In this document: positions 1 to 64,000 of the stretch, piece after piece | Layout of the letters: the number at the start of each line of letters is the position of its first letter | How positions within the stretch are numbered: the stretch's first letter is position 1 | Origin: Bolinopsis microptera | Lineage: Eukaryota > Ctenophora > Tentaculata > Lobata > Bolinopsidae | NCBI RefSeq assembly: GCF_026151205.1 | Contig: NC_087076.1 | Location: 23,492,828 to 23,556,827 of the forward strand | Length of the DNA stretch: 64,000 bases | Direction: 5' to 3' | Program-made: the position numbers and the translations under genes | The notes under the pieces: generated by a model | Told to the model about the DNA's origin: nothing | The model's database searches: none | What the model saw: only the letters and a program-made list of their open reading frames with translations

Positions 1-466
1 ATCTGCTGTCTGCTCATATGTATAAGCAGCTCGTATTCCCGGAAGTACCATAAAAAGTGATGGAATGTGATCTTCTATTTTTCTCATCTGATACCCAGGA
101 CGGTGGCCAACCATAAATATAAATTACCATTTTAAATACAGGTATAATTTTAAGTAATTATAGCTGAACTTCGGGAATTTAAAAAAAGTAGCAGACACTA
201 ATTGCCTGTTTGCAATGATATAAACAGATAAAAAGTTTAAGTCATCAATATCAGAGTTGCCACTGAGTTTATTCTATGCAACTCCCCTCCAAACAGCTTA
301 ATTGAGAGTTTAATGAGAGTCAGAATCTGATTATCTTAACCTTATAAACGATCATTCACTAAGTAGCAACGTGAATGTTAGAATTACCATAGTTAAAGAT
401 ATGAAATACGAATGAAAAATCTAGCATCTTTATGTTGACCCACAGCATTGTGATTACAATTATTTA

Positions 467-830
467 GACTAGTGGACCGCTGCCAGTGTCTCTCTTTTCC
501 AAACAAAAGGAAATGATATGAATTTGAATAACCGTCCGTAAATGCAAAATGATACCGAGAATGAAATCGGTCGCTCGCTTGGAAATTTTTAAAAATCGAT
601 TTGGTCAACATCTAGCCGCCCTGCAAAATTTCTTAAAAACCTCCACATAACTATTAGTATTTCTTATTCCTGTCATATTTGACATTGAATTAGAATGTTT
701 TGAACTTAAAATATGCCTGCTGAACGACTTCTGATGAGGATTAATGACAGAAAAAACAGTAAAGGTGGTATAATAGTATAGTGAGTATAATGGCGGCGGT
801 CGTGCTTGCCGGCACTGTGATACAATGAGG
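467..830. repeat. dispersed repeat family R1, copy 1
   Basis: Bases 467-655 closely resemble 16990-17210 (shared stretches around ggtcgct, atcgatttggtcaa, gccctgcaaaatttct). Bases 660-770 resemble 24215-24320 (shared gacattgaat, tgctgaacgactt). The end at 780-815 (tataatggc, cggtc, cttgcc) matches 17275-17305. The three copies overlap to define one interspersed family of at least 350 bp. No coding potential is convincing. Bases 1-466 show nothing I can assign. Confidence 0.6.
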
Positions 831-1021
831 CCTATTCTATGGCCACTTCAATTTATCCTAGGTCCAATCCATTATCCTTGTTTTGGTCCATATCCTTTTT
901 CTAATTCTATCCTGAATTTTTGAAAACAACATCATTGCTTTAATAAAGATCTATCGTGAGACACAATGTTGAGGGAAGAATTGTAAAATATCTAAAAATG
1001 TTATTTATTTTATTCCCACAG

Positions 1022-2437
1022 AGACGTGTAAGGCAGAACTGGCGGAAGTTAAAAACCAATTAGAGATTGCTAAATGTCCGGAACAACCAACATGGAGTGT
1101 ACCAAGTACGTATAACTATATAATATACTCTGTTGTGTTTTGAATTTTGATATGCTAGATTGTGCTGTGTTATGTATACCTAATCGGTCATAATTATCAC
1201 GGACAAGTTTTTCACGGACCAAATTTTTCACGGACATAACTATTCAAGCTCATGACCACCCAAACATTTCTAGAAAATTGTGAAAACTGTTGGTGATTTT
1301 TTAATAAGTGTTTTACTACTTTTCTGAACTCTAGACTGTGAGTGTGACTGAGGAGTGATTATATTTGTCCTAGTATACTAATAAGCTAATATAGTAATCG
1401 GCTACACACATATCTACGCATATGTATGGACACACACACTAAAATAAATGGAAATAATTACCGGACTTGATTATTCACGGACCTTAATGCCACAGACATT
1501 ATTTTCACGGACATAATTATTCACGCTAATTGGTCTTCGGCGTGAAAGCTATGTCCGTGGACCGTGGAATTATGACCGATAAGGTACACTAAATAAAAGA
1601 CATAGTTTGTGCTGTATTCTGATACGCTATAGTTGGTGTTGTGTTCTGATACGGTATAGTTTGTGCTGCGTTATGAGGTTAAATGAACCTGATGCCGGAT
1701 AACAGTTTGTAACATATATCACAATATTTCAGAACAACTTCTTGGTAAGAAGATTACTAAAAAGACTCTCAAGAAATTGATGAAGAAGCCAGACACTCAA
1801 AACGTCGGATACGCTCTGAGTACGACTTATTTTTTCAGTATTTTACTTTTAAACTCTGCCATTAGGGAGTTGTGAAACTGACCTTTTAAAAACTGACCGG
1901 CAATCAGTCCAGTTGACGCTCAATAGGGATTCTTATACGTATTACTACTACAATGGAACCCCCTAGTACCTAAGTAGCCGGGGTGACCTTTATCTCACTG
2001 CCATTGCGATAACAAAGAATAGCTGATTCCCTCTATTATAAAATTAACGTACAACGTGGTCATTTTACGCTGATTCTTTTATCCTAAAAACCGCGTTATA
2101 GAGAGGGACTACTGTACAAATTTTGGAAAAAATGTTCCAAGTTAATTTAAAAAAACAAACAACCCACTATGTGTAAGCATTTGAAAAGTAACTGTGGTTT
2201 TAATAAGATTTTATAATTTCTGTCCCTCAAAAGATACAATTAAATCTTGTTAGAGAAACTATTCTAATGTTAAAGTAAAATTAAATATACTTCCAATTTG
2301 GTTTGTTTTTGTTTGTATTCCCCGTTTAACTGTAAATGTAATACATTATTCAATCCGCAGAGAAATATAGGGGTGCAAAGCTGACGAATCAACTCGCAAA
2401 ATACATTGAATGTTATACAGATATGACCGAAGCATGA
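1022..2437 (+). CDS. 3'-terminal three coding exons of a host gene (partial; upstream exons outside the window)
   Basis: The exons are 1022-1105, 1733-1819 and 2361-2437. Each starts after a good acceptor (cccacag, atttcag, ccgcag); the two introns begin gtacgt and gtacga. Codon phases agree across both joins, and the chain ends at TGA 2435-2437. The decoded C-terminus is about 82 residues and very lysine-rich. It begins TCKAELAEVKNQLEIAK (helical, coiled-coil-like), has a basic stretch LLGKKITKKTLKKLMKK, and ends YIECYTDMTEA. I do not recognise the family. The gene continues left of the window, since the first exon begins in mid-codon. A small TIR element (1179-1584) lies in the first of the two introns. 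The phase agreement is what makes this a real gene rather than chance; the function is unknown. Confidence 0.6.
1179..1584. mobile_element. 406-bp non-autonomous TIR element (MITE), pogo/Tc1-like, TA target site
   Basis: The ends are inverted: CCTAATCGGTCATAATT at the left and the complement of AATTATGACCGATAAGG at the right, flanked by TA on both sides. The subterminal parts carry several copies of a cacggaca / cacggacc motif. The same outer sequence (CCTTATCGG, then gtccgt motifs) bounds the 26514-30779 element, which contains DDE transposase remnants, so this is probably a deletion derivative of that family. It sits in a host intron. Confidence 0.7.
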
Positions 2438-3851
2438 ACTTTAAACTTTTATGGAATTTAAGGATTTTAACGAAAAAGATCAGGATGACATTGTTTCACA
2501 AACTTAATTATACTAGAGCATGTACCCAAAATGAATTTATGCTTATGCCGTTATTTTGCACATGTTAATATTTTGGTTATTTAAAAAAAGTGGAATACAG
2601 TTTTATTATATTTTTAACAGGACCTATCAAAAAATGTTGTTGACAGGTTCAATGTTTATTTATGTTTAGTTTATATGTTATGTTATGCTAGTTTCATTAT
2701 TCATTATTGAGTCTTAAAGTTTCATATCTGTTGGTAAGGAAAGACTCAAAGTCACCATCATAATATAGTATAAGTATAAGATCTATACTATATTTTTATA
2801 CGATCTATATATATTATTTTACGAAATCCCCCCCCCCCCCCCCCCCCCCCGGCAACGAGGACATAGACAAAAAAACACTGAAAATCGAAAATAAAATACC
2901 CTCTGGTGATGCCAATTTCAGCTCGCAAATGGAGTTGAAACCTCGCCATTTTTAGCAGGGTTGTAAAAAAGGATAGGTATAGCCATAGGATTAGGATATA
3001 GCATTAGCATTCTTAGAATTTTAATTTAGACTTTAGATTTTTAATAATTATCGGGAGTGAGGTAAAATAAACGTTCATTATGTTTACTGCGCCGTTGCTA
3101 ATAGCTGAACAATAACCAACCAATAACTCCTGGAAGAAAATTGAATTCTAACCGAGGTATGGTTCTTCAAAATAGAGTCAAGAAATATAAATTTCGTTAC
3201 ATACGTCATTGTAAAATTTAGATACAATTTCTTTCACGTGAACAATCCTAATTATAGTCTGAAATGATCAATACAGGGATACAGGAAATATAAAAACCAA
3301 TGCCCATTTTATAATGTACGTAATATGTTAATCACAGACTATTTCATTCTATAATCATTGTTTCCAACTTTAACCTATTTACGATGTCGTATCATTTTGT
3401 GACGATGTTCACATCAACTGCCTTAGTGCCCTATACTTGAATCAACTGTATCCGTGTATCGTGCTTATATAGAGTTTTCCCGCCTAACCAAAATCAAATA
3501 TAAATTATTTCGGAAATTCACCCAGAATTTCAAATTCCATATAATGTGACAGAATTTACATCATTTCCCAATAACAAAGTGCATGATATTTGCTAACTTT
3601 TCAAAACAACATATTTTATGGCTATGATTGGCAGAAGAACCATCAAACAATAAGTTGAAAGGGTTTTGAGGACACCTCACAGTAGAAAAGAGGTATTGTA
3701 TTCTGAGTGTGACAAAGTTTACGAAATATTGCCTTAAAGCTGTTCGATCACTGCCGTGCCCTTAAGGCCTATGTTGTATCATAATTGTTAGATTGACCTA
3801 ATGTACTATATTTTAGACCAAAAAATGCTAATTGGGCAGCTATAATAAACA
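2438..3851. other. no gene seen; includes a 23-base poly-C tract
   Basis: AT-rich 3' flank of the first gene. A run of 23 C lies at 2828-2850. I see no ORF, RNA gene or clear repeat boundary here. LINE A begins near 3850. Confidence 0.5.
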
Positions 3852-6747
3852 ATGTCACAAAAATGTGACATTTTTTACATTATATTCCATGGTTATATCT
3901 ACAAACATAAGCCTCACATCATTATTCTAAACGAGACATGGCTGAAAAATTCCATTCTCAGTAATGAGGTGCTCCCTGACAAATACAAAGTATTTAGGCT
4001 TGACCGATCCTTAAGATCGCATCCAGTGGATGCAACCCAGCCCAAGAAATTCAGAAAAAACGGTGGTGGTGTTCTGATTGCCCATAGAACAGACATTGAT
4101 ATCTCGAGTCTAAAGTTCTCTAAAGTTAGTGTTCAAGCTGAATTATTATCCATCATAATTAAGACTCAGTGTGGAAGAAACTTTTGTATATCAACATTTT
4201 ATAGAGTAGGAACGCTTGGCTTAGATAATTTTGAATCTTTCAAGAAACATTTTGTTACTTTAGCATCTGCCAGAAAATTGCAAAGGCACATTCTGGTAGG
4301 TGACTTTAATTTGGCTTCGATTTCCTGGCCAGATGGTCAGTCATCTTGCCAGCTACATTCTAGCTTTGTAAATTTTCTCACTGATGACCTCGGACATACA
4401 CAACTTATTAGCTCCCCTACTCACAAGTCAGGCAACACCTTAGATCTTGTGTTCACTAACATTCAAAACCTTATTAAGAATGTTAAAGTTTTAGATCAAA
4501 ACGAAATGTGTATGTCCGACCACTTTTGTATCACATTTGACATTGATATTAAGACCAAGTATATTAAGCAGCCTAAAAGAAAGATCTTTAATTATAGTAA
4601 AGGTAATTTTAGGGGCCTGAATTCTGAGTTATTTAGCATCGATTGGGATAGTATATTTGAGTGTAATGATCCTTATCTTGCCTGGAGTCGATTCAGAGGA
4701 GTTCTCGGTGCAGCCTGTGACCGATGGATCCCTAAAAAGACCATTAAGTCTCAGTTCCAGCCCCCATGGTACGACTCCGAATGTGATCGTCTCCTACGAA
4801 ATAAGGAGAAATGGAGAATAAGGCATAAGGGGAGCAACTCTGAGTCTCATAAACAAAAGTTTCGTGCATTTCGCACAAAATTTAAAAATTTGATGGACGA
4901 AAGAATGAGACTCAGTGTTGAGGATGACTCCGATGATGCTCTTATCTCCAAGAAATTCTGGACCTACGTTAAATCTAAATCAAAGTCAACCAGGATCCCT
5001 GAAACTGTCAAATATCATAATCGCTTTCGAAACAATCCATCTGATCAAGCTGCCCTTTTTAACGAATATTTTTATGAGCAGTTTTCTCAAGAGAGCGATT
5101 ATGGCATTGACATAGATTTTCGTGATGATTGTTTTTCAAGTCTTGTGTTTAGTAGAGAAGATGTTCTGTTGATTCTTAAAAAGTTAAATCCTAACAAGGC
5201 CCCTGGCCCTGATGGGATTCATGGGAGAGTCCTCAAAAACTGTGCCCAAAGCCTTGCATACCCACTTAGTGTTTTATTTAACCTGTCTTTCTCGAGCGGA
5301 TGCATACCCCCTGATTGGAAGCTGGCACTTGTAGTACCAGTGCACAAAAAGGGCGATAAGTCTTCGGTTGAGAACTACAGGCCTATCTCGTTAACATCTC
5401 TTGTAATGAAAGTTTTTGAAAGGTGCATAAAGACTGCATTATACGCTGCATGTTCTGATCTGTTGGATGACCGACAACACGGTTTTGTTAATGAACGTTC
5501 ATGCACAACCCAAATGATACCTTTCACGGACAATCTTGCACTTGCATTGAATAACAGGTCCAGGACTGATATAATATATTTTGATTTTGCGAAAGCCTTT
5601 GATAGCGTTTCGCATGACCTCATTTTAAGTAAATTAAAGAATATTTTTAATGTCGATGGACTAATGCTTAAATTTATTAAGTCCTATCTTGAGGGGCGAC
5701 AACAACAAGTAGTGATAGGAGGCCAAACGTCTTCTTCTCTACCAGTTCGGTCTGGTGTCCCTCAAGGTTCTATACTTGGCCCTTTATTGTTTCTAATATT
5801 TATAAATGACATGTTCTCCTGTGTCTCTGAAGGCACCAATATCGCCCTTTATGCAGATGACACTAAAATTTGGAGGGAGATTCTTGGTTACCCTGACCAT
5901 CACATAATCCAAAATGACATCAATAGATTATATGATTGGTCAGTGAGAAATCGAATGAAGTTCCACCCACAAAAGTGCAAAGCCCTCTCTGTGTCCCTGC
6001 AAAGAAACGTGCTGGATAACTTGCCATTCAATACCTTCTTTTATAAACTTTCTGGAAGTGATATTGACTTTGTGCCCTCTCAGTCAGATTTAGGAGTTGC
6101 AATAAACTCCAGGTTTAATTGGGGTGCACAATGTAAAGCGCTTGTTTCCAAAGCTACATCTAGACTTGGACTACTTAAGAGAACATGTCATTTCACTATT
6201 GATAAAAGGCAGAAAAGATCGTTCTATTTAGCGTTAATTAGGTCTATATTTGAACATTGTTCTGTCATATGGTCCCCACAATCTGCAACTCATCTTCAAC
6301 AGTTTGTTGCTATCCAAAAGAGGGCTATTAAATGGATCAATGGTGAACCTTACTCCAGTTATAATGACGATAAACTTGCTACAGATCAAAAGAAACTAAA
6401 TATTCTCCCTGTTAAACAGAAGTTTATTTATAACGATCTTATGACCTTCTATAAAAATAGTGAATAGCATAATTCCAGTTTCGCTCCCTACATATATAGT
6501 CCTATGCCGTCCAGAGGGCACCCGATACACTAGGCACAATGCTCAAATAATTGATATGTCGGATACTTCAACTTACATGAGTACCACTGTGCCCTGCTCG
6601 GATGCCTTCCGAAATAGCTTTTTTCATAGATCTATGCTGAAATGGAATAGTCTACCAGTATGTATCCGGCAGTCAGAGCGGATTTCTACTTTTAAGGCCA
6701 AACTGATCAAGTACCTCTGGGCTGCCGATACAGTCTGGCCAGATTAG
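3852..6747 (+). pseudogene. LINE A ORF2: endonuclease-reverse transcriptase, truncated and frameshifted
   Basis: The main frame (3852-6467, 871 codons) starts in the middle of an AP-type endonuclease: the LNETWL strand is near residue 27, followed by GGGVLIA, the GDFNL motif near residue 155, and SDHF near 225. The RT follows, with NKAPGPDGIHG near residue 450, NYRPISL, RQHGFV, FDFAKAFDSVSHD, GVPQGSILGPLLF, and the catalytic YADDTKIW near 667. Comparison with LINE B shows that the C-terminal segment (to 6747) continues in another frame, which implies one extra A in the A-run near 6452. A stop lies six bases before the first ATG, so the N-terminus is truncated rather than spliced. The copy is dead. 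Confidence 0.85.
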
Positions 6748-7168
6748 CTCATCAGTCTTATGAGTCTCAGAAATTTGTTTTTGTTGGTTACAATTCTGTC
6801 CGTCCAATTTCCTATCTGCTTGTCCTTTTCTTTTTTCTTTATCAGTTCTGACGGAATTGTAATGAACAAAATCCTTATAATTATTTATGATATGTTTGAT
6901 TTCTTGTTAATGTTTGTCATTCAAATTTGTTAGACGGCCCCAACGTTAATGTGGCTCTTGCTATGTGTTGGTTCAGCCGAATTAATTATTATATAATCAA
7001 GTTTATTTTTCTCGTTAGTTGTCATCCGGCCAAACATTAAGCAACTTATATTGCAGTACCATTTATCATTTAGTAATCAAAATATGTCATTGTAATTTTG
7101 CATGGCTGAAATGTAACGCTTGATTTATATATATAATGATTAATTGAATTTTCAAATAAAAAAAAAAT
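3852..7168 (+). mobile_element. LINE A, 5'-truncated non-LTR retrotransposon (CR1/Jockey-like)
   Basis: The copy begins inside the endonuclease domain, runs through the reverse transcriptase and C-terminal region to a stop at 6747, then has about 400 bp of 3' UTR ending in an A-rich tail (AATAAA at about 7154, then a run of A). No ORF1 is present. Protein similarity in both the endonuclease and the RT puts it in the same broad family as LINE B on the other strand. Confidence 0.85.
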
Positions 7169-7925
7169 AGTGCCTAAAAGCAATACATTTTATTTCTGAG
7201 CAGTGCGTATGGGAGTATGGGTCACGTGGCTAATGTTCAGAACTTATGAACACGCTAGATTAATAGATGCTAAAATCAAGCCACTATCGTCGAAAACGCT
7301 ATTTTAGAAATTTACCAATATCCTCAAACTTCAATGAACGTGTCCATAAATACAATGCAGGAGTAGGACCGCATAGGTTATTTTTTAAATGTTTACACAT
7401 TTTCAAGTCCAACACAAGGAAAAGTACTACACCGTAAAGTAAAAATTGAAAACGGAAGTTTTTAGAGGGTGAGGACTGCGAGCGTGCTATAAATGATAAA
7501 TCAGTCTACAGTCGAGTGTAGAGTGATTAATCATCATCCTGAAGACTGAGGAGTACAAAGTAAATAGGTGACAATAAGACATTGCATCAGGATAAAAATC
7601 GATACCTGTTGAAATAATTTAAATGCTCTACGAGAACGATTGATTCTCGATAAAATATCGATACAGTCTATAAGAGTATAAGGAATTGTATCTAGCTCCA
7701 TCCTTGATGAATTTCAACATGGCAAAAAAGGATTATTTTCATTTGGAAAGCAAATAATCATTTTTAACAATAACTGTAAAAGTTCAAAGTTAAAAGTACA
7801 CACTAAAAATTATGCATTTTCAAGTAAAATACCAGTCAGGTACTTGATCTATTTGACTTGAGCAGAAATCGGTTTTTAACTGCTGAATGTACCGTCGGAA
7901 GATGCAGACTTTAAGTTGATGTGCT
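7169..7925. other. 3' flank of GPCR 1; no gene seen
   Basis: No ORF. Bases 7508-7530 (acagtcgagtgtagagtga) recur almost exactly at 23780-23800 upstream of GPCR 2. Otherwise nothing is recognised. Confidence 0.4.
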
Positions 7926-9083
7926 TTAGCTTGCCAGATGAGACGATGAAAATATTTTGGGAAGACTTCTGACGTGCTTGCTTGATGATAAGTTGGGGCA
8001 AGATCCTGTCCTAGACCTGTTGTACTTTAATTGATTTGAACCCTTGTTTGTGAACGATCCCGTTATTGGCCCTTTACCTTTGGATAAACCAAACAAAAAG
8101 AAGATGTGTGATATTTTCTTACTCAAAAACGCTCTAAAGCTTCTCACGGTAAGGGAATACACAAAAAAGTTAGCCATAATGTTTAAGTAAGTAAGGAAAT
8201 GTACCGCCCTAAGGAATGTGATATTGAAATGAAAACGTTTGTTAACGTTCCAGACCAGGTCTACCAGACAGATAGGCAGGAAGGAGATAAAGAAGACCCC
8301 CACTGTTAGCAGCACTGTTACAGCACCCTCTCTCCGCAGTCTCCCCCCATGTCGAGATGCTGCTTTGTGCGCTACTACGAAGATGAGGACGGATGTGACC
8401 ACGAGGACAAGACAGGGAGTAATGAGAAGAACACTAGAGCAGATTAAAGTGTACCAGTTCAACCATATTGGAGCAAAGTGTTCGTTGTAGGAGAACGTGT
8501 AAGATTTGTAGTCGAAGTAGATATCGTCCCTGATGAACAACATGCTGCCCACGATGAGGGGCAGATAGAAACACAACATCAGACTCCACAGAGCCGCGCA
8601 TATCTTGTGACCAAGCACTGCTGACAACCCTGCAGTTCTCAGAGGATACTTTAAATATACCAGCTTTAGGATTGTCATGGCACAGTTCAACAGCACAGTC
8701 GCTGAAACACACATGTTCTTGGTGTGGATGCCAACATGTCCGAGGAACACTCCGACCACCCCACCGTCTGCAACCAGTGCCACGGTGGTGGGTAACACTT
8801 CGAACAGAGCGAGCAGAATGTCAATAACTGCAAGGTTCTGCATCACAGCTACTATTACCTTGTGCAGCTTTATAGCGTTATACTTTACAGTGCTCACTAG
8901 TATTATGCTGTCTCCAATCAGTGACAAAACTAAAACTGTCATCGCCCAAGTTATCAAAATAGTCCGCTCTACGTAATTGTCCGTTATTCCATGAAGAGTT
9001 TTACGATCAATATCCTCCCAGTTTGTGGAGGTGAAGGAAGAAGTTGACAGTGTGGCTGAACCTTCCCAATTATTTGTCTGCAT
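7926..9083 (-). CDS. intronless class A (rhodopsin-like) G-protein-coupled receptor 1
   Basis: The single exon of 385 codons encodes seven hydrophobic helices: TM1 about 43-70, TM2 about 76-105, TM3 about 117-145, TM4 about 160-185, TM5 about 208-238, TM6 about 250-278, TM7 about 288-315. A Ser/Thr-rich N-terminus and a basic cytoplasmic tail are present. The TM2 start YNAIKLHK and the KYPLR segment after TM3 are shared with the receptor at 24985-25974, so the two are paralogues. The DRY motif after TM3 is not conserved (LKLVYLKYPLR), and NPxxY in TM7 is replaced by ANFFVY. It probably acts at the plasma membrane as a sensory, peptide or amine receptor; the ligand cannot be inferred. The start is the first ATG of the open frame. 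The lineage-restricted GPCR expansions of cnidarians or placozoans have this form. Confidence 0.85.
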   Translation of the reverse strand: MQTNNWEGSATLSTSSFTSTNWEDIDRKTLHGITDNYVERTILITWAMTVLVLSLIGDSIILVSTVKYNAIKLHKVIVAVMQNLAVIDILLALFEVLPTTVALVADGGVVGVFLGHVGIHTKNMCVSATVLLNCAMTILKLVYLKYPLRTAGLSAVLGHKICAALWSLMLCFYLPLIVGSMLFIRDDIYFDYKSYTFSYNEHFAPIWLNWYTLICSSVLLITPCLVLVVTSVLIFVVAHKAASRHGGRLRREGAVTVLLTVGVFFISFLPICLVDLVWNVNKRFHFNITFLRAVHFLTYLNIMANFFVYSLTVRSFRAFLSKKISHIFFLFGLSKGKGPITGSFTNKGSNQLKYNRSRTGSCPNLSSSKHVRSLPKIFSSSHLAS

Positions 9084-9638
9084 CTTGTTGCTACTACTAG
9101 TAGTACTACTATAGTAGTAGTATTAGTATACTATTATTGCTGTGTGGTGGAATATATCGTTGATACCATCTGACCCGTGATTCCTAAAATAACAACTCGT
9201 TAGGATATTATTAGCATATTATTAGAATGTTATTAGGATAAAAATTAGCATATTTTTTATTGAAATCTTTCAAATCGATCAATTACATACAAATTTACAC
9301 AATGAATGAACAACATTAAATTTTCTCAAAAGTTAAGTATAAGACTCCGATAAAATCAGATTTTCTAAGACAAAATGTATGTAATCAAAGGACCTGAGGG
9401 TCACCAAAACACAGATGTTGAGAGCAAAATGCACCTCCTGCACAAGTATGGGCCCACGAAAATCTTGAATTTAAAATAGAATTTCAAATAGAAACACACA
9501 AACATATCAAAAGCAATAAAATCATATAATAAAGTGAAATCCATGATGTGATGATATGCACTAAAATGAGAAATGAGAAATACAGACAACAGGGATTTAA
9601 ACTCTTATGAACATATTTTTAGCGTTAGGTAAACTGCC
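9084..9638. other. GPCR 1 upstream region and LINE B 3' UTR
   Basis: A short tagtag / tactac microsatellite-like stretch lies at 9090-9130 just before the GPCR start. From about 9640 leftwards the sequence is the 3' UTR of LINE B, whose exact 3' end I cannot place. No other gene is seen. Confidence 0.4.
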
Positions 9639-11153
9639 TCACATCTCTGTCTCGAGGGAATAATCTAGATCATAATCAAAGTCCTCCGGCAGAATTTTAT
9701 CCCACATGTAGGAGGTCAATTTGCTTTTGAACTCAGAAATAGTCTCTATCTCACGTATAGCTAGAGGAATATGATTCCATTTGGAATGGGTCCTAAAGTA
9801 AAAGTTCTTAGCAAAAGCGTTAGAGCTTGCTCGTGGTAAGATCGAGCTTACAAAACATAAGGGGTCCATGTGGCTATTTCTTAACCTTGAGTGGCCTTGA
9901 AATGGTTGCAAATATGAGGGTAAAGTGACAGGAATATGTTGCTTCACAATTTTAAAGAAGAAAATAAGCTCAAGAAAGTCGAAGCGGTCTTCTATGGGCA
10001 TAATCTTAAGCTGTCTGCATTTTTGAATGTATGTGGATGGTGGATAACTCATATACTCCTCGCGAAGAATCCACTTAATAGCACGCTTTTGGAGGCCCTC
10101 CAGCTTGCTTATCTGGGATTTGGTGACCGGTCTCCATATAACTGAGCAATGCTCAAATTGACTTCTCATTAAAGTGAGATACAGTACTCTACGACGATTT
10201 ACATCTTGAACAAAATAGCAATTTCTCCTTGCCATGCCTAATTTTTGGTTGGCCTTTGAAAGGACTTTAGATCACTGGTCTTGCCAGTCGAGATTCTTGG
10301 TCACAAAAACACCCAGATCCTTTTCATGATCGACATAGTCAAGTGCGATTCTTCCCATGGAGTATACAAAGTTAAAGAGTGGTAGGACACTAAGGAGGGA
10401 AACTGTCTCGGATATCCTTCCTGCGACGGTGAGGACCTTAAATTTATCGGGATGAAATCTCATTTTATTAGAAAGTGACCAGTCATGGAGATAATCAATG
10501 TCCTTCTGCAGTCGCAGGATATCAGACTCCGAAACAATCTCACGCCAAATTTTAGTATCATCGGCATACAGTGACAGTTGTGTGCCTGGTGAAATCCCCA
10601 CTGATATATCATCAATGAACATAATGAACAACAAAGGTCCCAAAATTGACCCTTTTGGTACACCAGATTGGGCGTTTCTCATGGAAGAAAATTTACCACT
10701 TATCAAGACCTGTTGTTGCCTGTCTCTTAGATAATCAGTGAGAAATTTCAGTAGCCTCCCATCAATACCAAATTTGCTCTTTAGCTTAAATAATTTAAGA
10801 TCATGGTTAACTAAGTCAAAGGCTTTGGCAAAATCAAAATAGACTACATCTGTTCTCATATTTTCATTCAGTGAGAGAGCTAGGCTGTCACATAGACCTA
10901 CAAGATTAGTTGCACATGATCTTTCAGCTCGAAAACCGTGTTGTTTATCGTTGATCATGTAAGTTAGTAAGTGCAAGTAACTCATCTTTAATTATGCGTT
11001 CAAGAACTTTGGTGATTAAGCATGTAAGGGATATTGGCCTATAATTTGAAACCTCATGTTTATCACCTTTTTTATATATGGGTACAACGTGTCCCAGTTT
11101 CCACTCCCTAGGTAATGTCCCAATGTTGTAACATGAATGAAATAATGTTACTA
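9639..11153 (-). pseudogene. LINE B ORF2, 3' part: RT core and C-terminal domain
   Basis: The segment resumes at VTLFHSCYNIG (11151) and continues GDKHEVSNYRPISLT. There is a small indel near 10950-10985. It then continues with DKQHGFRAERSC, VYFDFAKAFDLVNHD, GVPKGSILGPLLF and LYADDTKIW (catalytic Asp pair). A TGA at 10272-10274 interrupts the frame, and the same frame resumes to 9639 with the thumb and C-terminal region (EHCSVIWRP, LQKRAIKWI). Together with 12804-14622 it accounts for one whole ORF2. The defects are one frameshift, one nonsense codon and the insertion. Confidence 0.8.
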
Positions 11154-11784
11154 TATATAAAGCGAGACGATATATATATATATCGATTAATACTTTCAAC
11201 ACTACTATATAACAAGTAATTTGAGAATTGATGTAAATAAACGATGCAAAGACTTTCGAAGATCTAATCACAACCGCTTTCTTTTATTGTGTAGAAGTCC
11301 AGCCATGAAATATATATATATATATATATTATGATTGGCTACTGGGACACGTCATACACACGGTTGGATTGTTAATTCGGTTGAAGTACCTTTACATCCA
11401 TTATCACCATAATCTGAACATGATTTATTAAAAATTTGCAATATCGAAAACGAAAAATCTGAATAAACTGAAAATTTTAAAACTGAAAGCTGCACTCAAT
11501 TGATGGAAGGCAAAAATTTACTCATAACTAGCAAGGTAATAACTACAAATGAACAGCAGATTTATAAATATCTCCGGGATTTCGACGCGGGATCATATTA
11601 TCACTCAGCCCGGCCCGCTGTTAGATAAACATCTCAAGGTGATATCATCCCGCCCCGGAAATTTGTATAAACCCGGCCCGCTTTTTAGTCGTAACTGATG
11701 TTTATCATTCAATTCTCCGACTTACAATAATCAATGATACTGCTGATTAGAACTCGATAATAGTAGAACAGTTAGACGCGCGAT

Positions 11785-11868
11785 CACGTGGGCGCGTCAC
11801 GTGCGTACCACGTGCCACCAATAGCATACGCCGAGTCTATACCACGTGACACGAAAGCGCACCACGTG
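11785..11868. promoter_or_regulatory. cluster of five palindromic E-boxes (CACGTG)
   Basis: CACGTG occurs at 11785, 11798, 11809, 11843 and 11863, five times in 84 bp, with a CCAAT at about 11817. CACGTG is the site of bHLH factors such as Myc/Max, USF, MITF/TFE and CLOCK types. The cluster lies about 210 bp upstream of the short ORF at 12080 and looks like a captured promoter. Activity is inferred. Confidence 0.5.
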
Positions 11869-12079
11869 ATATGAAACATCGTAACCGTCCACTTCTTTTA
11901 CACGCAAATTCCTGGGAACGTTGCCAAAGCAGCTAATTCTTGGAATTTCTCCAACGCGTGGCGTGAGAAGTTGGCGACTAGCCAGCTACCCTTGTCCGTG
12001 CCCTAAAAATAGTATTGTTTTGCTTGCTCTCCTTCCAGCTCTTGTTCCTGCATGCTAACGTTCAAGCTATTGCTCCACT

Positions 12080-12181
12080 ATGACAGATCGGTTTGACATT
12101 CAGATTGATGAACTGCTTTCCAATCGTGTTCTAAAGTATAAATCCCTTGTCGAAATCGCCGGAGATAATTATAATCCATAA
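12080..12181 (+). CDS. 33-codon mini-ORF or captured first-exon fragment
   Basis: The ORF starts ATGACAGATCGG after a pyrimidine-rich leader and encodes MTDRFDIQIDELL... to a TAA inside the hairpin block. It has no recognisable domain. Its position after the E-box cluster suggests a first exon carried along with its promoter by the mobile element, but it may be chance. Confidence 0.25.
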   Translation: MTDRFDIQIDELLSNRVLKYKSLVEIAGDNYNP

Positions 12182-12591
12182 ACACTTCACGCTCAGGGCT
12201 AAATAAATGTAATCCCTCAGCTGGCGCTTCGGGATTACATATTAACACAAAACTCGTGCGCTGCGCGCACTCGTATGTGTTTATCAGATCATCCCGCTAG
12301 CGCGGGATGATCTGTTATATAAACCCTTTGCGTGGCGGGTTTATGTTATTATAAATCTGCTGATAAAAATTAGATAAAAGACATGGTAACTGATAAGAGT
12401 TTGAAATTACACGTAAGCAGATAAATTGTCTAAAATTTCTGTCTCAAATCAAGTTTATAGTGCATCATGAATTTAGGCTTGTTCGATCAAAGTTATATTA
12501 GGAGATATTAGGAAAATAGTATATATATATATTTATCTGTGCCATTTTACTGACACCACGGCATCAACTTTAACACGACTTTCCGCAAAAA

Positions 12592-12803
12592 ACCTTAAAA
12601 GATATACAACTGAAACTTTTTTGACTGGGTCAAATGCTTTAATGGCCTTCAAATCAGCATGAAAAAATAAAAAATTGGCCAAGAAATAGGAGTTTTAGAG
12701 CCCAAAATTTGGACCCCCAAGTGGTGTCAAAAACGCGAATTAAATAGGTAATAATTATTTAGTCTCTTGAGTCTTGACACCACTTTAGGGTTAGACGGGT
12801 TCC
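12592..12803 (+). repeat. dispersed family R2, copy 1
   Basis: The segment matches, in inverse orientation, 48421-48620: shared gatatacaa, cttttttgactgg, ggccttcaaatcagcatga, gtggtgtcaaaaa, aataggtaataattattta and the terminal cgggttcc. Confidence 0.65.
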
Positions 12804-14622
12804 TACTAGTAGTGATAATGGGTATGCAAGCCCAACAGCACAGTTTTTCAAAAGTTTCCCATGAATACCATCAGGCCCATAAGCTTTGTTAGGGTTAATA
12901 TTGGAAAGGATTTTGCGAACCCTTTGGTGGTCAAATGCAATATCAAAGCGCCAATCGTTTGAATAATCAATATCTATGTCGTATAATGATGCTTCAGAGA
13001 ACTGCTCGAAGAAAAAGCCATTAAATAAGTTGGCCTGGTCCTCTGGGCAGTTGCGGAAAATGCCTTTGTAGCTTACAAACTCAGGAATTCTTTGACTAGC
13101 TGTTTTTGATTTTACATATGACCAGAATTTTTTTTGTTACAATTAGAGCGCTATCATCTGATTCATTTAATGTTTCTCGCATTTTTTGAGCAACCACATT
13201 TTTGAAGTTTTTCCTGGCAAGGGAGAACGCTATTTGGGCTCTATCGCTTTTATGTCTATCTTTATGCAGTCTTATTTTCTTGCGCCATGCATCATAGCAC
13301 TCTGAGTCAAACCATGGATCTTGTCCATCTGTCTTAACTGAGCATTTCTTGATGAATTTGTCAGTGATATTGAAAAGTTTTTCCTTAAATTTTTTCCACC
13401 CAATTTCAGGTTCTGTGCCACTAAGCAATGCATTCCAGTCTGTGTGCCGGAGTTCATGGTTTAGCCTCTCCCAGTTCACGTTTTTATAGTTATAGCACAT
13501 ACGCTTAACCGGCTTCTTCCTATTTACCTTAATGTTGATCTTAAAGTTGATTGGAAAATGATCAGACTTACAGACGCTATCTCGCTCACCTACCATTAGG
13601 TCACTGATATTAGAGTCAGAGTTTGTGAGCAAAAGGTCCAGTGTTTTGCCTTTGCAATGGGTGGGTGTAAGTACACATTGCCGAAGGCCAAGGTCTACAA
13701 AAGATTCAACAAAAATCTGCTCAATAGGACAGGAGCCGGCCAAGGTAGACCAGGAGACTCCAGTCAGGTTGAAATCTCCTAGGATAAATACTTTGCTTAG
13801 CCCTCTTCTCCGAAGAAGAGTTTTCAGAGATCCAAGAATTTTTTCATGATTTGCAAAGCCCAGTGTACCAACACGATAACATGTACAGATAACAAATTTA
13901 ATGCCCGTTGATGTTGTAAACTCCACAGCAAGAATCTCAGCCCCCTCTTTAAGTCGGATTTCTTTCGAAGATAATTGAAGGTCTGCTCTCACAGCAATCA
14001 TGAACCCGCCACCATTTCTCCTAAACCGGGTCGGATTAGAGGGATCAGGTGGATGAGTTTTCTTAGATCTGTCAGAGCGAAATATCTTATATTTATCAGG
14101 GTGCAGGAATTCGCTATCAGCTATGGAGTTTTTAAACCAAGTTTCGTTAAGTATTGCAATATCTATATTTGCCTCATTAAAATAAGTTGAAAGCTCAAGA
14201 CATTTGGTGTTATCAAGCATTGGGTGGGCATTATTAAGCTCACCGAAGGGAATAAGGCCTTGAACATTCTGAAAGTAAACATTCAATACCTTACTATTCC
14301 CCAACCTAATATCTATAAGAGGGGGTCCTGGGTTTACGATTCCAGGATTTACAAAAACTATCAAAATACCATTCAACAAGAACAACCAAATTATGCATCC
14401 AGTTAGTGCAAAACCAGCTCTACCAGTAGATAAAAAGTTTAAATTCCTATAAATTGTAACATGGCAGAAATTGTAAAGGCCGTCGAAACTATAATCATTC
14501 CGGAAATAATACATATTTGCTAAGTGTAGAAGGAAATATACAGTAAAATATCGGCACAGGTTAGGCACTGGATATGTTGGTACAAAGGCTCGGCAATCAT
14601 ATGTGACTCTAGAAAAAGCCAA
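12804..14622 (-). pseudogene. LINE B ORF2, 5' part: membrane-like leader, AP endonuclease, start of RT
   Basis: The frame 14622-13096 holds a leader of about 100 residues with a strongly hydrophobic segment (about 72-91) ending in VNPGIVNPGP. It is followed by a complete AP-type endonuclease: VYFQNVQGL, ILNETWF, RNGGGFMIAV, YRVGTLGF, ILGDFNLTG, LDLLLTN, SDHFPI. At an eight-A run (13131-13138) the frame is lost. Translation in another frame continues with RIPEFVSYKG and the RT start NKAYGPDGIHG, and reaches LAYPLSLLV at 12804, where the insertion begins. The order matches LINE A residue for residue in outline. This copy is inactive. Confidence 0.8.
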
Positions 14623-14839
14623 CCCACTAACCCCCGCACTAGTGATGATGATGAGTGAGAAATGGCATATGAATAAAACATAGAATATATATAAAAAGAA
14701 GCTAGGATCAATGCAGCTGTCTAAAATGTCAAAGATACTACCTGTACCACGTCTACGGTAATTTACAGGTAAGTATACTTGCCAGACTACATCTGCATAT
14801 AACTAGCTATACAAGGTCCATAATACAGCTCAGGTTAAA

Positions 14840-16208
14840 CTATTGATATACAAAGGGATTAAAATATCTACTGTGTATGGCACGAATATAAGACCTAGCC
14901 AACACCCCCATTCCTTTCTGAGGATTAGGGTGAATACCATTGCTCTCAAATAACGGGTCAAATCTCCTAACGGGTTCCTTATAAGTTCTCTTGAATTTAG
15001 TGAAGGGATAAAAGACATCCATAAAGAAGAACATCCTGAATACACACTCATTATATAAAATCCTATTAAAGTCTATTATCCTCTTGTTAGTTAATCTATC
15101 ATCATCAGACGTTAAGGGTAATGGCAATAAAGATTGAACATAAACCTTACAATAAGGAATTAATTGGCATATCTTACTAAAGAGTTGCTTCAGAGGCCCT
15201 CTAACTATGCCTACATCGTCTACCCGTCTAATATCGTTCGTACCAACACTAATTAAAAGTTTATCAACCTGAACATCGGGATGTGCAGCAGAATAGTCCT
15301 CAAGCTGCTTCTGGACCTTGTCCATCTTTGCTCCACCTTGTGCAACATTATCGACTTTGACTTTCCCTTTTCCCAGCTTGTCCGAGTCCAATCTCTGAGC
15401 AAAAGAGTCTCCAGCAACCAACGTGACTTTCTGCACAGGTTCTTTGACTTTAATGCCACAAGCAGGTGTACTAGTCTCACTGGCACTGTTGGTTTCAGAG
15501 CTGGCCTGGCTGCCAGTTTTCACGATTGCGCGAAAAGACAGGGAGTATCGCACTTGGTCTTGACCATCCTCCTTCGTACCAGTAGCCAGCTCTGCACGCA
15601 CCGCATGCTTCAGATTCTGCTGTGTCCCAGGCCTCATTACGACAAGGCTGTTGTTCTTCATCCTTATCGCTTTGGCACATTTAGGATTCTTCTTTGTACC
15701 CTCGTAAAACTCAAGTGTCCGTTCACACCCCAGGGAGAAAGAGCATATCGATTTCTCCTGGTCGATGAGTGTCTCGTCGTCACAGTGTAACGAGGTGCTG
15801 GACTGGTTGTTATTGTACTTGATCACCAGACAGGAGTCCAAAAGGTCCAGTTATCTCTGTGCTTGAGTTAACGAGACTCAGCAGCCTTTTGAAGTTAGGG
15901 AAACTACTGATATCCTGTGGTGAGTGTACTGGGTTTGTGTCCGGGTACGTATAGGCCTGATCCTGCGAGCATAACCAAGCGGTTTGAGCCTTGTTTCTCC
16001 CCCCAGTGTTCATCTTCAAGGACCCACACTCCACCCATACTGCATCAAGGAGGACATCATCACCACAGAAGTCCTCTAGGTGCAAAACAAAGTTGTCCAC
16101 CTTTCCCTCACGCTTAGGGAGCTCGTTCTGGACACAGTTGAGGATATTTTGCAGATCCTCAATTGAAGCAGCTTTAACATAGTCGAAAATCTCTTCAAGG
16201 TTTATCAT
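14840..16208 (-). pseudogene. LINE B ORF1: AlkB-like 2OG-Fe(II) dioxygenase plus SGNH hydrolase, one frameshift
   Basis: Two overlapping frames form one protein of about 455 residues. The first part starts at an ATG at 16208 (MINLEEIFDYV) and carries an acidic helical N-terminus and the beginning of the AlkB fold. The second frame (15841-14840) continues it with the iron ligands in LHCDDE, the second histidine in LKHAV, and RYSLSFR, which gives HxD...H...RxxxxxR. The SGNH domain follows: LVAGDSF (block I Ser), ISVGTNDI (block III), SNGIHPNP (block V His). The frame changes by one base in a CCTTTTGG stretch near 15838; this could be a simple indel or, less likely, programmed frameshifting. AlkB enzymes remove alkyl groups from nucleic acid bases; SGNH domains occur in ORF1 of CR1-type LINEs. 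The pairing matches LINE C ORF1 despite low sequence identity. Confidence 0.8.
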
Positions 16209-16670
16209 TATTATCAGAGATTGTCGAGTCTGGCAGCAAAGTTTGCCAGGGAACCATCCATAACACCCCAGAGTAGGCAACCACACACAACACTAAACAC
16301 TACCTGAAGGAGAAAGGGCAAGAGAAAATGGGTAATGGTACAAGTGGTTCTAGGTAAATTTTGCCAAGCGTAAGTAAATTTTGCCAGTGAAACTTTAGCT
16401 AGAATAATGATAAGAGGGGCAATAATCAATATCAGAGTTGTAAATGTGTGACTAACATCAATCATGTTATCATTGAAAGCAAAATTATGGATAAAATCAA
16501 AGTAAAAGATCAGCTTACAGCGTGTTTGAGGGCGTTGCTGCCCAGTGCAAGCACTGGGCGAGAGGAGCCTAACTCAAGGGTGAACTTCAGGAACCCCAGC
16601 GTACCCGCATACCAGGAGATCGGCTGTACTTCCTACCCCGTCATGCCATCGTACATGCCTAAATTTTTTT

Positions 16671-16701
16671 ATTTGTTATATAGTAGTGTTGAAAGTATTA
16701 A
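16671..16701 (-). repeat. target-repeat copy beside the LINE B 5' end
   Basis: On the minus strand this reads TACTTTCAACACTACTATA followed by TAACAAAT, immediately upstream of LINE B in the same orientation. The same sequence occurs at 11187-11226 and, split by LINE C, at 54543-54565 and 61057-61075. Confidence 0.7.
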
Positions 16702-16982
16702 ATTATATTAATTAGCATATAATTAGCATAAATATTAGCATACTATTCATTGGCAGAAATTAGCAGAAAAGCTAGGCATAAAAACGAATCGTTTTATGGT
16801 ACAGTGAATAATAGAAAATGTGAACAAAACCGATCATGATTATACCATGGATATATCCGTATGTCAGCCTATTTTAAGTGTTTCACTTGTATGATAAAAC
16901 ATAAAGATAATTTTCATTATTAAAAGCCAGCACCACGACCGAACAGATTGGTGAACAAAAGCCATGACCTCTTATTCATTGA

Positions 16983-17310
16983 TTTTAATTTTTACCAAAC
17001 CCAGTGGACCGTCGCCATCAGAGTCTCCTTTTCCCAAACAAAAAGAAATGATATCAATTTTAATTACCGTTCTCAGATTCAAAATGATACTGAGAATGAG
17101 ATCGGTCGCTTGCTTTTTAAATTCATTTAATGTAACCCTTTTGACTTTTTTATCGATTTGGTCAAGTTTTAGAAGCCCTGCAAAATTTCTAAATGAAGAA
17201 AAAATAGTTTCAAGTGGGTGTAATAGTAAAAGGGTATTACTATTATATTAATACCCCTTAATATTATACTATTTTCGTATAATGGCCGACGGTCATTCTT
17301 GCCAGTTTGG
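16983..17310. repeat. dispersed repeat family R1, copy 2
   Basis: Similar to 467-655 and 780-815 over most of its length, in the same orientation. Open frames here are not conserved between copies. Confidence 0.6.
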
Positions 17311-17504
17311 ATCACAAACAGAAAATCGAAGGAAAATATTTATCGAACTAGAGTACGCTACCTGAACTTTAGTTCGTCACGTACCAAAGTTCGACAAGTG
17401 TGATTTCTGGCGAACTTTATTTGTCGAAGTATCTTAACGGTGTAATTTTACAAATGTGCTTTGGGCTCTTAAAATGGTGGAAATAGTTTCTGACTCTATA
17501 TTAA

Positions 17505-17640
17505 GGGGTCGTTCACATATAACGTAATCACTTTTTGGACTATTTTCACCCCCCCCCCCCCCCCCCCCCATCCGTAATCAGTTTTACACATAGCTATTGT
17601 GTCAAAATTACACTAGTGTAATCATTTGGAAACCCCCGCC
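17505..17640. mobile_element. MITE-like element with a 21-base poly-C tract
   Basis: Begins GGGGTCGTTCACATATAACG and contains C21 at 17549-17569. The opening resembles the ends of 62000-62180, which carries an internal poly-G, so they are probably one family. The right end is not well defined. Confidence 0.4.
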
Positions 17641-19756
17641 CTCAAAACATCAATTATGCTTTTAAAATATATCCACATCCAATAAAAAATACAACCCATT
17701 TCCACCAATTATTATCAATTATTATCAAGTGACAATTGCCTTTTTGATGCAAAGCATGAAGGGGCGACCTTAATATATCTTACCTAAAGATCGTTAATAA
17801 CGAGTAAGGACATATGATGGATTTTAAAATAAAACCTTGTGTTTTATTATGGACCCCTTTTGGAGTTGGAGCACGTCGGAGTTGGCTAGGACCTGTTCTC
17901 GGTGGTTAAATGGAGAGAGTTATTCCCGTATGCAGTATGGTACCTTAACCCCTCACTATTAGTCGCTTGGCTGTGGCAGAGTCTAACAAGTGATTAGGTG
18001 AGCTGTCAGCTGGCGGGCCGCAGCACTCTTGTTGTCGGAATCATACAGTATCAACTATCTGTTTGGTCTACTGAGAAACCTATTTTTGGTAGATCCATCG
18101 GCATTCAACAACTATAATAGTATAATGACATAGTATCTTGCAGTCCTGCATTGTCAAAGTTTTTATAACCACGATTTTAGAATTCATGTTATATGAAGGT
18201 TTTGAGGATGTTAAGCATTTTCCAACTTTGGCACATTACATTCTAAGGTGACTGGCAGTCACCTGGTCTTAAATTTGAAGGAAACTGCACCATTAGAATG
18301 TAATGTGCCAAAGTATAACGGCAGAATGGGAAAATCATATATCCCATGCCGGGCTTGGAAACACAAAAACAATCACACAAAAATTAACAATATACAAAAA
18401 ATGCCATAGAAGCATGAATGAAAACATCACTGCTGACGTGTGAGCACATGCTCAAGACAAAAGTCAGATTACAATTATTAAAAGTGTACCGAGTCTTATA
18501 TCAGACAATATAGTAACCAAATAGTAACCATAGTAACCACATAGATATTTAGTAGTACGACTAATCATGTCACCCTCAATTAGTTGAAATATGAAAATGT
18601 GAAATATCATATTATGCATATCTTAAAAACGTGGTCCAACTCGTGCGAACTTTCCTTAAGTAGAGAGAGTCAGAGCCAGTATTAAGACTAATCACCCTCA
18701 ATTAAGTTAATGGATCTTAATTATACCTGCATTGTAAGAAAATAACCTACTAATAGGTACCAATAGGTACAAGACGCGCGCCGAGCTGACTCGTCGACGG
18801 TCTTGGAATATTTGGAACAAATATTCCACAAGTATCACCCGTTCAAATATGCACTGATATTATACGTATGATATATATCGTAGTATAGAAATTAAGACTA
18901 AAACCCCGTCAAAACTGTAAGGATTTTCTAAAATGTACAATGTTTTTGCTTTCAGTCTTGTTACTCAGCTATAATCAAATAATTATCTCTTTTAATATAA
19001 TATAATGTAATGTCGTGAAACGACAGCAACTTGATGTTAATTAGACATGAAGACAGACAAGAAGACACAGCATGTACATTTATCAATTAGCACAGCTATA
19101 ATTATATTCCAGGGACGATAAACAATGCGATGTTATGAAGAGCGAAACTACTGGGGTTAAATAAATCCCCTGTGTACTTTACGAGCTGTGTAGTAATAAT
19201 ATTGAACAATTACTTTAAAAACTTTATAACACTCCTGTTTATTCTCCGTATATAGTGGCTAGGCTGACAATGTCCCACCCTTGTGACAGTGACAGTAACT
19301 GAAAGGGCAAACTAAAAGTTTCTTTAACGCCACGGAGGGATGGGAAAACTCGCCATTTAATTTCAACAACCTGGCCTATAATTTATGACATCCAATATAT
19401 CCATATGTACATTTCTACCAGATGCAACACATAAGTGCGGGCTTCTTCCACTAAGATTCAAGATACAACAAATACCGGTAAACTGTATCAAATAGCAATG
19501 TAATGCCACTTTCTGGGACTAAACCACCCAAACTGCACGGGATACAGGCAGTCCCGCTCCCACTGAATAACATCAGCCATTCAGCCGGGTATTTCTCAAA
19601 ACTAAAGGTAAGATCACGACATAACAAGATGACAATATAACAAGATGATCTAAGTCAATATCCAGTATCCACAGCCGTGAAGAAATCTCGACTGCAAATA
19701 GTATGTGTCTAGCGGCTTGAATCTAGCTAAACTCTTTATCGTGTTGGTACATTGTC
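17641..19756. other. no gene seen; one short inverted-repeat element
   Basis: Intergenic AT-rich sequence with no convincing ORF. A 92-bp palindromic element at 18223-18314 has 21-bp perfect arms (CTTTGGCACATTACATTCTAA-type and its complement), typical of a small MITE. Confidence 0.55.
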
Positions 19757-19935
19757 ATTATTCTTTTTGTGTTTCAGTAAAAGCTCACCTGTCTACATAT
19801 TTCTCTTTGTATTTCAGTAAAAGCTCAACTGTCTACATATTTCTCTTTGTATTTCAGTAAAAGCTCAACTGTCTACATATTTCTCTTTGTATTTCAGTAA
19901 AAGCTCACCTGTCTACATATTTCTCTTTTTATCTC
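19757..19935 (+). repeat. 40-bp tandem repeat, about 4.5 copies
   Basis: Copies start near 19761, 19801, 19841, 19881 and 19921 (last one partial). Each has ttgtatttcag then taaaagctca and gtctacatat, so every unit carries a strong 3' splice-acceptor-like string. A further degenerate copy lies at 22848-22900, on the far side of LINE F. Confidence 0.85.
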
Positions 19936-20338
19936 AGTAAACTGGAATTAAACTGGAATTAAACTTAAATAGTCAGGGGGAACACTAACGAACCCGTCGT
20001 GACAATCATCAATGAAATAAATAAAATAATTTTAAAGAAAATCATAAATAAGACCCAAAACACGTTAAAAAAAAAATAACTTCACTACAATCTGAACGAA
20101 AAAGAAATAAGATCAAATATAATAATTTAACCTGGTTAAAGTGGATAATGCACCGACAAGGTAATAAATTATGCAGGAATGGTTCATAAAATTCACAAAA
20201 TTACTCCAAAAGTCAAAAATACACTATCAGGAAAGATTACACACAAACTCAAAGACGGGCGTAAATTATGCAACTGTAACTCCAAATGAAAACAGTTCGA
20301 ACACTCGTTTAAGGGCCACTGGGGTAGTTAAAATGTCC

Positions 20339-20816
20339 TTAAGACAGTGACTCGGAATCGTTACCGGATGTGTTAGATCGAGTGGAAGACGATGTTGGTG
20401 TCTTTTTCGGATTTCTGATGCGATGACAGCTGCTGAGAAACTTGCCCAGTTCTTCTATGTGGGCTGAATTCATCATGTCTTTGTAGTTCCTGAGAAGTAA
20501 AAGCCCTTTAAGGTCATCTGAGAGAGAAGATCGTACTGAGTGGTACATGGGGCACCCAGTAAGGCAGTGTTCCTCGTCTTCAATAATCGTGCCTTCAAAG
20601 AAGGGAAGGTATTCGAAGCCGAGAACGTGATCCCTATCGCAGCAGAATCTGCATGCTCTTGGCCAGACTCCGGCCTCCTTCGTGTAACGCCCTCTTTCTA
20701 TCATCAGGTCGTGGCTGCTGGAGCGGATTTTAGCTGTATTCGTTCGGAATTGCCTGCTCTTCAGATCGAGGTACTGCTCTTCTCCGAATTCCTCCTTTTT
20801 TTTATCTAGACACTTA
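20339..20816 (-). pseudogene. LINE F C-terminal domain (after the SINE)
   Basis: Beyond the SINE the same LINE protein resumes with YLDLKSRQFRTNTAKIRSSS and MIERGRYTKEAG. It then shows the C-terminal zinc-knuckle-like motif of many LINE ORF2 proteins (CRFC ... EDEEHCLTGCPMYHSVR) and a Ser-rich tail ending at 20339. The join across the SINE is inferred from the usual order of these segments in LINE ORF2. Confidence 0.7.
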
Positions 20817-21150
20817 TTTTACTTCGGAGTATTCCAACAGCCATATTGTTACACAAGTGCAACCAGCCAATTACAGGAAGCCGAAGGATTTGTTTTTAGC
20901 CAGTGACGGTTAAGGTAGTGTGTACCATACTTTCTTTGCCCGAGACTTTGCTGCAATGTGCAGCTCCTCATTTAACCCTCACACCCGATTTCTCGAGTAT
21001 TCGGCTGAGTAGACCGGGGGGCTGCATAGACCACTCACGATCCTTAGCTGAATGTCAACGACACTCACCCCACGACCAGGCAGGCAGTGGGATTTGAACC
21101 CGCAATCTCACGATTGCAAAGCTGGCTAACCAACTGCACTACCTGGCCTG
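20817..21150 (-). mobile_element. tRNA-derived SINE inserted in LINE F
   Basis: The minus strand begins GGCCAGGTAGTGCAGTTGG (RNA polymerase III A box, 21130-21141) and has GGTTCAAATCC (B box, 21090-21100) about 40 bases further on. A non-tRNA body of about 250 bp follows. The 3' end lies in an A-rich stretch near 20817. The head folds poorly as a full tRNA, so it is a SINE and not a tRNA gene. Confidence 0.75.
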
Positions 21151-22858
21151 ATTTTGTTGTAGAACTGCATCTTGGTTTGCGATCCCAGGTCCACCCTCCA
21201 GTCATTGATAAAGACATCCCTCATGGTGCCATGAGCTGCTTCTGTTTCATAATGAGCCACAGAGCTAAGTTTCTCGTACCAGGAGAGGTTAAGATTTTTC
21301 TGTTCCTGAAACGCTTGAGATACTAAAAAATTGACACTGTTCGTCTCAGAAGAAGCTCTGGAAAGTCTTCTAAAGTATCTGAGGCATTGTGGCAGAACTG
21401 AGAGGGCCCAGGGCATCCTTCCTGTATCCCCGTAACTTGTGCACACCCAGTACCCATTTGAGCATTTTGAGGTGTGTTGTCTCAAGAGTGTCTTTTGCTG
21501 CAACTTTTGATAGGTTGTGTCTTTGGCTGGGTTCACGCGCCATTTCTTTCATGAGGTGAGTCGAGGGTAGCCATATCTGACAGGCGTAAGTTGCTACCGG
21601 TTTCACCAGATAGTCAATTAGCTTTAGCATGGTTTTGGTGGTCAGAGCTCTGGTGTCTACCATGCGTTTTATCGAAAAGAATGCTCGAAGCGCCTTCTTC
21701 CTCAGTTCGTTCATGGCGCATTTAAAAGATCCATTGAGGCTGAGCTGGATACCTAAATAGCAGTAGGACCTTGTTGGAGAGATGTCGAGCTGTCCAAGCT
21801 TGAACCCGTACGAGCAGTTTAGCACCCGCGAGCTTGAGTTGAAGACCATTATTTTAGTCTTATCAATGTTGATAGATAGCTCCCATTTGTTTGCAAAATC
21901 ATTTAGGCAGTTAAGCTCTTTCTGAAGGCTTTGGTGGTCAAGAGCTAAAAGGATGAGATCGTCGGCCCAGAGCAGGTGGTTGACTGGGAAGCCATTAAGT
22001 TCAGGGACAGAGAGATCTTCTAGGGCTGCTAGATGGATGGAGAGGTCGTAGATGTATATCTTAAACAATTCAGGAGACATTGGATGCCCCTGCTCTGTTC
22101 CAATGGTGACATCAATGGTCTCCGATAGTTTTTGGATCAGTTTGATGCGGGTCACCGAGTTGCTGTACATGTTCTTAAGGCAAGCGAAGAAGTTCCCTCC
22201 GATACCAAGGTGATTGAGCTTATACATGAGTGCTTCTCTGCACACCGTATCGAACGCTTTCCGGTAGTCAACAAAACAAGCAAACACTCTCTTTTTGAGC
22301 TTTTTCGTGTATTTCTCAATGATTGTGGTAATTGTAAGGATGTGATCCGAGCACTGTGCACCAGCTCTGAAGCCAAGTTGGTGGGGGAAATCGGGGCAGA
22401 TAACTTTGCGGAAGTCGATAAGTCTTTCAAGGAGAACAGAAGCAAATAGCTTCCCTAGACAGCTTCCAACAGTTATCGCCCTGTAGTTGTCAGGGTTCTG
22501 TTTGTCGCCCTTCTTGTGGAGAGGGGTGGTTATCGAACAATTCCATGGGTAAGTCCCCTGTTCCAGGCAGCCGTTGAACAACTTGAGAAGAACTTTCCTT
22601 AGGCAAAGTTTGGAGTTCTTGAGCATCTCGTTCGATATTAGGTCCAGTGATACGCTCTTGTTGTTTTTGAGTTTGTTGATCACCTTTTCAAGCTCTTGTA
22701 GAGTGAACTCCATGTTAAGATTTTCCACTTCAGTTGGTAGGTCAGGGTGGCTGCTCCCATCATTGCTTGCGTTGTGGGCTTGAAGTTCACGGTGGGATGG
22801 ATCCTTGCACTTTTGGTTGTAGAGGTCGTTGAAGAATTTGTGAAAAGCAGTAAAAGCT
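21151..22858 (-). pseudogene. LINE F reverse transcriptase, 5' part (frameshifted)
   Basis: The open frame 22728-21370 carries the RT fingers and palm: NNKSVSLDLISNEML, PLHKKGDKQNPDNYRAITV, HQLGFRAGAQCSDHI, CFVDYRKAFDTV, GTEQGHPMSPELF, and the catalytic LLWADDLILLA. Translation upstream of its first ATG stays open to about 22858, where the 5' truncation occurs. A one-base frame change near 21430-21480 moves the protein into the 21536-21126 frame (LPQCLRYFRRL, INDWRVDLGS, MQFYNKI), where the SINE interrupts it. Confidence 0.75.
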
Positions 22859-23083
22859 CAACTGTCTGTAGTGTACTCCCCCCCCCCCGTCTACATATTA
22901 ATTCTCTTTTATTTATGGCTGGCAGTATATATGAACGATTCTGCCATATAAATCATAATCTTACTACATAAGAGTATCTGTGTGAGGTAGACGACTAATC
23001 ACTATGCAGGGTCCCCAGGTAAGATCAAACTTACCGCATAGGTCCAGGGCACTATACATTGCGACGAAATATAATGAATATTA

Positions 23084-23360
23084 AATATTAATGAGTGCAC
23101 ACAAGGGTATATCGCTGTTATAAAATTTCACAATTCAGTTATGTGGGGCAATCTGACCAGGCTCTTTATTAATGGTCCACGTTCTTGTAAACGATCAAGG
23201 CTTCTAAGGTGTCGAAGAAAATGTAGCTATTAAAAGCATTGCATTTTATAATTTATATCTGAGGTTCTATTCTAATTCTATAAGTAGTAGCAAGACATCT
23301 GGCAGCTGAATTGTGAAATTATATCACAGCGATATACCCTTGTGTGTATTCATTAATATT
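23084..23360. mobile_element. 277-bp inverted-repeat element (MITE)
   Basis: The arms AATATTAATGAGTGCACACA ... GTGTATTCATTAATATT extend inwards for about 55 bp each with few mismatches (shared gggtatatcgctgt, tttcacaattcag). The centre has no ORF. Confidence 0.75.
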
Positions 23361-24984
23361 CAAAACTTATTGTTTCATTGATTCTAATATACTTAGTATC
23401 GCGAAATCGAACAATGGACATGGCAACCGGAGGGAAAGGCTATATAGTGAAGAAAGCCAACAGTAGATGTACTAGTAGATGTACCAGGTACCTGAGATTC
23501 CCAGGTAAGATTTACCATAAATAAGAGAACAAACGCCACGTGAGTATTAGAGCCAGAGTAAGTGTGTAAGTTCGTGAAGGGCCCAGCTCTCTTAGACCTT
23601 TACATTGCATTATAATTGTCCCTTATATTATTTCACTTGAAGATACATTACTTCAATGTGCATCACTTACCTGTTACATCCCAGGACCATGATAGAACCA
23701 CACACAAGACAAGGATTGAAGGGTTCACTACTACAGACATATCTCTAACTTCACGTTACAGAAACTCTACATAGCTACGTACAGTCGAGTGCAGAGTGAT
23801 TACTGATTAATCGAATCTTGCTAAACGTTGTATACCTCTCTCTGGTGCACTCCGGCCGGAGAAAGAGCCTTTTGTGACCGGCCTTTTGCAACCCCTTTTT
23901 AAAGTTTTTAAAGTCCAATTGGAAGGTCTTTACAAATTTTTAAAATGATCTCATTCTAGGAACCAAATATATGCCAAAATAATACGACGAAAACAGAAAA
24001 TCAACGAATTTCGTCAAATTACGGACTTTTACACTTACTGAAGCTCCAAAAGCTCAAATATGGCACCTATGCGAAACTCACTGATAATTCCAAAAAGGTG
24101 TAACAAATTTGGTATTGTGAAAAGGCTTATACTCTTTAAAAAACAATGGTACAAACATTTTGAAAATCCGAGCAAGTTTATTTTTATCGTGCACACTGCA
24201 CCTCGTACTATTCATTATTCCTGTCATCTTTGACATTGAATCAGAATGTTTTGAATTTAAAATATGCCTGCTGAACGACTTTCGATGAGTCTTAATCATT
24301 AATGCCTGGAAAAACAGTAAATACTCCAGTAGCAGCGGTGTAGTTGAGTGTGCACTTTGATGTAGTTTTGTTGCTGGAAAATGTTAGATACAGCCGGGAA
24401 GATCCAAAGTGATCCAAATGCTAGAAATTGGAAAGCAAGAGGTAGCATTCAGAGGATGCTACAAAAAACTAGAATTATTAGTTTGAGGTAACCAAAGATT
24501 GAAAGGTTGAAAGACGGAGCCGAAGACCGCCTAAAATAGCTGGAAGGATTTTGTTTGATGTTATTATTTTTGGATGCACGAAGCGAAGGTAAACCAATTT
24601 TAATAAATATCTCTAAACTCAAGCAATATAATAGACCCTATGTTGCTTCATAGCTTGTATATAAATATTTGAGTGACCTATTTAATTCCCAATTGAGTAG
24701 CAAGAAACTCAGTACATCGAAGTGCACAGTGCACACTCCATGCAATACACCCTGCTACTAGACTGTAAGGGGTATAATATTACTGGGCGGTGCTCAGCCT
24801 GTCATTCTGCCGAATCCATATTTATGAACTTAATAGCCTGGGGTCCCCAGAAATTTTTTGTCATGTACCTACGACATACTACTAAAAGTCCAAGTCCGCG
24901 GTTAAATAATTTTGCATTTCTCATTTGTGACCCGGCCTGTGTTTGTGTCAGTGCTTACTTTAAAGTACGACTTCCAGTCGCGAA
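23361..24984. other. GPCR 2 upstream region; dispersed repeat R1 copy 3
   Basis: 24215-24320 matches 660-770. 23780-23800 matches 7508-7530 beside the other GPCR gene. No ORF is believable otherwise, and I identify no core promoter. Confidence 0.45.
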
Positions 24985-25974
24985 ATGAAGTACGAAAATT
25001 ACACAAGATTTGGAATTCATGACAAAGCTGAAAGGTATGTTCTCTCTGCATACACGTCCTTCATTTTCCTATCATCCCTGATAGGAGACACCCTCATCCT
25101 CATTGGCTCTATGAGGTACAACGCTATAAAGCTTCACAAGATAATGGTGGTATTCATCCAGTACATTGCTGTCGCTGATTTGGTCATCTCCATCGTTAGA
25201 CTCCTGCCTGGTGCAGTTTCACTTGTTGCCAATGTCTGGGTCTTCGGTGACTTCCTTTGCTCTGCAGGATTCTTCATTTCGGGCAGCTTTGGGGGAACAA
25301 TCGCTCTTCTCATCGGTGCCCTTACATTTGCCAAGTTCCTGATCGTGAAATATCCACTGAGAGCAGTTCATTTTTCAAAGAGAGCAGGTCATCTGACGAC
25401 CCTGGTCATGTTTTCATGCATGTCTTCTTTTGGAGTGCTCGTGGCTGCCGAAAAGGGTGCTTACTTCAGCTACGTGAGCTACAATTGCGACTATGCACTT
25501 CCAGCTGATAAGTCCAAGATTGATTATGTCTTTGGAGTAGTTATAGGAGGAGTCGGACTCATCACTACAGGGATCATCACAGTGAGCAGCGTTATGCTAC
25601 TATTCCTGGCAAAAAAGATTGCAGATAGAAGAGCTGGAGGTCTCCAATGGCAGGGGATCAGAACGGTCCTTCTCACTGTGGTGGTTTATGCCATAGCAAC
25701 TGTCCCGTTAATTGTTAACCTATTTGAACATCCAAAAAACCAGCCAGAGTCTACTCCGACTTCCTACATTGCATATACTAGGTTTGCAATGTTCATATTG
25801 TATCTGCAAGCCCCTGCTAACTTCTTCATCTACACAGCCAGTCTCACCAGCTTCCAGGAGTTCCTGAAGTCTAGGATCAGGGTGGTTTTTGCTTCCATCA
25901 GGAGACGTTTTGTTTCCAGCGGAGATCAGCGCACCGCTCAGCAGGCGAGAGAGCGAGATAGACTACTGCCTTAA
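24985..25974 (+). CDS. intronless class A (rhodopsin-like) G-protein-coupled receptor 2
   Basis: The single exon of 329 codons has seven membrane helices: TM1 about 20-45, TM2 about 54-83, TM3 about 90-118, TM4 about 133-153, TM5 about 180-208, TM6 about 222-245, TM7 about 262-285. The short N-terminus contains an N-glycosylation sequon (NYT). It shares YNAIKLHK before TM2 and KYPLRA after TM3 with the receptor at 7926-9083. As there, DRY is absent (FAKFLIVKYPLR) and NPxxY is replaced by ANFFIY, so the departures are family traits and not decay. The tail is Arg-rich. An AATAAA lies near 26132, about 160 bp after the stop. Ligand and coupling are unknown. Confidence 0.88.
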   Translation: MKYENYTRFGIHDKAERYVLSAYTSFIFLSSLIGDTLILIGSMRYNAIKLHKIMVVFIQYIAVADLVISIVRLLPGAVSLVANVWVFGDFLCSAGFFISGSFGGTIALLIGALTFAKFLIVKYPLRAVHFSKRAGHLTTLVMFSCMSSFGVLVAAEKGAYFSYVSYNCDYALPADKSKIDYVFGVVIGGVGLITTGIITVSSVMLLFLAKKIADRRAGGLQWQGIRTVLLTVVVYAIATVPLIVNLFEHPKNQPESTPTSYIAYTRFAMFILYLQAPANFFIYTASLTSFQEFLKSRIRVVFASIRRRFVSSGDQRTAQQARERDRLLP

Positions 25975-26511
25975 TACTGGAACGTTGCCTCCTACCCAGG
26001 TTATACCCTGCTTGCTGGTCTATGCTTCTTATCGAGGGAGAGAAGTGGGGCAATGCACACAATGTGCATGGCAATGGCATTTTAAAAACCTTTGCAATGC
26101 CTTTAGTTCTTGATACTGTCTGATGGTGATAAAATAAATAACTTTATGAATTGAAGAAAATAAGTATGTGGTATGATTGTGGTATGATTGTCATTTTAAG
26201 CCCTGGTACGTGTCGAAATTGTATTTTTGATAGGCTCAAATTATAGCGAACAATTTGTTTCCTTTAAGGACCATTGATTTATATGTATAATGATCGTTGT
26301 GATTATATTTCATTGGCATAATGAACGTTTCGTCGTAAAATGTAGATTTACGTATATAATTCTTAAATTTTTTAATCTCAGAGGTTGTTTTATTTCTATA
26401 GTGATGAAAATGGGGCAAAATACGCTGCTTTTAGCTGTAACACAATGTCTGATGGTTGGATATGCTCTAAATTTTTTGGAAAGTTTCCTTGTTAGTCTAT
26501 AACTATAAGTA
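25975..26511. other. GPCR 2 3' UTR and flank
   Basis: Contains a probable poly-A signal near 26132. Nothing else is recognised before the transposon at 26514. Confidence 0.4.
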
Positions 26512-26756
26512 TACCTTATCGGACCTTATTTGGACGGACATTACTTGAACGCTGGAGGCCCTAGCGTTCATCTTAATGTCCGTTCAAATAAAGTCCGTTC
26601 AATTAATGTCCGTCCAAGTTAAAGTCCGTTGAAATTTTTTCAAAAATTTTTCCATTTCGAACTTTTTGTCCAGAATATGACAACTATGGGAACTTTATTG
26701 TGCCGTAAGTTAACGACGGAAAGGTTCTCTTTGGTCTGCCGGAGGCACATAAAACT

Positions 26757-27117
26757 CTACTAGTATATGATGTTATCAAGGGTCACTTGGCGGAAAAAGT
26801 CAACGAAATTATGGCACTCAAAAACATAGTTCATGAGCTATAGTCCCCGCCAACATGACAAACTTGTTCCAGCCTCTAGATATTACGGTAAATCGTGTTG
26901 CCAAGGACATTGTCCGACGTTATTATAGTTCATATTACTGAGGGGAGGTAATGAAACAGTGCTAGGAAAGCTCCACGTGATGTTAAGGTTAACCTAAAAT
27001 TGTCTAAGATAAAACCGATTCACGCCGAATGGCTTGTAAAAGTTAACACTGAAATGCAGGACCGGGGTAGTTTGATAAAAAAGGTTTCCATAAAGCTAGA
27101 AATCACAGAAGCATGGA
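26757..27117 (+). pseudogene. remnant of a DDE_1-type (pogo/Tigger/jerky) transposase C-terminal part
   Basis: Conceptual translation across two or more frame changes and stops gives LLVYDVIKGHLAEKV, then VPANMTNLFQPLDITVNRVA, then KLSKIKPIHAEWLVKVNTEM. The order and motifs (D-h-h-x-G, PANxTxLFQPLDxxVN, KPxHAxWxxxxY/N) match the end of the DDE catalytic core of CENP-B/pogo-like transposases. The N-terminal DNA-binding part is missing. It lies in the same orientation as LINE D. Confidence 0.65.
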
Positions 27118-27279
27118 CTATTTCATGCACGAAACCCCATTTGATAAAGATGATATGTGACATTAGACACTGATCATGTACACATATTTTAACATTTTTT
27201 ACTGCTTAATGACTCCTTTTCTTACTTACTGTATAAAAAATGGATTTAAAAATCATTTGCTGAAATCAAAAAACCGTCA

Positions 27280-30200
27280 AAAAATTGAAAAAAGTTCGGA
27301 TTTTTGATGGTTTTGAATGCCTTCGAGCGTTTAGACCCCAAAGGTTTTGCTCTATTACGGGTAAACCTAGGATGCTGCAGATTCAACTCTGTACATTCAG
27401 ACCGTCTGTGCGTGGTGAAGAGCCACATCCTGCTCGAGGTGGGGCTGCATGCAACTTCAGTGATGGAGTTGTAACTGAACACAGCGGATCTAGGGGTGCA
27501 CCCCCGAAAAAAAGCCGGGCATCCTCAGAACAAGCCCGTGATGATGGTGATTTGGGTTAATGAAGATGTAACAGATTCCGGAACTATGGGAGCACCATCT
27601 GTCATCTTTCCGTTTTATTTACTGTATGTGGGAACATCTACTGATGAAGTAGCTATCAAGAGAGCCATTCCAGTGGCGCAGGTGGCTCACGTGTCACATA
27701 GCCAACAGAAAAGAAACATGATGAATAGTTCTTACAGCACTAGGGTATCAGCCCCTACTTTTGTTTCTGGACGTGAAGGTGGTAATGATTTCACCAACTT
27801 AAATCCGAATGGAAGGTTGGTGAATGATGAGCCTAATCAACCTGAAACACCCAACATAAACGAAAACAACAAAAAAAGTTTATTTTCATGTACCGACATT
27901 ACCTGGGTAGGCACTCTTAACACTAGAACGATAAGAACTGCTCAGAGGAAACTGGAGATGGTACATCTTTTCGAGAAGAGTGGAGCAGAGATTGTAGGTA
28001 TCCAAGAGCACAGGATAGTCCATGAAGAGCCTGTCAAAGTAGAGAGAGTTGGCAAGAGCAGCTATCTAATTACTTCATCAGCTACTAGGAATCGGGCCCA
28101 GGCAGCAGTGGGCGGAGTGGGATTCATCCTAACTAGCAAGGCATTTGACGCAACTACGGAGATAACACCAGTAACGGAGAGAATCCTTAAGATATCTCTA
28201 AATGGTAATCCTAAACCAACCTTCGTCTGTGTCTACGGACCTACGGAGGCAGATAGTGTAGAAGCAGCAGAGAAGTTTCATACCGATCTAAGGTGTTGTG
28301 CAGTCTCACAGATCCCTGCTCACAACTTCTTGGAGATGATTGGGGATTTTAACGCTCACCTATCAAAGAGGGACGAGAATGACTTTGGTTGGTATTTCCA
28401 TGAGAGAACCAACAGAAATGGGGAACTGCTTCGGGATACTGCCCTGGAATGTAATCTGGAGATTACAAACACCAGGTTCAGAAAGAAGCGGGGTAAGATG
28501 TGGACTCACCTATCGGATGGAACCCTGAATAAGTCTCAGTTAGACTTTATTCTAGTGAGGAAGAAGTGGAGGAACAGTGTCAAAAATACTGAAGTCTACA
28601 GCTTCTTTAGTACACTGGGTACTGATCATAGACTTGTTTTGTCTAAGATCAAGCTATCTCTTCGACGAGCAAAAAAGCAACCCAAGAAAACCTGGTATAA
28701 TTGGGGAGCACTTAAATCGGATGAAGACCTTCAGAAGAGATATGCGGTAGAAGTCAAGAATCGGTACTCTGCTTTATGCGGGTGATCAGCGAGTTCAAAG
28801 CGTGCGTACAGCCTTGCAGCAAGCAGAGACTGTCTATCACCGGGATCCTAGTGAAGACAGTCGACTGTCTGTTAAGCTACTAAAAACTGAACTGGATCAG
28901 GTGTACCAGGACATCTTTGAAGAAGATCTAGTTGCCAAGGTTAGAAGGGTCGAAATGGCTGCAGACAGATGCAAAAACAAAGAAAGTTGGAATGTCATTA
29001 ATGAGATAACTGGCAGGAAGGCCAAGGGGGCAACTCAAATAAGGGGCAACGGAGCCGAAGAAAGGAAGAAAAATTGGCTTGGGCATTTCACGAATCTATT
29101 AGGGAGTATACCGGATGTGGAAAACGAGCATCCTAGGATCATGAATCAATTTGAAGGACTCAGCATCAGTACAGAACCTTTTACTGTGGATGAGCTTAAA
29201 GCTGCTAAACACAGGATAAAAGAAGGTAAAGCACCAGGTGATGACGGCATACCACCTGAAGTCCTCAAAAGATGCGACCTGGATGAAATCGTGCTGTCAT
29301 TCTGCAACAAAGCCCTGACAGATGGTATTGCGCCAGATCAGTGGAGGATAAGTAACATCATCCCGGTCCCCAAAAAGGGAGACTTGACCAACCCTGGAAA
29401 CTGGAGGGGGATATCTTTGACTTCTCTCGTAGCTAAGACTCTTAATAGAATGGTGCTTAATAGGATCCAGCCGGCTATAGAGGGGGTACTTAGGGACACT
29501 CAGAATGGTTTTCGGGAAGGACGGTCCACTACTAGTCACATCTTGGCACTCAGAAGGATTCTAGAGGGGGCTAGACAGAGAAATTTACCGGTAGCTATGG
29601 TGTTTGTTGATTTTAAGAAGGCCTTTGATTCACTTCACCGGGGAATTTTTATGCAAATACTTAAGGCCTATGGAATACCGGACAGTATTGTAGATATCAT
29701 TAATCTTCTCTATGTCAACACGAAGGGCAAAGTTATAACACCAGATGGGGATACCGAGCTATTTGATATCCTGGCAGGAGTTCTTCAAGGGGATACATTA
29801 GCACCATACTTGTTCATTATAGCCCTTGACTATTGCATGAGACAAGCCTTAAGCAAGCATCCTGAAATAGGATTTACCATTAAGCCTTATCGGAGTAGGA
29901 GAGTCAAGGCGGAGAAGATAACAGACACTGGTTTTGCAGATGACATTGCTCTGATAGCAGATACTGTAAAGGAGGCAGAGATGCTGATGCTAGAGGTAGA
30001 AAGAGTTGCTGCTACAGTGGGACTTAAAATGAACGAAGGGAAAACCAAATTCATTACTCAGAACATCGAGAACCCTGATACCATCAAGTCCCTGGGTAAC
30101 AACACAATAGAGCACGTGGAAGACTTTACCTATCTTGGTTCTAGAATCAGAGACAGTGAGAGTGATATCAGGGTTAGGAAAGGAAGAGCATGGGGAGCAT

Positions 30201-30705
30201 GCCACACTCTCAAAAAACTTTGGAAATCTAACCTTAGAAAGTCTATCAAGACCAGAGTGTTCACAGCACTAGTCGAGTCGGTGCTTCTATACGGTTCTGA
30301 GACTTGGACTATGACGAAAAGGCTGGAGAAGATGGTTGATGGTTGCTATACACGAATGTTAAGAATGGCCCTTAACATCAATCAATATCGAGACCATGTC
30401 AGCAACCACAGTCTGTACGGTGATCTTCCTAAAGTCAGCTCCAAGATAACCCAACGAAGGCTCAGACTTGCAGGTCATGCTCACTGACATCCGGAGCTGA
30501 CACTGAACAAACTGATCCTCTGGAAGCCGAGTCATGGGCATACTAACAGGGGGCGACCTTACCTAACACTACTAGATAACCTAAAAGCAGATACTGGGCT
30601 GAAATCAGTAGATGAGATAGCTAGACTGATGGAGGACAGAAAGCTGTGGAGAACTGTTGTCAATGGATCTCGGGAATACTACCCGCCTTAAGTCAGTAAG
30701 TCAGT
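27280..30705 (+). mobile_element. LINE D, non-LTR retrotransposon (RTE-like), nested in the DNA transposon
   Basis: It encodes an AP endonuclease and RT, then ends in a short tandem tail (taagtcagtaagtcag) at 30690-30705, as RTE-type elements do. The 5' boundary is uncertain, somewhere between 27117 and 27500. Confidence 0.75.
27496..30691 (+). pseudogene. LINE D endonuclease-reverse transcriptase, one frame break and one nonsense codon
   Basis: The first frame (27496-28785) has a Ser/Asn-rich N-terminus of about 135 residues, then the endonuclease: TLNTRTIRT, GIQEHRI, GGVGFIL, VYGPTEAD, IGDFNAHL, QLDFILV, LGTDHRLV. A frame break near 28785-28802 separates the RT (28802-30487): GKAPGDDGIPPEVL, NWRGISLTS, QNGFREGRSTTSH, VDFKKAFDSLHR, GVLQGDTLAPYLF, GFADDIALIAD, YLGSRI. 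A TGA at 30485-30487 cuts the usual GHxxRHPEL motif; reading through, the same frame stays open to TAA at 30689-30691 with the expected C-terminal tail (NRGRPYLTLLDNL). The TGA is probably a CGA that mutated. Confidence 0.8.
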
Positions 30706-30781
30706 CGAGCGTTCATATTAATGTCCGTTCATAATTATGTCCGTTCATGTAATGTCCGTCCAAATAAGGTCCGATAAGGTA

Positions 30782-31607
30782 AGTAAGCTCACCAATTTTT
30801 GTTAAAATTGGATCAAGGGAAGGTTACTCAATACGCGACGAATTTGTTTCAAGAATTTTGTGCTGGCCGAAATTAGCGCAAAAAACCATCCTACAGTCCG
30901 CCAGTCGGTGCACACGCGCGGCCCACTGGCACTACATGTCGATGGTGCACTACCTATTAGTATTACTATTATACTTATAGTTAGGGATAATTAACTTTAA
31001 TACAGAAACATCTGGACAAAAATTTATGACAAGTATTTTTCTACAGGAATGTGTTGTCCATAGTTTCAGGAACCACCCCAACGACTTTTAAATCTGGATC
31101 TGATTGGGGAAAAAGTTAGAGCAAATTTTCTCCAGGCGCCTAAGGATCGCACTTGAAACTCCTACCGTCAAAAAGACACCCAGGAGCCCCATAGGGTGTG
31201 CAAAATGGCCGCAATAGTAATATTTGTGTCAGATCTTTATTTGTTTAAATAAATTTATTTTTATAATTATAGACTACGCTGTCGGAAATTTACCAAAATT
31301 TGAAAAATGTACTAAAATTTCGAAAAACTTGTTGTACAATTTAATAAAAACGTCGTCTAGTTATGAGTATTCAGATATTACAATTCATCTCACATTCGCG
31401 TTCGGAAATTCGAAAAAGGTTTGGGGCCCAGAATTTGCAACATTATTGGCACTGGCAGCTGTAAAACTAACATAGTAACATGTATAAGGTCACAAGGACA
31501 GCCAGCCGCAATAACTTTATTTGTTAAGACTTTCAAAGAGAGTAATGGTGATCCTCATAAAAAGAAACTGCCTTTTTAGGTATCGTCTTTACCAAGGTCA
31601 TTGTATA
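30782..31607. other. no gene seen
   Basis: AT-rich sequence between two transposons. No convincing ORF, RNA or repeat. Confidence 0.4.
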
Positions 31608-31609
31608 TA

Positions 31610-33434
31610 CAGGGTGGGCCAAAAGTCAGTACCCATACGTTGGCCTTTATAGCTCAGTCACTGAGTGCCCAATTTAAATACTTCTTTCTGGTATGACTTA
31701 GTACCACCACTGGTTCGAGGAATTTGTCAACTCGAAAAATATGGAGGTTCATTTTCACATTTATTTGATAGTTTAGATAGTCGGATCAAGCTAAATGTTA
31801 TTGAATTGTGTTTGGCTATTCGAATTACGTTTGTCCTGAAAGAATTAGAACTGTAGCTTCTCAGATGACCGAGATATGAACCATAACGAGTTTATTCATT
31901 ACGTGTGATCGGGTGATTGGTTTACCTAATCACGTGATAAGGTCCCCCGTTAACTACCCCGTTAAACATTATGGGAATTGTTAAGGGTGCCCAATTAAGG
32001 TGTCGTGTCACGGTGTCACATAATCACCCAGTCAATTTTGTTAACGAGATACAGAAAATGCTTGATAACTTCGTCATTTCTAATCCGTTTTGCCTCATGT
32101 TTTCAGATCATATGCAACATTTGATGATCTACCGTCTCTGAAAAAATTAGGCGTTCAGCATGTTCAGAGAAAACAATATAGGTCTTTTAATATTGAATGG
32201 GCGTGGTCTAAAATATTCGAATTTTCAAATTTTGACGACGGAATCCTCGAACCAGTAAATACAGTATGCCATCTGCAAAGCAACAGCTCTCATGGCGATT
32301 CAGTAGTGTGGCATAACACGGTTAACGCACGGTTAAGGCACGGTTAAGGCACAGTTAAGGCACGGTTGAGGCACGGTTAAGGCACGGTTAAGGCACAAGG
32401 GTTACATAAGGCACGGTTCTTAAGGCACGGTTAACGCACGGTTAACGCACGGTTAACGCACGGTTAACGCACGGTTAAGGCACAAACTGCCCAAAAGCAA
32501 CCATTATGGTCGCTTAAGGCACGGTTAACGCACGGTTGGGGAAATATAACATATAAACATACAAGTGGTTAACTAAGGCACGGTTAAGGCACGGCTAGGG
32601 AACAAGGGTTACATAAGGCACGGTTGTTTATGTCGGGATATGATCCATGTCAGCTGATCAACGAGATAAAAAGTTTGCATGTATTGATAAGTGTGCGGGT
32701 GGTGTCAGCACGCAGCAAAGTTGGGTGATGTGATCTGATACATGACTGCATGCGAAGTAGGTTGTGTAGATCACCTCGCTCAAATAAACAGGTGTGAGCT
32801 CTAGGAGATGTTAACTTAATTTGAAGAGCCTTGTTACTTGAAGAGATCGTTAATCGAGATAAGGATTTCAAATATAGGACGGTCAAACGAAGCAGGGCTG
32901 TTGCTTTACCATTTACAATTAGAAAATTTATTCATAGCGCGAATCGCACTGTAAAATTTACAGATCGTCACATTCAGATCATGTGCCTTAGTTAACCACT
33001 TGTATGTTTATAGGCTATATTTCCCCAACCGTGCGTTAACCGTGCCTTAAGCGACCATAATGGTTGCTTTTGGGCAGTTTGTGCCTTAACCGTGCCTTAA
33101 GTGACCGTGTCTCAACCGTGCCTTATGTAACCCTTGTTCCCTAGCCGTGCCTTAACCGTGCCTTAGTTAACCACTTGTATGTTTATATGTTATATTTCCC
33201 CAACCGTGCGTTAACCGTGCCTTAAGCGACCATAATGGTTGCTTTTGGGCAGTTTGTGCCTTAACCGTGCCTTATGTAACCCTTGTGCCTTAACCGTGCC
33301 TTAACTGTGCCTTAACCGTGCCTTAACCGTGCGTTAACCGTGTTATGCCACACTACTGAATTGCCGCTCTCAAATATAAAACACAGCGGAGCTATTAAGG
33401 CCAACGTATGGGTACTGACTTTTGGCCCACCCTG
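31610..33434. mobile_element. 1,825-bp non-autonomous mariner-like TIR element with a large internal fold-back
   Basis: The ends are CAGGGTGGGCCAAAAGTCAG and its complement, extending to about 45 bp with a few mismatches (shared TACCCATACGTTGGCC), flanked by TA at 31608-31609 and 33435-33436. Inside, 32299-32640 and about 32990-33362 are long inverted arms. They are made of 11-bp ggttaaggcac / ggttaacgcac units plus a shared unique part (gcaaccattatggtcgctta, aacatacaagtggttaa), around a spacer of about 350 bp. The right arm carries an internal duplication (32995-33170 and 33173-33300). No transposase ORF is visible. The fragments at 31665-31856 and 32090-32347 resemble nothing I know. Confidence 0.75.
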
Positions 33435-33436
33435 TA

Positions 33437-34047
33437 TATATATATACTGATGAGCGTGTCACAGCCTGAGAAACTGTGAATAAACAGTACTATACCTTTT
33501 ATATTGGCATCAAGGGCATTTATCATTTTACTGATTGAGCTGTTTCTCGAATCTCGATGTCATTACATTTCATTGTGTTTCTCACTAAAACGATGTTTAA
33601 CGAGGCAAAGTGCAAATTTGATGAATAATAGGAAGTTAGGTGAAAAACCAAAAGGTTGCATAGCAACGGTGTTGTAATGCGCACGTGCAAACATTGTTGG
33701 AACGGCATTTTGATCGGTTTTGTGGTAATTACATTGTGTCTAAAGCGTTTTACATTTAAATCGGCTGTATCTTCGGCTAAGATAAACACTTTTTGATGCG
33801 ATTAAAACTTTCTTTCAAAGAACACTACTACTAGTCAGTACTACGTCATCCCTGTAACCACGGGCTTTCTAGTTATCTAGTATTCCTATAATTATCATGA
33901 CAGTTGGGCCAGTTGCACTAGACATGGGACAGTTCAGCTACTCAACGTGGTATTTAATACAGCAACCTTTCTCTTAACTTGGAGGAACAATTACATCTCC
34001 TTCCTTAGGCTCTCTCTTCAAGAGGGAAGGATAATAGCTCTAAGTTA
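33437..34047. other. no gene seen
   Basis: A short TA microsatellite at 33433-33447, then AT-rich sequence without supported features. Confidence 0.4.
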
Positions 34048-34760
34048 GGGGGGGGGGGGGGGGGGGGCCAACCATATTAAAGTATATTAAAATGTAGGAT
34101 TTTTCCCGATTTTGACCCGGGGATATACTTTAATATACTTTAATATACTTTAATATACTTTAATATATCCTTATCTCCTTGGAGGCCTACATCAAAAATT
34201 GTTGCCCAAAATAAGCTTGAAATGCAATCCTTAATCGATTCCAAAAAGTTCTTGAAAAAATATTGAAAACTGATGGAGTTATTTCAATTTTAATGAAGTC
34301 ATTTTGGCTAGTATTCCGAACCGAGATATTGTGTGCAATTTTCCCAATTTTGTTCATGGAGGTCTTTTTACTTAGTATCCACTATATTCAACAAACAATG
34401 AGTTATATCTTTCACATAGAGTCAGTCTCATTAAAAAATATTGAAATTTTATCGAATTTGGGCAAAAGCGAATTTGGGCAAAAGCGTATGCCCAAATATG
34501 GGCATATTTTTTAAAGCTCATAGCTCAGCCAATTTTTGACCAATCTGGATGGAAATTCATGTACTAGTCCTAAAACAGGCTTATCTTGCGAATCTGAGTG
34601 AAAAATATGGTTCCTCATGTAAATCTTAACGAAGAATATAAAACTTCTAATTGTAGGTATATTAAAGTATATTAAAATGTAGGATTTTTTCCGATTTTGA
34701 CCCGGGGATATACTTTAATATACTTTAATATGGTTGCCCCCCCCCCCCCCCCCCCCCCCC
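34048..34760. repeat. 713-bp element bracketed by G20 and C24, with terminal direct repeats
   Basis: G20 (34048-34067) is followed by ccaaccatattaaag. The right side ends ctttaatatggttg followed by C24 (34737-34760), so the outermost bases are inverted. Just inside, a block of about 65 bp containing gtaggattttt, ccgattttgacccgggg and tactttaata units occurs as a direct repeat at 34073-34138 and 34662-34727. The left copy has extra tactttaata units. No ORF is convincing. Confidence 0.7.
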
Positions 34761-35905
34761 AAGTTATTACATTAGCTTCCTTTAGGTGGGTAGCAATAAC
34801 GTGACCAGCCCCCTGTCACGTTTTGAGAGTTTACTAATCAACCTGGTTGCATGCAACATCGCCCCTTAAACTACCTCAACATTGACACCACTAAAACATA
34901 TCTTCACTCCACTATCCCCTGATGATGAAAACACGTTGTCTGAATCAAACAACCTGTTGTTTCACTTATATTAATCGAGTTTCCAGAACCTCCTCCAGTT
35001 TACTAAGAACTGTGTAAGTCAGTAATGGTTAATTTTCCGGTTTTAAATCCTAATTTTACAATCTTATTTATAAAAGGGTAAAAAACACTGCTTAACAAGC
35101 TTAATAACCATTTTCAATTATTTCTGTCACTCCTTGACGTACATTAATCAAGGAATTAAGATATGGTTTAACTCCATAGGTAAATATTGTGCTATACTAC
35201 AGCTTCAGTGACCAAGTTTATTGGTAAGATCCCAAGTCCTGATTAGATCTGTCGCTAAATGTCTGTCTAGTGTCTGCTGTTAAAATACATTATAACGTAA
35301 AACTTATTAGTCACAATTTTAATGTTGTAGTCAGCCTGATATAATAAATTGTGATAATTCCGAGTAACTTCGTTGTCATTTTATACCACTGTTCTAAAAT
35401 GTACAAAAAAGGAATTAACCAAAACTCAGAGCCCATCAAACTGCTCACCAGTGTCCACGGATCCGGACCGGCGGACCATGTGATTACACTACAGGTTATA
35501 TGTATAATTCCGCGAGCAGTTGACTGTTGAGTAATTCTTAAAAAGGAAGTTGATTAAACTTAAGCTTCCACCCCCCTGATGGGAACTCTTGAGCGTGCTT
35601 GAATTAAGATAATCAAAATTGCTTCTGCAGATGTAATGTGAGAGTTTATTTAATTAAAAGCAAAACTTGAGTTGAGTAAAGATGACGTCATGTACAATGT
35701 ACATTCTACATTGTATTTGTAAAGTGTGCACCCTCATTGTGTCAATTTCGCTGAATTTAATTATTATTGATTACCTTTACAATATTGTGTGGATGATGAG
35801 AAAGTGATCTGTTCAATCAGTGTTAAAAGACCTCGCATGATTACCATAAACATCAAACAATGAAATGATAATAAAATCCAAACAAAGTCTTCATACATTA
35901 TGTAT
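34761..35905. other. no gene seen
   Basis: A segment near 34916-34970 (cctgatgatgaaaacacgttgtctgaa) loosely resembles Penelope-element ends. Nothing else is supported before the satellite. Confidence 0.35.
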
Positions 35906-38900
35906 CCTGGTTATTTCAGCAACAATAATGTAAATTACTTATTGTTACCTTGATTAATATTCATGGTTATTTCAGCAACAATAATGTAAATTACTTGTTG
36001 TTACCTTGATTAATATTCATGGTTATTTCAGCAACAATAATGTAAATTACTTGTTGTTACCTTGATTAATATTCATGGTTATTTCAGCAACAATAATGTA
36101 AATTACTTGTTGTTACCTTGATTAATATTCATGGTTATTTCAGCAACAATAATGTAAATTACTTGTTGTTACCTTGATTAATATTCATGGTTATTTCAGC
36201 CACAATAATGTAAATTACTTGTTGTTACCTTGATTAATATTCATGGTTATTTCAGCAACAATAATGTAAATTACTTGTTGTTACCTTGATTAATATTCAT
36301 GGTTATTTCAGCCACAATAATGTAAATTACTTATTGTTACCTTGATTAATATTCATGGTTATTTCAGCCACAATAATGTAAATTACTTGTTGTTACCTTG
36401 ATTAATATTCATGGTTATTTCAGCAACAATAATGTAAATTACTTGTTGTTACCTTGATTAATATTCATGGTTATTTCAGCAACAAAAATGTAAATTACTT
36501 GTTGTTACCTTGATTAATATTCATGGTTATTTCAGCAACAATAATGTAAATTACTTGTTGTTACCTTGATTAATATTCATGGTTATTTCAGCTACAATAA
36601 TGTAAATTACTTGTTGTTACCTTGATTAATATTCATGGTTATTTCAGCCACAATAATGTAAATTACTTGTTGTTACCTTGATTAATATTCATGGTTATTT
36701 CAGCAACAATAATGTAAATTACTTGTTGTTACCTTGATTAATATTCATGGTTATTTCAGCCACAATAATGTAAATTACTTGTTGTTACCTTGATTAATAT
36801 TCATGGTTATTTCAGCAACAATAATGTAAATTACTTGTTGTTACCTTGATTAATATTCATGGTTATTTCAGCAACAAAAATGTAAATTACTTGTTGTTAC
36901 CTTGATTAATATTCATGGTTATTTCAGCAACAATAATGTAAATTACTTGTTGTTACCTTGATTAATATTCATGGTTATTTCAGCTACAATAATGTAAATT
37001 ACTTATTGTTATCTTGATTAATATTCATGGTTATTTCAGCAACAATAATGTAAATTACTTGTTGTTACCTTGATTAATATTCATGGTTATTTCAGTCACA
37101 ATAATGTAAATTACTTGTTGTTACCTTGATTAATATTCATGGTTATTTCAGCAACAATAATGTAGATTACTTGTTGTTACCTTGATTAATATTCATGGTT
37201 ATTTCAGCCACAATAATGTAAATTACTTGTTGTTACCTTGATTAATATTCATGGTTATTTCAGCAACAATAATGTAGATTACTTGTTGTTACCTTGATTA
37301 ATATTCATGGTTATTTCAGCCACAATAATGTAAACTACTTGTTGTTACCTTGATTAATATTCATGGTTATTTCAGCAACAATAATGTAAATTACTTGTTG
37401 TTACCTTGATTAATATTCATGGTTATTTCAGCAACAATAATGTAAATTACTTGTTGTTACCTTGATTAATATTCATGGTTATTTCAGCCACAATAATGTA
37501 AATTACTTGTTGTTACCTTGATTAATATTCATGGTTATTTCAGCAACAATAATGTAAATTACTTGTTGTTACCTTGATTAATATTCATGGTTATTTCAGC
37601 AACAATAATGTAAATTACTTGTTGTTACCTTGATTAATATTCATGGTTATTTCAGCAACAATAATGTAAATTACTTGTTGTTACCTTGATTAATATTCAT
37701 GGTTATTTCAGCAACAATAATGTAAATTACTTGTTGTTACCTTGATTAATATTCATGGTTATTTCAGCCACAATAATGTAAATTACTTGTTGTTACCTTG
37801 ATTAATATTCATGGTTATTTCAGCAACAATAATGTAAATTACTTGTTGTTACCTTGATTAATATTCATGGTTATTTCAGCCACAATAATGTAAATTACTT
37901 ATTGTTACCTTGATTAATATTCATGGTTATTTCAGCCACAATAATGTAAATTACTTGTTGTTACCTTGATTAATATTCATGGTTATTTCAGCAACAATAA
38001 TGTAAATTACTTGTTGTTACCTTGATTAATATTCATGGTTATTTCAGCAACAAAAATGTAAATTACTTGTTGTTACCTTGATTAATATTCATGGTTATTT
38101 CAGCAACAATAATGTAAATTACTTGTTGTTACCTTGATTAATATTCATGGTTATTTCAGCTACAATAATGTAAATTACTTGTTGTTACCTTGATTAATAT
38201 TCATGGTTATTTCAGCCACAATAATGTAAATTACTTGTTGTTACCTTGATTAATATTCATGGTTATTTCAGCAACAATAATGTAAATTACTTGTTGTTAC
38301 CTTGATTAATATTCATGGTTATTTCAGCCACAATAATGTAAATTACTTGTTGTTACCTTGATTAATATTCATGGTTATTTCAGCAACAATAATGTAAATT
38401 ACTTGTTGTTACCTTGATTAATATTCATGGTTATTTCAGCAACAAAAATGTAAATTACTTGTTGTTACCTTGATTAATATTCATGGTTATTTCAGCAACA
38501 ATAATGTAAATTACTTGTTGTTACCTTGATTAATATTCATGGTTATTTCAGCTACAATAATGTAAATTACTTATTGTTATCTTGATTAATATTCATGGTT
38601 ATTTCAGCAACAATAATGTAAATTACTTGTTGTTACCTTGATTAATATTCATGGTTATTTCAGTCACAATAATGTAAATTACTTGTTGTTACCTTGATTA
38701 ATATTCATGGTTATTTCAGCAACAATAATGTAGATTACTTGTTGTTACCTTGATTAATATTCATGGTTATTTCAGCCACAATAATGTAAATTACTTGTTG
38801 TTACCTTGATTAATATTCATGGTTATTTCAGCAACAATAATGTAAATTACTTGTTGTTACCTTGATTAATATTCATGGTTATTTCAGCAACAATAATGTA

Positions 38901-40768
38901 GATTACTTGTTGTTACCTTGATTAATATTCATGGTTATTTCAGCCACAATAATGTAAACTACTTGTTGTTACCTTGATTAATATTCATGGTTATTTCAGC
39001 AACAATAATGTAAATTACTTGTTGTTACCTTGATTAATATTCATGGTTATTTCAGCAACAATAATGTAAATTACTTGTTGTTACCTTGATTAATATTCAT
39101 GGTTATTTCAGCCACAATAATGTAAATTACTTGTTGTTACCTTGATTAATATTCATGGTTATTTCAGCAACAATAATGTAAATTACTTGTTGTTACCTTG
39201 ATTAATATTCATGGTTATTTCAGCAACAATAATGTAAATTACTTGTTGTTACCTTGATTAATATTCATGGTTATTTCAGCAACAATAATGTAAATTACTT
39301 GTTGTTACCTTGATTAATATTCATGGTTATTTCAGCAACAATAATGTAGATTACTTGTTGTTACCTTGATTAATATTCATGGTTATTTCAGCCACAATAA
39401 TGTAAATTACTTGTTGTTACCTTGATTAATATTCATGGTTATTTCAGCAACAATAATGTAGATTACTTGTTGTTACCTTGATTAATATTCATGGTTATTT
39501 TAGCCACAATAATGTAAATTACTTGTTGTTACCTTGATTAATATTCATGGTTATTTCAGCAACAATAATGTAAATTACTTGTTGTTACCTTGATTAATAT
39601 TCATGGTTATTTCAGCAACAATAATGTAAATTACTTGTTGTTACCTTGATTAATATTCATGGTTATTTCAGCCACAATAATGTAAATTACTTTTTGTTAC
39701 CTTGATTAATATTCATGGTTATTTCAGCCACAATAATGTAAATTACTTGTTGTTACCTTGATTAATATTCATGGTTATTTCAGCCACAATAATGTAAATT
39801 ACTTGTTGTTACCTTGCTTAATATTCATGGTTATTTCAGCAACAATAATGTAAATTACTTGTTGTTACCTTGATTAATATTCATGGTTATTTCAGCAACA
39901 ATAATGTAAATTACTTGTTGTTACCTTGATTAATATTCATGGTTATTTCAGCAACAATAATGTAAATTACTTGTTGTTACCTTGATTAATATTCATGGTT
40001 ATTTCAGCAACAATAATGTAAATTACTTGTTGTTACCTTGATTAATATTCATGGTTATTTCAGCAACAATTATGTAAATTACTTGTTGTTACCTTGATTA
40101 ATATTCATGGTTATTTCAGCAACAATAATGTAAATTACTTGTTGTTACCTTGATTAATATTCATGGTTATTTCAGCAACAATAATGTAAATTACTTGTTG
40201 TTACCTTGATTAATATTCATGGTTATTTCAGCAACAATAATGTAAATTACTTGTTGTTACCTTGATTAATATTCATGGTTATTTCAGCAACAATAATGTA
40301 AATTACTTGTTGTTACCTTGATTAATATTCATGGTTATTTCAGCAACAATAATGTAAATTACTTGTTGTTACCTTGATTAATATTCATGGTTATTTCAGC
40401 CACAATAATGTAAATTACTTGTTGTTACCTTGCTTAATATTCATGGTTATTTCAGCCACAATAATGTAAATTACTTGTTGTTACCTTGCTTAATATTCAT
40501 GGTTATTTCAGCCACAATAATGTAAATTACTTGTTGTTACCTTGATTAATATTCATGGTTATTTCAGCCACAATAATGTAAATTACTTATTGTTACCTTG
40601 ATTAATATTCATGGTTATTTCAGCAACAATAATGTAAATTACTTGTTGTTACCTTGATTAATATTCATGGTTATTTCAGCAACAATAATGTAAATTACTT
40701 GTTGTTACCTTGATTAATATTCATGGTTATTTCAGCACAATAATGTAAATTACTTGTTGTTACCTTGC
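35906..40768 (+). repeat. satellite array, 56-bp unit, about 87 copies, with higher-order structure
   Basis: The unit contains TTGATTAATATTCATGG, TTATTTCAG, acaataatgtaaattactt and gttgttacc. The period is exactly 56. Units differ mainly at the base after TTTCAGc (A, C or T) and at a few scattered sites. Rare variants recur at fixed distances: aacaaaaatg at 36481, 36873, 38049 and 38441 (392 = 7 units; 1568 = 28 units), ttatcttg at 37009 and 38577, ttcagtcaca at 37091 and 38659. The array therefore contains a 28-unit duplication with one later single-unit insertion (the third repetition spans 29 units). Each unit has a 3' splice-site-like TTATTTCAG on + and AAGGTAACA, donor-like, on -. Confidence 0.97.
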
Positions 40769-41209
40769 CCGGTTCCCTCCAAAATCTGGGTTGATCATAA
40801 TTGGGGCGGATGATGTAGTCACGAGATCTCCCTTATTTTGATAGTGAATCACAATATAAACGATAAGATAAAGTTGTTAACAATTTATTTAAGTTATCAA
40901 TATTTGCATTCTATTCACATAATATACATATTTACATAATCTGATAGAAACGATCTGTCATAATAAAAATGTCAACTCAATATAAAAGTTATTGGGTGCT
41001 TCATGGTCTTTTGTATCAATCCAACGAAAACTTCTCTTCTGATCTCTATACTTCTTTATAGCTTACACTCATATTATTTTACACAAACCACTAGAAATTC
41101 TGTGATCAGGGGTGTGATCCCCCCCGGCCCGCCCCCTGCTTCCTACACCCCTGACTGTGATCTCTAAGGTTTTAAAACCATAATGGTCTATTCTTGCTCA
41201 GACAGTTGA
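40769..41209. other. 3' flank of the coiled-coil gene
   Basis: No ORF. It would contain the 3' UTR of the gene at 41210-43466; no poly-A signal stands out. Confidence 0.35.
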
Positions 41210-43466
41210 TTATTTTGGCTGTAGAAAAGTTGTGAATTCATCCAAAGCACCGGCAAGTTTAGATAATTTAGCGTCATTTTCCTTCTTCATTTGCTGTGAC
41301 TGATGAATTATAAGTCTCATCTCCTGCTCCAATGTCGCTACTTCTTCTTTGTAACTCTTCTCTCTTAGAACTGAGCTCTGCGCGTTCTTCTCTGCGTCTT
41401 CCTCCTGAAATAATATGTACAGTATACAGTTACTGTTACAGTTACATAAATCATGAATTAGAAAATTAATCACAAACATGCGTATACAATTATATTGATA
41501 TCCAATAACCATATTATGGTGAGTAGTGAGCTACCTGTCGCTTCAGTTCCAGCTCATGTTTATCCTCCAACACTTTGATCTCCTCCTCTAACCTTGTTAT
41601 CTTCTCCTTCTCCTCCTCAATACTCCTCCTCCACCTCCCCTCCTGCTCGGTGTGGCGCTCCTTCATCTCCTCTGTTGCTCTGACAGGTAATATTATGTCA
41701 TGTTAAACATTACGTCAATATTTCTGACACATAATGGCACAATCTTACTGAATAGTTAACGATTATCGTGCCCCCTGCGGCCGGCCCCCCTTATGATAAT
41801 GTGCCCCCTACCCCCCCCCCTCTCATTATTATGTGCCCCCCTGCCCTCATGATTATGTGTGCGGTATTATTTTAGGCTGTAACCTTTTTAGTCCAATGGA
41901 ATAAACCTAGCATGCCTTGGTTGCAGCATCGCTTCACTTATAAGTGCATATAGAGATATAGGGCCCGATGTAATTGCTATGAACAGTTTACTGGTCAACT
42001 GGTGTTTCGGTGTCCCTAATTTTGTTTACACTCGGTCACTTGTCAAGGCATGAAAGGTCATTCGGCGAATTTTCTTTGAAATAAAATGATGTATTGTAAA
42101 CATTTTGAAAGTTTATTGATTAAAAAAGATTATCTTCACGGTATGATAACTTACTTCTCCACAGTTTCAAAGACAGTTATCTTGTCTTCCCATTGCTGTT
42201 TTAAGTCTTTGTACTTTCTTTTAACTCGATCACTCTAAAATAAAGTACAATTAAGTGAGAATGTTTTTACATAATGTTTTCCATGTTTTTGCCTCACAGG
42301 GGATATTGTGGTATTTTCTAAATATAACTAATAACTGTAATACATTGATGTAAAGTTTATTTGAATTTTGAAATTAAAAAAATGTCATTGGTTTGAGTTA
42401 GAGGGCGTTAAGTAAAAACTAACCCTCCCCTGTAAACCGGAATTTCTAAAAAACCCTTCCCCCCCTTCTCCCCCCTGAAAAACATGCAGAGCCCCGCCTC
42501 GAACTAATGTCAAATTATTATTATTCTAGAGTGTAAAAAAGGAAAGTTTTGATAACGTATCAACGACCATCCCCCCCCCCCCCCCCCCCCCCCCCCACCC
42601 CCCCCACCCCCACCCCCCCCCCCCCCCGTAAATCAACCGTAAGCAATTGTAAACCCCCCTCCCCCCTCGGCTGAATACTTAATATTGTGAACCGACCCCT
42701 AGGAGTGGAAAGCAGACAAATAATCCCATCGAAGAAGAAAAACATTCCCAAATTCTCCTTAGATAATCCAAGATGTCCCAGTAATATTTTTCAATTAAAT
42801 CCCCAAGTGTAATAAGCCCAATGTTTTTCTTACCCTCCTACCATTCTGTCTGGGCTAGGTTGTATACCATCGTCAAATCTCAGACCTAACTCACATGGAC
42901 GCTCCATCGATAATAGAACCAGACGAAGGAATAACTATTTTAAAGCTGAGCAGAGAATCTTTTGAAGAAGTTAAATATTTTAAAGATCAAAAGATAAAAA
43001 GTTTTATTTTTTCAAGGTCATACTAGACAAAGCGGTCTGTAGTTTCAACAACAAAAAAAAAACATCCATAATCGTAACTCGGATATCTTACTTTATAAGG
43101 AAACAATACTTTTGTCCAACGGCTCTCGACAAAGCTGTTGCAGGGATTGGAATCCATCATGCCAGTTACTGGTACTTTTGGGCTCTTTGGTAGCAACTTC
43201 ACAGTCAGGTCATTTAATCTGACGAAAATTACCATAAGAATATTAATAAGGTGTATACATCTCATCAGTCATGCTGCTCTAAGATTTCACTGCGATCAAC
43301 AAACAGGCCGAGCAAAAAATGTTAAAATGATGTTTAAAAAGTTGTGAAGTTGTACACAGTGTACGAACCTTTGAATTGACCATACGTCCGGAATTTCCTC
43401 CTGGACACCAAATCGCGGCGAGTCTTGCCAACAAATCCCCACCTTAGTAAGAGACATGATGTCCAT
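41210..43466 (-). CDS. five-exon host gene for a small coiled-coil protein (about 214 aa)
   Basis: The minus-strand exons are 43466-43369, 43218-43092, 42234-42155, 41679-41535 and 41404-41210. All four introns are GT...AG with good acceptors (ttttcgtcag, ttattttag, cctgtcag, tatttcag), and the codon phases match at every join (2, 0, 2, 0). The protein begins MDIMSLTKVGICWQDSPRF; a second ATG lies three codons in, and a stop precedes the first. It has a non-coiled N-terminal region of about 75 residues (WSIQRLNDLTVKLLPKSPKV, VESRWTKVLFPYK), then about 110 residues of strongly charged heptad-like helix (KYKDLKQQWEDKI, EEEKEKITRLEEEIKVLE, LEQEMRLIIHQSQQMKKEND), and ends LDEFTTFLQPK. I do not recognise the family. 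The shape would suit a cytoskeletal or ciliary adaptor, but that is a guess. Confidence 0.75.
42571..42627. repeat. poly-C-rich simple repeat in an intron
   Basis: Nearly pure C over 57 bases, starting with C26. It lies in the second intron of the coiled-coil gene, and its flank (gtgaaccgacccctagg, about 42687-42703) resembles the ends of the poly-C/poly-G MITE-like elements. Confidence 0.6.
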
Positions 43467-44218
43467 GATACATTAGTTTGAAATTTAATATTAGCAGTGT
43501 CCCCTACAAGTAACTATTTATAAAAATAGGAACTGTACTTACAGTTCTCTTTATATAATCATTTAAATAAATTGGCAGACCACTATTGTATGAAGTAACT
43601 CCGAACAGTGAAAACATCCCATATCATCTAAACATATATACATTTCGTACACAACAATACAGATCAAAAGCGAACCGAAAAGCTCACATCATAATAACTT
43701 TATAAAACTAATGCGTAAAACCTTCACTAAATGGATGGTAGTATATTATATTCATCGGAAATTATCAAGAATTTTAACAAACAATGTATATTGTAAAACA
43801 AGGTAAACGCTCCAGCAATGAGCCTAGTCAGTTAACCTTATAAAATTTTAATCAAACCAGGCCAAGGAATGTATAAAACCCAAAGAAAAAATAAAATCAT
43901 ACATTTTAAAGGTCAGTCCTTTCAAGCTAAAGATACTTGAATGACCAAATCAATCTGGAAGCCCGTTTGGGTGCCTTCATATAAACCAACCAAGGGGGTA
44001 AGCAGAGTCTCTCATAGTCCTTTAGTAATGCCTGTGCCTGAAAAAAAACCAATTACAATCGATAATTTTTGCCGCTAGCGTGGAGGGCGTGAGCAACATG
44101 CGAGCGAGACAACAAACTTCAATAAACAGAGCCCAAAAACACAAAAGGCCTTCTCTCTATAGATTAGTATGTCAATAAGTAAACAGAAAGTAAACAAAGA
44201 GAGTAAATCGTAACTTAC

Positions 44219-44273
44219 TCGGAATACTCCCATGAACGTGAGTTTGAGGAGGTGCCGTCCCCCTGCTCTCCAT
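44219..44273 (-). CDS. possible first coding exon (low support)
   Basis: An ATG opens MESRGTAPPQTHVHGSIP and the frame meets a good donor (CCGA then GTAAGTTA). No matching next exon was established; it might belong to an alternative 5' end of the neighbouring gene. The plus-strand ORF 44324-44542 faces away from it, but shows no family likeness. Confidence 0.2.
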
Positions 44274-45658
44274 GGTCTAGCAGCTAAAGTTGCTCCTATC
44301 TCGATTCAAAACCGCGACTCTCCATGCCAGACCCGCGAGAAATGTCCTGGAATCCGACTGTCAAATACAAAAGAGTTATTTTAAATGCTCACTTTCAAAA
44401 AATGTTGAAAGGAAATCAATTAAAAAACTTTTATATGCAGGATCAACTTAAAACTGATAAACTTAAATTGAGAGTTAACAGTGTTCAATCAAATGAAAAT
44501 TTTTGTTTTAAAACCCTGCACTGTTGTCATCATCACAAATGACGAAAGCATAGGCACCCCACTGGTATGACACGTAAGAGATCTTTGGAGTGAGTTACTG
44601 AACTTTATTACGTAAACCAATATTAGGACAATCCCTCGCAATCATTCTAAAAAACGGTGATCCCAAGAGGCGTTCTGGTTGTACAAATTGGAGTTCACAG
44701 TTCCATGGATATCGTATCAATGAGAGATCGATGTGATGTGATTCTCATTCGGGCTTATCACATGATATTTCCATTTCTTTGCAACGGATACAATAAACCA
44801 ATCTACCCATCGACAGATTATGAAACGTTACGTGAAAGTAGTGCTTAAAAAGCACATTGTGCGAGCCTTTGGACACAATTTTGTCATTGCGCCCAACATC
44901 TTTGTTCTTTAAAAACCGTCCATTTTTACAGCCACGAATTTATTTTTTTTCTATTCAATGGAATCAGAGTTTTCTTGTACTAAAAAATATCTTTTAAGAG
45001 TTTAAACAATGAATTCAACAAGCTTTATCTGGGATTCTGATCTTGGAAGCAGCGTTTATTTATCAACTACACAAGTCGTCCAGAGTCCAAAAAGTTTGGG
45101 CACAACGATGCGTTGCACGAAATCAGATTGTGAACAACACAGAGAATTGAGTCGATTGAATCATACCTCGTTACAAATTTTAGATACATTCAAATGAACG
45201 ATAAGGTAGTCTGCACCCATTAGGTTCACAAACAATGTGTTACAGTACATAGTACCGGTGTAGAAGTGCAGTTAGCGCGGAGCCCAGCGGCGCTGGAGCG
45301 CACCTGGACTGTTACCATCCATTCCCATGCTCTCCAAGACCATGGTCCTATTTACCGCCTCCTGATAAATTTAAGTTAAGTTAACATGTGTTAAACTGCT
45401 CGGTCAAACATACTACTTGAAGTTTGGCCTGTAGCTGTTTTTCTTACATGTCGTTCCATTGAATAGTACCGCTTTAGTTCCGTACCTATTGAATGGTGTT
45501 AATAAACAATTCCGGACATATTCATTGCCCAGTTACTATAATGAAAAACAACAAAGAATTATATACAAATTACAAGAATGGACAAGACAAGTAAAACCTG
45601 AACAGAGAGAAAACAGCAAGCTGTTCATGTAGTCATCAGTTAAACTTCTTCCTCTCAC

Positions 45659-46300
45659 CCGAGTAGCTGGTCGTTCCAGACTTTCAATGATCTGAAAAGT
45701 GAAGTGATTTATTCACTGCATACCACCAGACAACATTATAATTGTTACATCTCTCTATGATAAATATTTAAGGCCCGTCTGAATTAAATCAACGAAAGCA
45801 AGGGCTAGTAATATAGTAATATGGGTAATAACTACAGGCCTATTTGATTAACAGTTTGTGGTTTCCCACAAAAAATTCCTGTACGATGAAAAATAACCTG
45901 CTGAATTTTCTTCCAGTAAGTAGAGAGCTATCACATTGTCGTTCGTGTTCAGATTTAAAAAGCATCGATCCTTCTCTACCTGAACCTTCATATACATTCT
46001 CTGAGACCTAAAAATAAATTATGTCTTGAGAAAGTTAATTATCACAACGTTTTTCGACTCCCCGAATTATATTCAGCTTTGCTGAACACATAATTTCTTG
46101 GCAACCAAAAAAAAATCCCCCCCCCCCTTGTCTCCAAATCTCAATTATCAAAGAATGACATGTAATGAGAGAAGCAGGTCCACTTACCTCTCACTATGGC
46201 TAGAGTAATCTGTTTCCACTTTGGTCTTCATCCTTTCGAGTACACGGTCTTTCTCATAAAGTATGGTCTCGGAGATCCCTTGCTGCTGCAGCTGCCTGTT
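45659..46300 (-). CDS. candidate coiled-coil exons of an unidentified gene (partial)
   Basis: The minus-strand pieces with splice-like borders are: about 46300-46188 (ISETILYEKDRVLERMKTKV, then donor gtaagt); about 46007-45925 after acceptor tatttttag, in matching phase (SQRMYMKVQVEKDRCFLNL); and 45691-45659 (IIESLERPATR, between acceptor cttttcag and donor gtgagagg). The first join has consistent phase; the second does not fit simply. Charged helical content resembles the gene to the left, so this may be a separate cytoskeletal-type gene or upstream exons of a decayed copy. Confidence 0.3.
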
Positions 46301-46830
46301 CTATTTTCGAGCCGCTGTTCGTTAGCATTCTGAAGATGGATTATGGGGTAATAAAGTAGTGGGTTGGCAGTTGAACCTAATCTATCGAATCTAATCACAT
46401 TAACGTGCAAATCTAATAGAGACGCATTACAAACAATAGTTTTTGTTAGTGTTAGTAAAGGTCATGAAATTCTGGCAAATATAACAGAAAATATTTGACC
46501 CTTGTCCCCGTCGCTGAAGGATCTACGCGTTATTCTTCTGTTTTCAGTTCACCCTCTTGCAGGGGTGGGGGGGTGGGGGGGGACATCCTCCTTCGGTACT
46601 CCATTTATTTGCCTTAATTGTGTTCACCTGAAAAAATTAAACCTTGCATTTTCGAATTCCAAACTAGACACATCGCCAATAAATATAAGCCGTGTCCATG
46701 ATATTAATCACAATACTTGTAAGCCAAGGGACTTCCAAAATGCAGGTATTCAACAAGTAAGACCAACCTTAAGACTTGCTCTCGCGGGAGTCTCGAGAGC
46801 AGCTTCATAAGATTGTTGCTTTAGTATCAG

Positions 46831-46884
46831 ACATGTTCTATCTCATTCACTCTCTTCTCTACTTCCTTCCACTTCCTGAACCAT
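46831..46884 (-). CDS. candidate exon (coiled-coil fragment)
   Basis: After the acceptor atttctcag the frame reads WFRKWKEVEKRVNEIEHV before stops. It is heptad-like and charged. No convincing donor. Confidence 0.2.
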
Positions 46885-48420
46885 CTGAGAAATATGATTG
46901 CATTACGTTTCCCTCACCATGTCACTGGATAGTGGATACGCACTGAGTCGCGTCGTGGTCAAACCAAAAGCACTAAAAGCAATGAAACCATTATAAAAAC
47001 ACATAAAAATGTATTAATCCCTATTAGGAAGTTTACTTAAACGAAAATGTGAGATAAAGTAGCAAGTAACCTGAATCGTGAGGAAAGGTATCTACACGTT
47101 TCTTCTGGCCGACTGCCATGTACCGAGGCAGCAAAACAGTTGCCTTGTCGTGCTGAGTTTAACCACGTGGCAAGTTGTTAGATACAGCGAGGTTGCTACT
47201 GGTAACACTACCCTACACGATTGTTGAGACGCTGTCCTCAAGCTCGCAGACATCTTCATATTCAGCCATCACATTATTGAGATGGGGTAATGGAGAGGAA
47301 GATTGATTCCAGCGAGTAGTTTCCACCAGCTCTTGGGAGGAATCTTTAAGGTCACGTTATATTCCTTCGCTGTTTTCTTTAAATAAAATTGATTACAATA
47401 AGGCATCACTGCAAAACTGAAAGTCATGAATAATGGGTAGAAATAAGTAATAACAAAACACCTTAACAACTAATCAAACAATAATCCAGAGCTTTAATTG
47501 AGTAATGAACTTGCAATGAAACAAACAATGAGTCGTATAAAACGATAAATAATGGCAACTGACTCTAATAATGAATCCATAAATCCAATAAACAATACTT
47601 AACTTAATGTACATTGAACCGATCCCACAAAACAATGAAATTTAAGTTATATAAGTAATAAGTTTTAATGAAAGCTCCATAAATTCCTGTTTCACCCAGC
47701 AAATGAAAATTATTGACACTTGCCTAGAGATTTGAATTCGAATAAAGTACGTCCGTAATATTATTTAAAGCAATTTAAAAACTCTTCTGTATAGAGCATC
47801 TTTTCATTTCCGATTTAGCCGATTCATTGTACGGAATTGCCATATATGTAAGGCCGAATTATAAATGTTAGACTAAACTATAACAACACCAATGATTAAC
47901 AAATTAGGTTTAAAATAATTTACAGCCCTTACATTTATATCTAGAAAAGTTTTATACAATACTATTTACCCTTTAAAAAATCTAAAGACTTAAATGAATA
48001 AAACGAGAATCTGCAAATAAAATAAATTACCATGCGCTAAATCTGAATTAATTTGATTCAATATGAAATCTGAGTAAAGTAGATGATATCTCCAATTCTG
48101 AAGTATTTAGATAAGCTCTTATCTAGAACAGTCTATAAGTGGGAAGATCTAGTTCAATTCAACCATCCGATAAGTGAAAAGTCTTCTTTCCGGGTAGCGG
48201 AGTGAGTTTCGGTGCTATCCAACCGCCTGTCTTACCGAACTGTAGGGTCAGGATCAGAAATATTCACGAATTATATTTACATTTCAGGGCGTTAGATAAG
48301 AATTTATTCAATTTAACTCTCACGTGAAGTAACCTTATAAGTAAAGCTCGGAGACATGTAACTGTTTCAAATAATCATCAATAGTGACCAGAACCGACTA
48401 CAGATTCAAATAACTAGCAG

Positions 48421-48741
48421 GAACCCGTTAAATACCCAACAGTGGGTGTCAGACTCAAGATTCTAAATAATTATTACCTATTAATTCGCGTTTTTTGACA
48501 CCACTTTTGGGCACTAAAAATCTTATTCCTTGGATAATTTTTTATTTTTTTCATGCTGATTTGAAGGCCATAAGGCATTTGGAACCAGTCAAAAAAGTTT
48601 GTATATCTTTTACAGTTAGACGGGGTCTGGCTATATAAATTAAGACGCATGAAACTATCGGACCACGATGTATGGGGACTTGCCACCCATGGCAACATTA
48701 AACATATATCGACTCTGTTACATATATCCCCTCTCGCTTTA
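48421..48741 (-). mobile_element. dispersed family R2, copy 2 (about 320 bp)
   Basis: Read on the minus strand it starts tataaagcgagag and ends aacgggttcc, matching the two ends of the 11154-12803 insertion. Its 3' 200 bp is clearly similar to 12592-12803. No ORF. Confidence 0.55.
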
Positions 48742-49471
48742 TAGAATAAGATATTATGTACATTCTGCATTTAATTTATTTTTATGTTTTTGAGAGAGGC
48801 TGGCCTGGATTGCGCCACGAGAGGATAGCATGAGGTTGCTCTGCCTACCTCTGGGGTATGGCAACCTTGGGGGAGTTGCCGGAGAAAATCAAAGTGAATT
48901 AGTGGAGGATGGTAGCAAGTGTATATGGAGGGGATGAGTCATGAAGGGACCTTAAGTGGCCAGCGGGGTGTGGAAAAGAAAGATGACAAGACAAAATTGT
49001 GAGACAAGCCTCCTCATCGTTCGCCCGACATAGGACAAAGCACGGTTACTTGATTTTCGAATGAGTGGAGGTGTTTGTTTGAATGCATGTCGTATTCAAA
49101 CGAGATGACATATTGTGGCCAAGCCGATACATTTTTACATTATGAGATTAAGAGGATTGAGTTTCACATCAGACCTATCCTGCCCCATGAAACGGAACTT
49201 AAATCACCACATATCTAGACTATGGTTTGTTATTCTTTATTTAAAAATTAACTGATACTGATAGTTCAAAATCTTAATTTGAATCAAAGCGCGCGATAAT
49301 GTACCTTTAGATTCCGCAAATTGAGAGGCATATTAAAATGATATAATGGGATTAAGGGCTGACAAATATTGAGCAGTGAGATAACGTGCCAGTGAGAAAA
49401 ACAAAATTAAACTTATTTTAAACGCAATATTTAAGAAACAGTTAACTTAATTAACTTACTAAATAACCTAC

Positions 49472-49589
49472 CTGTCGGAACTGTTTCATCAGCTTCATCC
49501 CACTTCTCATACCAGTAAAACTGAAGTCGTGAGGCAAAGAACTTCTCTTGTTCCGCCAGTCTACCCGCATTTGTACACCTGAGGGGCAT
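49472..49589 (-). CDS. candidate first coding exon
   Basis: ATG at 49589 opens MPLRCTNAGRLAEQEKFF and continues through ASRLQFYWYEKWDEADETV to a good donor (GACAG then GTAGGTTA). The next exon is not established; an open frame near 47230-47360 (ELVETTRWNQ ... VMAEYEDVCELED, ending at a stop) is a candidate terminal exon. The acidic and aromatic composition looks like real protein. Confidence 0.3.
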
Positions 49590-50029
49590 GTTTTTCTACA
49601 CACAAGAACAATTTAAACTTTTTCAACTTTATTCATCCAAATAATGAAAATTTAAATAATATCCAGGTTTTCGGCTCAGTGTATTCACATTTTTGTAATA
49701 TTCTCCACGTAAAACTGATGTTTCCAGAATATGGCATTAATAAATAACCTTGTCCTAATGAATTAGATGTTGTAACTTGTAGACCTTTACTACATTTTAT
49801 GCTTGAGTAAAAGATACGAAAGTCGTGACGAGTCAGATCTGGTTACTCCAATCAACAAATTGACTACAAACCACAACACACCAAAATCCGATACAACAAA
49901 GCTCCAAATCTTATTATGTGGCAGCTCTTCCCCGAATTTAAATCTGAATATTGAATAGCATCTATCTCTAAACGCAACGCAATTTGGCGAGCGCGCTCAA
50001 CACACACACACATTAGTGGGTGTGAAACA

Positions 50030-51060
50030 TGAGAGCGGATGGGGGGGGGGGGGCTATCTATACCCAATATTAATGGAGAGAGTTGGGGCGGAAGGGTGAG
50101 GATTCACGTTTATTTCGGGAATCTCTATATAAAAGTGGGGATTATGGGTGTTAAAATAGGGGGGGGGGGGTGGGGGGGGTGAAGGGGGGGGGACACTAAA
50201 ACTGTGAGCTGGAGGGGGGGGGGGGGTGGGGGAGGGAGGGTGGGGGGGGGGGGGGGGTATGTAATGGGAGGGAGCGTGGGGCGTTTAATAATTCTAATCT
50301 CTCTAGACACACATGGATTTATGAGTAGATAGTAAAATTACACACACATCTTCAAGCGAGTACACACAGAAACATAGCGTGGGCGAGGAGGTGATCTATG
50401 AGGGTAGATTATGTTGATATAATACACTGTGAGAGAAATTGTGTAGTTCTATATATCTATTTGAACACACAGGGGGGGGACACACAATTATAGGGTGGAG
50501 TGGATGTGTCTCAATTATAGGTGGGGGTGGGAGGAGAGGGGAGTATAAATGAGAGTGTATGGTATGAGTGAGAGGTGGGTGGGGGGATGAGTGTGGTAAT
50601 AATATGAGACATTTAAGGCGAATAGTTTTACACACACACATAGTGATGGTTGTGAGTAGGGGTGTGGTAGGGGTTTAATGAGGGGAGTGATGATTATGAT
50701 TTGTTAAAGGAGAGAGGTATCTCTATATGTTAAGGTTTTACAGAGAATAGAGTAGGGGAGGTGGTTGTTAGGTTGGTATTTTTGTGTGGGGGTGAGGGGT
50801 ATATAGGTATAGTGGGTTGGAGTGGGGTATGTTGGTGGTGTGTAGGGAGTGTGGGGAGTTTTTATGTTGATCAGGAGTATTGGGTGGGTGGTGGGGAGAT
50901 GGTGAGGTGTCTTGTGTGTTGTGGTTGGTTGGAGAGAGTTGTATGTGAGTTTGTTTTGGTAGAGTTGGATTGGAGGTTGGTTATTTTGGGAAAAGATTTA
51001 ATAATATGATTGGAAAGTAATGTTGGGGTAGGGTAATGGTTGAGGGGTGTTTTGGTAAAC
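50030..51060. repeat. G-rich, almost C-free low-complexity tract
   Basis: The plus strand has long G runs (50041-50052, 50159-50240) and then, from about 50640 to 51058, almost no C at all, with GTGGGG / GGTTGG / TAGGGG words throughout. ORFs here (Pro-rich on the minus strand) are by-products of composition. It could form G-quadruplexes or R-loops, or be a low-quality assembly stretch. Confidence 0.6.
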
Positions 51061-51306
51061 AAGACTTGTCATACGATCTTAAAAGATTCTCAAAATAATA
51101 CAGGTATGCCGTGGCCGTATGACTAATGGTGTTCAGTGTTGGTGAAAAAAACCCAAAATATTTTTGCCTCATTTTTTCCGTCTCATTGATACTTATTCAA
51201 AGGTAAACCAATTAAAAATTACATACATTACATTTTTGATTTTTGATAAGGCTGAATCACACAAAACTTTTAATACTTGAAAATTAAATGTTACTTTCAA
51301 TTTCAG

Positions 51307-53250
51307 AATCCACCACCCTTGGATTTCGACCTAGAAGATGACGACAAACTCTTCCTTAAGTTTGGAGACAGATTGGCAAAGTGAACGTTTTACCGTTGTT
51401 GTTACTTTTAGACACTAGCGAAAAGATCTCAAGATGCAAGACTTTTCCAAGCTAAACTCTTAAAAAAGGAGCCGTTCAAAAGCACAACGTTCTGGAAAGA
51501 TCTTTGGCTCTGGGTACAGACCTGGAAAACCTGAGATAATGTTCTTTGTTTCGGACATGAGAATTATTCCTCTGCTAAAAGATCTGATGAAAAAGGTTAA
51601 GATGTATTGGGAACACGAGGAACTTTTGGGCAGAGTCCTGAAATTGATAAATGAACTATATTTCATGACACACTCTGAGGTACTTGTGGACAATATTGAC
51701 ATCAGCGTTTCTTTCAACTGTATCTGTTTTACTCAGTCTCCTGTTCAAAAAATGTCCATCGTCAATGGATCTTCGTATGAAAAGTCTTTCTCTTCCTTCC
51801 TGTGGTTGGAAGTGATATCTGATATGGCTGGTTGTTATAAGTGCAAGCAAGATTTGCAGCCCATTGTCAAAAATTTGTGCGCCAAACCTTTCCCATAACC
51901 AGTAAATGTGGTGGGTCAATTGAGCACAAATTATAGGCTTGCTGAAGAGATGATCAGTGATCGATTCTTTGATTCGTTATTGATGGCTGTAGGGGACATT
52001 GCTCGCTAGTTCAAACCGCAAGAATGACCTTAGCCTTGCTATTGAATCGGACATTATGGCTAAATTATTACAGCTTGTCGGGAATCGTTCGAAGGAAAGT
52101 GATTTTCAAGAAAATCAAACGAGTACGATTATCTCGTTGCAGTAATTGAAAGATACATTTTAATACTACACAGACATCCATCCAGTCTGTCATCTGATAA
52201 TAGAGTTGCAGTAATGCCACTTATTGCTTCACTCATCAGCACCGAATGTCTTTACATGTGCGACAAGGTATTCTTTATTGACATGATAGTGGATCATTGC
52301 ATTTGTGTTGTTGTGGATATCGCAGATGCAGAAGAATGGTTCTGAACGGTTTGTGGATGCGCTCTTGGACCCAGACCACAACGTTTTGAAAGCAATGATC
52401 GAGTATGCAATGAGTCAGAACTTTCCACAGAAACTGGAATTTGTAGCTATGAGGATACACATAATTGTTGCCCTCTGCAGTGGTAAATTGCCCAAGTTGA
52501 CCCAACACCTCAAACCTCTACTTTCTATATGCTTGAATCACGTGGTGAAACCAAATGAGATAAATCGACTGCGGCAAAAAAGCGGGTACGTACGGTAACC
52601 AGGTAAGAGAAGAAAACTAGAGAGATTTGATAAATGCTATAATCTCAGCACTGCAACGATGGAAATTTACAAATGTATTGTCTTGGGCGGGTACAATCAA
52701 TGAACTGAAAAACTGGAGACGGAATTCAAAATACTGGAAACTTTTTTCAAAGCTATCTCCATGAGCAAAAGGTCTGAAATCTTAGTTATTTCATTTGAGA
52801 TTATCTCAGAAATTTTGGAAGGCTCATCACTTTGACTTCATATCATCACAACAGCTGGTGGAGCATATGCCTCTGATTTGGAGGAAAATGAAAGTATCAC
52901 AAACTGAACTTGTAGATCCTGTCGCTAAAATCACGTACAGACTGGCACTATTCCTCCCCAGCCTCCACTACCCTCTTAACTTCACTGAGTGGGAACATAC
53001 CCTGGTTCAACACGCAAAATCAATCTTGCAGATGAAACCCATTTCTCCAGGATTTTTCCGACTCGCATGGGAAATGATAAGGTCAGGTAATCGTGAACAG
53101 CTTTTCGACGAACTTCTTACATTGGCTTCTGATCGAACAGTTGGTTATGCTGCACCGGGGAAATCTGATCTCGCAAAAATATTCAGGCTTATTTCGGAGC
53201 TTCTTATTGGGTATTTGGAGAATGATCCACCCTTTAATTAATACAAGATA
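51307..53250 (+). pseudogene. decayed gene for a large helical protein, unidentified
   Basis: It starts after a strong acceptor (tttcaatttcag) with NPPPLDFDLEDDDKLFLKFG, then breaks. Protein-like segments follow in several frames: about 51410-51530 (AKRSQDARLFQAKLL), 51539-51898 (MRIIPLLKDLMKKVKMYWEH, LLGRVLKLINELYFM), 52305-52598 (LDPDHNVLKAMIEYAM, FVAMRIHIIVALCSGKLPKL, LKPLLSICLNHVV) and 52795-53241 (FLPSLHYPLNFTEW, FFRLAWEMIRSGNREQ, DLAKIFRLISELLIGYL). The alternating amphipathic helices suggest an armadillo/HEAT-like solenoid. Stops and frame changes between the segments, without splice sites, indicate a pseudogene. I cannot name the parent. Confidence 0.55.
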
Positions 53251-53420
53251 CTTAACCACATTTGACACACTGCATGGTGGAGATTGCTAGATCTAGCACA
53301 CTTGATGAGGAATTGTATGTCCTGGGAAGATATGGTCCTCTCCGGCCATGTGGCTCCTTGAGAAACAGAATGACGAGAAGATTGTGGCCAACGTTAAAGA
53401 GTTTATCAACATTTTACACT

Positions 53421-54542
53421 GATAAGGGTTAAGAACAGTAACATTAGTTTCTTGTTGCATTTAACTTGGTTGTTTTTATAACCCCCGCGATTGAGCGTTA
53501 CCCAATAAATTATCCAATTAGTATTATTTACTAATATTTAATGTTATGACATAATATTCGGCGTGAATGCTGGATGATGTATTATATAGTTTTTATAATT
53601 GTTTACAAAACCCGTTTTTAACTTTGATGTTTTGTTAAGGGAGCATTGGTTGTGTTTTTACAAATAGATTTATAAATTTTATCATTGAATTTTCAAATTA
53701 ATATTATATTCGTAATTGTCGGTGTAAATGCTATAGTTTATTTATTAGAGCTAAAAGAAAAACTATAATAGCTTGAGGATCTTTATTATTGTTTGCAAAA
53801 CCTCATTGTACCATTTAATTTGTATTATTTAGCAATGTTGACTCATATCATATATATGCGAAATTTCTATTGAAATTCGTTATTCAATTTGCAAATGTAT
53901 TGAACCTACAAAATTACTTATAACATCATTTACATTGTATATGCTTCTTTTAAATTAACGATAATGAGGTTCGTTTTAATGTCGTCAGGTGATTAATATT
54001 ACCTGAGTCACTAATGTACAGTTTAATCTGACCAACTGTGTATTAACTTAAGTTTGTGTAAACAATGCTAATATCTCTTATTTCATTTGAAGTACCCGTC
54101 ATACTTCGTGAGCTATCAATTTAAAAATAATTGTCTTATACAAAACGACATTACCAAATTCTAAACACAAGGAAATACTTTTGTGTTTGATTTAATAAGC
54201 TTCACCATTCTCCAACAGCCTTGCTATATATCGTCATCTTCTGGTGTTCGTATTAGCGCTCGATTTTAAAACTATATTTGGCAGGGCAGCTGGTTAGCTT
54301 GCTAACTACGCAACCCTTTCCAGGAAAATCATAACTAGGAAAGTGTATACTGTAAAACACAGGTATTAGTTGAGCACTAACAAGAAAAATTGATCGCTGG
54401 AATTTTAAATGGTTTTGTTATGTAACCAACAGGGAACTTGGTAATGTCGAGTAGATTTAATACGTCCAGAAGTTTTTAAAAAAAATACCAATCTAGACTT
54501 AATTGAATTAGTAGTGAGGACATAGTGAGGACAACTTAAGTT
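53421..54542. other. no gene seen
   Basis: AT-rich sequence between the pseudogene and LINE C. Nothing supported. Confidence 0.4.
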
Positions 54543-54565
54543 TTAATACTTTCAACACTACTATA
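54543..54565 (+). repeat. target-repeat, left part, at the LINE C 5' junction
   Basis: TACTTTCAACACTACTATA ends exactly where LINE C begins. The continuation (ATATAACAAATAATTTGAG) reappears at 61057-61075 after LINE C, and the uninterrupted form is at 11187-11226. Confidence 0.75.
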
Positions 54566-54616
54566 CTCCTAATATGGACTTCATCTCTTCGGACCCCGGG
54601 CTGCCAGGTAGTGGTG

Positions 54617-54905
54617 CAGTGGCGTAACGAAAGGCCCTGCTGACCCCGCTGTGCAGGGGGGCGCCGTCTTAGGGGGGCGCCAAATCGTTGTTTGAATGTG
54701 GGACAATTTCGAAAACTTAACTAAAGTACTAGCAAAACTGCGCGTTTTGCTCTATATACACACTTTTTTAGAGATTTTACCGGCGTATTCTTTAAAATCA
54801 CCTAATTTGTTCAATTTTAGGGAGGGGCACCAAAAAGGGAGGGGGCGCCAACAGGGGGGCGCTTTTTTCGGCAGGGGGGCGCCAACAGGCAACGTTACGC
54901 CACTG
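54617..54905. mobile_element. 289-bp hAT-type MITE in the LINE C 5' UTR
   Basis: The TIRs are CAGTGGCGTAACG and its perfect complement. The 8-bp target duplication TAGTGGTG lies at 54609-54616 and 54906-54913. The interior is rich in gggggcgcc. The 8-bp duplication and CAGTGGCG-type ends are typical of hAT elements. There is no transposase. Confidence 0.92.
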
Positions 54906-54966
54906 TAGTGGTGCCCATACCACTACCTCTACAGAACACTGCCTGGCACCCCCTACCACACCCGGT

Positions 54967-56586
54967 ATGTGCGTTATAAGTACTCAAACAGACATAACAT
55001 TTGGACAGTGGCTTCCTACCCTGTCACCTAAACTATGCCTCGATCTGTTCGAGCACGTTAAGGATGAGCACATGGCGCACGAAATCTCCTACAACAATTC
55101 ACTGGGAATTGATTTAGGGATTAAATCCAACACTAAGGTTTCAAAACGTAAAGTTCTATTGAAACAAAAACTGGAGAACGATTGTAAAAATGCTAACTTT
55201 ATCAATTCGTTTACGGTAGATGTTGCCAAAATAGATTCATTAATGAACCATTTTTCCGGTTTGCTGGAGAAGGCAGAAACAACACTAGAGGACTACAAGA
55301 CAGAAGTTCGGAGAACAACCGCAGACTGCATCGGAAACAGCGCACTCCCTTCTGCTCCAGCCCCACAACAGTTAGTGATTAGCCCACCCTCCGCAGCTCT
55401 ACCTACTCCGGTATGTAATCTAAGTGTGAACTTTAATGACATTAATTGGATGGACATCTGCAAGAGCATGAACTTCCGCAGAATCGCATCCCGATCCGTA
55501 CAGTACTTTGGAGCAACAGATTACCGCTATGGGTCGACCGTGCATCATTCCAGAAACTATCCTCAGAACTCCGTCATTGACCACATTTTTACAAACATTT
55601 CGAATGCATTAGATGACCCTACGTTTAATAAGGAGCAGGTAACTTGTCTAATCACCAAATATGAAAACGGCAAGTGCCACATACCCTTCCACAGTGATGA
55701 TGAAAATGAGGTCACTGGTGACATCATTACACTCAGTCTTGGGGCCTCTAGAGACCTAGTATTTCGTAGCAAAGTCGGTCCGGTCAAACAACAGATCCAC
55801 AAACTTGACCATGGATGTGTGTATGTGATGACACGTGAATCACAGAATTTCTGGGAGCATGGTATATTGCCACAACCAGAAACTCAGGACTGCAGAATAT
55901 CGCTTACGTTCAGACGCCTCTCTCAGAATACCCCCCCTCGCAAAAAAATCCCGAGGATCCACGAACCGATTCATAAGCCTACGGTTACTGAGCAGTCTCA
56001 ACCTAAGGAGCGTCTATTATTCTTGACGGACTCGCTTCTCAGAGATGTCCCTTTTGACCTTCCTAACGTACACTGCATCAAACGCGAAATGTACCAGTTA
56101 TCCAAAATTTTAGATCACGAACAATATATTTCTGGCTCTAAAATTGTCATAATTTCTTCTGGTATAAACGATTTATCTCGCTATGACCACCACCACCACT
56201 CCCTTTCATGTGATTTTAAGAGAAATATTGATTATCTAATTGAGAAATATCCTAACACGACTTTTATATTTAATTCTTTAGTTCTCACACGTTTCTCGTG
56301 GCTTAATGAGGAAGTTAAGCATTTTAACAGCTTTATTTTTGAACTAAGCAATAGAGTGTCCAAGCTATGGTTCTTTGACTCGCACCATATTTGTACTGTT
56401 TTATACCAGAGAAGAGAGGTCATTGTAGATCCTGGTGGAAACGGAATCCACCTAACAGTCATGTCCAAGAGAGAGATAGCTCGCTCTCTTGTTACCTGTG
56501 TCAAAGAATTTATGGGGCGCAGCTACTTAATTCGAAAACACTGGCCGCTAAGACGGGAGTATGTTTCTTCATTGGGCAGACCTTAG
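54967..56586 (+). CDS. LINE C ORF1: AlkB-like 2OG-Fe(II) dioxygenase fused to an SGNH hydrolase
   Basis: The protein is 539 aa. Residues 1-150 are a helical N-terminal region (possible oligomerisation segment near 75-120) and a Pro/Ala linker. The AlkB domain spans about 155-320: ITKYENGKCHIPFHSDDE with iron ligands H242 and D244, ITLSLGASRDLVF, the third ligand H298 in FWEHGILP, and R310-ISLTF-R316, the RxxxxxR motif that binds 2-oxoglutarate and marks AlkB rather than other dioxygenases. The SGNH domain spans about 345-515: LLFLTDSLL (block I, catalytic Ser), IISSGINDLSR (block III), GGNGIHLTV (block V His). AlkB proteins oxidatively demethylate DNA or RNA bases; SGNH domains are known in ORF1 of CR1-type LINEs. 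The start chosen is the first ATG of the frame, after the MITE. A role in repairing or unmasking the element's RNA or cDNA is an inference. Confidence 0.9.
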   Translation: MCVISTQTDITFGQWLPTLSPKLCLDLFEHVKDEHMAHEISYNNSLGIDLGIKSNTKVSKRKVLLKQKLENDCKNANFINSFTVDVAKIDSLMNHFSGLLEKAETTLEDYKTEVRRTTADCIGNSALPSAPAPQQLVISPPSAALPTPVCNLSVNFNDINWMDICKSMNFRRIASRSVQYFGATDYRYGSTVHHSRNYPQNSVIDHIFTNISNALDDPTFNKEQVTCLITKYENGKCHIPFHSDDENEVTGDIITLSLGASRDLVFRSKVGPVKQQIHKLDHGCVYVMTRESQNFWEHGILPQPETQDCRISLTFRRLSQNTPPRKKIPRIHEPIHKPTVTEQSQPKERLLFLTDSLLRDVPFDLPNVHCIKREMYQLSKILDHEQYISGSKIVIISSGINDLSRYDHHHHSLSCDFKRNIDYLIEKYPNTTFIFNSLVLTRFSWLNEEVKHFNSFIFELSNRVSKLWFFDSHHICTVLYQRREVIVDPGGNGIHLTVMSKREIARSLVTCVKEFMGRSYLIRKHWPLRREYVSSLGRP

Positions 56587-57068
56587 AACAGCAATACAAT
56601 CGGCAAACATACTATAACGAAAATTTGGACAAAATTATTAATCTACTAAGAATCGTACAGTATACGAACCATGTCTTATCTGCACCAGCTTACGGCTAAT
56701 CGAAATCTTATCTTTACTAAGTTGAACCACGTAATCAGACCACTAAGTACATACACTTACAAGTTACAAATACAGAATACAAGTCACATTCACATTTCAC
56801 ATACTTCAATTAACTTTTTAAACTTATTCCCACAGAACAACACTTCACTGAATTGATTTCTCTAGTTAGAAGCTGAAGTTAGGGACTCGGACAGAGTGTT
56901 CACAAAACCTCGCACGTTTTCTCACTCTTCCCTGGCCCCATTTTCTTGGCTCACTCATCTGGAGTAGATACTTTCAGTGACTGTTTTCCGTGTACTTTAT
57001 TATATTATATGTATATAGTAGCAAACCTATATCTACATTTAAACAAGAGTATCATTTACAGCTAAAAA

Positions 57069-60000
57069 ATGGTAGTTATCCGAAGTAGTAAAAATAGCTG
57101 TAAGGCCTGTGCAAAGCGCCTAGTCTCACACAAGGTAAGCATCACTTGTAGTATTTGTTATACGACATATCACCCAAAATGTGCTCACCTAACACCTAGC
57201 GACATAACTGAACTTACTGGAGAATGGTCTTGCTACAGCTGCATTTCAGAAATTCTTCCAGTGGGTGCCGTCATGCCTCTATCACCATCACGGCCTATAC
57301 AAATCCAAGTCTCCAATAAACGAGAAAAATGTCACACTTGCACAAAAATTGGGAATATAAGACAAATGACCAAATGTTGCTACTGTGACAACCTATCCCA
57401 CACAAGATGTTCTGCTGGCTCAACAGGCTGCAAAGATTGCTTGGGAAAAATTTTCCCAGCATACGATGTCTCCATTAGACAGCTTCACATGATAAATTTC
57501 AGTAACACTATTAGGTTTAACCCCTTTAATCGCGACCACCTATCAAATCAAATAGGTGATCATGATGATACTGATGCTGATTTGAATCCATGGGAAACAA
57601 CGTCTAGTCTTCTAAATAACTGCAAATATTATACCGCGAACGCGATCAAAAATACGAAGGAGTATGAATTGAAAGTTTTCTCGCTAAACGTTAGGTCACT
57701 TAATGGGAAAATTGAAGAATTTCGGGAGAATATAGATCAATACACAAAATACGACGTTCTCTGCTTCAATGAAACAAATTGTAACACGGAATGTTTGCCT
57801 TTTCAGGGAGAGGAGCTCGAACTAGACGGTTTCTATCCACCGTATGTTCAGACTCCCGCTAGAGCGTCAAATCGTGGTGGAGGATTAGTCATATATGTTA
57901 ACAAAAAACTATGTGAATTATCTGACATAAACGTTAAGAGCGCTCTATGTTGCCACGATAATCCTAAGATAGGAGAATTCTTGGTTGCAGAACTTACCTT
58001 GAAAGGGCACAAAAACGCGTTAATCTGTAATATATATCGCTCTCCAAGTGGGGACTTGAATGGTTTCCTTGAACAATTGAAAATTTTCCTCCGTAACTTA
58101 GCAAGACATCGAAACAAAAATATCATACTGGCCGGTGATACTAACATAGACCTACTAGATTACGGGAGAATAGACTCTGTTACTAAGTATGTGGACACTT
58201 TAGCAGAGCACGGATTCGCTCCTGTGATATCAAGACCAACTAGAGTCACAGATCACAGTGCGACTATCATTGACCATATTTTCGTCAATAATTGCCACGC
58301 TGTTACAAAATCGGGAGTAATTTCTGAATCAATCTCTGACCACTTGGCAACTTTTGTCACAATTATGGTTGATCAGAATAGGCTCAGTTGTAAACTTCAA
58401 GAAGATACAACAGAAACATCTTCTCGAGTAATAAACGATGACAGCATCAAAAAGTTCGAGAACGACATTTCTGCCGTAGACTGGAACTTGGTTAATAACT
58501 ATGATTCTGCAGATGAAAAATTTGAGGCTTTCGAGAAAAAATATAGTGAACTATACGACCGAAATTTCCCAATGAAGGCAAAAAAGAGTAAACCAGGCCG
58601 CCGTAAAAACACAAAGCCGTGGATCCAAGAATGGTTACGGTGCGCATGTGATCGCAAAAATAAATTTTATGAAGATTTTGTCACAAACCCGACCACTGAA
58701 AATGATATTAGGTACAAGAAAATGAAGAAATTTGTGAATAAACACGTGGATAAGGCCAAAAACAAATATTACAACGCATACTTTACAAAATATTCTAGCG
58801 ACAGCAGAAAACAATGGCAAATGGTTAATAACTTGTTAAACAGAAAGAAAAAAGGCAAAATCAAGATAAACAAAATTAACTATAATGGGAGCGAGATAAC
58901 AGATTCTCAGCAAATTGCGAATAGCTTCAATGACTATTTCTGCAATATAGCTGAGACTCTTAAGAGAGAAAATGGTCTCGTATGCTCCGAGGGCCGGACT
59001 ATCGTAACAGAAACTCAAGATAGCAAATGCCAGCGGAGCATGAATCTCGAAGACTCGTCCGCATCAGAAATAATTGAAATAGTTAAGGGTCTGAAGATTA
59101 AGTCGACTTCTGATATGAGTATACTTCCCCTGAAAAAAGTGAGCAATATACTTGCGCCAGTGCTTAGCTGCCTAGTCTCTGCTTCTCTACATCAGGGGAA
59201 GTTTCCACATAAATTGAAAATCGCGAAAGTAATTCCACTTCACAAAGGTGGGTCACGTGCTGAAGTTTCAAACTATCGACCAATCTCACTACTTTCGTGT
59301 TTCTCAAAAATCTTTGAAAAAATTATGCAAGCGCGACTATTAGATCACTTAAAGACAGAGAAAATCCTATTTGACTCTCAATACGGATTTCGAGCTGGAC
59401 ATAGCTGTGAACATGCTTTACTAGAAGCCCAAAACCATATCCACAGGGCACTAGAAAAAAAGCAGGTCACAGCACTGCTTCTATTGGACTACAGCAAGGC
59501 CTTCGACATGGTTGACAGCAGTATTCTTCTGAGAAAACTTGAGCACTATGGAGTTCGGGGATTGGCTTTATCTTGGTTTCACTCATATCTTACCGATAGA
59601 GAGCAATACGTGAGCGTCAACAACTGCAAGTCCTCTCACCTCAAACTTAACTACGGAGTACCACAGGGCTCCATTCTCGGACCAATTCTGTTCATAATTT
59701 ACATCAACGACCTTCCTCAGATTAGTAATTTAGCTAAACATATTTATTTCGCTGACGACGCAAACCTAATAATAAGTACAGATACATTTGAACAACTTAA
59801 TGCAATGGTGAATGAGATTCTGACTTTGATAATTGATTGGGCTACTAATAACGGGCTTAAATTAAATGCTAGCAAAACTAAATATATGATCTTTACAAAT
59901 AAGAAAACTGAGGATATAGAAATTTACATGGGAGGTGAACGATTAAAGCAAAGTGATCACGAAAGGTTTCTTGGCGTGATCATTGATACCAAGCTAAATT

Positions 60001-60680
60001 GGGCCCACCACATTAGACATTTAGCCACTAAAGTATCTAGAAATGCGGGCATACTCTACAAACTCAAAGGCTCTGTACCTAACAAAGCACTCAAGTTGAT
60101 ATACAACAGCTTTGTTCAGTCTCACTTGTACTACTGCTGCACAGTTTGGGGAACAAGATCGCTAAACTCCGTTAAAAGAGTCTTCTCGGCCCAGAAAAAG
60201 GGCATTCGCGCTGCAGATAACCAATACCACCGCTATTTTTATGACAAAGATCTGAACAGTACACCTTCACACACAAAGGAAATTTTTAATAAACTAGAAG
60301 TATTAGCTTTACCGAACGTGATAGCTAAATGTATATTATGCTTAATGCACAAAGTTTATTCTAACACTGCACCACCAAATATTAAAAGAATGTTCACTGT
60401 TTCAAACTTAAACGCACCTAGAAGAGAACCTGAGTTCTTTGCAGTACCATTTAACCGTTTATGTAATTCAGACAAGAGCATTTCTTACATTGGGCCTAAG
60501 TTATATAACAAAACAGTCAACATTATTAACAAGGACATAAAATATGTCACGACTTGCCTACAAGACAAATTCCTAAATTCATTCAAGTCTACAGTCAGCA
60601 AGCATGTGCTTACTGCACAAGCACTTAACCCGGATGACAAGGACTGGAACAACTCAAATTTCGTACTTTTAGAAATTTAA
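57069..60680 (+). CDS. LINE C ORF2: double zinc finger, AP endonuclease, reverse transcriptase
   Basis: The protein is 1,203 aa. Residues about 11-62 form a PHD-like finger (CKAC, CSIC, YHPKC, WSCYSC), and 82-128 a second Cys/His cluster (CHTC, CCYC, SHTRC, CKDC). The AP-type endonuclease runs about 205-430: SLNVRSLNGK, CFNETN, NRGGGLVIYV, IYRSPSGD, LAGDTNIDL, IDHIFVN, SDHLATF. The RT runs about 670-960: NYRPISLLS, QYGFRAGHSC, LLDYSKAFDMVDS, YGVPQGSILGPILF, and catalytic FADDANL near 893; a thumb and C-terminal region follow. It nicks target DNA and primes reverse transcription from it. ORF1 lies 480 bp upstream in the same orientation. Both catalytic domains look intact, so this could be a competent copy. 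The PHD finger may read chromatin, which is an inference. Confidence 0.92.
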   Translation: MVVIRSSKNSCKACAKRLVSHKVSITCSICYTTYHPKCAHLTPSDITELTGEWSCYSCISEILPVGAVMPLSPSRPIQIQVSNKREKCHTCTKIGNIRQMTKCCYCDNLSHTRCSAGSTGCKDCLGKIFPAYDVSIRQLHMINFSNTIRFNPFNRDHLSNQIGDHDDTDADLNPWETTSSLLNNCKYYTANAIKNTKEYELKVFSLNVRSLNGKIEEFRENIDQYTKYDVLCFNETNCNTECLPFQGEELELDGFYPPYVQTPARASNRGGGLVIYVNKKLCELSDINVKSALCCHDNPKIGEFLVAELTLKGHKNALICNIYRSPSGDLNGFLEQLKIFLRNLARHRNKNIILAGDTNIDLLDYGRIDSVTKYVDTLAEHGFAPVISRPTRVTDHSATIIDHIFVNNCHAVTKSGVISESISDHLATFVTIMVDQNRLSCKLQEDTTETSSRVINDDSIKKFENDISAVDWNLVNNYDSADEKFEAFEKKYSELYDRNFPMKAKKSKPGRRKNTKPWIQEWLRCACDRKNKFYEDFVTNPTTENDIRYKKMKKFVNKHVDKAKNKYYNAYFTKYSSDSRKQWQMVNNLLNRKKKGKIKINKINYNGSEITDSQQIANSFNDYFCNIAETLKRENGLVCSEGRTIVTETQDSKCQRSMNLEDSSASEIIEIVKGLKIKSTSDMSILPLKKVSNILAPVLSCLVSASLHQGKFPHKLKIAKVIPLHKGGSRAEVSNYRPISLLSCFSKIFEKIMQARLLDHLKTEKILFDSQYGFRAGHSCEHALLEAQNHIHRALEKKQVTALLLLDYSKAFDMVDSSILLRKLEHYGVRGLALSWFHSYLTDREQYVSVNNCKSSHLKLNYGVPQGSILGPILFIIYINDLPQISNLAKHIYFADDANLIISTDTFEQLNAMVNEILTLIIDWATNNGLKLNASKTKYMIFTNKKTEDIEIYMGGERLKQSDHERFLGVIIDTKLNWAHHIRHLATKVSRNAGILYKLKGSVPNKALKLIYNSFVQSHLYYCCTVWGTRSLNSVKRVFSAQKKGIRAADNQYHRYFYDKDLNSTPSHTKEIFNKLEVLALPNVIAKCILCLMHKVYSNTAPPNIKRMFTVSNLNAPRREPEFFAVPFNRLCNSDKSISYIGPKLYNKTVNIINKDIKYVTTCLQDKFLNSFKSTVSKHVLTAQALNPDDKDWNNSNFVLLEI

Positions 60681-61056
60681 ATAATTTGGTACAACATACG
60701 TTGATAATAACGAGCAACAAAACTTTAACCTCATAACGAAATATGACTATCTTCGAGCATTTTCTACAATGCTATCGCTACCGCGCAATTTCACTGTCAT
60801 TTACAAAACAAAAATATCACCGCGCATTCTTCAGACCCTGTGTCGCTGTTCTAAATTTATGTCAAGAGATAAGAGTTATTTAGAAATTCTTAATAGTAGT
60901 ACTATTCAAATTTGCTAATAGCGTAATCATATTTTATACATTATTCATATTTTATACATTGTGTGCATATATTTATATTTGATTGTAATTAAAGATTTTA
61001 AGGCGTTAGTGCCGAGTAATGCCTCTGGGTAGTGCTCCTCAATCAATCAATCAATC

Positions 61057-61110
61057 ATATAACAAATAATTTGAGCCTGAAGATGGCGTTGACGCCGAAA
61101 ATTTGCCCTT
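61057..61110 (+). repeat. target-repeat, right part, with a hammerhead-like core
   Basis: ATATAACAAATAATTTGAG is followed by CCTGAAGATGGCGTTGACGC and CGAAAA. CTGAAGA, a GGCG/CGCC stem with a TTGA loop, and GAAA resemble the hammerhead-ribozyme core (CUGANGA, stem II, GAAA) found in Penelope-like elements. The flanking stems are not convincing. Confidence 0.35.
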
Positions 61111-61999
61111 ACTCCTAACTTCCTTGTTTCACTTGTCCTTGTCTCTTCAAACCGGATAATATCCAGATATCAGTATTTCAATCATGAGACTAATAAACAG
61201 CGAACTACTCCGTTATTTGATATTTCTTAACCTCGACCGGGTTACAAATTTGTTTGGAAATGAAAATGTTCTAAATTTGTATTGATCAGTAAGAGTGTGA
61301 TGTTAGAACTGGAAAATATTTTCCAGGCGATGACCAATATTATCCGTCATCGCCATGAGAGGAGCACTTTTTTCTTGGGCAATTTGTCGCAAGCTATTTG
61401 GTGATCGGCTTATTAGATAATTTTGTAAAATTGTATGCAATTTAACAAGGGTACGGTATTGGTAATAAATGGGTGTTATTGAGCCCAAACTCTAAAATTG
61501 TGCCTTCTTTCATATCTTCAACTAGGAGTCGAAAATACAAATGTCACCATCAATTCATCGCGTCAAGAAAGTTAAAATGCCACATTTGGTCACATCTTTA
61601 AAAGTTTTGGCGAAATTTGTAAGGCGCGAACAAAAAACGACGGTACGCACGAAGCTGTAAAATATACAATTATAGAATTTAGGATCCAGCATGTGCCATG
61701 TGTGTACGAAACTGAGCTAATGGCCTTACAAATTAGAATCTTTCACTAATAGTCTGGAAACCCCTTCAAAAAATTCTTTAGTTGGTGAGCTAAATATCCT
61801 GCTCATTTAGTTTTGAGCCTATATGATCTAACAGGAAATATGATCGATTTCTACAGATTTTTAGTTGTCAGAGCTTAATCAAGAGATTGATATCCGCACT
61901 TAACGAAAAATAAAACAAATCGATAACATAAAAATGTTAAATTTAAAAAATTACAGAGCTGAATTGTATCTAAAGCCAATAGTACATAAATCCCATGAA
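61111..61999. other. no gene seen
   Basis: AT-rich. No supported ORF or repeat. Confidence 0.4.
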
Positions 62000-62180
62000 G
62001 GGACCGTTCAAATATTACGCCATTATTTCAGGTATGGGGGGGGGGGGGGGGGTCTACATTAGCGAAATGCTGGCTCTTATGTGATTTTTACATTATATAG
62101 CAATGTGCAATCTTGCTAATATGGGGAAGTAAAGAGAATTTGAAATCTTGCTGACGTAATATGTGAAAACTGTTCGACCC
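62000..62180. mobile_element. 181-bp MITE-like element with a G17 tract
   Basis: Imperfect terminal inverted repeats (GGGACCGTTCAAATATTACG and the complement of TGACGTAATATGTG...GTTCGACCC). G17 lies at 62036-62052. Similar ends and a complementary poly-C occur at 17505-17640. Confidence 0.55.
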
Positions 62181-64000
62181 ATATTCATTTGGACCTTTAT
62201 TTCTGGTTCAGATTACGGAGGGAGATTTCCTGAACGCTAAAATATTTTACAAACATAGGTCTATGAAAATCAAAGATGTTGGTGTGATAAATCAATATCG
62301 ATAAATTTGATTATCATTCTTGTCTAAAATCTATAAATTACAATCTAAGAATCGTTTTATAACAAATCTCCTGAAATTGGCTCGATTTGTGAAATGAACT
62401 ACAGATAAACAGAATTGATCATACGCCAAAACACAAAGGAAATTAAAAAACGGAATATGCTTGAAAAAAAACTTTGTTTTATTTTTATAATATAATATGA
62501 CCCTACACTTGTTTAATTGTTTTAACTTTAAAGAGACGAACATGTCACCTACATAGCAACAATTTTCAAAACTAGTAATTAACTGGGAATCAGTTTACAA
62601 TGATTATGAGAATATGCACTTGTTGCCATACCATTTCCCAATGACAACTTTCAACAAGCTTCGTGAAAACGTTTCCAATCAATAACCTCAAAAATTCGTT
62701 TCTTGTTATATTGGTTCCATCTTGTGTAAGATTTTAGCACAACATATTGCAGAAGTGGTCTTGACATCACAGTTTTTTACCTTTGGTCAGCTTAAAAAGT
62801 CACAAAACGTAATTGAAAAATCTCTGATAATAGTCATGCTAAATTAAAATAATTTACACACAAATCGAACCTACGTTTGTAATAAACTGTCCAGTATCTA
62901 AAATCGAGAATGAATCATACAGGATTTTCGCAATCCTTTAATCAAAGTTAATTTTGTAATATATTTTAACATGGAACGATCAAAGTGTTTCAGTTAAATC
63001 ATTATAAAGTAAGAAAGTTAATTTTGCATGAACGGAACTAATTTTGATGTAAAACTTGCTAATGCACCAAAATTTTCTTTGCATTGCTATACTAAAAATC
63101 ACGGAATCTAAATTCTAAAATCGTACTAAGGATTCGTAAGGATACTAAGGATCGTACTAAGGATCAAGATATCGACCAAACAGATTAATTCTGTGGAGTA
63201 GGCCTGGAAGTGGCAGAATAACTTACAACCATATTTAAACAGGTATTAATAAACGTACGGACTACATTTTACTGACACCAACATAAAGCCAACTTCACTG
63301 AACTTCAGTCGTTATTATCATTGGTTGAAGTTGGCTGCATGTTGGTGACTGTGGTTTCCTGGATATTAAAAATGTAAAGAAATTTTTACCCAGGCTAATG
63401 TTGATCAAACTTTGTTCATATTTTCATTGAAAGGACCAGAACATATAACCAACTTTAGTTTTCAGAGCTAAGCTTTAATATAAACAGTGATAATAAGAGC
63501 CACATCAGATGCCAATCAGCCCATTGTACCCTCTAGCTATGTTTTCAGATAGGATCTTTCTGTCGGTTTTTGGTGGATAGCAGAAATAAAATCAACAAAA
63601 TCTGGTTCCTATCGTGCAGTAATAGTTATTTTAGCAAACTTTCAGTTCGTTGAGAAGGGAGAAGGTATTTTTAGCGATGGTCTTGCTACAGTCGAGGGTT
63701 TTACGTCTATGACCAGATTGGTCGTGATTTGCCGGCGACATTCCAGTCTTGAACCATGGTTCCAATCTGATACTTCGCCTGACTCGTCTTGTTGAACAGA
63801 GGCAGAACTTCGCTGGCATTCTCCGATAAATTCTAAGGAATAGAAATGTGTCACAGTATGGTTGATGAGTCTGACGTGTATTTTCTTGGTTTCTAGACCA
63901 TCCTGTAACTTTATTTATGTATATTGTATAATTGTACAAATACTACCATATTTAATTTATCTCAATTATATACCCTGATGTATCATTGAACTGCATAAAA
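62181..64000. other. no gene seen; one short hairpin
   Basis: A dyad at 63284-63346 (CACCAACAT...AGCCAACTTC / GAAGTTGGCT...ATGTTGGTG) may be a tiny MITE. The Arg-rich minus-strand frames at 63631-63939 look like chance. Confidence 0.35.

Follow-up and report, generated by a model that had tools for sequence, protein, structure and literature searches.

An ALKBH2/3-type dioxygenase domain and an SGNH domain joined in ORF1 of a LINE from the ctenophore Bolinopsis microptera

The window analysed here, a stretch of 64,000 nucleotides of Bolinopsis microptera DNA, carries a LINE (non-LTR retrotransposon) with two ORFs; its ORF1 has a coiled-coil-like helix, an ALKBH2/3-type dioxygenase domain and an SGNH domain. 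The features of this element are listed below with window coordinates, strand and, in brackets, the evidence for each.

54574..54616, + strand: MDFISSDPGLPGSG, an upstream part of the ORF1 frame that an insert separates from the rest (translation)
54617..54905, no strand assigned: 289-bp hAT-like short insert within ORF1 (terminal inverted repeats and duplication)
54967..56586, + strand: ORF1 in its reported extent, beginning at an internal Met and 539 aa long (open frame)
55195..55323, + strand: long helix with coiled-coil-like heptads, ORF1 residues 77–119 (predicted model and heptad statistics)
55396..55926, + strand: AlkB dioxygenase domain, residues 144–320, with H242, D244, H298, R310 and R316 (profiles, structure comparison and alignment)
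56002..56526, + strand: SGNH domain, residues 346–520, with S356, G399, N401 and H495 and an Asn at the Asp position, 492 (profile, model and alignment)
57069..60680, + strand: ORF2, 1203 aa (Pfam)
61039..61057, + strand: (TCAA)n repeat that probably marks the 3' end (repeat sequence)

ORF2 follows ORF1 after a gap of 482 nt and combines an endonuclease (57681–58343, Exo_endo_phos, 1.7e-14) and a reverse transcriptase (59265–59984, RVT_1, 2.9e-38) in one ORF, along with FADD and SDH motifs and a weak match to a PHD-like finger (57099–57242, 3.9e-4, below the Pfam cut-off). This APE-type arrangement bears out the assignment of ORF1 to a LINE in an earlier, sequence-only reading of the locus. 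No integrase or protease family was detected by Pfam at E ≤ 1, so the element is not an LTR element of the Tat/Ogre lineage. A search for target-site duplications returned only repeats of 8 bp or less, none of them convincing.

The sequence-only reading placed the start of ORF1 at 54967, which proved to be an internal Met; the native start lies elsewhere, as the frame is open at least from 54574, where MDFISSDPGLPGSG resembles the N-terminus of the relative P0002; past the insert it restarts as SGAHTTTSTEHCLAPPTTPG, upstream of M(54967). The insert has 13-bp terminal inverted repeats and is flanked by an 8-bp duplication, TAGTGGTG (54609–54616 and 54906–54913), from which we presume it to be hAT-like; its 13-bp terminal repeat has no further occurrence in the window. 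The insert breaks the ORF1 frame and the window's copy is thus N-terminally disrupted, while the remainder of ORF1 and ORF2 are open. In the helix, 92% of the a/d heptad positions are hydrophobic versus 19% of the positions elsewhere, which was reached by none of 2000 shuffles. Neither an RRM nor a zinc knuckle was found in ORF1 by Pfam at E ≤ 1.

The identities of the domains in ORF1 are, in our judgement, very nearly certain. The AlkB signature residues lie where the sequence-only reading had put them, and both the Fe(II) ligands of the HxD...H motif (H242, D244 and H298) and the 2-oxoglutarate arginines of the RxxxxxR motif (R310 and R316) are identical in all 83 rows of our alignment A2, in which the commonest residue of the AlkB domain has a mean frequency of 53%. 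ORF1 matches the Pfam family 2OG-FeII_Oxy_2 over residues 182–316 with an E-value of 1.6e-20, above the cut-off, and as a single sequence it matches the PDB sequences of ALKBH2 (2.5e-9), ALKBH3 (3.2e-7) and Escherichia coli AlkB (4e-6). The predicted structure contains the jelly-roll AlkB fold, and the 50 PDB rows listed in the structure comparison are filled by ALKBH2/3 and GDSL structures; the zebrafish ZfL2-1 esterase does not appear in these 50 rows, which, as the listing ends there, carries no weight. Sequence profiles and structure comparison thus agree on the AlkB family, the absence of which would have told against the sequence-only reading. ALKBH2 and ALKBH3 are tied by structure comparison Z, and the family profile favours ALKBH3.

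The SGNH domain is more divergent in its active site. The single-sequence Pfam match to GDSL (E = 0.0036) falls below the cut-off, and the SGNH fold was recognized with the family profile and in the predicted model. Blocks I, III and V, which the sequence-only reading had listed, are represented by S356, by G399 and N401, and by H495, respectively. The Asp of block V, three positions before the His, is Asn in this ORF1 and in 74 of the 83 rows of A2. Among the 88 proteins covering position 492, the residue is Asn in 81, His in five and Asp in two, with the Ser and His retained. This replacement (window positions 56440–56451, residues 492–495) may mark a changed or weakened hydrolase.

At E ≤ 0.001, a protein search with ORF1 returned 94 homologues. 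The query and 82 of these form alignment A2; the other 12 were left out before counting, either as shorter pieces (P0024, P0079, P0082, P0084 and P0085), as carrying AlkB without SGNH (P0087, P0090, P0094 and P0095) or as carrying SGNH without AlkB (P0088, P0089 and P0091). At E ≤ 0.01, PF13532 was matched by 83 of the 83 rows and Lipase_GDSL_2 by 41. A profile search gave 129 matches, 120 of them listed, and with the second element described below, a bacterial AlkB and two fragments of human AlkB, P0001–P0129 make up a set of 133 sequences, in which AlkB is present in 126, SGNH in 100 and both in 93. The possibility raised in the sequence-only reading, that other copies lack the AlkB domain, was therefore not borne out among the relatives. 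All five AlkB catalytic positions are covered by 89 of these 93 two-domain sequences and intact in every one of the 89; the other four show no departure at the positions that they cover. The retention of the AlkB–SGNH pair in many relatives suggests that some LINEs carry their own nucleic-acid demethylase. At the DNA level, the scans made of viral contigs returned no relative, and a single scan of genome contigs returned only a bacterial AlkB without SGNH (L001). Viral proteins among the matches listed bear AlkB in a different architecture. None of the 119 proteins that the search with ORF2 added has AlkB or SGNH, as expected with ORF1 being a separate ORF. An ORF1 relative and an ORF2 relative, P0022 and P0161, agree by eye in the length of their longest contig (7438); by a rough estimate chance alone would give one or two such pairs, and no linkage is drawn from this one.

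Another ctenophore (comb jelly), Mnemiopsis leidyi, is represented by P0096, a gene model of 1014 aa in which AlkB and SGNH are followed by an endonuclease region. It is 56% identical to this ORF1, covering 80% of it, and its endonuclease region shares 66% identity with this ORF2 across 518 aa. P0096 is a single predicted protein on a long contig with most of ORF2 missing, and is thus to be read as a model drawn across an element and not as a proven transcript.

The window also contains, on the reverse strand, the pieces of a second LINE with the same pair of domains:

15810..16286, − strand: probable N-terminal piece of ORF1, in another frame (by eye)
14840..15841, − strand: C-terminal part of ORF1, carrying AlkB and SGNH (Pfam)
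13096..14622, − strand: endonuclease piece of ORF2 (Exo_endo_phos_2, 4.6e-11)
10272..10985, − strand: reverse transcriptase piece of ORF2 (identity to the other reverse transcriptases of the window)
9639..10235, − strand: C-terminal piece of ORF2 (40% identity over 95 aa to the LINE at 3852–6467)

Its C-terminal ORF1 piece matches PF13532 (3.2e-14) and Lipase_GDSL_2 (5.9e-12), both above the cut-off, and is 26% identical to the first ORF1 over 212 aa. By eye, the end of the probable N-terminal piece resembles the first half of an AlkB domain; it has no Pfam match to AlkB. The reverse transcriptase of the second element shows 31% identity over 226 aa to that of the first and 50% identity over 228 aa to that of the LINE at 3852–6467. 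The latter, a third LINE on the + strand with endonuclease and reverse transcriptase, belongs to the lineage of the second element by its reverse transcriptase. A six-frame profile search of the window found no AlkB-bearing ORF1s beyond the two, so the third LINE shows none in the window. The ORF2 leader of the second element (13096–14622, − strand) has NPGP at ORF residue 97; we take this to recall 2A-like peptides, the usual preceding residues of which are absent.

Other features of the window include further LINE-like remains at 27496–30487 (+ strand) and 21370–22728 (− strand), with RVT_1 matches of 4.5e-32 and 2.6e-27, and two intronless receptor-like ORFs at 7926–9083 (− strand) and 24985–25974 (+ strand), the former matching 7tm_1 at 4.5e-14 and the latter sharing with it a 71% inverted repeat. 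A cluster of inverted repeats of a GGCACGGTTAA-like unit, with arms of up to 162 nt at 99%, lies at 32294–33365. From 35737 to about 40850, a 56-bp unit is repeated in tandem in an A+T-rich stretch, with 87 copies in register; those listed are mostly 97–99% alike.

Phylogenetic analysis of the AlkB domains gave two placements of the second element. In the careful tree, 31 LINE rows and 32 cellular rows fall on either side of one branch, with a support of 89/62 that is not decisive, and the second element lies on a long branch inside the LINE side. The quick tree groups the other 30 LINE rows together (99% SH-aLRT) and leaves the second element on a long branch outside the LINE clade. For the second element, the trees allow one capture as well as two. 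The three relatives with SGNH and without AlkB (P0088, P0089 and P0091) are ORF1-like proteins of ∼ 420 aa with SGNH scores of 117–121 bits and, by eye, a common N-terminal SPxTCLxL motif. They could represent either AlkB loss or a pre-capture form. In the SGNH tree they sit among AlkB-bearing ORF1s, which weakly suggests loss, in a tree of 39 rows, two of them unlabelled fragments, in which long branches meet and the root was picked by us. Since these proteins keep SGNH without AlkB, the latter is not always needed.

In the explanation that we prefer, ORF1p would multimerise on the RNA of the element that encodes it, and the AlkB domain of ORF1p would oxidatively remove from that RNA the Watson–Crick-face methyl groups m1A and m3C, in the manner of ALKBH3. 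These modifications would stop the element's reverse transcriptase, and their removal would leave the RNA readable as a template. The SGNH domain would then serve as a membrane- or ligand-binding module or as a slow hydrolase, not as an efficient esterase. What the computations show is the domain architecture, the fact that it recurs both among relatives and in a second LINE lineage, and the unbroken conservation of the catalytic residues of AlkB; for the explanation as a whole, we give slightly less than an even chance. Several points count against it. The window's copy is disrupted, ORF1-like proteins without AlkB exist, and a plant AlkB placed in a plant RNA virus was quickly lost and brought no fitness benefit (PMC9249622). 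A broader version, in which at least two diverged LINE lineages would have, in ORF1, an ALKBH3-like m1A/m3C eraser for self-encoded template repair, deeply kept and either inherited or exchanged, is a tentative proposal that we consider rather more apt to fail than to hold.

The foremost alternative is that AlkB acts as an m6A eraser that would shield the RNA of the element from host control through m6A, as has been proposed for the AlkB of orchid Gypsy elements. Among the substrates proposed in the sequence-only reading, however, m1A and m3C suit the AlkB residues better than m6A does; an m6A role is less likely, and we regard this alternative as improbable. Next comes DNA repair, in which AlkB would act, while target-primed reverse transcription proceeds, on the cDNA or the nicked target, as ALKBH2 does on nuclear DNA. 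The tie between ALKBH2 and ALKBH3 by Z makes such action compatible with the structure comparison, whereas the family profile favours ALKBH3, which works on ssDNA or RNA (PMC10816986), and ORF1 proteins are generally known as RNA-packaging proteins (PMC3905857); on balance, this appears a little less probable again. Still further down we place the view that the AlkB fold is chiefly an RNA-binding platform, in lieu of the RRM absent from esterase-type ORF1, with catalysis being secondary. The esterase-bearing ORF1 proteins of Repbase are described as being without a structured RNA-binding domain (PMC3905857), and this ORF1 likewise gave no RRM or zinc knuckle; yet binding alone would not require Fe ligands and 2-oxoglutarate arginines to be intact in 89 of 89 sequences of a family whose commonest residues average about half, and we think this reading doubtful. 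Last, the resemblance to AlkB could be due to chance, or a LINE copy now dead could have captured a host AlkB in a single event. This fits the disrupted state of the window's copy but is ruled out by the 94 homologues, the five catalytic residues intact in all 89 sequences that cover them, the second LINE lineage in the window and the Mnemiopsis model, and its probability is negligible.

If the domain is active, some LINEs come equipped with a nucleic-acid demethylase, and AlkB would be an added enzyme among the described LINE ORF1 modules. One could then test directly whether retrotransposition is limited by methylated bases in the RNA of the element and whether animals turn such methyl marks against transposons, with a natural control at hand in the ORF1-like proteins that have a related SGNH and no AlkB.

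The AlkB domain of this ORF1 is ∼ 23–25% identical to human ALKBH3 and ALKBH2 but, unlike them, belongs to a LINE ORF1, in which a helical region precedes it and an SGNH domain follows. Like the zebrafish ZfL2-1-type esterase ORF1 (PMC3905857), it has an SGNH fold after a coiled-coil-like helix and no detected RRM, but here AlkB lies between the two. The ZfL2-1 esterase has a Ser-Asp-His triad and a transposon-specific His191 (PMC3905857), whereas in this family the triad Asp is replaced by Asn (81 of 88) and the position of His191, four before the oxyanion Asn and read via an ungapped offset from N401, is Ser in 74 of the 83 rows of A2 and His in one. Therefore, despite its fold and place, the SGNH domain of this ORF1 is not filed as a ZfL2-1-type esterase. 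Types I–V of the Jockey-superfamily ORF1, for which esterase and PHD modules are listed, are likewise built of exchangeable modules (Metcalfe and Casane, 2014; PMC4120745), but the AlkB module is without mention there, the words AlkB, dioxygenase and oxygenase having no occurrences in the main text of that paper. The sequence-only reading knew of no described AlkB in a LINE ORF1, and among the literature matches listed, no report of AlkB in a LINE was found in titles and abstract beginnings; annotation in Repbase is possible. Plant RNA viruses, such as blackberry virus Y with its P1 protein, also have RNA-based mobile genomes; these encode AlkB domains for which RNA repair has been proposed and one of which demethylates RNA in vitro (PMC9249622); unlike here, these domains lie in polyproteins or replicases and no reverse transcription is involved. 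The nearest case found is that of certain Ty3/Gypsy elements of orchids (PMC9289625), likewise retrotransposons encoding an AlkB-type dioxygenase. Those are LTR elements of the Tat/Ogre lineage with an ALKBH5-like AlkB of m6A activity in an extra ORF, whereas the element described here is a LINE in which an ALKBH2/3-like AlkB is fused to SGNH within ORF1.
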